Shown here: piece by piece, positions 1 through 40,111 of the stretch
Layout: each line of letters opens with the position of its first letter
Numbering within the stretch: the stretch's first letter is position 1
NCBI GenBank assembly: GCA_019745975.1
Contig: JAIESQ010000082.1
Span: 1 to 40,111 of the forward strand
DNA: 40,111 nt
From: Pirellulales bacterium
Lineage (GTDB): Bacteria > Planctomycetota > Planctomycetia > Pirellulales > JAEUIK01
Direction of reading: 5' to 3'
The notes under the pieces: generated by a model
The model's database searches: none
Told to the model about the DNA's origin: nothing
What the model saw: the letters and a program-made list of their open reading frames with translations, nothing else
Made by a program: the position numbers and the translations under genes

Positions 1-29
1 TGCGATAGCCCAGGAGTTTCGGACACCGG
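1..29. repeat. Left terminal inverted repeat of the IS3 element
   Basis: This 29-bp sequence beginning TGCGATAGCC is the exact reverse complement of 1276-1304. The match stops at base 30, so the repeat is 29 bp long. Confidence 0.95.
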
Positions 30-41
30 TCGATTGGGTGT

Positions 42-926
42 TTACGCCGCTGCTGCCGGGGCGTGATCGGCCTCGTATTGGTTCGGTGATTTGTAGCCCA
101 GCGTCTGGTGCAACCGCACGGGATTGTAAAACGTTTCGATGTACTTGAACACGCTCAGCCGGGCGTCGGCCAGGTCGTGAAACGCTTCGTGGTTGGTCCA
201 CTCGTGTTTGAGCGACCAGAAGAACCGCTCCATCGCCGCGTTGTCGTAGCACGAGCCGGTGCGGCTCATCGAGCACGCGATGCCCAGCGTCCGCAAAGTT
301 TGTCGGTAGGCGTCGCTGGTGTATTGGCAACCGCGATCGCTGTGGTGCAGCAGTGCCTGGCCGTCAGGCCGTCGTGTTTCGATCGCCTGCCGCAGCGCCG
401 CGCTGACCAGTTCGGTGGCCAACGACGCGCTGATCGCCCAGCCCACCACCTTGCGACTGAACAAGTCCATCACGACTGCCAGATACACCCAGCCTGTGGC
501 CGTCGCCAGGTAGGTGATATCGGTCACCCACTTGCGATTGGGTTCGCTGGCGGTGAAGTCGCGATCGAGGGTGTTGGGCGCCGGTTCGTGATTCGGATCG
601 ACCTGGGTCGTCGTTGGGGTGAAGCGTTGACGAATGCGGCTTTTCAGGCCCATTTCGCGCATCGCGCTGGCTACCGTGTTGCGACAGGCCGTTTCCAAAT
701 CGTCCCGGTTCTGCAGTGCTTTGGCGACCTTGTGGCTGCCGTACACGCCGTGCGACGCCGCATGAACTTCGCGCACGGCTTGGCGAATCCGCTCGTGGCG
801 CTCGGCGCGCGGGCTCGGCGGGCGGTCGATCCAAGTGTAGTAGCCCGAGGCCGACACCTGCAGCACTTCGCACATCATGGCCACGGGGAGCGAGTCGCGA
901 TGCTCGTGGATCCAGGCGTATTTCAC
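42..926 (-). CDS. IS3-family transposase OrfB (DDE integrase domain)
   Basis: This is the catalytic half of an IS3-family transposase, 294 aa. An N-terminal HTH_21-like segment (about residues 40-95) is followed by an rve integrase core. The catalytic triad is visible as D136 (VTDITYL), D197 (HHSDRG) and E233 (AAMERFF), with 35 residues between the second D and the E, the IS3 D,D(35)E spacing. The nominal start is a GTG that overlaps the orfA stop as GTGA. In this family OrfB is normally made as an OrfAB fusion by -1 frameshifting. The OrfB frame stays open upstream across the A7 run at 956-962, and a slip there would give a fusion of about 398 aa. No internal damage is seen. Confidence 0.95.
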   Translation of the reverse strand: MKYAWIHEHRDSLPVAMMCEVLQVSASGYYTWIDRPPSPRAERHERIRQAVREVHAASHGVYGSHKVAKALQNRDDLETACRNTVASAMREMGLKSRIRQRFTPTTTQVDPNHEPAPNTLDRDFTASEPNRKWVTDITYLATATGWVYLAVVMDLFSRKVVGWAISASLATELVSAALRQAIETRRPDGQALLHHSDRGCQYTSDAYRQTLRTLGIACSMSRTGSCYDNAAMERFFWSLKHEWTNHEAFHDLADARLSVFKYIETFYNPVRLHQTLGYKSPNQYEADHAPAAAA

Positions 927-1237
927 AGCGACTCCTTCGCGAAATACGCCGTGGCTTTTTTTAGGATTTCACGCTCGAGCTCGGCCCGCCGCAGCTCGCG
1001 ACGCAACCGCTTGTTCTCCTCGCGCAACTCGTCGAGCGTGGCGTTCTCGCCGCACGGCTCGGGCTTGGGGGCTAACTTGGCGTGCCACTGCCGTAGGCTC
1101 TGCTCGCGCACGCCCAAGCTGTCGGCCGCGGCTTTGAAGGTGTACTTCTCCTCGACGATCAGGCGGACCGCATCGCGCTTGAACTCGTCGCTGAAGAACC
1201 GCTTTGTCTTTCGTCCTGCTGACTGTGAATCGTCCAT
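923..1237 (-). CDS. IS3-family transposase OrfA (HTH, leucine zipper)
   Basis: OrfA is 104 aa. It is a DNA-binding protein with a helix-turn-helix of the transposase_8 type (KRFFSDEFKRDAVRLIVEE, then a recognition helix near AADSLGVREQSLRQW). A coiled-coil or leucine-zipper region follows (ELREENKRLRRELRRAELEREILKK) and mediates dimerisation in the family. The ATG at 1237 has a near-perfect Shine-Dalgarno AAGGAGGT seven bases upstream. Near its 3' end the coding strand reads CTA AAA AAA GCC, an A-run slippery site where ribosomes can move back one base into the orfB frame. OrfA alone usually acts as a regulator of transposition. Confidence 0.94.
   Translation of the reverse strand: MDDSQSAGRKTKRFFSDEFKRDAVRLIVEEKYTFKAAADSLGVREQSLRQWHAKLAPKPEPCGENATLDELREENKRLRRELRRAELEREILKKATAYFAKESL
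956..962 (-). promoter_or_regulatory. Programmed -1 frameshift site (A7 slippery run) in the IS3 element
   Basis: On the minus strand an A7 run followed by G sits in the last codons shared by the orfA and orfB frames (CTA AAA AAA GCC in frame 0). The -1 frame is open from here into orfB. This matches the A6G-type slippery sites of IS3-family elements. I did not model the downstream stimulatory structure. Confidence 0.75.
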
Positions 1238-1275
1238 CGTTCGGACCTCCTTGGGGAACCATTATCCGGTTCCCG

Positions 1276-1304
1276 CCGGTGTCCGAAACTCCTGGGCTAT
1301 CGCA
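1276..1304. repeat. Right terminal inverted repeat of the IS3 element
   Basis: It ends GGGCTATCGCA and is the exact reverse complement of bases 1-29. It lies upstream of orfA, the usual place for the repeat next to the IS3 promoter. Confidence 0.95.
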
Positions 1305-1426
1305 CCTTGCCCTATTCCGCCCCGCGCGGACAGTATGACTTGTCGGGCTGCGGCTGGCTGCCGCTCAGATCGACCGCCGTGGGCTTTCTCAGCGAGGACG
1401 AGATTCACGAGTCGCGTCAGAAGTGA
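1305..1426 (+). pseudogene. 3' remnant of a gene interrupted by the IS3 element
   Basis: Directly after the right inverted repeat an open frame runs to a TGA at 1424-1426. It encodes about 40 residues that begin near TLPYSAPRGQYDLSG and end SEDEIHESRQK. Third codon positions are almost all G or C, like the real genes nearby, which suggests a true coding tail and not chance. The 5' part would lie beyond the left end of the element, outside the window. I do not recognise the protein family. Confidence 0.55.
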
Positions 1427-1596
1427 TTGTCTTCCCAGCCGCCGCAACGTGTCGGAAGATGGCACTCCGCAGGTTTCGTCCGCAAGCTGATCGTTGCGGC
1501 GCGGAGCCTTCAACCGTATCCGCATCTCGCGCGGGAAAAATCGGCCCACTTGACGAAGGGCGGTTTTCGTCCCAAGCTGTTTAGTTCCAACTCTTT

Positions 1597-1679
1597 GCCG
1601 GAGTGGCGGAATGGCAGACGCGCTGGATTCAAAATCCAGTCCTGGCAACAGGGTGTGGGTTCAAGTCCCACCTCCGGTA
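1597..1679 (+). tRNA. tRNA-Leu (anticodon CAA)
   Basis: The acceptor arms GCCGGAG (1597-1603) and CTCCGGT (1672-1678) pair, with a terminal G-U. The anticodon stem CTGGA/TCCAG encloses the loop TTCAAAA, giving anticodon CAA, which reads UUG leucine codons. The T arm is GTGGG-TTCAAGT-CCCAC. A long variable arm (CCTG/CAGG) marks a class II tRNA, as expected for leucine. No CCA is encoded after the discriminator base. A TTGACG hexamer at 1550-1555 could be its -35 box, but no convincing -10 is seen at standard spacing. Confidence 0.96.
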
Positions 1680-1781
1680 CTCGTGATCGCCAACAGCTAA
1701 CAAAGCTGCCGACTCGGCCTCCGGCCGCGCGGTTCTCACCGTCAGATCCATCGTTTTTTTCCCGCCGGCCGAGGATGCTGC

Positions 1782-2696
1782 ATGCGCTTCGCACTCGCTA
1801 TCGTCGTCTCGATCGCGGCTGCCGGCGTCGGTCGAGCCGAGCCACCGAAAGCCTACCCGCCCTACGCCAAACCCACGTCGATCGCCCATCGCGGCGCATC
1901 GTGGGACGCTCCCGAGCACACGCTGGCTGCCTACGAATTGGCGATCAAGCAGCACGCCGATTTCGTCGAGCCCGATCTGCAGATGACCAAAGACGGCGTA
2001 CTCGTCTGCCTGCACGACACCACCTTGGAGCGCACCACCAACGTCGAAGAGGTCTTCCCCGATCGGGCGCAGCTTGTTGGCGAAAAGAAAACGTGGCCGG
2101 TCGTCGAATTCACTTTGGCCGAAATCAAGCAGCTCGACGCCGGCTCCTGGAAATCACCGCAGTTTGCCGGGGCCAAAGTTCCCTCGCTCGATGAGATGAT
2201 CGACTGCGTGAAGAGCCGCGCCGGTATCATTCCCGAAACCAAATCGCCGGACTTGTACGGTCGCCGCGGGCTTTCGATGGAACGCGCACTTCTGGAGGTG
2301 CTGGCGAAACACCGGCTCGACCAGCCTGGCATCGATCCGGCGACGCCCGTCGTGATCCAGTCGTTCAGCGCCGAAAGCCTGAAGGTCTTGCGCAACGAGC
2401 TGGGCTGCAAACTGCCGATGGTGTTCCTGACGACGCAAGCCCCTGTGACGGCCGAAAGCCTGAAGCGGGTGCGGCAGTTCGCCGACGGCATCGCCCCCAA
2501 CAAAGCTGACGTGCTCGCCCGACCCAAACTTGTCGCCGACGCCCATGCGCTGGGGATGAGCGTGACGGTTTGGACCTTCCGCAGTGGGCAGACCGGCAAC
2601 TTCGACACCGTGCGTGACGAGATGCGGCACTTTGTAAGCGAGTTGAAAGTCGACGCCCTGTTCACCGACAATCCCGATCAGTTTCCGCGCGACTGA
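1782..2696 (+). CDS. Exported glycerophosphodiester phosphodiesterase (GDPD family)
   Basis: This 304-aa enzyme should hydrolyse glycerophosphodiesters, such as deacylated phospholipids, to sn-glycerol 3-phosphate and an alcohol. It has an N-terminal Sec signal peptide (about residues 1-19, MRFALAIVVSIAAAGVGRA), so it is probably periplasmic. The GDPD TIM barrel follows. H36-R37 fall in the HRG motif, E63 and D65 in VEPDLQMTKDG, and H78 in CLHD, the expected catalytic and metal-binding positions. Length is normal for exported GDPDs. The ATG is preceded by GAGGA at six bases. It stands alone downstream of the tRNA and convergent to the NIPSNAP gene, so it is probably transcribed singly. Confidence 0.93.
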   Translation: MRFALAIVVSIAAAGVGRAEPPKAYPPYAKPTSIAHRGASWDAPEHTLAAYELAIKQHADFVEPDLQMTKDGVLVCLHDTTLERTTNVEEVFPDRAQLVGEKKTWPVVEFTLAEIKQLDAGSWKSPQFAGAKVPSLDEMIDCVKSRAGIIPETKSPDLYGRRGLSMERALLEVLAKHRLDQPGIDPATPVVIQSFSAESLKVLRNELGCKLPMVFLTTQAPVTAESLKRVRQFADGIAPNKADVLARPKLVADAHALGMSVTVWTFRSGQTGNFDTVRDEMRHFVSELKVDALFTDNPDQFPRD

Positions 2697-2770
2697 GTGG
2701 TGGCAGCGCGGTTCGTCGATCGGAAGTGTGCAGTGCGGTGTCTCGACATCGCGCCGTGCGCGAATTGCGA

Positions 2771-3538
2771 TCACTTGGTTCGCGAATAGTCGGTCGGTGT
2801 CAAAAACAGCGACTTGACGCCGTCGGGCGTGGTAAGCGATCCGCCGGCGGCCGCTTCCGAGGCGGCCTTGGCTTTCTGCCAATCAGGGTCTTCGCGAAAC
2901 GCGGCGAAGCTCGCCGTGCACGCTTCCTGGCTGGGATGGGCCAGCAAGTAGATCAACGTCTCTTCGGCGCCAGGCTGACCCTTCTCCAACGTCCAGTAGG
3001 CCCAGTTCGTCATGCCATGCTTGGCGAATAGCGCGCACGTGTGATCGCGAAAGCGAGACAGCAAGCGATCGAGATTGCCGGGCGTGCAGGTGTAGGTGCG
3101 CAGCTCGAAGATGCGCGGCTCTTTGCCCGGGCCAGGCGCGATCGCTGGTGAGAAATCAGTCGCTTGCAAGAACCGCGATTCCACCTTGCTGGTGAGCTTC
3201 CCCTCCTTCTCCGAGGCGACGTAGGCCGCGCGCCACTCGGGATCGGCCATGAAGGCGCTCCACGACTTGTTGCGCGCCTCGCGCGTGGGATACGAAAGCA
3301 CGTAGTAGAGCTTGTTTTCCGGATTTTCGAGCGGCACCCAATAGCCGACGTTTGTCATGCCGTGCTTTTCGAAGAGCTTGCAAGTGTGATCGCGGAAGCG
3401 GGCGTGTAGCGCCTCGAGCTTGCCCTCGGGCGCCGTGTAGACGCGCAGCTCATAACAGCGCGTGTCCGCTGACTCGGCAGCGTGCATTGTCGCGCTCGTG
3501 CCCAGGAACAAACCGATCCCCAACATCATCTCGCGCAT
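2771..3538 (-). CDS. Exported protein with two NIPSNAP domains
   Basis: This 255-aa protein has a signal peptide (MREMMLGIGLFLGTSATMHA) and then two homologous NIPSNAP (ferredoxin-like, dimeric alpha-beta barrel) domains. Each starts with an ELR-Y-T strand and contains RFRDHTC-LF-KHGMTN. Tandem NIPSNAP proteins are common in Planctomycetes. Their biochemical role is unknown and none should be assumed. I chose the ATG at 3538 over one 39 bases upstream, because it has GAGGG eight bases before it and places the signal peptide at the N-terminus. The gene is divergent from the Nramp-like gene. Confidence 0.88.
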   Translation of the reverse strand: MREMMLGIGLFLGTSATMHAAESADTRCYELRVYTAPEGKLEALHARFRDHTCKLFEKHGMTNVGYWVPLENPENKLYYVLSYPTREARNKSWSAFMADPEWRAAYVASEKEGKLTSKVESRFLQATDFSPAIAPGPGKEPRIFELRTYTCTPGNLDRLLSRFRDHTCALFAKHGMTNWAYWTLEKGQPGAEETLIYLLAHPSQEACTASFAAFREDPDWQKAKAASEAAAGGSLTTPDGVKSLFLTPTDYSRTK

Positions 3539-3740
3539 CACCAAAACCCTCGGGGAAAAACAAAACCTGGTTCGCAACCCGCTATGGGCGTGGTAAGAGT
3601 ATCGCTTGTGGGGGACCGCTCGCCAATGGGCCGGCCGCTAATCAGCATCTGCAAATTGTGAAGCCTGATCGGCCGCCGCGTGCTAGAGGGGCCGGCGGTG
3701 AACGATTCGCCAGCCGCGCGTTCGTCTCGATCGAGGACCA

Positions 3741-5729
3741 ATGGCCCGACTCTCTGCGCAGCGTGCCGTGTCCGAATCGCCCGATCGCTCGACTGTAGCG
3801 GCCGCGGCAACGTACCTGCCGCCGTGGGAAGTCGGCGAGCTAGTCGCGCCGCCAGCGCGGGGGCGGCGCTCGGTGACGGCGCTTCTCGGGCCAGGCATCT
3901 TGCTGGCTGGCGGGGCGATCGGCGCTGGCGAATGGCTCTTCGGCCCAGCGGTCACCGCGCAGTACGGTGGCACGTTTCTTTGGCTGGCCACGATCAGCAT
4001 CGGCCTACAGGTGATCTTCAATATCGAAGCGATGCGCTACGCGCTTTATTGCGGTGAGCCGATCCTGGTGGGCTTCTTTCGCACCGGGCCTGGCCCGCGC
4101 TTCTGGACGGTCTGCTACATCACGCTATTTGTCGCGCACATCTGGCCGTTCATGGCGTCGAACGCGGCGGTGCCGCTAGCCGCGGCCCTGCTGGGTCACT
4201 TGCCCGGCGACGCGATCGTGTCTTTCGGGGGCCTGGCCTGTTCCGAAGCAGAGCTCGTCAAGGTGTTAGGCTTCGCAATCTTCTTCGTCGCGTTCGTGCC
4301 GCTGGTGTTCGGCGGTCGCATCTATACGGTGCTCGAGCGCGTCATGGCGATCAAGGTCGCGCTGGTGCTGGGGTTTCTGATTATCGTCGTGGCGGCGCTC
4401 GTCTCCTGGCAGAACGTCGGGGAAGTGTTGACGGGCTTTCTGCGTTTCGGCAGCGTGGCGATCCGCGCTCAGACGGTTGTCGCCGGCCGGCACTTCACGC
4501 TCGCCGAGCGCGACGGCCCGGCGACCTACTTGTTGCAAGGCTCAGTGGACAACGATGGTGCCGCGGTCGTGACGGCGTTTGCCGTCGAACGCGATGGCTC
4601 ACGAACCAACTACGACTCGTTGCAAGAGATCCCGCGCGAGTTGCTCGCCCGCCGTCGCGCCATGGTAAACCGCGCCCTCCAGCTCGCGCAGCCTGGCAAG
4701 TTCACCGTCGAAGCGCTCGACGCCAGCGGCTCGATCTGGGGTGCCGGTGAAATTCGACCCGACGGCTCGTGGCATCTGACCCGGGTCGCCGAAACGCGCG
4801 ACGGAATTCGGCGAGAGCACGTTTCACTCGATGAAAAGGCCGAACCGGCCCTGGGTCGCCTGCGAGAGATTTGCCGCAATCGCGGTTTCGAGCGCCAGCA
4901 GCTTGCCAGCTATTGGCGCGAGCATGGCCGCTTGCCCGATCTCGACTGGGGAATGCTGGCCGCGTTCGCCGCGATTGCCGGCTCGGGCGGACTGGCAAAT
5001 TGCCTGTTTTCGAATTATGCCCGCGACAAAGGCTGGGGGATGGGCTTTCAAACAGGCGCCATCCCTAGCGCCATCGGCGGCCGGAACATCTCACTGTCGC
5101 ATGTCGGTCAAGTGTTTGTTGTTGAGCAGGATTCGCTGCGGCGTTGGCGCGGATGGTTTCGGCACGTGATGCGAGACCAGGTTGGCGTCTGGTTGCCGTG
5201 CAGCTTGATCGGATTGGCCCTCCCCTGCATGTTGTCGCTGCAGTTTCTGCGCAACGTGCCGGTCGCTGGCAACCGGATCGCGGCGCTCACGGCCGAGGGG
5301 ATCGCCAACGCATTTCCCGCGTATGCCCAGTTCTGGTGGTCGATCACGCTGGTGATCAGCTTCTTGTGCCTGGCTCCTAACGCCGTGCTGTCGGGCGACT
5401 TGATCGCACGGCTTTGGACCGACCTGCTGTGGGTCGGCAATCGCCGCGCGCAGCGCCTCGACGAGCGGTACGTCAAACACATCTACTACGGTATCCTGCT
5501 GCTCTACGCCGTATGGGGCTCGCTGACCTTGGCGCTGCTCGATCCGCTGCAGATCGCCAAAGTCGGGGCTGTGCTGGGCAATGTGGCGCTGAGCTTCACC
5601 GCGTTTCACGCGCTCTACGTGAATCGCACGCTATTGCCGCCGGCGCTGCGTCCGAACTGGTTCATGCAAGCGGGGCTGGTGGCGACCGGAGTGTTCTTTC
5701 TGGCGATCACCGTTCTGGCCGTCCTCTGA
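3741..5729 (+). CDS. Nramp-like membrane transporter with an inserted soluble domain
   Basis: This 662-aa integral membrane protein of the Nramp/APC superfamily has about 11-12 hydrophobic segments. TM1 begins near residue 48 (LLGPGILLAGGAIGAGEW). The canonical Nramp TM1 metal motif DPGN is replaced by GGAIGAGEW. In the TM6 region the expected MPH-type motif is replaced by GSGGLANCLFSNYARDKGW. A hydrophilic insert of about 160 residues (roughly 235-395) separates the early TMs from the later ones and is not part of ordinary Nramp proteins. The substrate is therefore unclear and may not be a divalent metal. A GAGGA lies only about four bases before the ATG, so the true start could be slightly downstream. 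The next gene starts 27 bases after its stop, so an operon is likely. Confidence 0.8.
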   Translation: MARLSAQRAVSESPDRSTVAAAATYLPPWEVGELVAPPARGRRSVTALLGPGILLAGGAIGAGEWLFGPAVTAQYGGTFLWLATISIGLQVIFNIEAMRYALYCGEPILVGFFRTGPGPRFWTVCYITLFVAHIWPFMASNAAVPLAAALLGHLPGDAIVSFGGLACSEAELVKVLGFAIFFVAFVPLVFGGRIYTVLERVMAIKVALVLGFLIIVVAALVSWQNVGEVLTGFLRFGSVAIRAQTVVAGRHFTLAERDGPATYLLQGSVDNDGAAVVTAFAVERDGSRTNYDSLQEIPRELLARRRAMVNRALQLAQPGKFTVEALDASGSIWGAGEIRPDGSWHLTRVAETRDGIRREHVSLDEKAEPALGRLREICRNRGFERQQLASYWREHGRLPDLDWGMLAAFAAIAGSGGLANCLFSNYARDKGWGMGFQTGAIPSAIGGRNISLSHVGQVFVVEQDSLRRWRGWFRHVMRDQVGVWLPCSLIGLALPCMLSLQFLRNVPVAGNRIAALTAEGIANAFPAYAQFWWSITLVISFLCLAPNAVLSGDLIARLWTDLLWVGNRRAQRLDERYVKHIYYGILLLYAVWGSLTLALLDPLQIAKVGAVLGNVALSFTAFHALYVNRTLLPPALRPNWFMQAGLVATGVFFLAITVLAVL

Positions 5730-5756
5730 CGAAGCAATTGACGCTAGGAAACTGCC

Positions 5757-6758
5757 GTGAAGCTTATTGTCTTTCCCCCGCTCGACGACACCCGGCTGAC
5801 GCGGATTCGCCAGGCCGCCGCGCCGATGCAGGTGGTGTCGCCGTCCGACGAACAGCAAGCGCTCGCCGAAATTCGCGATGCCGACGCCTTCTTCGGCAAG
5901 CTGACTCCGCCGCTGTTGGCAGCCGCCCAACAGTTGCGCTGGGTGCAAGCCCCGACCGCCAGCTTGGAGCATTACCTCTTTCCTGAACTGATCGCGCACC
6001 CGTCCAAGCTGACCAACATGCGCGGCCTCTATAGCGACGTGGTCGCCGAACACGCCATCGGGATGTTGATCGCCTTGTGCCGGAACTTTCCGCAGTACGT
6101 GCGACAACAACAGCATGACCATTGGGCGCCTGTCGGCGGCGAGGAGGCCCGCGGCGACTTCATCTCGGGGCCGGGCACGGTGACCGCCATCGATCGCGCT
6201 CACCGCCACCTGGCTGGCAGTACGCTGGGGATCGTCGGCCTGGGTGAAATCGGCCGCGAGATCGCTCGCAAAGCCGTGGCCTTCGACCTGCGCCTGGTGG
6301 CGGTCGATCCGCACACGGACCAGAAAGTGCCAGGCGTCGAGATGATCTGGCCACCCGCCGAGCTCGACGAATTGCTAACCGCGAGCGATTTCGTGATCAT
6401 CGCGGCGCCGCACACGCCGCAGACCGCCGGGCTGTTCGGCCGCACGCAATTCGAACGGATGATGCGGACGGCGTATTTGATCAACGTGGGACGCGGCGCA
6501 ATTGTGAATCTGAGCGACTTGGCGGCGGCATTGGCGGCCGGCGACATCGCTGGCGCGGGGCTCGATGTGTTTGAAACAGAGCCGTTGCCTGCCGAACACC
6601 CGTTGTGGCGCATGGATAACGTAATCCTGACGCCACACATTGCCGGCTATGGCACGCAGATCGCCGGGCGGCATCTGCAAGTTGTGCTCGACAACGTGGC
6701 CCGCTTCGTTCGCGGCGAAACGCTCTTGAACGAAGTCGACAAGGCCCGCTGGTACTAA
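5757..6758 (+). CDS. D-2-hydroxyacid dehydrogenase (NAD-binding)
   Basis: This 333-aa cytoplasmic oxidoreductase of the D-isomer-specific 2-hydroxyacid dehydrogenase family interconverts 2-oxoacids and D-2-hydroxyacids with NAD(P)H. The Rossmann motif is visible (GIVGLGEIGREIA, about residues 158-170). So are the catalytic Arg (INVGRGAIV), Glu (DVFETEPLP) and His (LTPHIAGYG) of the family. The substrate cannot be told from sequence. The start is GTG with AGGA seven bases upstream. It lies 27 bases downstream of the Nramp-like gene on the same strand, so the two are probably cotranscribed. The transporter might import its substrate, which is inference only. Confidence 0.9.
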   Translation: MKLIVFPPLDDTRLTRIRQAAAPMQVVSPSDEQQALAEIRDADAFFGKLTPPLLAAAQQLRWVQAPTASLEHYLFPELIAHPSKLTNMRGLYSDVVAEHAIGMLIALCRNFPQYVRQQQHDHWAPVGGEEARGDFISGPGTVTAIDRAHRHLAGSTLGIVGLGEIGREIARKAVAFDLRLVAVDPHTDQKVPGVEMIWPPAELDELLTASDFVIIAAPHTPQTAGLFGRTQFERMMRTAYLINVGRGAIVNLSDLAAALAAGDIAGAGLDVFETEPLPAEHPLWRMDNVILTPHIAGYGTQIAGRHLQVVLDNVARFVRGETLLNEVDKARWY

Positions 6759-6779
6759 TCGACTTTGACCCCCAGATGA

Positions 6780-7601
6780 CTACGGTTTGGGCCAATAGAG
6801 CCCATCGGCAGTTCTGCCTAGGATCTGTTCGCGTTCAGCGGCCGTAAGCCACGGGCATAGCCGCTCGACCGTGGCCAGCGCCCCGACGTAGCTCGATTTC
6901 AACAACACGTGCGGGAAATCGCTCCCCCAGATCATCCGCGCCGGGCCAAAGCTGTCGTATACCGCTCGCGGCAGATCGCGGCAATCGGCATACGGATACG
7001 GCGCCCGGCTGAAGTAATAGAATCCGCTGATTTTGACATACACGCGCGGGAACCGCTTGAGTTCCAGTAACGGCGCAAGACCCGCGAGATCGTCAGGCCG
7101 AGGAGGGTGGGCCAAATGATCGATCACGATGGCCACGGTCGGAAATCGTTCGGCCATTCGCGCCACGGCCGGCAGGTGCTCGAAGTCACACAGCACGCTG
7201 ACGACGATCCCCTGCCGCGCTGCCACATCCCAAAGCGAAGACGTCTCGGGCTGGCCAAAGCAAGCTGCCTTGCCTGGTACCTTGGGTCGCAGTCGCACAC
7301 CGCGGCAGCCGCGCTCGACGCACCAATAAGCCAACCGCTCGGCAGCGGCGGACTGGCGTGGATCAACTACGCACACCGCTGCGAAACGATCCGGCTCGGC
7401 GGCCGCCGCGTCGGCGACGTACGAGTTGTCCTCGCCCGGATAAACCGGCTGGACGAGCACCGCGCGCTCGACGCCATGCTCGTCCAGGTAATGTCGCAAC
7501 AACTCAACGGAGATGTCGGCCTCGGGGCCGACGATGGTCCGCACCGGGCATGTGACCTGAAGCACGGGCCGCCAAATGTGAGTGTGCGCGTCGACAATCA
7601 T
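6780..7601 (-). CDS. Amidohydrolase-family (Amidohydro_2) metal-dependent hydrolase
   Basis: This 273-aa TIM-barrel hydrolase belongs to the Amidohydro_2 group (lactonases, decarboxylases such as ACMSD or LigI-like). The metal-binding HxH comes directly after the start (MIVDAHTHIW). Later conserved sites are VIDHLAHP and WGSDFPH, the last carrying the usual Asp of the family. The ATG at 7601 is preferred because family members begin at the HxH strand; a TTG 66 bases upstream only adds an unconserved tail. It is the last gene of a compact minus-strand run with the LLM oxidoreductase, alcohol dehydrogenase and DUF4334 genes, which suggests a catabolic pathway in which it opens a lactone or ring. 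The substrate is unknown. Confidence 0.87.
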   Translation of the reverse strand: MIVDAHTHIWRPVLQVTCPVRTIVGPEADISVELLRHYLDEHGVERAVLVQPVYPGEDNSYVADAAAAEPDRFAAVCVVDPRQSAAAERLAYWCVERGCRGVRLRPKVPGKAACFGQPETSSLWDVAARQGIVVSVLCDFEHLPAVARMAERFPTVAIVIDHLAHPPRPDDLAGLAPLLELKRFPRVYVKISGFYYFSRAPYPYADCRDLPRAVYDSFGPARMIWGSDFPHVLLKSSYVGALATVERLCPWLTAAEREQILGRTADGLYWPKP

Positions 7602-7667
7602 CGCGGTCCGCCCGAATTCGACGGATTGACGGAGGCCACTGCGCGCGATAGGCGCGGCCCACAGCAA

Positions 7668-8780
7668 TTACGACACACCGACGCCGACAAGCGCCTGGTT
7701 CAATCGCGGCATCAGCTCACGGGCGAACAACTCCATGCTGCGCACCCAACTCGGCTTGTCGTCCCAGTCGTAGCTCATCAGCACCAGCGTGCCGAAGGGG
7801 CCGGTTTCTTCGACAAGCTCAAGCAGTCGGCGGAGCACTTCGTCGACATCGCCGGCGACGATCTGCTCACTCATCAGGTAATCGAGATTGCAGTCGGCAT
7901 CGCTCATGTCGGGGTCACGCTTGTAGATGCGGCGCCCCAGCCCTTTGTCGAACAGCCGGCCGATGTACTGGAAGTTCGTGCCCAACGAGTTGGTACGTGT
8001 GCGCTGCTGTGCCTCGCGCGTGGTGTCGGCCAGAAAGATCGCCCGGGCGACTTTCCAATCGGATCGTTGCGGCTGCCGGCCCGCTTCGAGCGCCGCTTGC
8101 TCGTAAGTCGACCAATTGTCGGCCAGCACGTTGCCTGGCACCAGGCAGTGGCCAAAGGGCTGAAACCCGCGTCGCGCCGCGCTCTTGATGCTGTAGGAGT
8201 TACGGCTCATGCCCGGCATGGCAATCGGCGGTGTCGGCCGTTGCAGCGGTTTGGGGATGTAGCCGATGCCGGTTTCCTCGTCGACGGAGTTTTTGAGAGC
8301 GATCTTCCAGAACTTGCCGTCGTGTACGTACGGCGGCTCTGTCGTCCACAGTTTCAAAATGATGTCGATCGCTTCGTCAGTCATTTCGCCGCCGAGCTTG
8401 GGATCGACGCCATACAGCTCTTGATCGGCCGTCACGCTGCCGGGCCCAAAGCACAGGTTCAAGCGCCCACCTGAGAGGTGATCGAGCATCGCCAGCCGAC
8501 ACGCCACGTGCGCAGGATGATGTTGGTTTAGGCACGCCGGCGCCGGACCCAGCCGGATGCGCGACGTTTCGGCCAGAGCCCGAGCGATGAATAGCTCGGG
8601 CATCATGATCGTTTCATACTTCATCGTGTGGTGTTCGCCGATCCAGAACTCGTCGAAGCCGAGTTCCTCGGCGAGCACGACGAGTTCGAGGTCTTCGGCA
8701 TAGGTTTGCGCTAGCGGCTTGTGCGGTGGATGAAACGGCATGATGAACATGCCGTAGCGAATCGCTGACGTAAGAGTCAT
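7668..8780 (-). CDS. LLM-class flavin-dependent oxidoreductase (bacterial luciferase-like monooxygenase)
   Basis: This 370-aa flavin-dependent TIM-barrel protein of the luciferase-like monooxygenase class uses FMNH2 or F420 to oxidise organic substrates. Family signatures are ELGFDEFWIGEHH near the N-terminus, the strand around RIRLGPAPACLNQHHP, the segment LDHLSGGRLNLCFGPG, and a C-terminal FGTLVLMSYDW. The ATG at 8780 has a GGGGA nine bases upstream; an in-frame extension to 8852 lacks family similarity. Its stop lies 66 bases before the amidohydrolase start, and the alcohol dehydrogenase is 87 bases upstream, so the genes probably form one operon. Cofactor and substrate are not determinable here. 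Confidence 0.9.
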   Translation of the reverse strand: MTLTSAIRYGMFIMPFHPPHKPLAQTYAEDLELVVLAEELGFDEFWIGEHHTMKYETIMMPELFIARALAETSRIRLGPAPACLNQHHPAHVACRLAMLDHLSGGRLNLCFGPGSVTADQELYGVDPKLGGEMTDEAIDIILKLWTTEPPYVHDGKFWKIALKNSVDEETGIGYIPKPLQRPTPPIAMPGMSRNSYSIKSAARRGFQPFGHCLVPGNVLADNWSTYEQAALEAGRQPQRSDWKVARAIFLADTTREAQQRTRTNSLGTNFQYIGRLFDKGLGRRIYKRDPDMSDADCNLDYLMSEQIVAGDVDEVLRRLLELVEETGPFGTLVLMSYDWDDKPSWVRSMELFARELMPRLNQALVGVGVS

Positions 8781-8867
8781 TCTGGTGCTTCCCCACGGCC
8801 CGTGGTGCAAAGTGACGCTAACAAGATACCGCGTACGGAAAGTGAAGCCCAATAAATCGTGGGCCGA

Positions 8868-9971
8868 TCACGGCATCCGCAGCACCGGCTTGAGCGTCGC
8901 GCCGCTGACCATGTCGGCGGCGGCCTGATTGATGTCGGCAAAATCGTACTGCCGAATCAGCCGGTCGAACGGGAACCGCCCTTGCCGCCAAAGTTCGATC
9001 AGCGTGGGAATGAACGTGCGGGCGACGCTTTCCCCTTCAGTCACGCCGCGCACCGTGCGGCCGTTGCCCAGCGTGTTGATGTCGAGCGAGACTTCGGTCC
9101 CCTGACGGGCAAGACCCAGCACCGCGCACACGCCCGGCGTCGCCAGGCAATCGAATGCCTGACGGATCACGGTGGGCAGGGCCGTGGCCTCGAGCGCATA
9201 GTCGACGCCGCGGCCGGCGGTCAATTGCCTGATTTCGTCGACAGCATTTCCGCTAGCATTATCGAGCGCGTGCGAGGCCCCCAGTTCGCGGGCCAACTGC
9301 AAGCGGCTCTCCTGGAGATCGACCGCGACGATCGTGGTGCAGCCGACCAATCGCGCCGCCATGACGGCCGACAGCCCAACCGAGCCAGCGCCGAAAACTG
9401 CGAGCGTCGCGCCGGCTCGCGGCCGCAGGGCGTTGAGGATCGTGCCGGCGCCGGCCTGAATGCCGCAGCCCAACGGCCCCAGCAATTCGAGTGGCACGTC
9501 GCGCGGCACCTTAATCGCGCAACGTTCGTGGACCAAGGAAAACGTAGCGAACGACGATTGACCAAAGAACGCGCCGTGAACTTTTCCCTCGGCCGCGCGG
9601 ATCGTCGCCGAGCCGTCGGGGCGGCGCAGCCCGATGTTCAATGGCAAGAATTGCTCACAGTACACCTGCAGGCCCGACTGGCAATTGCCGCACGCGCCGC
9701 AGCTCGCCGGTGCGAGGACGACGTGATCGCCGGGTTGCAAGGCCTTCACCCGCGCGCCGACGCGCTCGACGACTCCCGCCCCCTCGTGCCCCAGCACGAT
9801 GGGCAATCGCAGCGGCAGGTACTGATCGCGGATCGACAGATCGGTATGGCAGATACCGACCGCCTTGATGCGCACGAGCACTTCGTCGTCGCGCGGCTCG
9901 TCGAGCTCGAGCGCTTCAAGCGACCACGGCCCGCCCTTGGCGCGCACCACGGCCGCGGTGATGGCAGTCAT
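8868..9971 (-). CDS. Zinc-dependent alcohol dehydrogenase (MDR family, aryl/allyl type)
   Basis: This 367-aa medium-chain dehydrogenase has the catalytic zinc ligand in GICHTD, the GHEGAGVVE motif with the second zinc-site His and Glu, and a structural-zinc loop of four Cys (CGACGNCQSGLQVYC). The Rossmann fingerprint is GAGSVGLSAVMAA. It most resembles the benzyl/aryl or geraniol dehydrogenase branch, which oxidises aromatic or allylic alcohols with NAD; that placement is from memory. It belongs to the same minus-strand run as the LLM monooxygenase and the DUF4334 gene, consistent with stepwise oxidation of a terpenoid or aromatic compound, which is inference. Confidence 0.92.
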   Translation of the reverse strand: MTAITAAVVRAKGGPWSLEALELDEPRDDEVLVRIKAVGICHTDLSIRDQYLPLRLPIVLGHEGAGVVERVGARVKALQPGDHVVLAPASCGACGNCQSGLQVYCEQFLPLNIGLRRPDGSATIRAAEGKVHGAFFGQSSFATFSLVHERCAIKVPRDVPLELLGPLGCGIQAGAGTILNALRPRAGATLAVFGAGSVGLSAVMAARLVGCTTIVAVDLQESRLQLARELGASHALDNASGNAVDEIRQLTAGRGVDYALEATALPTVIRQAFDCLATPGVCAVLGLARQGTEVSLDINTLGNGRTVRGVTEGESVARTFIPTLIELWRQGRFPFDRLIRQYDFADINQAAADMVSGATLKPVLRMP

Positions 9972-10017
9972 GATCGTCGCCCGAGGAGTGGTTGACCGCT
10001 GCTGGATTCGCGCGGCA

Positions 10018-10485
10018 TTACTCGCGCTCCAGGTAGAAGTAAAAGTGCTTGCCGTTGTCGAAGACCTGGTCCTTGCCGTCCATGATGCCCATCACGGTGC
10101 GGTCGTCGACGCGGCGAAAGTGATCGAACACCGGCTGGGCGTCGTAGACCATGCAGGCCGACACTTTGCCGCGGAACTCGACCATCCACAGGCTGGCCTC
10201 CCCCTTCATGGCCTGGCTCGAGAAGAGCTTGCCCTGTTCGTCGTAGCACATCAGCGGCTTGGCATCGAGCCGGGAGTTGAAAGTCTTGCCGTGCCACTTG
10301 AGGGCCTTGAGCGCATGGCTTCCCTTGTGACCGGTTTTCAGTTCGCCCCCTTTCCAGGCGCCGAACATGCTTTCGCAGGTGATTGGCTCGAGCGCGTCGA
10401 ACACGGCGTCGAGCAGGGCCGTGTCGATCGGGCCGGCGACGTCGCGGTATTGTTGGAACCGTTCTCGGGCTTCGGCGTTGGTCAT
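10018..10485 (-). CDS. GXWXG / DUF4334 domain protein
   Basis: This 155-aa protein matches the two-part GXWXG plus DUF4334 architecture. The GAWKGGEL motif lies near residue 42, preceded by the TCESMFGAW stretch, and a C-terminal half contains MGIMDGK and ends FYFYLERE. The biochemical role is not established. No signal peptide is visible. The ATG has AGAGGG about eight bases upstream. It sits 46 bases upstream of the alcohol dehydrogenase and is likely the first gene of the catabolic-looking run that continues through the LLM oxidoreductase and amidohydrolase. Confidence 0.85.
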   Translation of the reverse strand: MTNAEARERFQQYRDVAGPIDTALLDAVFDALEPITCESMFGAWKGGELKTGHKGSHALKALKWHGKTFNSRLDAKPLMCYDEQGKLFSSQAMKGEASLWMVEFRGKVSACMVYDAQPVFDHFRRVDDRTVMGIMDGKDQVFDNGKHFYFYLERE

Positions 10486-10544
10486 GCGGTTGTTCCCTCT
10501 TGGTGGATTCTGAAATGCAGTCGCCAGCGGCCCTCACAAATGCG

Positions 10545-11168
10545 TTAACCCCAACTGCGCCGCTGCGTCACGCCACGGACCCCAATCCAGACGAGCGCGT
10601 AGCAGGCGATCAGCACGATGTGCAACACGTCAACATGGCGGATCGGGCCGTCGTCGGCCAGGGGCAACTGATTGACCCCAAAGCCGGCGACCAGCAACAG
10701 CCCAATCGCGCTGGCGGCCGCGGCGGCCGCCCCCGGTCGCACTGCGCGATAGGCCTGGATAGCCAGCACCGGCAGCGCCACCAGCACCAGAAGGCTCATG
10801 CCGGTGGTAACCGCGCCCAGCCGTGGCGACTTCGCCAGCCACAGGTAAAAGATCAGCCCTGCGCAGCCGATCGACAGCGCCGGCGCCAGCCAGCGCCCGG
10901 CGCGAAACGGGCCGAGCATCGCCGCCCAGACACCAAGTCCTACTAGCAGCATGCCCGGCCCAGTGGCCAAGGCCGACAACCAACGATGCGTGTCGTTGGT
11001 CCAAGTCAAGCCGCCGAGGTTCATGGCCCCGACAAATGCCGCGGCGGCGATCCACAAAAACCCCGCGAACAAAAGATCGTTCCCCACCCGCGCGCACCAC
11101 GCGGCAATCGCTACGCACGTCAGGCACAGCAAGAAATCGAGCGATCCAGATAGAAGCGGCATCGGCAC
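10545..11168 (-). CDS. Multi-pass membrane protein of unknown function
   Basis: This 207-aa protein is very hydrophobic, with about six predicted membrane segments spread over its length (for example LLCLTCVAIAAWCA, FLWIAAAAFVGAM, MLLVGLGVWAAM, GMSLLVLVALPVLA and HIVLIACYALVWIGV). A conserved-looking loop GGLTWTNDTHRWL lies between TM2 and TM3, and a His-Asp pair (RHVDVLHI) precedes the last segment. I do not recognise the family with confidence. It lies 59 bases upstream of the DUF4334 gene on the same strand and could be cotranscribed with it. No catalytic motif is evident. Confidence 0.72.
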   Translation of the reverse strand: MPMPLLSGSLDFLLCLTCVAIAAWCARVGNDLLFAGFLWIAAAAFVGAMNLGGLTWTNDTHRWLSALATGPGMLLVGLGVWAAMLGPFRAGRWLAPALSIGCAGLIFYLWLAKSPRLGAVTTGMSLLVLVALPVLAIQAYRAVRPGAAAAAASAIGLLLVAGFGVNQLPLADDGPIRHVDVLHIVLIACYALVWIGVRGVTQRRSWG

Positions 11169-11209
11169 TTTCTACAGCAACGCGAGCATCGTCGGCAAGC
11201 AGCGCCCGA

Positions 11210-12046
11210 TCATGTCCATAAGCTCTTGAAATACTGCAAATCGGCGCGCGATTGCTCGACGAGCTCGGGCGTTGATAGCCGACGAAAACTCGATTCGCCT
11301 TTGTACTCGCTGTGCAGCGAAACGATGCCGTCGTACTTGAGCTGCTTCAGGTAATCGACGAACTCCGGCAACCGCGCCTGCCCGTCGGCCAACGGCACGT
11401 ACTCCCAGCGATAGCGCTGCTGCCCGCGCGCGTCGCGCTCGGCCGGCAACCAGCGAAAGTTCTTCACACCGACCAGCGCGATCCAAGGGGCCAACAGATC
11501 GAGCCCCAGTTCCCAGCCCGACAGGCTGCCTTCGATCGTCATGTGCATCGGGTCGACGTAAGCACCCACCTCGCCCGGCTGAAAGTCCTTGAGAATCAAG
11601 TACAACAGCGGGCCGCCGCTGGCGACCAACCGCCCCGAGTGGCAATGGACGCAGGGGAGCACGTGGTACTTCTTGCCCAGCGCGACCACGCGGTCGAGCC
11701 GTTCCTTCGCCTGGTCGATCTGCCTGGCGAGCGTGCCGAACGGGTGATAGTCCCAATAGCCGAGCTTGATATGTCGCGCGCCATAGTGAGCCGCGGCCGC
11801 GAACACGGCTTCGGCGTGAGGGCTGCTCGTATCAGCGACAGCCGTGGAAACCATCGGGATCGACAGGCCGACCCGTTGGACTTCGGCATGCGCGGCGGCC
11901 AGCCCCATCTCGGCGTGCTCGGGCAGCACGTGCCCACCGGGGCGCAGAGTGAGATCGATTCCGTCGAAGCCGGCGCGCTTGGCCTCGGCGGACGCCTGGG
12001 TCACGGAAAGATCGGCCAAGTTGTCTGTAAAGAGGACGAATTGCAT
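11210..12046 (-). CDS. Sugar phosphate isomerase/epimerase (xylose isomerase-like TIM barrel)
   Basis: This 278-aa protein has the AP_endonuc_2 / xylose-isomerase-like fold. The pattern of a TIM barrel is visible (FDGIDLTLRPGGHV, HIKLGYWDY, LPCVHCHSG, GAYVDPMHM, VSLHSEYKG). Acidic and His residues at these strand ends are the likely divalent-metal ligands. Planctomycete genomes hold many such proteins, and their substrates are generally unknown (sugars, inositols or hydroxypyruvate-type compounds). There is no signal peptide. No strong ribosome binding site is seen before the ATG. It stands 41 bases upstream of the membrane protein gene. Confidence 0.88.
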   Translation of the reverse strand: MQFVLFTDNLADLSVTQASAEAKRAGFDGIDLTLRPGGHVLPEHAEMGLAAAHAEVQRVGLSIPMVSTAVADTSSPHAEAVFAAAAHYGARHIKLGYWDYHPFGTLARQIDQAKERLDRVVALGKKYHVLPCVHCHSGRLVASGGPLLYLILKDFQPGEVGAYVDPMHMTIEGSLSGWELGLDLLAPWIALVGVKNFRWLPAERDARGQQRYRWEYVPLADGQARLPEFVDYLKQLKYDGIVSLHSEYKGESSFRRLSTPELVEQSRADLQYFKSLWT

Positions 12047-12094
12047 GTTGGCTAGTCTAAGAGCGAGTTGCCGGCATCGCCAAACAATTGCTTG

Positions 12095-12958
12095 TCAGGG
12101 CTTCCCCGGATCGGTCCATTCCTTCTGCGAGCCTTCGATGCGCAGCGGTCCGGCGATCTCACGGCCGTCGCGCACCACGATATAAGCGTCGGCCCCGGTC
12201 GCGCTATCCCAGCGCAGCGTGGCCAGGCCGGCGGCCTTCACGACCGGCGAAGTGCCTTGTCGCTCCCCCTTTACATCGATCGCGATGATCGCGTATTCGT
12301 GCGCGCCGGAGCCGTCGTGCTTGACGACCACCGGCGCAGCGGGGATTTCCACGGGCCGCGCTCGCATCTGCCCACCCCAAAGCTCGAGCACCTCGCTGGC
12401 CGGAGGCAACCCGCCACCGCCGTAGCCGCCGCCCCCCAGCGACATCATCCCCTGACCGATGAGCGCGTCGGTCAAGGGTTCGCCATGGCTCGGACGGAAA
12501 GTCTGGATGCGAACGCGGCCGGGATGCGTGCCGCCGTTCCATTGCTCGCGCGGCACTTCCGAGAGTTCGAGCCCCTCGCCTTGAATGATCGCCATCTGCC
12601 GCCATGCGCCGTCGAGCCACACGTTCCAGGAAATATGCCCCGGGGCGCGGCGCAGCGAACCGTCGCGCTCCAGCGCGTGAAAGCGGTCGTCGAACGGATC
12701 GTCGATCTCCCCTTTGATCAACCGCCCGCGGACCCACAAGCCCGCCGTGCCCGTCCCCTGCGAGCGCGCGTAGATGCCGCGCGGAATCTGGTGTTCCTCG
12801 TAGCCAGCTTCCCAAGGCGATGCCGTGTCGGAAACGATCAACTCCTCGCGGACGATCAAGCGGTCGACCTCGAGCTCGCGGGGCCCCTTGGGAGTCGCCT
12901 GAGTAATACCAAGCGTCGTGGCCACCGAAAGCGCGATCGTGAGCAGGCGGTCCTTCAT
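12095..12958 (-). CDS. Exported protein of unknown function with Fn3-like tail
   Basis: This 287-aa protein has a weak N-terminal hydrophobic signal (MKDRLLTIALSVATTLGITQA). The middle contains a glycine run (MMSLGGGGYGGGGLPP, about residues 180-195), and the C-terminal 70 residues look like a fibronectin-type-III or similar beta-sandwich (ATLRWDSATGADAYIVVRDG). I do not recognise the N-terminal domain, which is rich in beta-type sequence (IYARSQGTGTAGLWVRGRLI). The ATG at 12958 has GGGGGAGA four bases upstream, a strong start signal; an in-frame extension to 13159 is unlikely. Probably extracytoplasmic; function unknown. Confidence 0.7.
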   Translation of the reverse strand: MKDRLLTIALSVATTLGITQATPKGPRELEVDRLIVREELIVSDTASPWEAGYEEHQIPRGIYARSQGTGTAGLWVRGRLIKGEIDDPFDDRFHALERDGSLRRAPGHISWNVWLDGAWRQMAIIQGEGLELSEVPREQWNGGTHPGRVRIQTFRPSHGEPLTDALIGQGMMSLGGGGYGGGGLPPASEVLELWGGQMRARPVEIPAAPVVVKHDGSGAHEYAIIAIDVKGERQGTSPVVKAAGLATLRWDSATGADAYIVVRDGREIAGPLRIEGSQKEWTDPGKP

Positions 12959-13417
12959 AGCGTCTCCCCCATGCGCAGCGCGCGGAATCGATACGGGCAG
13001 ACCAAGCCGAGGATTGCCACGTGCATTCCCCGTCGCGGTCAGTCGGATTATGACCGAAGGGTGCCGAAGAATCGCGTCTGGCACCCGAGGCTGACAGAGA
13101 AGGCGTGCGAACGCCGCGCTCAGCGCGTGCCTTAACCTTAGGCAGCGATGGCCAGCCAATCCCCCAACGACGGACCGCGATCACAGGTAGTCGACACCTG
13201 CAGAACCTGCATCCCGCGCGGCGTGGTTCGGCGTTACGCCTGACATGCAACCAGCTTGCGTCGCCACAAGTAGCGGAGATGGCGCGCCGGCACCGGCAGT
13301 CGTTCAGGTCGCGAACCTCGTGGCTGCCACGGCATAGCGGTTGCGTCTTAACCAGCGGTTGCAACTTGAATGCCGTCCCGTCTCGACGCTTAACCAGCCC
13401 GCCCCGGAGGTTTCACC
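12959..13417. other. Intergenic region upstream of the GAF-phosphorylase gene, with short direct repeats
   Basis: No convincing gene is seen. Near the 3' end CTTAACCAGC occurs at 13347-13356 and again at 13389-13398, exactly 42 bases apart. GCGGTTGC occurs at 13337-13344 and 13355-13362, 18 bases apart. They lie 20-80 bases upstream of the phosphorylase start codon and could be regulator sites, which is untested. Confidence 0.4.
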
Positions 13418-16108
13418 ATGTCGGTCGACATCGGCCGCGCGCCGATCTCCTCGCCCCCCCCGCCAGCGGCACTGCCTTGCCCAGACTCGCTGACGGAAGA
13501 CGAATTGCGCATGCTCGAGACTCGCAGCGCCCGACCCGCGGAGACTTTGGCGCGGCTCGTGCAAATGTTGCAGCAGCGCTTTCGCGTCGACGTCTGTTCG
13601 GTCTACTTGCTCGAGCCGGACCGTGCCACACTAGTGCTGGCCGCCACGATCGGCCTGCGCGCCGACAGCGTTGGTCAGGTGCGAATGCGCTTGAGCGAAG
13701 GGCTCGCGGGCCTGGTCGCAGAGAACCTCCAGCCGGTTGTCGTCGAAGACGTTTCTCGGCATCCGCGCTTCAAGTATTTCCGTGAGACGGGAGAGGAGAG
13801 TTATCGCTCCTTCCTGGGCGTGCCGCTGATCGACGAAGGGATGATCCAGGGCGTACTCGTTGTGCAGACCGCCGAAGAGCGGCTCTTCTCCCGGGAAGAA
13901 ACCGCCGCGTTGGCCAACACGGCGACTCAGGTCGGCGCTATCGTCAGCGAAGCCCGTACCCTCGAGCAGTTCATCGCCCCGTCGTATGAGCGGGTCTGGG
14001 CATTGGCCCGCAACCTTTGGTGGAGCTGGGATGCGGAAGCAAATAGCCTGTTCCGCGAGCTCGACCCCGTGCGCTGGCGTGAGTTGGACCACAATCCCAT
14101 TGCGTTGTTGTCGGAAATCTCGCTCGAAGAACTCGAACAGCGAGCCGGCCGGCATGTGCTGCACAGCCGTCTGAACTACGCCTACCGCCGCCTGCAAGAG
14201 TACCTGCACTCGAAGCGCACCTGGGGACGCACGCACGCCGGTGTGCTGCGCGCCCGCCCCGTCGCCTACTTCTCGGCCGAATTCGGCCTGCACGAGTCGA
14301 TGCCTATCTACTCGGGCGGACTTGGCATTCTGGCGGGCGACCATATCAAGAGCTCGTCAGATCTCGGCGTGCCGCTGATCGGCATCGGGCTGTTGTACGA
14401 TCAGGGGTACTTCCGGCAACGGCTCGACGCCTCGGGCTGGCAGCACGAGGAGTACCTCGACGTCGACGTCAAACAACTGCCGATCGAGTTGGCCATCGGC
14501 GTCGACAACAAGCCGGTAGTCCTCCATTTGCCGACTCGCGGCGGCGTGCTTCACGCGCGGGTATGGAAGGTCGCGGTGGGGCGCAATTTGTTGATCTTGT
14601 TGGACTCTGATGTCGACGGAAACGCGCCGGAAGACCGCGAACTGACCGCCCGGCTGTACGGTGGCGACTCGCGAGTCCGTATTCGGCAGGAATTCTTGCT
14701 GGGCGTCGGCGGCGTGCAGGCGCTCGTGGCGCTGGGCATTTCGCCCGGCGTGCTGCACCTCAACGAAGGACACAGCGCCTTCGCTCCCTTGGAATTGGCC
14801 CGTCATCGCATGCAAGCCGAAGGAATAACTTTCGATGAATCGCTGCGCCGCGTCGCCCGACAAACCGTGTTCACCACGCACACGCCCGTGCCAGCCGGGC
14901 ACGACCGCTTCGCGGCCTACCTCGTCGAGGAGCACCTGGGTCCGCTGCGGGAATCGCTGGGTCTGTCGCACGAGCATCTGATGGGGTTCGGTCGCCAGCA
15001 CGTAGACGACCCGGGCGAAGACTTTTGCATGACCGTGCTGGCGCTCAAATGCTCGCGCAAGGCCAACGGCGTGTCGTCGCTGCACGGCGAGGTTTCGCGC
15101 GAAATGTGGACTGGCTTGTGGCCCGGCCGCACCGAAGACGACGTGCCGATCGGCCACATCACCAACGGCGTGCACGTGCCGACCTGGATCGCGCCGCCGA
15201 TGCGGCAGCTTTACGATCGCCACCTGGGGCCCGAGTGGATTCAAGCCAGCGGCGAGGCCCGCATCTGGGAGAAGATCGAGGACCTCGACGATGGCGAATT
15301 GTGGGAAACGCATCAGGTGCTCAAGGCCCGGCTGCTGACCTTCGTGCGGCGCCGTCTGGCTCGGCAAGCCGAACGCCGCGGCGAACCGGCCGAGGCCATC
15401 GAGCGATGCCGACGCGCGCTGAGCATGGACGCCCTGACGATCGGCTTCGCCCGCCGCTTCGCCACGTACAAGCGGGCCAACCTGCTGTTCCACGAGCTCG
15501 ATCGCCTGGCGGCCTTGATCAACGATCCGCAGTTGCCGGTGCAGTTTGTCTTCGCCGGAAAGGCGCATCCGATGGATGTGCCGGGTCGGCAGGTGCTGCA
15601 ACAGATTGCGCAAACCGCGCGGCAAGCGCGGTTCGCCGGCAAGATTGTGTTTGTCGAAGACTACGACATGAACGTCGCCCGGCATCTCGTGCAAGGTGTC
15701 GATGTCTGGCTGAACAATCCACGGCGGCCGTTGGAAGCCTCGGGCACAAGCGGCCAGAAGGTCGTGCTCAATGGCGGTTTGAATCTGTCGGTGCTCGACG
15801 GCTGGTGGGCCGAAGCCTACGACGGCTCGAACGGTTTCGCGGTGGGCAACGGGCTGACGCACACCTCGATCGAAACGCACGACCGCCGCGAGGCCGAAGA
15901 GCTGCACCGCGTGCTGCACGACGTGGTGGTGCCGCTCTACTACCAACGCGATCCCGACGGCCTGCCGAGGGCCTGGCTCGCCAAGATGAAGTCGTCCATC
16001 CGCAGCTTGGGCTGGCGGTTCAATTCCGACCGCATGGTGATGGACTACGTCCAGCAGTGCTATATCCCGGCCGCGGGGGGCAAGTCGAGCGACTTGAGCC
16101 GAGGGTAG
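13418..16108 (+). CDS. glgP: Alpha-glucan (glycogen) phosphorylase with N-terminal GAF domain
   Basis: This 896-aa protein combines two modules. Residues about 30-185 form a GAF domain closely similar in style to that of PtsP/EI-Ntr (SEGLAGLVAENLQPVVVEDV, YRSFLGVPLID, FSREETAALANTATQVGAIV). From about 190 a DUF3417-type N-domain (LARNLWWSWD) leads into a GT35 alpha-glucan phosphorylase, which releases glucose 1-phosphate from glycogen. Landmarks are AYFSAEFGLHESMPIYSGGL, FTTHTPVPAGHDRF, GFARRFATYKRANLL, and EASGTSGQKVVLNGG, where K781 should bind pyridoxal phosphate. GGAGG lies seven bases before the ATG. The GAF domain suggests control of glycogen breakdown by a small ligand; that is inference, since phosphorylases usually lack it. 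Confidence 0.93.
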   Translation: MSVDIGRAPISSPPPPAALPCPDSLTEDELRMLETRSARPAETLARLVQMLQQRFRVDVCSVYLLEPDRATLVLAATIGLRADSVGQVRMRLSEGLAGLVAENLQPVVVEDVSRHPRFKYFRETGEESYRSFLGVPLIDEGMIQGVLVVQTAEERLFSREETAALANTATQVGAIVSEARTLEQFIAPSYERVWALARNLWWSWDAEANSLFRELDPVRWRELDHNPIALLSEISLEELEQRAGRHVLHSRLNYAYRRLQEYLHSKRTWGRTHAGVLRARPVAYFSAEFGLHESMPIYSGGLGILAGDHIKSSSDLGVPLIGIGLLYDQGYFRQRLDASGWQHEEYLDVDVKQLPIELAIGVDNKPVVLHLPTRGGVLHARVWKVAVGRNLLILLDSDVDGNAPEDRELTARLYGGDSRVRIRQEFLLGVGGVQALVALGISPGVLHLNEGHSAFAPLELARHRMQAEGITFDESLRRVARQTVFTTHTPVPAGHDRFAAYLVEEHLGPLRESLGLSHEHLMGFGRQHVDDPGEDFCMTVLALKCSRKANGVSSLHGEVSREMWTGLWPGRTEDDVPIGHITNGVHVPTWIAPPMRQLYDRHLGPEWIQASGEARIWEKIEDLDDGELWETHQVLKARLLTFVRRRLARQAERRGEPAEAIERCRRALSMDALTIGFARRFATYKRANLLFHELDRLAALINDPQLPVQFVFAGKAHPMDVPGRQVLQQIAQTARQARFAGKIVFVEDYDMNVARHLVQGVDVWLNNPRRPLEASGTSGQKVVLNGGLNLSVLDGWWAEAYDGSNGFAVGNGLTHTSIETHDRREAEELHRVLHDVVVPLYYQRDPDGLPRAWLAKMKSSIRSLGWRFNSDRMVMDYVQQCYIPAAGGKSSDLSRG

Positions 16109-16203
16109 CGGTGCTAATCATGCCGACTGCACTTGTGTAGCCCTCGGGTTGTGGCAGCCTTGCTCCCAGTCACAGGGGGTCCCAGAATTAGTTTGTCCGG
16201 GAA

Positions 16204-16333
16204 TTTGCGTCCTAACCGTCCTAAGCGACTGTCAAAAGCAGTTAAGTCGTTTCTGGGTAGCGACTTATTTTAGGACGCAAAATCCTGGACCGTTGCGTCC
16301 TCGATCGTCCTAAGGGTGGTTTTGCGTCCTAAG
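16204..16333. repeat. Cluster of 12-bp GCGTCCTAA repeats
   Basis: TTTGCGTCCTAA occurs at 16204-16215 and 16321-16332, and in inverted orientation at 16270-16281. A shorter CGTCCTAAG occurs at 16217-16225, 16306-16314 and 16325-16333. The cluster lies in a gene-poor stretch downstream of the phosphorylase gene. The origin is unknown; it could be a mobile-element end, a regulator array or a remnant. Confidence 0.6.
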
Positions 16334-16633
16334 AACTCGTTCGCTGCGGGATTTATCCGGCGCGCTAGCTCGTGCGAGGTTCGGCGTCGAGCGCGCGAGC
16401 GCTCGGATTCCGGCAAGCTCAGTCGAGGCGAGCAAGCTCCGCGGCCCCGCGTGAGCATTATCTCGGCGATCCTCGGCGGCCTCTGCGGTGGACTTTTCGA
16501 AAGCTTCGCGCCAAGACGCAAGCAGTTCCGTAGGTGAAGGGATGGCCCGCAGCTTTCGCAGCTCGACTGGTTCGCCCAGTTTTGCTAGCAGTCGGCGCAA
16601 GTCGGCGAAACTGCTCTTCAAGTCGGCGGCCAA
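16310..16633 (-). CDS. Possible small hypothetical protein (doubtful)
   Basis: An open frame of 107 codons with a TTG start and no clear ribosome binding site. The first 55 residues look protein-like (SSFADLRRLLAKLGEPVELR, then SWREAFEKSTAEAAEDRR) and codon third positions are GC-rich, but the C-terminus runs into the GCGTCCTAA repeat cluster and loses character. It may be the remnant of a degraded gene. The frame is open for nine codons upstream of the TTG (WFVAGLYRQ) to a TGA. No family is recognised. The rest of 16109-16762 shows nothing else I can support. Confidence 0.25.
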   Translation of the reverse strand: MAADLKSSFADLRRLLAKLGEPVELRKLRAIPSPTELLASWREAFEKSTAEAAEDRRDNAHAGPRSLLASTELAGIRALARSTPNLARASAPDKSRSERVLRTQNHP

Positions 16634-16762
16634 CTGCCGATATAAGCCCGCGACAAACCATCAAACCGCAACGGGGCGCGCGGCCGCAGCAAATCGCCTC
16701 GCAACGCTCGGCTGCCGGCGCGTCCTCGCCGCGTATCGACTTCTCCGCTGGGAGCGTTTGCC

Positions 16763-17463
16763 ATGGATTATCACGGTCCCAAGTCGCTATTGAATCGTTA
16801 CTTTGCGCGGCACGTCGGCGGGGACAATCGCCCCGTGTTCGTCGATATCGGCGCGACCTGCCCCGCGCTGCACCATGTCACGGCGGCCTACCCGCGCATT
16901 CGCGCCGAGTTCGATCGCGTGTTGGCGGCCGGTCGCGAGATTCCGCGCTACCACGACGTCGATCCGGGCGAAGCGAAGATCTCGGCCACCAGCGCCGAGA
17001 AGTGGAGCGTCTACATGCTCGACGTGCTGGGGATCAAGCCCAGGAGAACCGCGCGCTCTGTCCTGATACGTGCGCGGTGCTGGCCCGGGTGCCGTCGCTG
17101 ATGCAGGCGTTCTTTTCGATTCTCGATCCGGGCAAGTCGATTCCGCTGCACAATGGGCCGTACCTGGGATACCTGCGCTATCACCTGGGATTGCGCGTGC
17201 CGAAACACGCGCCGCCGACATTGTGGATCGCCGATGAGCCGTACACTTGGCGCGAAGGGGAGGCGGTCATGTTCGACGATTCGTGGCCGCACCGCGTGGA
17301 GAATCACGCGCGCGAGCTGCGCGGCGTGTTGATCATCGATATCTTGCGGCCGCTGCCGCTGGTGCCGTCGCTGGTGAACCGGCTGACGACCCAGGTGATC
17401 GTGCGGCACACCTACGGACGGCACGTTGCCGATCGTGTGCGGCGGTTCAAGGAAGCGGCCTGA
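16763..17463 (+). pseudogene. Aspartyl/asparaginyl beta-hydroxylase-like gene, broken by a -1 frameshift
   Basis: Two frames together encode one protein of about 233 aa from the Asp_Arg_Hydrox family (2-oxoglutarate/Fe(II) oxygenases such as AspH and LpxO). The first frame starts at ATG 16763 (GGGAG eight bases upstream) and covers VFVDIGATCPALHHV to VYMLDVLGIKP. The second runs from QENRALCPDTCAVLARV to the stop at 17463. It includes the iron-ligand segments IPLHNGPYLGYLRYHLGL and MFDDSWPHRVEN. The break lies at the CCC at 17039-17041: one more C would restore a continuous frame (ATC AAG CCC CAG GAG). All family motifs are otherwise intact, so this is a recent mutation, a sequencing error in a C run, or less likely a recoding site. 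There is no signal peptide. Confidence 0.85.
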
Positions 17464-17878
17464 GGCATTGCGCCCTGCGGCGCCTGCCGCGACCCAGCGC
17501 GCTGATTTAGTGCTTGTGCTCTGGATCGCAGCGCCGTCGAGTACGGGTGCGACGATTTGCCGCAGGGCCTCTGTTCCGCGGCGGCTGACCCGCGGCGCGA
17601 TCTCGCCATCATGAGCAGGCACATTGTGTTGGGCGGCGATGGCATCCGGTGTCGAATTGTACCAGTTCCGCACAGGCGTGTGCCAGCAGGCCTCGCCAGA
17701 TTGGCGGAGTCGCGTCGCACATTCGAGATTTCCATCGGGGTTTGTCGTGGTTTGACGCGCTGGTATCGAAATTGCGTTCAATTCTTCCGCCGAAGTGCGA
17801 GGCAGGCGCCCATGACGATTCGTCACCCAGCGCACTGGTGGCTACTAGTTCCGTGATTCGTTTGTGCAGGAGAACCTT
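17464..17878. other. Intergenic region without a supported gene
   Basis: Overlapping open frames exist on both strands, but none has a family-like sequence, a good start or a clean boundary. GC is high throughout. I see no RNA gene, terminator or repeat that I can support, apart from the AGGAG ribosome binding site of the next gene at 17868-17872. Confidence 0.5.
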
Positions 17879-18580
17879 GTGAGCCGTTTGGCGCCGCTGG
17901 CTGTCGTGCTGCTGAGTTGCGTTCTGTGTTCGACAACCGCTGCTTCGACCATCGTGTTCTTTAACAGTTCGCAGGTGGCGACCCCCGTAGCGTCGGGCGT
18001 CACTTCGGACACGATTAGCAGCGAAGGCTATCTGTTTACGTACACGCGCGACAAGCTCTTCACGGGCGGGATCGGGCTGACGGAACCGATCGGTCGCCCT
18101 GTGCTCGTAACTTGGCCCCAAGGCGTTGAAGCCCAGGCGGTGACGGCCGGCCCCAGCCCGGGCAACGCACGGATCACGATTGAGCGAGTTGATGGCGGTG
18201 TTTTCGATCTGACCGCGTTCTCGGCCAAACTACTGGCCAACACTGCGGGAGCCGGTGGCTCGTTCGAGATCGTGCCCTTTCTCAACGGCCAGGAAGTTCT
18301 CAGCGACCCGGTGGTGTTCGACGCGACTGGGATTAGCGGCAACGTTTTCTCGTACGACACCTCGCCGAATCCTTGGGGGAGCACGAAACTCCTGACGGGC
18401 TTTGATAAGTACAGGATCGATTTGTATGTCGACTTCGCGCTCGTGGGTCTCACGGTCGAAGGCGCTGCGGTCCCGGAGCCGTCGACGTTGGGGCTCGCAG
18501 GGCTGGGCGCGATCGGGCTGGCGATTGCCGGCTGTCGAGGGCGGTTGTCGCGTAAGGGCCGAGAGCGATCGAAAGTGTGA
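17879..18580 (+). CDS. PEP-CTERM protein (exosortase substrate)
   Basis: This 233-aa secreted protein has an N-terminal signal peptide (LAPLAVVLLSCVLCSTTAA) and a C-terminal PEP-CTERM sorting signal: VPEPSTLGLAGLGAIGLAIAG followed by a basic tail (RGRLSRKGRER). Such signals are recognised by exosortase in organisms with exopolysaccharide-associated surface proteins. The body is beta-rich and lacks a catalytic motif (ITIERVDGGVFDLTAFSAKL, DKYRIDLYVDFALVGLTVEG). The GTG at 17879 is chosen because AGGAG lies six bases upstream; another GTG 15 bases earlier is in frame. Likely an extracellular or surface protein; exosortase itself is not in the window. Confidence 0.88.
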   Translation: MSRLAPLAVVLLSCVLCSTTAASTIVFFNSSQVATPVASGVTSDTISSEGYLFTYTRDKLFTGGIGLTEPIGRPVLVTWPQGVEAQAVTAGPSPGNARITIERVDGGVFDLTAFSAKLLANTAGAGGSFEIVPFLNGQEVLSDPVVFDATGISGNVFSYDTSPNPWGSTKLLTGFDKYRIDLYVDFALVGLTVEGAAVPEPSTLGLAGLGAIGLAIAGCRGRLSRKGRERSKV

Positions 18581-19048
18581 TCTGGGCAACAGTTTATCCA
18601 GGTCAAGTAGTTTTTACTGATCCAACTGAAACAAACCAGACTCGGCGAGAAGGCGCTTGAATCGGGACTCGGCCAGCGATATTGTCCGCCGGGGGCCACG
18701 ATTGGGGCTCATCAGACCGAGTCAGGTCTTACCAATCGGGAGCCGCTAGTGACGTTGATCTGAGAACCGCGCGGTTCGGCGTGCGTTGGAGCAGTCCTTA
18801 GTGGGGCTCGCACGTCGTCGGCTGGTTCGTCTCTGGCAATTCTTGCCTGGCCTGATTCGCCCTTCGTCGCGGCAACTGGCGATTCTTCCGTCGTCGGCTG
18901 TTCGCGCTCGCTTCGTGGCGTGCCATGCCTGGCCCGTGGTGCTTGCGAATCTGACGATCGCATGCCACCCCAAAGCTGAATGTTCAGGTGGCAGACGCGT
19001 TGACGAAATGTAATGACGTGCTACCCCTAGGAAGCAGGAGTCTGGCTG
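18581..19048. other. Intergenic region between the two PEP-CTERM genes
   Basis: No convincing coding region, RNA gene or terminator is seen in these 468 bases. Only the Shine-Dalgarno AGGAG (19036-19040) of the following gene is clear. Confidence 0.5.
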
Positions 19049-20098
19049 ATGCTTCATCCAAAGATGATTCCCGGTATGATACGAACCATTTTCGTCTTGT
19101 CGGCAGCGCTGGTGCTCGTCTCAAGTAGCACCGCGACGGCCGCACCAACAATGTACGGCAGCTTGGGCAACTTCGACGCCATCAACGACACGGGGTCAAC
19201 GGCTCACGGTTTTGAAATCGAACTCGACGGCTGCCTGCCGTCGGATATCGCGGCCACGTTTGGGGCTCCCTACAATCGCTATGGCGATCCAAGCATCACG
19301 ACTGATGGCAAGAACACCTTCGTGCGCTATCAAAGCGCCTACGACCAGGGGACAAGCACCTGGAAGGCGGGAACCGACTCAGGACCTTTCGCGCCGACCG
19401 GCGGGCACTCGCTCTTCTTTTCACAGTATGGCGGTGATCCCAACTACCCCAATGTGCCGGGCGACCACTTCGGGGTGGCGTTGAACGTCAACCCCACCAA
19501 CACGATTTACCGCTGGCTACTCGACGGCGGCGGTGGCACGCTGGTGGCCGCCGGCTCGAACCTCAAGCTCCCGGCGCCGATCTTGAATCTGGTGCCGCCG
19601 GCGAACCCGGTCAATCCGGTCGCGGTTCAGGTGGTGATTCAGCCGCCGCCGCCAATCAACGGCGAGCAATGGGGAGAAGCGATCTGGGCCAAGGTGTTCA
19701 CTACGGAAGTCGAGAACCCCGAGCCCGTCGAACTCGAAGACCTCGTGTTGGGCAACGCCGTCGTACCGCCCGACTCGGAAACCGAAATCGAATGGCATCT
19801 GTTGCAAACGGATCCCCAGAACCCCGGCGCATCGGAATTGGACGACGAGCGCGACGTCGCCAACGGCAACGAATCGGTGACGCGCCGCTACGAGTTCTAC
19901 GCGTATACGGGCCCCTACGATCCCGAGACGCACGAGGCCGACGACACCTACAACCCCGACCACGTCGGCGCGTTCCTGGGAAACCAGAATGTGGCGGCAA
20001 ACATGGTGATTCCTGAGCCGAGTACGTTTGTGCTCAGTACGCTTGGCGTGCTGGGGCTCGGCCTGGTCGCCGTTCGGAAGCGGTTTGGTGGCCGGTAG
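19049..20098 (+). CDS. PEP-CTERM protein, acidic (exosortase substrate)
   Basis: This 349-aa secreted protein has a signal peptide ending near STATAA (about residue 32) and a C-terminal sorting signal (IPEPSTFVLSTLGVLGLGL, then a short RKRFGGR tail). The mature region is acidic and contains a proline-rich linker (VVIQPPPPING) before a Glu/Asp-rich C-terminal half (ETEIEWHLLQTDPQNPG). No enzyme motif is recognised. The ATG has AGGAG eight bases upstream. A rho-independent terminator follows 34 bases after the stop. It may be a structural surface or matrix protein; the ligand is unknown. Confidence 0.88.
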   Translation: MLHPKMIPGMIRTIFVLSAALVLVSSSTATAAPTMYGSLGNFDAINDTGSTAHGFEIELDGCLPSDIAATFGAPYNRYGDPSITTDGKNTFVRYQSAYDQGTSTWKAGTDSGPFAPTGGHSLFFSQYGGDPNYPNVPGDHFGVALNVNPTNTIYRWLLDGGGGTLVAAGSNLKLPAPILNLVPPANPVNPVAVQVVIQPPPPINGEQWGEAIWAKVFTTEVENPEPVELEDLVLGNAVVPPDSETEIEWHLLQTDPQNPGASELDDERDVANGNESVTRRYEFYAYTGPYDPETHEADDTYNPDHVGAFLGNQNVAANMVIPEPSTFVLSTLGVLGLGLVAVRKRFGGR

Positions 20099-20131
20099 CA
20101 CCTCGTCGTCGAATGGTTGTTTGTATAGAGA

Positions 20132-20167
20132 GCCTCGTCCGGTCAAGTGGCCGGGCGAGGCTTTTTT
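20132..20167 (+). terminator. Rho-independent terminator after the second PEP-CTERM gene
   Basis: The hairpin GCCTCG-t-CCGGTC / GGCCGGGCGAGGC with a short AAGTG-type loop is followed by T6. It is the clearest terminator in the window and ends transcription of the gene at 19049-20098. Confidence 0.88.
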
Positions 20168-20236
20168 CATTCTGGCAGAATGACGTACGTCACGTGTCGG
20201 GCCATCGTCGCGTCGAAAGTCGCCGACTCGACGAGT

Positions 20237-20440
20237 TCAGAGGGGATTGCCGGCGCCGGCATTGCCAGACAGATACACGGCCAGCACCCACACGACCGCC
20301 GTGAGCACGCCGAGCGCGATGCCAACCGTCGAAACCAGCAGCGCCTTCGGCGTGGTGCTGCGAACGAGGGCGAAAATGCCCATCGCTATGGCCGCCAGCG
20401 CCGTGCTGAAAGCCAGGTGAGGGTTCACCACGTGCCACAC
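20237..20440 (-). CDS. Small two-TM membrane protein
   Basis: This 67-aa protein has two membrane segments (LAFSTALAAIAMGIFALV and VSTVGIALGVLTAVVWVLAV) joined by a short polar loop (RSTTPK). The composition and helix pattern look like a real small membrane protein, of a type frequent in Planctomycetes. The GTG start at 20440 is tentative, since no strong ribosome binding site is seen and a stop lies ten codons upstream. It stands alone. Function unknown. Confidence 0.6.
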   Translation of the reverse strand: MWHVVNPHLAFSTALAAIAMGIFALVRSTTPKALLVSTVGIALGVLTAVVWVLAVYLSGNAGAGNPL

Positions 20441-20704
20441 TACCAGCCCGCGGAGACTAGAGTCGCATTAGCAGCATTTCATCCGAGACGATACGCGAAC
20501 GACGGCCCATCGAGCGGCCATCGCTGCGTACTATGACCGTGCGACGATCGTTTGTCACGTGAATTATGTTTCATAGCGCGCAGGCTCGCAGCGGTCTTGA
20601 AGGCGGACGCCCGCTGGGTGGTATCCTCGATCGCGGCGAATCCCGCGGGGGTTAACCTGATGGTGGTCGGAATTGTGGCCTTGGGGTTGCCTCCAGTTTG
20701 CCTA

Positions 20705-21448
20705 TCACTGTGAGTCCGGCGTTTTCGCCAGGCGGTCTACTTGCTGCTCCAGGGTATCAGGCCCGAACGACACCCGCCTGTTCTCGCCCGCGCTGGCGAC
20801 GATCACGCGCTCCTCGACGAGGGGAGTTTCGCCCCGTGGCATCTCGACTCGTACGGTATAGGCGTAGTGCGCCCCTGCAACTAGCCGTCGCGAAATAAAC
20901 TGGCGCGTGTTGCCCACCGAAGTCGTCACCTGGCCGTTGACGAACAGTGTTGCATCTTCCGGTAGGTGGACCGTAAAGAGCACGGCATCGCTTGGCACGG
21001 CGTTTTCCTGGGGTGTCGTCTCGGCAATGCGCATGACCGAGACATTGGTCGCCGGGTGCGCGGTGGTGGCGGGCGATGAAGTCTCGGCGGTCGTCTCGTA
21101 GGTCATCGCGGCCTGCGCTTGGCTCACCGGCCCTGAGCTGCCAAAGCACCCGTAGCACCCACGGCAGGCGTGGCACCCTGCGCACGAGTGGCAGCCGCCA
21201 CACCCGTAGCATCCGCCGCAGCCGTGGCACGCCGCGGACGCGTAGCACCCGCCGCAGCGATATCCCCCGCAACAGCCGCCACGCCAGCAAGACCAGTGGC
21301 AATACGTCCCACGGCAATCACAGAAGCAACCGCCGCAGCAATGGCCGCCGAACTCGAAGGCGTGGCTCGATTTGGTGTTGGAGCCCATGAGGCTCAGCAC
21401 GACAAAGGCGACAAAAACAGCGATGCCGAATATTACCTTGCGATTCAT
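20705..21448 (-). CDS. Cys-rich secreted protein with TIGR03000-type domain
   Basis: This 247-aa protein has an N-terminal hydrophobic segment (about residues 5-22, signal or anchor). A Cys-rich region follows (residues 37-101, 21 Cys) in which a Cys occurs at every third position from 74 to 101, ten in a row (CHGCGGCYGCGGCHSC). A Ser/Thr/Ala linker leads to a C-terminal beta domain (about 150-225: FTVHLPEDATLFVNGQVTTS, RQFISRRLVAGAHYAYTVRV) that matches the planctomycete TIGR03000 domain. The ATG at 21448 has GGGGA six bases upstream; an extra 12-codon extension is unlikely. It may form a cross-linked or metal-loaded surface fibre, which is inference. A 20-bp palindrome lies 124 bases upstream. 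Confidence 0.82.
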   Translation of the reverse strand: MNRKVIFGIAVFVAFVVLSLMGSNTKSSHAFEFGGHCCGGCFCDCRGTYCHWSCWRGGCCGGYRCGGCYASAACHGCGGCYGCGGCHSCAGCHACRGCYGCFGSSGPVSQAQAAMTYETTAETSSPATTAHPATNVSVMRIAETTPQENAVPSDAVLFTVHLPEDATLFVNGQVTTSVGNTRQFISRRLVAGAHYAYTVRVEMPRGETPLVEERVIVASAGENRRVSFGPDTLEQQVDRLAKTPDSQ

Positions 21449-21877
21449 GGCGATCCCCAATTCTGCAAGCGGGAGTGTTTCCAATCATGATCTGGTCAAA
21501 GGAGCGCCGCGGAGTTGTGGGGTTTTAGCGCAGGCAAACCCACGACGCTGGCAGATTCCGCGTCCCCTAAATGTAGATATGTCGATCTACACATCCACAA
21601 TTTAGTGCGCAGGATGGACGGGTCAAACGACCGAACCGAGGGCGAGCATCTTCTTGGCCATCGCGTCCAGATTAGTCGCTGCAAGTGACGGTTTTAGCGA
21701 TTCCGCTGCGTCGTCGATTGGCGATACTTGCGCCACGGCCCAGGACAAGAAGCGGCCGGATCGATGCTATGGGACTTGGTTGCGGAGCATGCCCGAAAGT
21801 AGAGTCTTTGAGACCCTCGCGCGCCGCGAGAGCATTCGCTCGTCGGCATTCGGCAACGGGAGTCAATTAGCGCCAAC
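21449..21877. other. Intergenic region upstream of the Cys-rich gene
   Basis: No supported gene. It contains the palindrome at 21572-21591. The remaining open frames are short and lack start signals or family-like sequence. Confidence 0.5.
21572..21591. promoter_or_regulatory. 20-bp palindrome, candidate operator
   Basis: TGTAGAT-ATGTCG-ATCTACA has perfect 7-bp arms around a 6-bp centre. This geometry suits a dimeric winged-helix regulator. The half-site TGTAGA also occurs in the inverted repeat before the second Rrf2 gene (24050-24083). It lies upstream of the Cys-rich gene and about 290 bases downstream of the first Rrf2 gene. Confidence 0.5.
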
Positions 21878-22351
21878 CTAACGGCTCGCTAATGCCGCCT
21901 TGCGCGCTTTGGCCGTTGGCCGACAGGCAAACTGACAGGCGCGGCGGTTCGGTCGAGCAGTGTCGGGCGTGAGTTCGGCGATCGTGGTTTGGCGAAAGGA
22001 GTCTTCGACCAGCGCCGCAACGTTGTCGAGGCGACGATGCAAGGGGCACAATTCGATATGGTGCTTAAGCCCTAAGGGACAACTCTGAATCCGCGGCAGC
22101 GGGTCGACGGCATTGACGACTTCGAGCACAGTCAATTTCGCCGGGTCGCGAGTAAGTTGATGACCGCCGCCTCGCCCACGCCGCGAGCGAACGATCCCGG
22201 CGCGCGATAGCGCTTGCAACACCTTCGCCAGATAGTCGCCTGGCACCTGGGTAGCCTGCGAGATTTGCTGGGTCGTCGGCGATGGATCTCCCGACTGAGC
22301 CGCGAGGTGGGCCACGGCGCGCAAGGCGTATTCGGTAGTCTGTGAGAGCAC
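21878..22351 (-). CDS. Rrf2-family transcriptional regulator 1 (NsrR/IscR-like)
   Basis: This 157-aa winged-helix regulator of the Rrf2 family has the typical start (MLSQTTEYALRAVAHLA), the recognition region (ISQATQVPGDYLAKVLQAL) and the wing (RSRRGRGGGHQL). The sensor segment has C91 and C102 followed by PLH (SCPLGLKHHIELCPLHRRLD). NsrR and IscR have a third Cys between these two, which is missing here. There is an unusual basic tail with two more Cys (RRACQFAC). The GTG start is tentative. It is divergent from ric with 133 bases between start codons, which suggests that it controls ric in response to NO or iron-sulfur status (inference). Confidence 0.9.
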   Translation of the reverse strand: MLSQTTEYALRAVAHLAAQSGDPSPTTQQISQATQVPGDYLAKVLQALSRAGIVRSRRGRGGGHQLTRDPAKLTVLEVVNAVDPLPRIQSCPLGLKHHIELCPLHRRLDNVAALVEDSFRQTTIAELTPDTARPNRRACQFACRPTAKARKAALASR

Positions 22352-22385
22352 GCGCGACTCGCTGGTGATTCTGTATATCTGGACC

Positions 22386-22413
22386 TTGATATCCTTATTT
22401 TAGGAGATAGAAT
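22386..22413 (+). promoter_or_regulatory. Putative promoter and operator of ric
   Basis: TTGATA (22386-22391), a 16-base spacer and TAGAAT (22408-22413) make a good sigma-70-type promoter that points at ric. The spacer holds an inverted repeat TCCT-TATTTT-AGGA (22392-22405), so a repressor bound there would cover the promoter. The divergent Rrf2 gene is the natural candidate. The second Rrf2 gene has a promoter of the same shape. Confidence 0.55.
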
Positions 22414-22484
22414 CGAAACGTCAACTGACTCGTTGGTGATTTTGCCGCGGAAGAGACCCGTTTCCGGCCGAAAGGGTGACCGCC

Positions 22485-23225
22485 ATGCAGACGAAAGAAT
22501 CCGAATTGGCCGTTGGCGACGTTTGGCAGCAAAGTGCCAATCGCCGCGAGGTGCTCGAGAGTTTCGGCATCGGCGCCGAATGTGCTGACTTACCCCTACG
22601 ATCTGCCTGTGCGGCGCGAGGGGCCTGCTTTGAGGAAGTGCGGCGCGCCTTGCTGGAATGCGATCAAACCGCCGCGTCGTGCCAGGCGGATTGGGCCGGC
22701 GCATCCCTGACAGACTTGGCCGAGCATATCATGGCCTGGCATCACGGTTACTTTCGCGAGCAGCTTCCACGGCTGGGAGCACTCCTCCACAAAGTGGTCG
22801 TGCGGCATGCCCGCCGACATCCGCATCTATTCGACTTGCAGCAGATTTATTGCCAGTTTTCGGATCAATTGTTGAAACACCTGATGCGGGAGGAGCTGGC
22901 CGTCTTTCCAGCGATTCGCGCACTGGATGAGGCGGCGCGTCTCCAGCCTTCGATGTGCGAATGTCTCGTGGACGGCATTCGCCACGCGATCCAGGTCATG
23001 CGCGATGAGCATCTGGAGCTGACGAGGCTCCTGGCGAAGATGCGCAAGTTGACGTTTGGCTTCTGGCCTCCTGGCGATGCCACATGCGAATACCGCGAGC
23101 TGTTGGATAGTTTGGAAGGCCTGGAAAGCGACTTGAGACGGGGAATCCACAAGGAAGACGACTTGCTGTTTGCTTGCGCCACCGCGGCCGAGGATTCGCT
23201 CTTGGCGACCCGAAATCCGCGGTAA
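22485..23225 (+). CDS. ric: Iron-sulfur cluster repair di-iron protein Ric (YtfE/ScdA-like)
   Basis: This 246-aa protein matches the RIC family, which helps repair iron-sulfur clusters after nitric oxide or oxidative damage. The N-terminal ScdA domain (VGDVWQQSANRREVLESFGI) is followed by a hemerythrin-like di-iron bundle with the expected His and Glu residues (LAEHIMAWHHGYFRE, LLKHLMREELAVFPAI, MRDEHLELTRLL, HKEDDLLF). The usual DYCC-type Cys pair after the N-domain is not obvious; only scattered Cys remain (EC, SAC, GAC). The ATG at 22485 has AAGGG eight bases upstream; an in-frame GTG nine bases earlier is possible. It is divergent from Rrf2 regulator 1 and lies in the same island as qNor. 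Confidence 0.87.
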   Translation: MQTKESELAVGDVWQQSANRREVLESFGIGAECADLPLRSACAARGACFEEVRRALLECDQTAASCQADWAGASLTDLAEHIMAWHHGYFREQLPRLGALLHKVVVRHARRHPHLFDLQQIYCQFSDQLLKHLMREELAVFPAIRALDEAARLQPSMCECLVDGIRHAIQVMRDEHLELTRLLAKMRKLTFGFWPPGDATCEYRELLDSLEGLESDLRRGIHKEDDLLFACATAAEDSLLATRNPR

Positions 23226-23253
23226 ACCGCCATGCCATGAGTGCAGCGGCGTG

Positions 23254-23541
23254 CTATTTCGACAGCAATTTGTCGATTTCGCCCGCGGTAAACGCAGGGA
23301 CGGTCGCGGTGCGGACGTTGCCGAGTGCGGCCAGCTCGATGAGGGCTTTGGTTACCGCCTGGTCGTCGGCGGCTTCCAAGACGAGCAAGCCGTCATAGTC
23401 GCCCAGCGTCCAGTACGTCGCGGCGACTTTGACGCCAAGCTTCTTGGCAGCAGTCTTGAACGTCGCTGCGCGCTTCGTCGTGTCTTGAATCGCTGCGAGC
23501 CCCGTTGGCGTGAATCGGACGGTCGTTAAGTACGTGGCCAT
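23254..23541 (-). CDS. GYD domain protein
   Basis: This 95-aa cytoplasmic protein belongs to the GYD family. It has the strand MATYLTTVRFTPTGLAAI, the name-giving TLGDYDGLLVLEA, and TVPAFTAGEIDKLL near the end. The family has an alpha-beta ferredoxin-like fold and no established function. GGAG lies eight bases before the ATG at 23541. It is convergent with ric and lies 60 bases downstream of Rrf2 regulator 2 on the same strand, so it may be cotranscribed with that regulator. Confidence 0.88.
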   Translation of the reverse strand: MATYLTTVRFTPTGLAAIQDTTKRAATFKTAAKKLGVKVAATYWTLGDYDGLLVLEAADDQAVTKALIELAALGNVRTATVPAFTAGEIDKLLSK

Positions 23542-23601
23542 GCGACGATCTCCATTTGCAAGGTTAGTGTTCCATCGCAAACAAACGATTCCCCGCCCGA
23601 C

Positions 23602-24024
23602 TCACGTGACTTCGCACAACGGCACGATCGAGCTGGTCGAACGGAGCAAGTGAGCGATCGACACGCGCGAGAGCGCCAATTCGGTCGCGGCGTAAACACG
23701 GTCGAGCTCCGCGTGCAGCGGACAGAGCCGAGTGTGCGACGACAGCCCGAGCGGACAACGCCGAATGCGCTCCAACGGCACCACGGCATTCACCACGTCG
23801 AGGACCGTGATCTTCGCGGGCGGACGCGCCAAAGCGTACCCGCCACCGGGGCCCGACTGCGAGCGCACCATGTTGGCGCGTACCAAGTCTTGCAGCACCT
23901 TGTGCAGATAGCGCCTGGGCACTTTGGTGCGCTCGGCAAGGTGGTCGGCCGACTCCGTCCGCGCGGGCTCTCGGGCCAGCCAGACGACGGCACGCAGCGC
24001 GTATTCGGCTGTTTTGGGCAACAT
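23602..24024 (-). CDS. Rrf2-family transcriptional regulator 2
   Basis: This 140-aa Rrf2 winged-helix protein is a paralogue of the regulator at 21878-22351. It has MLPKTAEYALRAVVWLA at the start, KVPRRYLHKVLQDL in the recognition region and PGGGYALARPPAKITVLDVV in the wing. C90 and C101 with PLH (RCPLGLSSHTRLCPLHAELD) match those of the first regulator, again without a middle Cys. The ATG at 24024 fits family starts. It is divergent from the heme protein and qNor genes across a region with overlapping promoter-like sequences, so it probably regulates them and itself (inference). Confidence 0.9.
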   Translation of the reverse strand: MLPKTAEYALRAVVWLAREPARTESADHLAERTKVPRRYLHKVLQDLVRANMVRSQSGPGGGYALARPPAKITVLDVVNAVVPLERIRRCPLGLSSHTRLCPLHAELDRVYAATELALSRVSIAHLLRSTSSIVPLCEVT

Positions 24025-24047
24025 GTCGGTTTCTCTTGGCGCCGCTA

Positions 24048-24075
24048 ATTCTACACCTTGACATATAGAAATCAA
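24048..24075 (-). promoter_or_regulatory. Putative promoter of Rrf2 regulator 2
   Basis: Read on the minus strand: TTGATT (24075-24070), a 16-base spacer and TAGAAT (24053-24048), ending 24 bases before the start codon. The layout matches the ric promoter (TTGATA-N16-TAGAAT). On the plus strand TTGACA (24059-24064) with TAGATT (24080-24085) could be a weaker promoter for the heme protein gene. Confidence 0.5.
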
Positions 24076-24083
24076 CCAGTAGA
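24050..24083. promoter_or_regulatory. Imperfect 12-bp inverted repeat, candidate Rrf2 operator
   Basis: TCTACACCTTGA (24050-24061) and TCAACCAGTAGA (24072-24083) are inverted copies that match at 9 of 12 positions, separated by 10 bases. They overlap the putative promoters on both strands. TAGAAATC occurs at 24066-24073 and again at 24121-24128. A further inverted repeat GCGAC-N13-GTCGC lies at 24113-24135. Confidence 0.45.
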
Positions 24084-24157
24084 TTCACAGGCAGATTCGT
24101 TAGCTCCCGGCAGCGACGTGTAGAAATCTCGTCGCGTACTCGTCAGGCACCAAACTG

Positions 24158-25474
24158 ATGCGACCCTTCCCGATCGCACAACAACTTGCCGTTGGCTTGG
24201 TGCTGGGTCTCTGGGCTTCGGCGGTGGGGGCTGGCGATGAGAATGAGCAACCGCCAATCTCGTACAGCCAGAGCACCCCGCACAACTGCGTTTCCAAACT
24301 GCAAGCGCGGTTGGATCAGGACGAACTGCGGTTGGATTACGACGAGGGCCAGGGGTACCTACGGGCGCTGCTGTCGGCGCTGCAGGTGCCGGTCGAGTCA
24401 CAGATGCTCGTTTTTTCCAAGACGAGCTTGCAGCGCGATCGCATTTCCCCACAATCGCCGCGCGCGATCTACTTCAACGACGAGGTTTATGTCGGTTACT
24501 GTCGCTCGGGCGAGGTCCTGGAGATCTCTGCCGTCGACCCGGTACTGGGGGCAGTTTTCTACACACTCGAACAGCAGCCGGCCGAGCAGCCCCGCTTTCT
24601 CCGTCAGACCGACAACTGCCTGGTGTGCCACAGTTCTTCGCGTACGGAAGGCGTGCCTGGGCACCTCGTGCGTTCGTTGTTTGTTGATGCTGGCGGTCAG
24701 CCGATCCTCTCGGCCGGGAGCTATTCGGTGGATCATGCCACGCCGCTCGAACAGCGCTGGGGAGGCTGGTACGTCACCGGCACCCACGGTTCGCAAAGGC
24801 ACCTCGGCAATCTCATTGTGCTGGGGAAGGATGTGCCCCGCCCCGTGGACAACGCGCTGGGGCAAAACGTCACGCAGTTGCACGGTCGCTTCGCGGTCGA
24901 GAACTACCTCGCGCCGCACAGCGATATCGTCGCGCTGCTGGTCCTCGAACATCAAACGCTAGTACACAATCGTTTGACCAAGGCCAATTACACTGCCCGC
25001 CAGGCGCTCGAATACCAGCGCGAGATGAATCGCGCGCTCGGCGAGCCAGAGACCAAGCGACTCGACAGCACCACCCGCCGTCTGCAAGCTGCCGCTGACG
25101 ATCTTGTTGAAGCCCTGTTGTTCGTCGGCGAACCGAAGCTGACCGCACCGATCGCAGGCACCTCGGGCTTTGCCGCCACGTTCGCGCGCGCCGGGCCGCA
25201 CGATCGCCAGGGTCGCTCCTTGCGCGATCTCGATCTACGGCGGCGGCTGTTCAAGTACCCGTGCAGCTACCTGATCTACTCGCCGGCGTTTGATGAACTT
25301 CCCGTGCAAATGCGCGACTGTGTCTGGAAGCGACTCTGGGAGGTGCTCAACGATCGCCAGAACGTAGAATCGTTCGCGCAGCTCTCCAAGTCGGACCGGC
25401 AGGCAATCCTCCAGATTCTGCGGGCGACGAAGCCCGGGTTGCCAGCCGACTGGACCGCGGCCGCGGGGCCTTGA
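24158..25474 (+). CDS. Exported mono-heme c-type protein of unknown family, upstream of qNor
   Basis: This 438-aa protein has a signal peptide (IAQQLAVGLVLGLWASAVGA) and a single heme c motif, CLVCH, near residue 155 (TDNCLVCHSSSRTEGVPGH). The heme site is central, and large regions before and after it do not match standard cytochrome c domains that I know. Other Cys occur at VGYCRSG and YPCSYLIYSP. It is probably periplasmic. It starts the transcription unit with qNor, whose start lies 93 bases downstream, so it may serve NO reduction, as an electron carrier, sensor or accessory, but this is inference. qNor enzymes normally take electrons from quinol and need no cytochrome. No strong ribosome binding site is seen. 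Confidence 0.72.
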   Translation: MRPFPIAQQLAVGLVLGLWASAVGAGDENEQPPISYSQSTPHNCVSKLQARLDQDELRLDYDEGQGYLRALLSALQVPVESQMLVFSKTSLQRDRISPQSPRAIYFNDEVYVGYCRSGEVLEISAVDPVLGAVFYTLEQQPAEQPRFLRQTDNCLVCHSSSRTEGVPGHLVRSLFVDAGGQPILSAGSYSVDHATPLEQRWGGWYVTGTHGSQRHLGNLIVLGKDVPRPVDNALGQNVTQLHGRFAVENYLAPHSDIVALLVLEHQTLVHNRLTKANYTARQALEYQREMNRALGEPETKRLDSTTRRLQAAADDLVEALLFVGEPKLTAPIAGTSGFAATFARAGPHDRQGRSLRDLDLRRRLFKYPCSYLIYSPAFDELPVQMRDCVWKRLWEVLNDRQNVESFAQLSKSDRQAILQILRATKPGLPADWTAAAGP

Positions 25475-25567
25475 GCGCGCTCTTCCCGCCGCACGCCTGG
25501 CCACGCAATCGATCCGGCCGCCAACGCACTCTAGAATCGTCCAAGTCCTCCAACCCGAGAGCCGTGC

Positions 25568-27790
25568 ATGAAGCGTTTGTGGTTGTTCTTTACCCTGGTG
25601 ATGGTCGTGTCGTTCGCCGTGCTGGGCTGGATCGGCACGAGAATCTATCAAGAGATGCCTCCGCGACCGACTGAAGTGGTCTCGACCGAAGGCGCCGTCG
25701 TGATCGCCCCCGGCGACATCGAAGCCGGGCAGAATGTCTGGCAGTCGCTCGGCGGCATGGAAGTCGGCTCGATCTGGGGGCATGGCAGCTATGTCGCGCC
25801 CGATTGGACGGCCGACTATCTGCACCGCGAAGCGATGTTCATTCTCGATCGCTGGGCGACCGATGAGTTCCAGCACACCTTCTCCGAACTCAACGCCGAA
25901 CAAAAGGCTCAGTTGCAGGGGCGCCTTGCCGCGTCGCTACGACGCAACACGTTTGACCCCAAGTCGGGAAAGCTCACGATCGAGCCCGTGCGCGCGGCGG
26001 CCTTTGAAGCCAATCGACATCACTATGCCGAAGTCTTCTCGCACGGCACGCCAGAATACGCCATCCCCGCTGGCGCCGTGACCGATCCCCAGCGCTTGCA
26101 CCAGTTGGCATCATTCTTCTTCTGGACGGCCTGGTCGGCCACGACCAATCGGCCCGACGACGATATCTCCTACACGCACAACTGGCCGCACGAACCGCTC
26201 GTCGGCAATCGCCCCTCGGGCGAAGCTGTCGTTTGGACGGGCGTGAGCATCATCATGCTCTTAGCGGGGATCTCCGGCATGGTGTGGTGGTATGCCGCCC
26301 GGCGCGGCGAAGAACCTGCCCCTGCTCCGCCGCAATCCGACCCGCTCGGCTCCTGGCAATCGACCCCGTCGCAGCAAGCTACGATCAAGTACTTTTGGAT
26401 CGTGGCGGCGCTAGTCCTGGTGCAGATGCTGCTGGGCGTGGTCACCGCGCATTACGGCGTCGAGGGGGATGGCTTCTACGGCATTCCGCTTTCGAAGTGG
26501 TTGCCCTACAGCGTCGCTCGCACCTGGCACGTGCAAATCGGCCTGTTTTGGATCGCCACGGCCTGGCTGGGGGCCGGCCTGTTCATTGGCCCACTGGTCA
26601 GCAACGTTGAGCCGAAGGGGCAGGCGCTCGGCGTCAATCTATTGTTTTTGGCGCTGTTGGTCGTCGTGGTCGGTTCGCTGTCCGGCGAGCTCTTGAGTGT
26701 CCACAATCAGATGTCCGACACGGTCTCGTTCTACCTGGGACATCAGGGCTACGAATACGTCGATCTCGGCCGTGCTTGGCAGATTGCCCTGTTGGTCGGC
26801 TTGTTGCTGTGGCTCGTGCTGATGGTTCGCGTCATCTGGCCGGCGACGAAGAAGCAGGGCAACGAGCGGCAGCTCGTCACGTTGCTGCTGGTGGCCACGG
26901 CTGCCATCGCGTTGTTCTACGGCGCCGGCCTGAGTTGGGGTCAACACACCCATTTGTCGATGGTCGAGTACTGGCGGTGGTGGGTCGTCCACTTGTGGGT
27001 CGAAGGCTTTTTCGAGGTCTTCGCCACCACGGTGATCGCGTTTTTCTTCATGCGGCTGGGGCTGGTACGGCCCGGCATCGCGGCTGCTTCGGCACTGCTG
27101 TCGGCGACGATCTTTTTGTCGGGCGGCATCATCGGCACCTGTCACCACCTTTACTTCTCCGGAACCCCCACGGTGGCACTGGCTTGGGGGTCGGTGTTCA
27201 GCGCTCTGGAAGTGGTGCCACTGACCTTGGTCGGCTTCGACGCCATCGAAGATTTGCGCCGTGCAGGGGTCACCCCCTGGGTGCGGCGCTACAAGTGGCC
27301 GATCTACTTCTTCGTGGCGGTGGCTTTCTGGAACATGGTTGGCGCCGGCCTATTCGGGTTCATGATCAATCCCCCGATCGCCCTCTACTACATGCAAGGA
27401 CTTAACACGACTCCCGTGCACGGTCACGCGGCGCTCTTCGGCGTCTACGGCATGCTCGGCATCGGGCTGATGCTCGTTTGCCTGCGAGCGCTGATTCCCG
27501 AACGAGAATGGAAAGACGGGCTGCTGCGCTTCTCGTTCTGGGCCATGAACGTCGGGCTGTTTGCCATGTGCGTGCTGAGCTTGTTGCCGGTGGGGCTCAT
27601 GCAGACGTGGGCCTCGGTCGAAAAGGGTTACTGGTATGCCCGCAGCGCCGACTTGATGCAATTGCCCGTCATGCAGACACTGCGCTGGCTGCGGATACCA
27701 GGCGACACAATCTTCTTTCTGGGGGCGGTCGCACTGGTGGTGTTTGTCGCGGGCCTGAAGACTGGACACTCCTATCGGAGGTCCGACTGA
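25568..27790 (+). CDS. norB: Quinol-dependent nitric oxide reductase (qNor), single subunit
   Basis: This 740-aa membrane enzyme reduces NO to N2O with electrons from quinol. It has the long N-terminal extension of qNor (IAPGDIEAGQNVWQSLGGMEVGSIWGHGSY) fused to the 12-TM heme-copper-like core. Non-heme iron ligands match the family in identity and spacing: H475 and E479 (HLWVEGFFE) and H526/H527 (CHHLYFSGTP), the same 51-residue step as in cytochrome-type NorB. H618 and H620 (HGHAALFG) are the expected heme ligands. There is no heme c motif, which fits the quinol type. It lies downstream of the mono-heme protein on the same strand and next to Rrf2 regulators and ric, a typical NO-response setting. 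Confidence 0.96.
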   Translation: MKRLWLFFTLVMVVSFAVLGWIGTRIYQEMPPRPTEVVSTEGAVVIAPGDIEAGQNVWQSLGGMEVGSIWGHGSYVAPDWTADYLHREAMFILDRWATDEFQHTFSELNAEQKAQLQGRLAASLRRNTFDPKSGKLTIEPVRAAAFEANRHHYAEVFSHGTPEYAIPAGAVTDPQRLHQLASFFFWTAWSATTNRPDDDISYTHNWPHEPLVGNRPSGEAVVWTGVSIIMLLAGISGMVWWYAARRGEEPAPAPPQSDPLGSWQSTPSQQATIKYFWIVAALVLVQMLLGVVTAHYGVEGDGFYGIPLSKWLPYSVARTWHVQIGLFWIATAWLGAGLFIGPLVSNVEPKGQALGVNLLFLALLVVVVGSLSGELLSVHNQMSDTVSFYLGHQGYEYVDLGRAWQIALLVGLLLWLVLMVRVIWPATKKQGNERQLVTLLLVATAAIALFYGAGLSWGQHTHLSMVEYWRWWVVHLWVEGFFEVFATTVIAFFFMRLGLVRPGIAAASALLSATIFLSGGIIGTCHHLYFSGTPTVALAWGSVFSALEVVPLTLVGFDAIEDLRRAGVTPWVRRYKWPIYFFVAVAFWNMVGAGLFGFMINPPIALYYMQGLNTTPVHGHAALFGVYGMLGIGLMLVCLRALIPEREWKDGLLRFSFWAMNVGLFAMCVLSLLPVGLMQTWASVEKGYWYARSADLMQLPVMQTLRWLRIPGDTIFFLGAVALVVFVAGLKTGHSYRRSD

Positions 27791-27852
27791 ACGCACGAGG
27801 CGTCACATCATGTCGGCGCCGGGGGCGGCTCGCGAGACGTAGCGTGCTTCTC

Positions 27853-29613
27853 TTACCAACGCAGTTGGTGCTGCAGATAGAACAGTTCCGGCGAGACGTC
27901 GGGTCCGGTTCGCCTGATAAAGGAGCCGGCAAACAGTTTCGAGTACCCAATCAAGATATCTTGGTGGGCCGTGAGATGGAAGTTGACGATCAGGTCAATT
28001 TCGTCTCCGACATCCGTACCAGCAGCCCCGGTAGGGTCGTAGCGCAGCGGCACACCGCCCGCGGTGAAGAGCGGCGAGCGCGCTTGTGCGAGATGAAAGT
28101 TGTGATACTGGGCGAGCAGGTAGATCCATTTCGTCGGGAAGGCGACAAGCTGCATGCTGAAATCTCGGATGTTCTGCCGCGCCACGAGATCGAGGTAGCC
28201 GAGGTAATAGTGGGCAAAGGGAAACAACTGATTGAAGGTGCCGAACTTACCTCCCTGGCCAGGATTCGAGTCACCTGAAGCAAAGTCGTAGTAGATCCAG
28301 AACTGCGGGGTCAGCGGCAACTCCTTGAAGTTATAGCCGGCGCCCGTCGTCACCGCCGCGGCCTGCAATTGCTGGTTGGAATAGCGTCCGACCTGGAGCA
28401 TGCCTTCGAAGTCGTACAGCCAGGTAGTGTCCAGGTCGCCGATCAGGCGCGTACCAAGCGTGGTGACATTCGTTCCACCAACGACGCCCCCTTCGCCGAC
28501 GGCAACTGGATTCGAGTTCTCGAGATTCAGAGCATACAGGTCCCAGAAGCGTCCCGCTTGCGCGCGATACGTGCTCCAGATGCCTGTGAAGTTTCTTCGT
28601 GGGTCGGAAGAGTCGAAATGGAACGGATCGGGAACAACCGGCTGCAGCCAGAAGCCCGTGAGATCCCATTTCTCCCCCTGGCGAAACAGCCGCGCACCCT
28701 GAAAGGTCCGCAGCACATTGCCCCATTCGAGGTTCGAGACTAGCCGTTGCGAACCAAGGGCGAGTTCCTGCCGCCCGCCACGAACGTAAAGCGGGTGATC
28801 GTCCCATTCCAGCAGCTTCAGATCGACAAACAGATCGGTGAGGTCCGATGGGTTCCGATCGATTGCTAACGGCGGAAGTTCGGCGCCCAAGTGCTGCGCG
28901 TCGAGATACTGAATGAAGACGCCGAAGTCGTCCTGGTAGTACAGCGAACCGTAGACAATCGACCGCAGTTGCTCGTAGCGATTGATGGTGGGCGTCAGCC
29001 GGCTGTCGATTTCGTTCATGTAGCGGTCGCGGAACTCGCCGCCGGTCGAGAAGAGCCAGCCCGCGCCGAGCCTCTGACGCTTGAGTACGTCGGACCACAT
29101 GTGGTACGTGTTCTTCGGGTCGTCGAGGTAACGAAAATCCGCGTCGTAGAACGGGAAGGGTTTGAGGCTGATTCGTCCCCAAGGAAACGGCGGTGGCGCT
29201 TTCCGGTAATTGCCCAAAAGGACGTCGGCGGCCGAGTAGTAGCCCGGTCCGGTCGGAAAAACTGGATACAAACCGAGCCGCGAAAAGATCAGGTGGGGCG
29301 GCGTACCGGCGAAGGGGTTGTTCTTGTTCGCAGGTTTGGGTTTAGGCGCGGCCGCGGGCGCGGCGACCTCTACATTCGTAGTCGCGTCAATCGAGCGATA
29401 CGCCGCCGGTAGCGCCGGGCTGGCCGCAGACGCTCTTGCAGTCGCCACATTGTCAATACCCGCAATGGCTGACGACTCGACCCCAGCGACTTGGCGCAAC
29501 CCCGTGAACGGCAAGCAAACTACCAGCGCGACGCGCAGTGGCAATGCGAGCCACCGAGAGTCAGTCGCACGCCAGCAAGTTCGCAGCTTGGTCCAACGGA
29601 TTGTGCCCGCCAT
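27853..29613 (-). CDS. Alginate-export-type outer-membrane beta-barrel protein
   Basis: This 586-aa protein has a signal region, a Pro/Ala/Lys linker (AAPAAAPKPKPANKNNPF) and then a long stretch of alternating beta strands of the alginate-export (AlgE-like) barrel type. Examples are PFYDADFRYLDDPKNTYH, FSTGGEFRDRYMNEIDSR, YVRGGRQELALGSQRLVS and FSMQLVAFPTKWIYLLAQYH. It ends in QHQLRW, the terminal aromatic typical of outer-membrane barrels. The ATG at 29613 is preferred, since upstream codons look non-coding. It is convergent with qNor and divergent from mobB. The setting suggests a channel for nitrate, nitrite or another small anion, which is inference; alginate export is unlikely because no alginate genes are nearby. 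Confidence 0.85.
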   Translation of the reverse strand: MAGTIRWTKLRTCWRATDSRWLALPLRVALVVCLPFTGLRQVAGVESSAIAGIDNVATARASAASPALPAAYRSIDATTNVEVAAPAAAPKPKPANKNNPFAGTPPHLIFSRLGLYPVFPTGPGYYSAADVLLGNYRKAPPPFPWGRISLKPFPFYDADFRYLDDPKNTYHMWSDVLKRQRLGAGWLFSTGGEFRDRYMNEIDSRLTPTINRYEQLRSIVYGSLYYQDDFGVFIQYLDAQHLGAELPPLAIDRNPSDLTDLFVDLKLLEWDDHPLYVRGGRQELALGSQRLVSNLEWGNVLRTFQGARLFRQGEKWDLTGFWLQPVVPDPFHFDSSDPRRNFTGIWSTYRAQAGRFWDLYALNLENSNPVAVGEGGVVGGTNVTTLGTRLIGDLDTTWLYDFEGMLQVGRYSNQQLQAAAVTTGAGYNFKELPLTPQFWIYYDFASGDSNPGQGGKFGTFNQLFPFAHYYLGYLDLVARQNIRDFSMQLVAFPTKWIYLLAQYHNFHLAQARSPLFTAGGVPLRYDPTGAAGTDVGDEIDLIVNFHLTAHQDILIGYSKLFAGSFIRRTGPDVSPELFYLQHQLRW

Positions 29614-29961
29614 GCGCGATCTCGATTCGATCGATAGTTGTCCCACACCTGGGCGATTAGCTGCCCTAAGTACTATCGGCGGGTCTGGGTTGGTCCGATC
29701 GTTTTCCGATGAACAATCGGTAAGCTCACACGCACACGCATGCCACGTGACGCCTGTTGCCAAGGCGGCGAGCCAGAAGCCGCATAGTTGCGCGTTGGGA
29801 CCGATACATCTTGCGCGATGAGTAGCTCGTGGCGCCGGCAGGAGTCGCTACAATCGGCACCTTCCGCCATGTCGCGGTGCGCCCACCGAATTACCACGAG
29901 AATGGACTAGGGCCGTTCCGGTTCGAAGGCGACCCCCCCAACTACTACAGGAAGCAAACGC
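29614..29961. other. Divergent intergenic region between the porin and mobB
   Basis: No supported gene or hairpin is seen. It should contain the promoters of both flanking genes. Only the AGGA of the mobB ribosome binding site (near 29949-29952) is recognisable. Confidence 0.45.
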
Positions 29962-30453
29962 TTGAAACGCGTTCACGTCGTCGGTCGCAAGAATAGCGGG
30001 AAAACGACGCTCATCGTCGAGCTAACCGAGTACCTGACCCAGCGCGGACTGCGCGTCGGTACCATCAAGCACACGCACCACCGGCATGAACTGGACACGC
30101 CGGGAAAGGACTCTCACCGGCACCGTGTGGCCGGCGCCAATACGGTGGCCGTAATGAGTCCCGAGCTCGTTGCCGTTTATCGGCGGAGCGACGTCGTCGG
30201 TGACGAACGCTACTTGGCACTCGAAGCAGCGTTCGCCGATTGCGATCTCGTTTTGGTCGAAGGCGACCTCGCGGCCAAAGCACCGAAGGTCGAGGTGTGG
30301 CACCATGCGGTGCAGGAAGCGCCCTATGCGAACACGGTTGATGGGATCGCAGCAGTGATTACCGACGACCAATTCGAGGGATCATCGCCGGTGTGGCCAC
30401 GCAACCCGATTGCCCAATTGGCGGAGCTGATTCTCTTACTGAATCACGCCTAA
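29962..30453 (+). CDS. mobB: Molybdopterin-guanine dinucleotide biosynthesis protein MobB
   Basis: This 163-aa cytoplasmic GTP-binding protein is thought to assist MobA in attaching GMP to molybdopterin, giving the bis-MGD cofactor of DMSO-reductase-family enzymes. The Walker A loop is HVVGRKNSGKTTLIVEL, followed by KHTHHRHELDTPGKDSHRHRVAGA, the family core, and LVLVEGDLAAKAPKVEV. Length is normal. The TTG start with AGGA about nine bases upstream is the only reasonable choice. It converges on the NXR-like molybdoenzyme operon, with 37 bases between the stop codons, so its product plausibly serves that enzyme. Confidence 0.95.
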   Translation: MKRVHVVGRKNSGKTTLIVELTEYLTQRGLRVGTIKHTHHRHELDTPGKDSHRHRVAGANTVAVMSPELVAVYRRSDVVGDERYLALEAAFADCDLVLVEGDLAAKAPKVEVWHHAVQEAPYANTVDGIAAVITDDQFEGSSPVWPRNPIAQLAELILLLNHA

Positions 30454-30490
30454 AGCGGAGTTGAAGCTCTGGTGCTCGATGCCGTCGAAC

Positions 30491-31294
30491 CTAGCATTTG
30501 AGTTCGACGACGTCGACCAGGCAGCCGGAACATTCGTCGGGCGCTTCGACGACGCGCGCCTCGAGCGGCATCATTGGCGCCGGCACTCCGAGTCGCGCGC
30601 GGTCTACGGGGAGCAGTGCTGCCAGCGTTTGCCCCAAGGCGGCATACAGCCCTTGCTCAGCCTTGCGTCGCAGTCCCACCGCAAACGACGGCGCCCACCA
30701 ACTCAGGTGGTCGCGCATGAATGCACGACAGGCCTCCTGGCAGACGGTTGCTCCGTCGTCTGCACTGTCGGCGAGTCGTTTTTTCAAGAGCACGAGCGAC
30801 ATAAACTCCAGTTCGAGGCAGAGATGGTCCGGCCGCTCGCGGGGCTCGGAGCCCGGCTCGAGCCCGAAGGCACGGTAAAACCCCGCGACGTCGGCCATCT
30901 GTTGCGAGCGGTAGAAGATCTCTTCGTTCTTGCAGAACTCGGTTTCATAGGGGGGGCATTCGCGGCAGGTGGCGAGTCCAAACACGCGGACATATTCGGC
31001 ACCGAGCTCGTGTGGCGGCCGCGCGAGTTCCATCACGACTTGCGCGAGATTGAGTTGTTCGCTAGGGAGCTCCCCAAAGCCCAGCGCGATGGGCGGCGCC
31101 GCGAACTCGTCCCGTAGCACTTCCGCGGCAACAGTCGCGAGCCGTTGATTCTCGGGGTTCAGTACCAGGCTCCAGGAATCGCCACGGGGATCGCTGAGCG
31201 CCGCCGCCAGAAAGCGATACAGCGTTTCAGTCGCCAAATCCAAGTCGGCTTCCAAGGTGGCGGCGGGGGAATTCTGCGCAGCGGTGAGCGACAT
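30491..31294 (-). CDS. TorD/NarJ-family chaperone of the NXR-like molybdoenzyme
   Basis: This 267-aa all-helical chaperone of the TorD/DmsD/NarJ superfamily inserts cofactor into, and controls export of, a molybdoenzyme. Features are LATETLYRFLAAALSDPRGDSW at the N-terminus, PPHELGAEYVRVFGLATC and the family motif CPPYETEF, here within CRECPPYETEFCKNEE. The C-terminus ends with another Cys cluster (DECSGCLVDVVELKC), which is unusual and might bind metal. AGAGG lies seven bases before the ATG at 31294; a long in-frame extension upstream overlaps the beta-subunit gene and is not real. It is the last gene of the operon, 29 bases after the Fe-S subunit. Confidence 0.88.
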   Translation of the reverse strand: MSLTAAQNSPAATLEADLDLATETLYRFLAAALSDPRGDSWSLVLNPENQRLATVAAEVLRDEFAAPPIALGFGELPSEQLNLAQVVMELARPPHELGAEYVRVFGLATCRECPPYETEFCKNEEIFYRSQQMADVAGFYRAFGLEPGSEPRERPDHLCLELEFMSLVLLKKRLADSADDGATVCQEACRAFMRDHLSWWAPSFAVGLRRKAEQGLYAALGQTLAALLPVDRARLGVPAPMMPLEARVVEAPDECSGCLVDVVELKC

Positions 31295-31323
31295 CGTCAG
31301 CCTCTTGTGGTCGAAGGACGGTC

Positions 31324-32616
<1,293 letters not shown>

Positions 32617-32632
32617 GGCTCATCCTTTCATG

Positions 32633-33076
32633 TCACTCGGCGCGACCATTCGCGTCCGCAAGGTCGATCGGGCTGTCGCCGCTCGTTTCGCGCGAGCACG
32701 GCCCGGCAGTAGTCGTAGGCATTTGGATTTGCACGAGTTGCAGGTGGTCTTCGTCGTTGTCGTCGTCTTCCACGATTGTCTCGCGAAACTGCAGCACACC
32801 CCACTGGGCGACCAGCGCCTCGACCTGTCGTCGGATCTCATCGTCGCCGTAGTAGGCGCGCAACTCGCACAAGAGCGGATAGCCGGGGTGATAAAAGAGG
32901 CCCAACAATTGTTCGGCACCCCATCCCATCCAGGCGAATTCCTGCAGGATGCACTCAAGCATCACCGCGGGATCACCAGCCACGGGAGTGGCGACGAGTT
33001 CCAGGGGGTCTTCGACCGCTGCATCGCGCGTCAGCGGATGCACCTTAGCGACAAACTGCGGATCAACCCGGTCCAT
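32633..33076 (-). CDS. Unknown protein encoded between the alpha and beta subunits
   Basis: This 147-aa protein lies 9 bases after the alpha-subunit stop and 16 bases before the beta-subunit start, so it is translated within the operon. The sequence has a helical middle (LECILQEFAWMGWGAEQLLGL, then ELRAYYGDDEIRRQVEALVAQWG) and an acidic stretch (IVEDDDNDEDHLQL) before a Thr/Ser-rich tail. There is no signal peptide, heme motif or metal-binding cluster. I do not recognise the family. The position suggests a dedicated assembly factor or small structural subunit, which is inference. Confidence 0.72.
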   Translation of the reverse strand: MDRVDPQFVAKVHPLTRDAAVEDPLELVATPVAGDPAVMLECILQEFAWMGWGAEQLLGLFYHPGYPLLCELRAYYGDDEIRRQVEALVAQWGVLQFRETIVEDDDNDEDHLQLVQIQMPTTTAGPCSRETSGDSPIDLADANGRAE

Positions 33077-33085
33077 GCGTTCACC

Positions 33086-36000
33086 TCACGATTGAATGCG
33101 GATGTAGCCGCCGCTGAGATACAGTTCCTTCTCGGGCGATTCGCTCTGCGGACTGAAGGCGTTCGTGGCTTCGTCCCACGTGCCCTGTCCGCCGATCCCC
33201 CCCGGTTCGGCCTTGACGATGCGGACCAGCGTTTCCTTGGGGACCGTATTGACCGCGTGATTGTCGGCCTCGCCGCCGAACATGAAGCCCATCTTCAGCT
33301 TCGCCTTGTGGAACAACGTGTCGGTCTGGTGCATGGGCATGAGCCAGTTGCGCGTGCACGACTGCTGCGAGCCGTAACGCAGAGTCGCCTGATAACCCGT
33401 GTCGGCCGAGCGTGCCCGGCCATCGGGACGCGTTTCGTGAGCCAACACCGTTTTTTCGGTGGCAATGTAAGGTGCGTGTTTGGTCATGACGACGCCGCGC
33501 GGGTAGCTCGTGTTGAACATCACCCGCACCAGGAACCGCGCCACTTTTGCCCGCGCGGGATCCTTTTGCCAATCGATGAACGGGCGGTCGGCTGGATTGG
33601 AATCGACATAGACGTAATCGCCGTCGTTGAGACCCAACTCGCGAGCATCGTCGGGATTGACGTGGAGCTGATGATCGCCGAAGAACGGCAACCGCTTGTC
33701 GCGGCGATGCGGGTCGCCGAAGCTCGAGTCCCAAATGTTGTGCCAGTCGACGTTGGACCACGACGAGTGCACCCGGTGTCGCGTCTTCGGGGTTAGCAGA
33801 TAGAACCGGTATCCCTGTTCCCACAGGGGATTGTGGGTCTGGCGCACCTCGCTCCAGGGGAGCTTGATATTTCGAATGGTCCGTTCGTCCCAGTGCATTG
33901 CCTCGCGACCGAGGCCAAAGTCTTCGGGGCGAATCAACGGATTGGCACTGACGATAACGTTCGGCAGGTACGGAGTGGCTTCGGGGCCCTCGCGGTGCAC
34001 GACGAAGTTTTCACCGTGCAGGATGGCTTCGGGAATATCGCAGTAGGCATTCAGGCGCCCCGTGTCGGTCCAGAACGGGAGATTGTCGTTCACGTTCTCG
34101 TAGAAGGGGATGCGGGGATACGTGCGGAACAGCATCAGGGCGACACCGGAATCGCCATATTTGCCTGCGAGAATGTCGTCGACCTTGTAGCCGCGCGTGG
34201 TCGTCGAACCGTCGAGCAGTCGCTGGATGTACGTGTTGACACCTTTGGCGGGATCGTCGAGGACAAATCGCCAGTAGTCGGCGAATCGTTTGTCGCCTGT
34301 TTCGCGCGTCAGGGCATCGGCGGTCTGGGCGAGAATATGGACGTCATCGCGCGTGTCGTAGAGCGGCGGAATTCCCCCCTTCCAGATTTGCAAGTAGGGA
34401 TTCGAGCAGGAGGCTGTAATCTCGTAGGTCTGAAATTCCATCCAGGTGTTGGCCGGCAGGATCAAATCGGCATACTCGCAGGAGCTGGTCATTTCCACGT
34501 CTTGCGCGACGATGCAATCGATCTTCGGATTGACCCGAAAGAGCATGTCGTAGGCGTGTTTGGCGTTATTGAAGAGATTGACGTTGGTGAACCAGAGGAA
34601 CTTCGTTGGAGTGGGCATGTGCGTTTGCCCCGTGAAGTTCCGCCGACCGTATTTGGGTGTGTCGACGACCAGGGGCCGCTCGCCGTGATTCCAGTAGGCG
34701 GGCTCTTCGTCCTTGGTCGTCTTGCTGACCTTGATCTGCTTGCCGTCGACCTGCGGGTCAAGGTTTGTATTGAAGGGGTCCTCGGCGATCCACCCCAAGA
34801 AGCCCGGCCCAGACTCAGGAGAACTCTGAAACAGCGCCGACTTGTAATTGCCAGCCCAGGTGAAGCAGCCGGCCCCCGGCTTGCCGAGTTGCCCTGTGAG
34901 CATGATCGGCAGGTACTGCGCACGATTGGCTTGCGTGGCATGGAACCAGTGATTGATCCCCTCTCCCACGTGGATCGCCACCGCGTGGCCGGCGCGACTG
35001 GTGTCCCAGATATCCTTGGCCAGGCGTTCGATGAGCGCCTTATCGGCGCCCGTGATCTCGGCAACCGTATCCAGATCGTAGTCCTTGAGGTGTGTTTGAT
35101 AAGCCTCCCACAACGTGATCACTTCGACTTCTTGTCCGTCGACGAGCTTCACTCGACCCGAATAAGAGAGCGCGGGCACGATGCCGGCTGCCTGCATGCG
35201 GGGACCGAGTTGGTCGCGCGTGATGGCGCGCACGGCATGTTGCTTCTCGTCGTAGATGCAGAAATCGCCGATCTTCGCGTACTGCTCGTCGGTCAGGTGT
35301 TGCGTGGTGTACGATGGACCATCCTTCGCCAAACCAGGCTGATAACCGGCGAAAACGTCGACAGCACGCAGACGCTGCAAGTTGTCGGTGCGGATCAACA
35401 AGGGGAAGTCCGTATACGCGCGGACGAACTCACTGTCGTACCACTGGTTGTCGATCATCACGCGCGTGACACCCAAGAACAGCGCGGTGTCGGTGCAACC
35501 GGGCCGAACTTGGATCCAGTAGTTGGCCTTCGTTGCGGGAGGCGAATACTCGGGAGTAATCACCACGATCCGGCCGCCCCGCTCCATCATTTCGATGAAC
35601 CAGTGGGAGTCGGGCATCTTGTTCTCGACGAGATTCTTGCCGCACTGGATATGCAGCTTGGCGTTCCGCATGTCGTTGAAGTCGCAATCGGCCGTTTGCA
35701 GCCCGTGCACGAAGGGATGTCCCGGCGCCTGGTCGCCGTGCCAGGTATAGTTCGACCAGAGGCGTCCGCCGAGGCTATCCTTCGGTTCCACCTTGCGCAC
35801 CAAGTGGTCGACTACCGCCAACATGTTCGACCAGCGGTACAGACCGTACTTGCCCATCACGCCTAACAGTCCCATGCCGCCGCGCAGCTTAAAGGTCCGC
35901 GTTCCAGCACCGTGGCAAGCCTCGAGCATTTCGGGCACGTAACCATCTTTTTCCAGTCGCCGAGTTCCTTCCTCGCCCGAGTAGGTGGCGGCGATCGCCA

Positions 36001-36547
36001 TTACCGCCTTGGCGTGATAGCGGTAGATCTCATCCCAACTGAGCTTCACGAACGAGTCCGTGCCGCGCGAATTGAACTTGTACTTGTCGCGCAGGCTAGG
36101 GTCGTCCGACAACGAAGGGAAGCCGTCGTCGGCCCATTGCTTCCAACCTTGGCGCACGAGGGGGGTTCGCAGGCGATAGGGCCCGTAGACGCGTCTTTGC
36201 TGCGTGAAGCCCTTCGCGCAGCCGCGCGGATTCCAATGCACGGTGTCGGTATTGCCGTATAAATCCTGGCACGTGCCCCCTTCGTAGGCTTGCTCGGAGC
36301 GGAGCACTACGCCGTTGCGTAGAAAGGCCCGCATTCGACAGTTGTGCGTGTCGTTCGGCGCGCACACCCAGGTGAAGGAGCTATCCACGCGATACTGATC
36401 GCGATAAACGCGCTCCCAGTCGCGATCGGGATACATCCCCAGCGGGTTGTCGACACTTACCGGATCGAACGCCCATAGCCTGGGCGCCAGCACACTGGCG
36501 CCGCCGACCACAGCCACTGCCGATCGCAAGAATTCGCGGCGATGCAT
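33086..36547 (-). CDS. nxrA: Molybdenum catalytic (alpha) subunit, NXR-like type-II DMSO reductase family
   Basis: This 1153-aa molybdopterin oxidoreductase has an N-terminal Tat signal (HRREFLRSAVAVVGGASVLA), so it acts outside the cytoplasmic membrane. The FS0 cluster ligands appear as C62-x3-D66-x3-C70 and C110, where NarG has His-x3-Cys-x3-Cys. The likely molybdenum ligand is D272 in YTWHGDQAPGHPF, the position of the NarG aspartate. Segments such as GKNLVENKMPDSHWFIEMME and VITPEYSPPATKANYWI strongly resemble NxrA of Nitrospira and anammox bacteria as I remember them. The reaction is therefore probably nitrite-nitrate interconversion, direction unknown; chlorate or selenate are less likely. 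It follows the cytochrome subunit by 55 bases. No membrane NarI partner is seen. Confidence 0.9.
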   Translation of the reverse strand: MHRREFLRSAVAVVGGASVLAPRLWAFDPVSVDNPLGMYPDRDWERVYRDQYRVDSSFTWVCAPNDTHNCRMRAFLRNGVVLRSEQAYEGGTCQDLYGNTDTVHWNPRGCAKGFTQQRRVYGPYRLRTPLVRQGWKQWADDGFPSLSDDPSLRDKYKFNSRGTDSFVKLSWDEIYRYHAKAVMAIAATYSGEEGTRRLEKDGYVPEMLEACHGAGTRTFKLRGGMGLLGVMGKYGLYRWSNMLAVVDHLVRKVEPKDSLGGRLWSNYTWHGDQAPGHPFVHGLQTADCDFNDMRNAKLHIQCGKNLVENKMPDSHWFIEMMERGGRIVVITPEYSPPATKANYWIQVRPGCTDTALFLGVTRVMIDNQWYDSEFVRAYTDFPLLIRTDNLQRLRAVDVFAGYQPGLAKDGPSYTTQHLTDEQYAKIGDFCIYDEKQHAVRAITRDQLGPRMQAAGIVPALSYSGRVKLVDGQEVEVITLWEAYQTHLKDYDLDTVAEITGADKALIERLAKDIWDTSRAGHAVAIHVGEGINHWFHATQANRAQYLPIMLTGQLGKPGAGCFTWAGNYKSALFQSSPESGPGFLGWIAEDPFNTNLDPQVDGKQIKVSKTTKDEEPAYWNHGERPLVVDTPKYGRRNFTGQTHMPTPTKFLWFTNVNLFNNAKHAYDMLFRVNPKIDCIVAQDVEMTSSCEYADLILPANTWMEFQTYEITASCSNPYLQIWKGGIPPLYDTRDDVHILAQTADALTRETGDKRFADYWRFVLDDPAKGVNTYIQRLLDGSTTTRGYKVDDILAGKYGDSGVALMLFRTYPRIPFYENVNDNLPFWTDTGRLNAYCDIPEAILHGENFVVHREGPEATPYLPNVIVSANPLIRPEDFGLGREAMHWDERTIRNIKLPWSEVRQTHNPLWEQGYRFYLLTPKTRHRVHSSWSNVDWHNIWDSSFGDPHRRDKRLPFFGDHQLHVNPDDARELGLNDGDYVYVDSNPADRPFIDWQKDPARAKVARFLVRVMFNTSYPRGVVMTKHAPYIATEKTVLAHETRPDGRARSADTGYQATLRYGSQQSCTRNWLMPMHQTDTLFHKAKLKMGFMFGGEADNHAVNTVPKETLVRIVKAEPGGIGGQGTWDEATNAFSPQSESPEKELYLSGGYIRIQS

Positions 36548-36602
36548 GGTGTGTAGGCTCCTGTTCTTCCGCGTGATTTGAAGTGGCTTTGCCAGCGAGT
36601 GT

Positions 36603-38279
36603 TCAATCGATCTTCAGGTCATTCCAAAGCGAGATTCGCTTCTGCGGTCCGCGGTCGTGGGCCGCACCGTCCCACAGCGCGGCTGCGAGCGAATAACGCT
36701 CCGCAGGTTGCAACGATTGCCCATCGGATTCAGCTACCTGCAATGGCCGCGAGAGCATCACGTTCCAACGTCCGTCTTTCCAGACGGCGGCAGATTGCAC
36801 TACTTGCGAGGCCTTGGGTCGGAATGTCGTGCTTCCCAACCCCCCCGCGACGAGGTCCGCCCCGCTCTGATCGCGCGTCGCCAGAGGATTGCCGGCGGCG
36901 CGGGCAGTGATGAAGTCGGGTAGTTGTTGTCCCTTAAGCAACTGGCGGTATATCGGCTCATCAAAGGGATAGTCGTCGGACGGAAAATCCTCCGCACTTC
37001 GGTTGGCGGTGCCGGCCCGCCATTGCCACAGCTCGATCGGCGTCTCCTTCGAGCCCATCCCCAAGAACGGCTCCGCGTTTCCTTGGTACAACTCGACGGC
37101 GGCCATGTCCTCGAACTCATCAGCACGCACGGCGCCGTCATCATGGGTGGCATCATCCCAGGTCAGACGTATCGCGAGTGATTGGCCATCGTGAACGGCC
37201 TGCACATCGACCCAAGGATGCGGATCGTCGCGCCACCAGAGGGGCATGGTCAACAGCCGAGTTGCCGACACCGCTTGCCAAGCCGTATCGTCGGGCGTTT
37301 GTGGCAGCCGCGGCACGCGTCCCGCCGAGATTTGCTGGCGCTTGGCAACCGTCGCATCGCGCGTAGCCTGGTCCGACAGCGATAGCACGAAATGAGTCAG
37401 ATCCGCGATCGCCGCCGGCTCGACGTCTCGTAACGAGGGCATCGGTGTCCCAGGCATCCCGGCCAGAATCCGCCGATACACAACCACAGGATCGGGATCC
37501 CCCTTGTACAAGCCACGCGTGAGATCGCGAGGTCGAGTCGCAAAGCCTTCGGTGTCGATCATCTGTTGCTGGCCGTCGCCGCGACCTTCGTTGCCGTGAC
37601 AGGCGGCGCAACCCTTGGTCTTGTACAGTTCACGACCACGCTCGATCGCTTCCGCGCTGGATGGCGGCAACGGGGGCACCTCGATCATGGGGCCCGGGGT
37701 AATCAGTGGAGCGATCGCTTCCTCGAGCTCCTCAGGCGTACGCTCGGTCTCCTCCTCGGCGGCGATGGCCAGCTCAATGTCTTTCGCGCCGTCGCGCCGC
37801 AGTTGCATGACGTACTCGGCTAGCTCACGACGGGCGCCGGCTGAAAGATGCTCCCAGGGCGGCATCGCCGAGCCGGGCATCCCGCGCGCGATCGCCCCTT
37901 CGAGATCCTCGATCGTCGGAACATTGTTGGCAGTGCTGACGAGTCGGAAGTTCCCCGCCCTGAAGTCGCGCGGCTTGGGATATAGAAAGACGGCAGCGAT
38001 CCCCTTGCCATCCCCTTTTTCGCCGTGGCATGCCGCACAGTGTCGGCCGTAAAGACTAGCGACCGTCTGCGGTGCGGCGTCCGGTCGCTCGGGGACCGAA
38101 GCCTTCGCGGCGCCACTCGATTGGTCCTTAGGGGATGGGCTTGCGCCACCGGCCGGTGCTGTTGGCTTCGATTGTCCACAGCCTGCGGCGAAGGATGCCA
38201 GCAGCAGCGTCAGCAATAACGACCAGCCGTCGGAGTTTGACGGACCAGGCAGAAGCCGGACCTTCTTCCGAATTCGCAT
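36603..38279 (-). CDS. Dual cytochrome c / heme b (EB_dh-type) lipoprotein subunit of the NXR-like enzyme
   Basis: This 558-aa protein has a lipoprotein signal with lipobox FAAGC (C34), then two cytochrome c domains with heme motifs C81-AACH and C224-AACH. Downstream Met-containing segments (MPGSAMPPW, MPGTPMPSL) are likely sixth ligands. The C-terminal part from about 330 resembles the ethylbenzene-dehydrogenase-type heme b gamma subunit (VDVQAVHDGQSLAIRLTWDD, EDMAAVELYQG, FRPKASQVVQSAAVWKDGRW). It is the likely electron exit of the complex, anchored to a membrane by lipid. AGGGGAG lies before the ATG at 38279; an upstream extension is not convincing. It is the first gene of the operon. Fusion of two c-type domains to the heme b module is its main peculiarity. 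Confidence 0.88.
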   Translation of the reverse strand: MRIRKKVRLLPGPSNSDGWSLLLTLLLASFAAGCGQSKPTAPAGGASPSPKDQSSGAAKASVPERPDAAPQTVASLYGRHCAACHGEKGDGKGIAAVFLYPKPRDFRAGNFRLVSTANNVPTIEDLEGAIARGMPGSAMPPWEHLSAGARRELAEYVMQLRRDGAKDIELAIAAEEETERTPEELEEAIAPLITPGPMIEVPPLPPSSAEAIERGRELYKTKGCAACHGNEGRGDGQQQMIDTEGFATRPRDLTRGLYKGDPDPVVVYRRILAGMPGTPMPSLRDVEPAAIADLTHFVLSLSDQATRDATVAKRQQISAGRVPRLPQTPDDTAWQAVSATRLLTMPLWWRDDPHPWVDVQAVHDGQSLAIRLTWDDATHDDGAVRADEFEDMAAVELYQGNAEPFLGMGSKETPIELWQWRAGTANRSAEDFPSDDYPFDEPIYRQLLKGQQLPDFITARAAGNPLATRDQSGADLVAGGLGSTTFRPKASQVVQSAAVWKDGRWNVMLSRPLQVAESDGQSLQPAERYSLAAALWDGAAHDRGPQKRISLWNDLKID

Positions 38280-38359
38280 CGCCCGCTCCCCTTGAGTACT
38301 GGATTCGTGAGGAGAACACGGAAACGGATTCACGCAGCCGTGTCGAGCGAATATTGTGC

Positions 38360-38376
38360 CGCATTTCACGAATGCG
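38360..38376. repeat. Small hairpin upstream of the NXR-like operon
   Basis: CGCATT-TCACG-AATGCG is a perfect 6-bp inverted repeat with a 5-base loop. TGTGCC flanks it on both sides (38355-38360 and 38381-38386). It lies about 80-97 bases upstream of the start of the cytochrome subunit gene. Confidence 0.4.
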
Positions 38377-38435
38377 CCACTGTGCCACGCGATCGTCCGT
38401 GCAATGTGGGGATATGTACTGCCATCGAGTGCCTT

Positions 38436-38455
38436 TCTGTGCGAATTGGCACAGA
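38436..38455. promoter_or_regulatory. Crp/Fnr-like palindrome upstream of the NXR-like operon
   Basis: TCTGTGC-GAATTG-GCACAGA has perfect 7-bp arms. The core TGTGC-N6-GCACA has the same geometry as the Crp site TGTGA-N6-TCACA. It lies 157 bases upstream of the operon start and 120 bases upstream of the divergent hemerythrin gene, so it could control both. The half-site TGTGCC recurs at 38355 and 38381. No crp-type regulator gene is in the window. Confidence 0.6.
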
Positions 38456-38574
38456 CTCCTGTGACCCTTCCGCACACGGTGTGTGCGTCCGTCAGCTTGT
38501 GCCCGGGGGATGTTCGTCTGGGATCGCTTCGCGCCTCCCTCGCCTTAACGGTGACGGTACGAGAAGTGCTTGGA

Positions 38575-39171
38575 ATGATGCTGAAACGAGGTCAGACAAA
38601 GACTCAAGACGCAAATGGTGATTTGATGCAAGCCACGGAAACTCTTAAGCACGAACACGACCTGATCGAACGCGTACTGGTGCTCCTGTCAGACGCCGCT
38701 AAGACGCTGCAAGGTGGGGGCCACTTACCCTTCGGATTTCAGGAATGGGCAGTCGATTTCATTCGACGTTTCGCCGACGGCTGCCATCACGCCAAGGAAG
38801 AGGAGGTACTGTTCCCGCTTTTGGAACAACGTGGCGTTGCCCGTCATGGGGGACCGATTGGCGTGATGCTGTACGAGCATGATATTGGTCGCGATTGCGT
38901 GGGCCGGATGGCCGCCGCACTGCCAAGTGCGAACAACAATCCCGCGGCCTTCGCGGCCGCCGCGCAGGAATACGTCGCCCTCCTCCGGCAGCACATCTTC
39001 AAGGAAAACAATGTGCTGTTCCGGATCGCCGACAGAGTTCTCAAGCCTGGCGACGACGAGGATGTCGTGTCGCGTTATCGGACAGCCGATGGGCCTGGTG
39101 GCGACGCGCTTCATCGCCAGTACGAAGTCGACGTTTGTCGTTGGGAAGACGAATTTTCGGCAAGCAAGTAG
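38575..39171 (+). CDS. Hemerythrin domain protein
   Basis: This protein of about 198 aa contains a hemerythrin HHE four-helix bundle that should hold a di-iron centre. His and Glu ligand segments are TLKHEHDLIERVLVLL, GCHHAKEEEVLFPLLE, MLYEHDIGRD and LLRQHIFKENNVLFRIAD. It may bind O2 or NO, or store iron; the family does not fix the role. Two start regions are possible: ATG 38575 with GAGAAG eight bases upstream (used here) and ATG 38626, closer to the domain. It is divergent from the NXR-like operon across the Crp/Fnr-like palindrome, so it is probably coregulated with it. Confidence 0.85.
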   Translation: MMLKRGQTKTQDANGDLMQATETLKHEHDLIERVLVLLSDAAKTLQGGGHLPFGFQEWAVDFIRRFADGCHHAKEEEVLFPLLEQRGVARHGGPIGVMLYEHDIGRDCVGRMAAALPSANNNPAAFAAAAQEYVALLRQHIFKENNVLFRIADRVLKPGDDEDVVSRYRTADGPGGDALHRQYEVDVCRWEDEFSASK

Positions 39172-39212
39172 CCTGCCAGCGACCGTATCCGATTCGCGCT
39201 AGCGCTGGGGCC

Positions 39213-39536
39213 TCAGCCAGCCTTTTGCAGTTCGTCGTCGATCCAGGCTAACGCAGCCAACGCCGAGGGCCAACCGATCGTGGTAATCGCCAGCAAGGCC
39301 ACTTGCTCCATCTGTTCGCGCGTTACTCCGAGGGCGTGACCGCGCCTCACGTGCGCGCGAACAGCCCCCTCGAGTCGGCCACCGATGCTGATGGCCAGCT
39401 TCAAAAGTCGCTCGCTCTTGGGGTCGAGTGCGCCAACCTGCGCGGCCGCCATCCCCAATTGGTTGTAGGCATCCCAGACCTTTGGATACTTGCTCGTGAC
39501 CTGCTCGACAATCGGCGGAAGCCTGTCTTGTGCCAC
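39213..39536 (-). CDS. Carboxymuconolactone decarboxylase (CMD)-family protein
   Basis: This 107-aa helical protein belongs to the CMD/AhpD-like family (LLKLAISIGGRLEGAVRAHV, ALGVTREQMEQVALLAITTI, GWPSALAALAWIDDEL). It has no Cys at all, so the CxxC redox site of AhpD-type peroxidase partners is absent and a disulfide-reductase role is unlikely. The GTG start has GGAG seven bases upstream. It is convergent with the hemerythrin gene and lies 127 bases downstream of the second hemerythrin-like gene on the same strand. Substrate unknown. Confidence 0.9.
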   Translation of the reverse strand: MAQDRLPPIVEQVTSKYPKVWDAYNQLGMAAAQVGALDPKSERLLKLAISIGGRLEGAVRAHVRRGHALGVTREQMEQVALLAITTIGWPSALAALAWIDDELQKAG

Positions 39537-39663
39537 GATGACGCTCCGAAGTCAGAATTGAGGGGTGTTGCGATCACGACACGCAACCTGTGGCATTGTA
39601 GCGGCAAGCGAAGTCAAGATCGCCAATTCCGGGCCGCGGAGCGGCTAGTTTTGCGAGCGGCTT

Positions 39664-39978
39664 TCAGTCGCTTGAACCGAGATCCTGATTGTAGGCCAAC
39701 TGCAGGAGCTTGACTTCATCCGCGTCGTGCTTGCGCATGCTCTCGATGAATCTCCGCAGGTCGACCTCGATCGTTCGGCGTGTCTCGGCCACGAGTTCTT
39801 CGGCAGCGAGGCGACCGAGCACGCGTTCGACGGTTGCCAAGTACTCAACGTGTTGCCTCTGCAAGGCCACTGCTTGCGGACCAAGCTGCGGGAGAATCGC
39901 CAGGGCATCGTGAAAATAGCCCCCGTGTTCTTCGACCTCAAAATGTTCTCGCAAGTGCTCGTGGAGTTGCTTGAGCAA
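39664..39978 (-). CDS. Short hemerythrin-like protein, possibly truncated at its N-terminus
   Basis: This protein of at least 104 aa resembles the C-terminal three helices of a hemerythrin domain (LHEHLREHFEVEEHGGYFHD, LQRQHVEYLATVERVL, FIESMRKHDADEVKLLQLAY). The first helix, which normally carries the opening His ligand, is missing from the TTG start used here. The frame stays open for another 23 codons upstream (VLASSIWKSDELAEL) to a TGA but has no ATG or GTG start. The gene may thus be a shortened family member or one that lost its 5' end. It lies near the window end, and 39979-40111 holds nothing else that I can support. Confidence 0.65.
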   Translation of the reverse strand: MLKQLHEHLREHFEVEEHGGYFHDALAILPQLGPQAVALQRQHVEYLATVERVLGRLAAEELVAETRRTIEVDLRRFIESMRKHDADEVKLLQLAYNQDLGSSD

Positions 39979-40111
39979 TTCGGCCAGCTCGTCGGATTTC
40001 CAAATTGAGCTGGCCAGGACTGGAGTCAGCTCACCTAGCCCTCAATCAAGCGAAGGCTCGGGGTTTTGTGGCGTCCGCAGTGGGCGCGCACGGAGAAGTG
40101 CCGGTGCGGTG

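What the first reader, a model, noticed from the sequence alone, without database searches (positions are those of the whole stretch)
30491..38279. NXR-like periplasmic molybdoenzyme operon in a non-anammox-looking planctomycete
Five minus-strand genes run cytochrome c2/heme b lipoprotein, Tat-exported alpha subunit, 147-aa unknown, four-cluster beta subunit, TorD chaperone. The alpha and beta sequences resemble nitrite oxidoreductase of Nitrospira and anammox bacteria (type-II DMSO reductase family), not cytoplasmic NarGHI: there is a Tat signal and no NarI. The surrounding genes (exported sugar- and lipid-type enzymes, PEP-CTERM proteins) suggest a heterotroph, so the enzyme could be a nitrate reductase working in reverse, a facultative nitrite oxidase, or act on another oxyanion.
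Basis: partly seen in the sequence, partly recalled or inferred. Interest (0 to 1): 0.9.

Follow-up and report, generated by a model that had tools for sequence, protein, structure and literature searches.

The report
Planctomycete nitrite oxidoreductase with unknown partner
A non-anammox planctomycete carries a complete exported enzyme complex of the nitrite-oxidising (NXR) family together with a small unknown protein that tracks this branch of the family, so nitrite/nitrate conversion may be more widespread among supposed heterotrophs than the known specialists suggest.

Summary
The five-gene operon is real and complete: diheme-c/heme-b lipoprotein (NxrC type), Tat-type NxrA, a 147-aa unknown, NxrB, TorD chaperone. 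NxrA matches the solved Kuenenia NXR-A over its whole length (1571 bits, 58.5% identity), against 162 for perchlorate reductase, 149 for ethylbenzene dehydrogenase and 122 for NarG. Mo, [4Fe-4S] and heme b ligands are conserved. In a tree it falls inside the group holding anammox and Nitrospira NxrA, in a large branch of mostly planctomycete and Chloroflexota records. Planctomycete NXR was already reported in 2023 (PMC10732223), so it is not a first.

New here: the 147-aa protein has no Pfam, NCBIfam or convincing PDB relative. It occurs in 28 of 29 genomes with this NXR branch and in 0 of 51 others, anammox included. At the thresholds used the genome lacks NarG, NapA, NirK, NrfA and RuBisCO. 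It has heme-copper oxidases, and a quinol NO reductase lies 2.7 kb from the operon's end. Most likely this is a reversible, cytochrome-c-linked periplasmic nitrite/nitrate enzyme in a heterotroph. The in vivo direction is open: oxidation slightly favoured, not shown.

The parts
36603..38279 (-). NxrC-type electron-transfer subunit: putative lipoprotein with two c-type heme motifs fused to an EB_dh/NxrC heme b domain; 558 aa
   Evidence: Pfam Cytochrom_C, Cytochrome_CBB3 and EB_dh; matches 7b04_C from residue 358 and the diheme protein 6h5l_B; Met408 and Lys547 align with heme ligands Met155 and Lys305 of Kuenenia NXR-C; CxxCH at two places
33086..36547 (-). NxrA, catalytic molybdopterin subunit with twin-arginine motif; 1153 aa
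   Evidence: 1571 bits over 3-1151 to Kuenenia NXR-A; Cys62, Asn65, Asp66, Cys70 and Asp272 align with Kuenenia Cys67, Asn70, Asp71, Cys75 and Asp275; tree
32633..33076 (-). p147, uncharacterised small helical protein that tracks this NXR branch
   Evidence: profile found in 28 of 29 genomes with this NXR branch and 0 of 51 others; four helices between 36 and 92, pLDDT 92-98 over residues 41-100; no Pfam or NCBIfam family, no convincing PDB match
31324..32616 (-). NxrB, iron-sulfur subunit with 15 conserved cluster cysteines; 430 aa
   Evidence: 564 bits to Kuenenia NXR-B; 62.9% identity, 15 shared cysteines
30491..31294 (-). TorD/NarJ-type assembly chaperone; 267 aa
   Evidence: Pfam Nitrate_red_del over its cut-off; TIGR03482 below its cut-off
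29962..30453 (+). MobB, molybdopterin-guanine dinucleotide adaptor, next to the operon
   Evidence: Pfam MobB; TIGR00176 over cut-off; a MobB match also in 5 of 56 related loci
27853..29763 (-). Alginate_exp-type outer-membrane porin, neighbour, not shown to be part of the system
   Evidence: Pfam Alginate_exp 1e-84; no match in the 56 loci
25568..27790 (+). qNor, quinol-type nitric oxide reductase, functional neighbour
   Evidence: up to 836 bits full length to solved NorB proteins of this length; PF22085 and COX1; a heme-copper oxidase within 20 kb of NXR in 5 of 20 genomes
22476..23225 (+). RIC/YtfE-type iron-sulfur repair protein of nitrosative stress
   Evidence: TIGR03652, below its curated cut-off; Hemerythrin domain
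23602..24075 (-). Rrf2-family regulator (NsrR/IscR-like)
   Evidence: TIGR00738 over cut-off
21878..22351 (-). Rrf2-family regulator (NsrR/IscR-like)
   Evidence: Pfam Rrf2; TIGR00738 over cut-off

Best explanation
The operon encodes a periplasmic, membrane-tethered nitrite oxidoreductase (NXR) of the anammox/Nitrospira class that can run both ways. NxrA folds in the cytoplasm, takes up Mo-bis-MGD with the TorD chaperone and carries NxrB out through the Tat pathway. At the Mo (ligand Asp272, substrate residue Asn65) nitrite and nitrate are interconverted. Electrons pass along FS0 (three Cys and Asp66), the four NxrB clusters, heme b (Met408/Lys547) and the two fused c hemes, which trade them with the cytochrome c pool of the respiratory chain. 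The small p147 protein is an assembly factor or extra subunit of this NXR branch. In oxic conditions the complex would feed nitrite electrons to the cytochrome oxidases; with nitrate and no oxygen it would respire nitrate, and the nearby NO reductase would deal with NO. Shown by sequence: family, ligands, export motif, fused hemes, operon, neighbours. Inferred: activity, direction, p147 function. For the main direction in vivo I put about 0.5 on nitrite oxidation, 0.4 on nitrate reduction. The confidence below is for the NXR-type nitrite/nitrate enzyme as described; the first two rivals are narrower claims about direction and overlap with it.
For: NxrA and NxrB match Kuenenia NXR over their full length, far above Pcr, Ebd and Nar; KsNXR is biochemically bidirectional (PMC8387239, section 4). 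Ligands conserved. Tree placement with anammox and Nitrospira NxrA, SH-aLRT 100. Own genome: no NarG, NapA, NirK or NrfA at the thresholds used, so this is the only dissimilatory nitrate/nitrite enzyme these searches recognised; four heme-copper oxidase matches, one of them the qNor. For nitrite oxidation: in three sister loci (L025, L026, L049) a COX3 with an inserted cytochrome c domain lies 22-70 bp upstream of the nxrC-type ORF in the same direction; 7 of 20 NXR genomes of the order have a NarG match (6 over the cut-off), against 3 of 25 without NXR (2 over it) (one-sided p 0.07 on the 7 and 3, phylogeny not corrected). For nitrate reduction: qNor and NO-stress genes near it, no RuBisCO.
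Against: No activity, expression or growth data. Sequence does not tell the direction: the FS0 Asp ligand occurs in NXR and in some Nar lineages (PMC8387239), and the Y-4x-D-11x-Q signature does not separate groups. The distant relative in Thermogutta (41% identity) was annotated as a nitrate reductase of an organism that grows on nitrate (PMC5673643 passages). The orphan COX3 could be NorE-like (recalled) rather than part of a terminal oxidase, and the window operon lacks it. The NCBIfam models of type II DMSO-family subunits and chaperone score below their curated cut-offs. The NirS test was inconclusive.
Confidence: 0.72

Rival explanations
1. Dedicated periplasmic nitrate reductase. Electrons from the quinol pool reach the two c hemes through a bc1 or alternative complex III, flow back through heme b and the clusters, and reduce nitrate to nitrite outside the membrane; the NO reductase next door removes NO that arises from nitrite.
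For: Only nitrate enzyme recognised in the genome by the searches made; qNor at 25568-27790 and RIC, hemerythrin and Rrf2 genes nearby; a heme-copper oxidase of qNor length within 20 kb of NXR in 5 of 20 NXR genomes, about 3e-6 by a simple binomial with a distance chosen after looking; no RuBisCO. Several close relatives (isolate names PLA1, PLA5 and the like) are, from recall, genomes from anammox reactors, where nitrate is plentiful; the titles alone do not say so.
Against: Closest biochemically studied relative oxidises nitrite; sister loci pair the operon with a COX3-cytochrome c gene; some genomes have NarG as well.
Confidence: 0.3
2. Dedicated facultative nitrite oxidase: the organism is a mixotrophic nitrite oxidiser that gains energy from nitrite through cytochrome c oxidase while using organic carbon.
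For: NXR branch membership; fused c hemes suited to donate to cytochrome c; oxidases in the genome; COX3-cyt c in three sister operons.
Against: No CO2 fixation by RuBisCO (other pathways not tested); denitrification-type neighbours; single gene copy, whereas Nitrospira moscoviensis and several anammox genomes hold two or more.
Confidence: 0.35
3. The complex acts mainly on another oxyanion or an organic substrate (chlorate, selenate, hydrocarbon), like other type II DMSO reductase family members.
For: The diheme/heme b subunit shares its EB_dh domain with ethylbenzene dehydrogenase and relatives; Mo enzymes of this family are often promiscuous (recalled).
Against: Scores 162 and 149 bits to PcrA and EbdA against 1571 to NXR; both lie outside in the tree; active-site residues identical to Kuenenia at the ligand positions checked; TIGR03479 311 bits against a cut-off of 985.
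Confidence: 0.05

Closest known systems
Kuenenia stuttgartiensis NXR-ABC (PDB 7b04; kustd1700/1703/1704)
   Same: NxrA 58.5% and NxrB 62.9% identical; Mo, FS0 and heme b ligands conserved; EB_dh-type C domain; TorD chaperone in the cluster
   Different: Gene order C-A-p147-B-TorD instead of C-B-TorD-A; C domain fused to two c-heme motifs with a lipoprotein-like signal; p147 present, none in 8 of 8 f62 genomes searched; no anammoxosome expected (inference)
Nitrospira NXR
   Same: Periplasmic NxrA/NxrB of the same group; 50-52% NxrA identity in the Nitrospira-titled loci
   Different: No p147, TorD or heme b C homologue of the window found beside nxrAB in the Nitrospira loci fetched
alt_NxrC of Nitrospina gracilis (PMC3578206 passages)
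   Same: EB_dh-type heme b domain plus 1-3 c-type heme sites in one protein
   Different: There extra copies besides simple NxrC; here the fused form is the only C gene of the operon
Planctomycete NXR of the Oslofjord tunnel MAGs (PMC10732223 passages)
   Same: Non-anammox Planctomycetota with NxrA close to Kuenenia; nitrite oxidation proposed, direction not assigned; some also have Nar
   Different: The passages I read do not mention p147 or the fused C subunit; Thermogutta, which that tree puts in the same large clade, is only 41% identical here
Thermogutta terrifontis Nar-like enzyme (L136, taken to be THTE_1509 of PMC5673643)
   Same: NxrA-like alpha with beta and EB_dh-type genes
   Different: 41% identity, separate branch, no p147 in that genome

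Membership tests
Periplasmic NXR (anammox/Nitrospira type) | NxrA groups with anammox and Nitrospira NxrA, not with Nar/Pcr/Ebd | tested here: met
   83-row tree, SH-aLRT 100 for the 72-row group; the 54-row tree, which has no Nar/Pcr/Ebd rows, keeps a 49-row group at 100; order of branches inside unresolved
Periplasmic NXR (anammox/Nitrospira type) | Mo ligand Asp, Asn at the substrate, FS0 with three Cys and one Asp | tested here: met
   Asp272, Asn65, Cys62, Asp66 and Cys70 aligned with Kuenenia; the third FS0 cysteine was only seen by eye in the pairwise alignment
Periplasmic NXR (anammox/Nitrospira type) | NxrB with four clusters | tested here: met
   15 shared cysteines with Kuenenia NxrB
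Periplasmic NXR (anammox/Nitrospira type) | Tat signal on NxrA, none on NxrB | tested here: inconclusive
   RREFL motif and N-termini read by eye; no signal predictor was run
Periplasmic NXR (anammox/Nitrospira type) | Heme b C subunit with Met/Lys ligands | tested here: met
   Met408 and Lys547 align with the Kuenenia ligands
Periplasmic NXR (anammox/Nitrospira type) | Nitrite oxidation activity | not testable with these tools
   needs biochemistry
NarGHI nitrate reductase | NarG over the TIGR01580 cut-off, cytoplasmic, with NarI | tested here: not met
   146.6 bits against 1084; no NarG match in the genome at E<=1e-20
Type II DMSO reductase subfamily model (Ebd, Clr, Ser, Ddh, Pcr) | alpha over the TIGR03479 cut-off | tested here: not met
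   310.8 bits against 984.75; PcrA and EbdA outside in the tree; SerA, ClrA and DdhA not in the tree
Anammox metabolism in the host | Hydrazine synthase in the genome | not tested
   no search made; host is outside the family of Kuenenia

The most novel reading that the evidence does not exclude
A large, mostly uncultured set of heterotrophic Planctomycetota, Chloroflexota and other bacteria are facultative nitrite oxidisers with their own class of NXR, marked by the p147 protein (a new obligatory subunit or assembly factor) and, in planctomycetes, by a fused diheme NxrC that wires the enzyme straight to cytochrome c and, in some, to a dedicated COX3-cytochrome c.
Probability: 0.35. Interest if true: 0.75.

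Novelty: new variant of a known kind. Interest (0 to 1): 0.5.

Why it matters
Nitrate is made in nature almost only by NXR (PMC8387239), and the organisms credited with it are a short list. A further widespread branch of periplasmic NXR in bacteria taken for heterotrophs would add possible nitrite sinks or nitrate reducers to nitrogen budgets. p147 gives a marker gene and a handle on how this branch is assembled. The branch also bears on where the anammox and Nitrospira enzymes came from: a December 2025 study (PMC12758564 passages) found only two non-anammox planctomycetes in its NXR-A tree, neither grouping with anammox.

Tried and rejected
NarGHI or Ebd/Pcr membership: rejected by scores and tree. 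Misbinned contig: disfavoured; mean tetranucleotide correlation of the window halves with ten other stretches of the genome 0.75 and 0.72, against 0.72 among those ten; but the same-family genome G001 gives 0.74 and 0.77, so the test does not exclude a close relative; the short nxr stretch alone 0.58. p147 as homologue of a gene in the anammox, Nitrospira, f93 or 41% clusters: no support in eight loci; hhalign probability at most 1.4% for the ORFs of 110 aa or more, none of the shorter ones above 30%. p147 fold: Foldseek gave no match with E below 1; the second look gave a best Z of 5.7 (60 residues, rmsd 2.9) to an unrelated effector, within the noise for small helical models. Such absences do not show a new fold. 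PDB profile hits of p147 were designed repeat proteins over about 20 positions, taken as spurious. FNR-like sites upstream of nxrC: 0 of 13 regions had a full site; L144 had one mismatch, L026 two.

A 14-bp box is exact upstream of L024 nxrC and of the L026 cox3-nxr operon and at two mismatches in L038, of 43 regions; it is not in the window promoter (best four mismatches). The box was taken from L024 after L026 and L038 had been seen, and in some of the 43 loci nxrC is not the first gene. Claim that this branch is closer to anammox than Nitrospira is: first tree suggested it (99), the second was unresolved, the AU test does not reject anammox plus Nitrospira as one clade, p 0.425. NirS absence: not established; the first search rang nowhere, the repeat gave weak partial hits, in this genome (33 bits) and in Kuenenia too.

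Rows dropped: one to five Nitrospira loci stood for the 45 fetched; the 83-row tree left out 16 of 99 rows prepared; the 54-row tree was picked by hand from the 99. Genomes dropped: G065 (searched; no NarG, NapA, NirK or NrfA match), G193, G031, G066 and G030 have only partial NXR genes and are outside the 20. G141, inside the 20, has a short NarG fragment, not counted.

Loci without p147: 69 of 149 NxrA loci, namely 45 Nitrospira-type, 12 anammox, 3 f93, 2 of the 41% type and 7 of this branch: L037, L036, L007, L115, L039, L050 and L045. L115 and L050 end inside NxrA, L039 ends 0.5 kb after it, L036 and L037 start at or near NxrA; L007 and L045 (weak, E 0.018) remain true exceptions as far as seen. 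The profile was built from the same loci, so presence there is partly by construction; the absence in 51 other genomes is the independent part, and in many genomes only 56 of more candidates were scored.
Full report
Observation. The five minus-strand genes at 30491-38279 are all present and tightly spaced. From 5' to 3' they are a fused diheme c / heme b protein with a lipobox-like signal, a twin-arginine NxrA, a 147-aa unknown (p147), NxrB and a TorD/NarJ-type chaperone. The window is one whole contig, C140, of a 6.98-Mb genome in 204 contigs, 99.94% complete, with a single NxrA match. Its composition fits other contigs of the genome, and equally a genome of the same family.

Family. phmmer against PDB sequences gives 1571 bits over the full length to Kuenenia NXR-A, then 162 (perchlorate reductase), 149 (ethylbenzene dehydrogenase) and 122 (NarG). 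NxrB gives 564 bits to Kuenenia NXR-B, next best 196. The C-terminal half of the cytochrome matches NXR-C, and its diheme half best matches 6h5l_B, which I take from recall to be Kustc0457 of Kuenenia, redox partner of HAOr. A fetched locus, L129, is Kuenenia by 100% identity over 297 residues to the PDB fragment. Against it NxrA is 58.5% and NxrB 62.9% identical, all 15 NxrB cysteines are kept, and the heme b ligands align as Met408 and Lys547. Residues named in the structure paper (PMC8387239, section 4 read) are conserved: Cys62, Asn65, Asp66, Cys70, Asp272. Among the 71 rows of this branch in that alignment, the window included, the FS0 Asp is present in 65, with Cys in 6.

Tree. In the 83-row tree (of 99 rows prepared) the window sits in a 15-row group (SH-aLRT 100) of mostly planctomycete records; L023 is titled Vicinamibacteraceae and L026 only 'bacterium'. 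That group lies inside a 72-row group (100) that holds anammox and Nitrospira. NarG, PcrA and EbdA are outside; long outgroup branches carry a warning. A 54-row mixture-model tree without those outgroups keeps the 49-row group at 100 but leaves its base unresolved, and the AU test does not reject anammox plus Nitrospira as one clade, p 0.425. So the enzyme is in the NXR group; whether it is nearer to anammox is not settled. The branch includes records titled Planctomycetota, Chloroflexota, Actinomycetota, Desulfobacteraceae and Omnitrophica.

Distribution. In the order, 62 of 196 genomes match at E<=1e-3, but 34 of these only weakly or over short stretches; 20 full-length hits of 58% identity or more, the window's own included, were taken as loci. 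In the phylum sample 71 of 294 match at E<=1e-50, anammox and the 41% type included. Genome G017 has a contig of 4,810,751 bp, the length printed for Thermogutta terrifontis R1; its enzyme is only 41% identical and lies on another branch.

p147. Iterated profile search over fetched loci gave 80 ORFs in 80 of 149 NxrA loci, 65 after removing repeated loci. Over 80 whole genomes the profile found it in 28 of 29 genomes with this NXR branch (miss: G060) and in 0 of 51 others: 25 without NXR, 14 with only the 41% type, 8 anammox, 4 f93 (Fisher p about 1e-20, not corrected for descent, and presence is partly by construction). Each of the 28 hits lies within about 0.5 kb of NxrA. In some Chloroflexota loci (L031, L034, L051, L095) it sits upstream of NxrA rather than between A and B, so the link does not depend on one position. 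It has no Pfam or NCBIfam family and no convincing PDB relative by sequence or fold. AlphaFold2 gives four helices between residues 36 and 92, pLDDT 92-98 over 41-100. Only one cysteine position reaches a majority in the consensus. Assembly factor or extra subunit is inference.

Operon architecture. Planctomycete loci of the order with enough flank read C-A-p147-B-TorD. The anammox loci L129, L131 and L132 read C-B-TorD-A with another unknown ORF of about 320 aa before A. The three f93 loci read C-A-B-TorD. The Nitrospira loci fetched hold A-B without a match to the window's heme b C domain, p147 or TorD. A fused heme b plus heme c subunit is known as alt_NxrC in Nitrospina (PMC3578206 passages), so it is not new in kind.

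Host metabolism. No NarG, NapA, NirK, NrfA or RuBisCO match in the genome at the thresholds used. NirK was absent from all 49 genomes searched while the control rang in three. NirS is inconclusive. There are four heme-copper oxidase matches, one of them the window's qNor at 25568-27790, which matches solved NorB proteins full length at up to 836 bits. Near it lie a RIC-type repair protein and two Rrf2 regulators; hemerythrin-type and carboxymuconolactone-decarboxylase-type genes flank the other side of the operon. In 5 of the 20 NXR genomes of the order a heme-copper oxidase of qNor length lies within 20 kb of NXR (G000, G014, G128, G089, G062). Only the window's was confirmed as qNor, and G014's by 81% identity to it. 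A simple binomial gives about 3e-6, with the distance chosen after looking and partial-NXR genomes left out.

Direction. For oxidation: NXR kinship, fused c hemes, oxidases, and in L025, L026 and L049 a COX3 with an inserted cytochrome c domain just upstream of the nxrC-type ORF. 7 of 20 NXR genomes have a NarG match, 3 of 25 others do; over the cut-off 6 and 2 (p 0.07). For reduction: qNor and NO-stress neighbours, no RuBisCO, and no other nitrate reductase recognised in the genome. I hold a reversible enzyme most likely and lean slightly to nitrite oxidation as the main role; this is inference.

Literature. [quoted passage not shown] PMC11009272 (passages) describes another phylum with NXR. 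PMC12758564 (passages) found only Novopirellula aureliae and T. terrifontis as planctomycete NXR-A relatives. PMC10467342 (passages) discusses transfer between anammox and Nitrospira. PMC6050957, PMC12485887 and PMC11995701 were seen as passages only. My searches showed no title or abstract start about a p147-like protein, but only open-licence papers are held and the listed papers were not all read.

Verdict. Real, complete and correctly read by the first stage. It is a new member of a known enzyme family in a kind of host already reported, with one new element: a small protein that marks a whole NXR branch.

Noticed in passing
L025 6734-8074, L026 5917-7224, L049 6605-8029: COX3 with an inserted cytochrome c domain directly upstream of the nxrC-type gene, same direction, in three sister loci.
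   Followed up: partly
L024 8071, L026 5899, L038 7869, L152 463; window 22381: Box GGATATTGACATCC upstream of two nxr operons (two mismatches in L038) and, with 19 shared bases, about 1 kb upstream of NarG in the genome of L024; a weaker copy between an Rrf2 gene and RIC in the window. Possible Rrf2 site.
   Followed up: partly
window 24158-25474 (+): 438-aa exported-looking protein with one CxxCH motif upstream of qNor; no Pfam, NCBIfam or PADLOC match and no PDB match with E below 0.1; a 54% match near NXR in L021.
   Followed up: partly
L129 11187-12158, L131 5653-6678, L132 11276-12229: Unknown ORF of about 320 aa between TorD and NxrA in anammox clusters, not related to p147 by hhalign.
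   Followed up: no
L133 12978-14364: After C-A-B-TorD in family f93 follow ORFs that look like Rieske and cytochrome b proteins by eye.
   Followed up: no
window 20705-21484 (-): Cys/Gly-rich protein with the planctomycete TIGR03000 domain.
   Followed up: no
L025 13905, L049 13911: Hemerythrin-like gene between nxrA and nxrB in two loci, besides p147.
   Followed up: no
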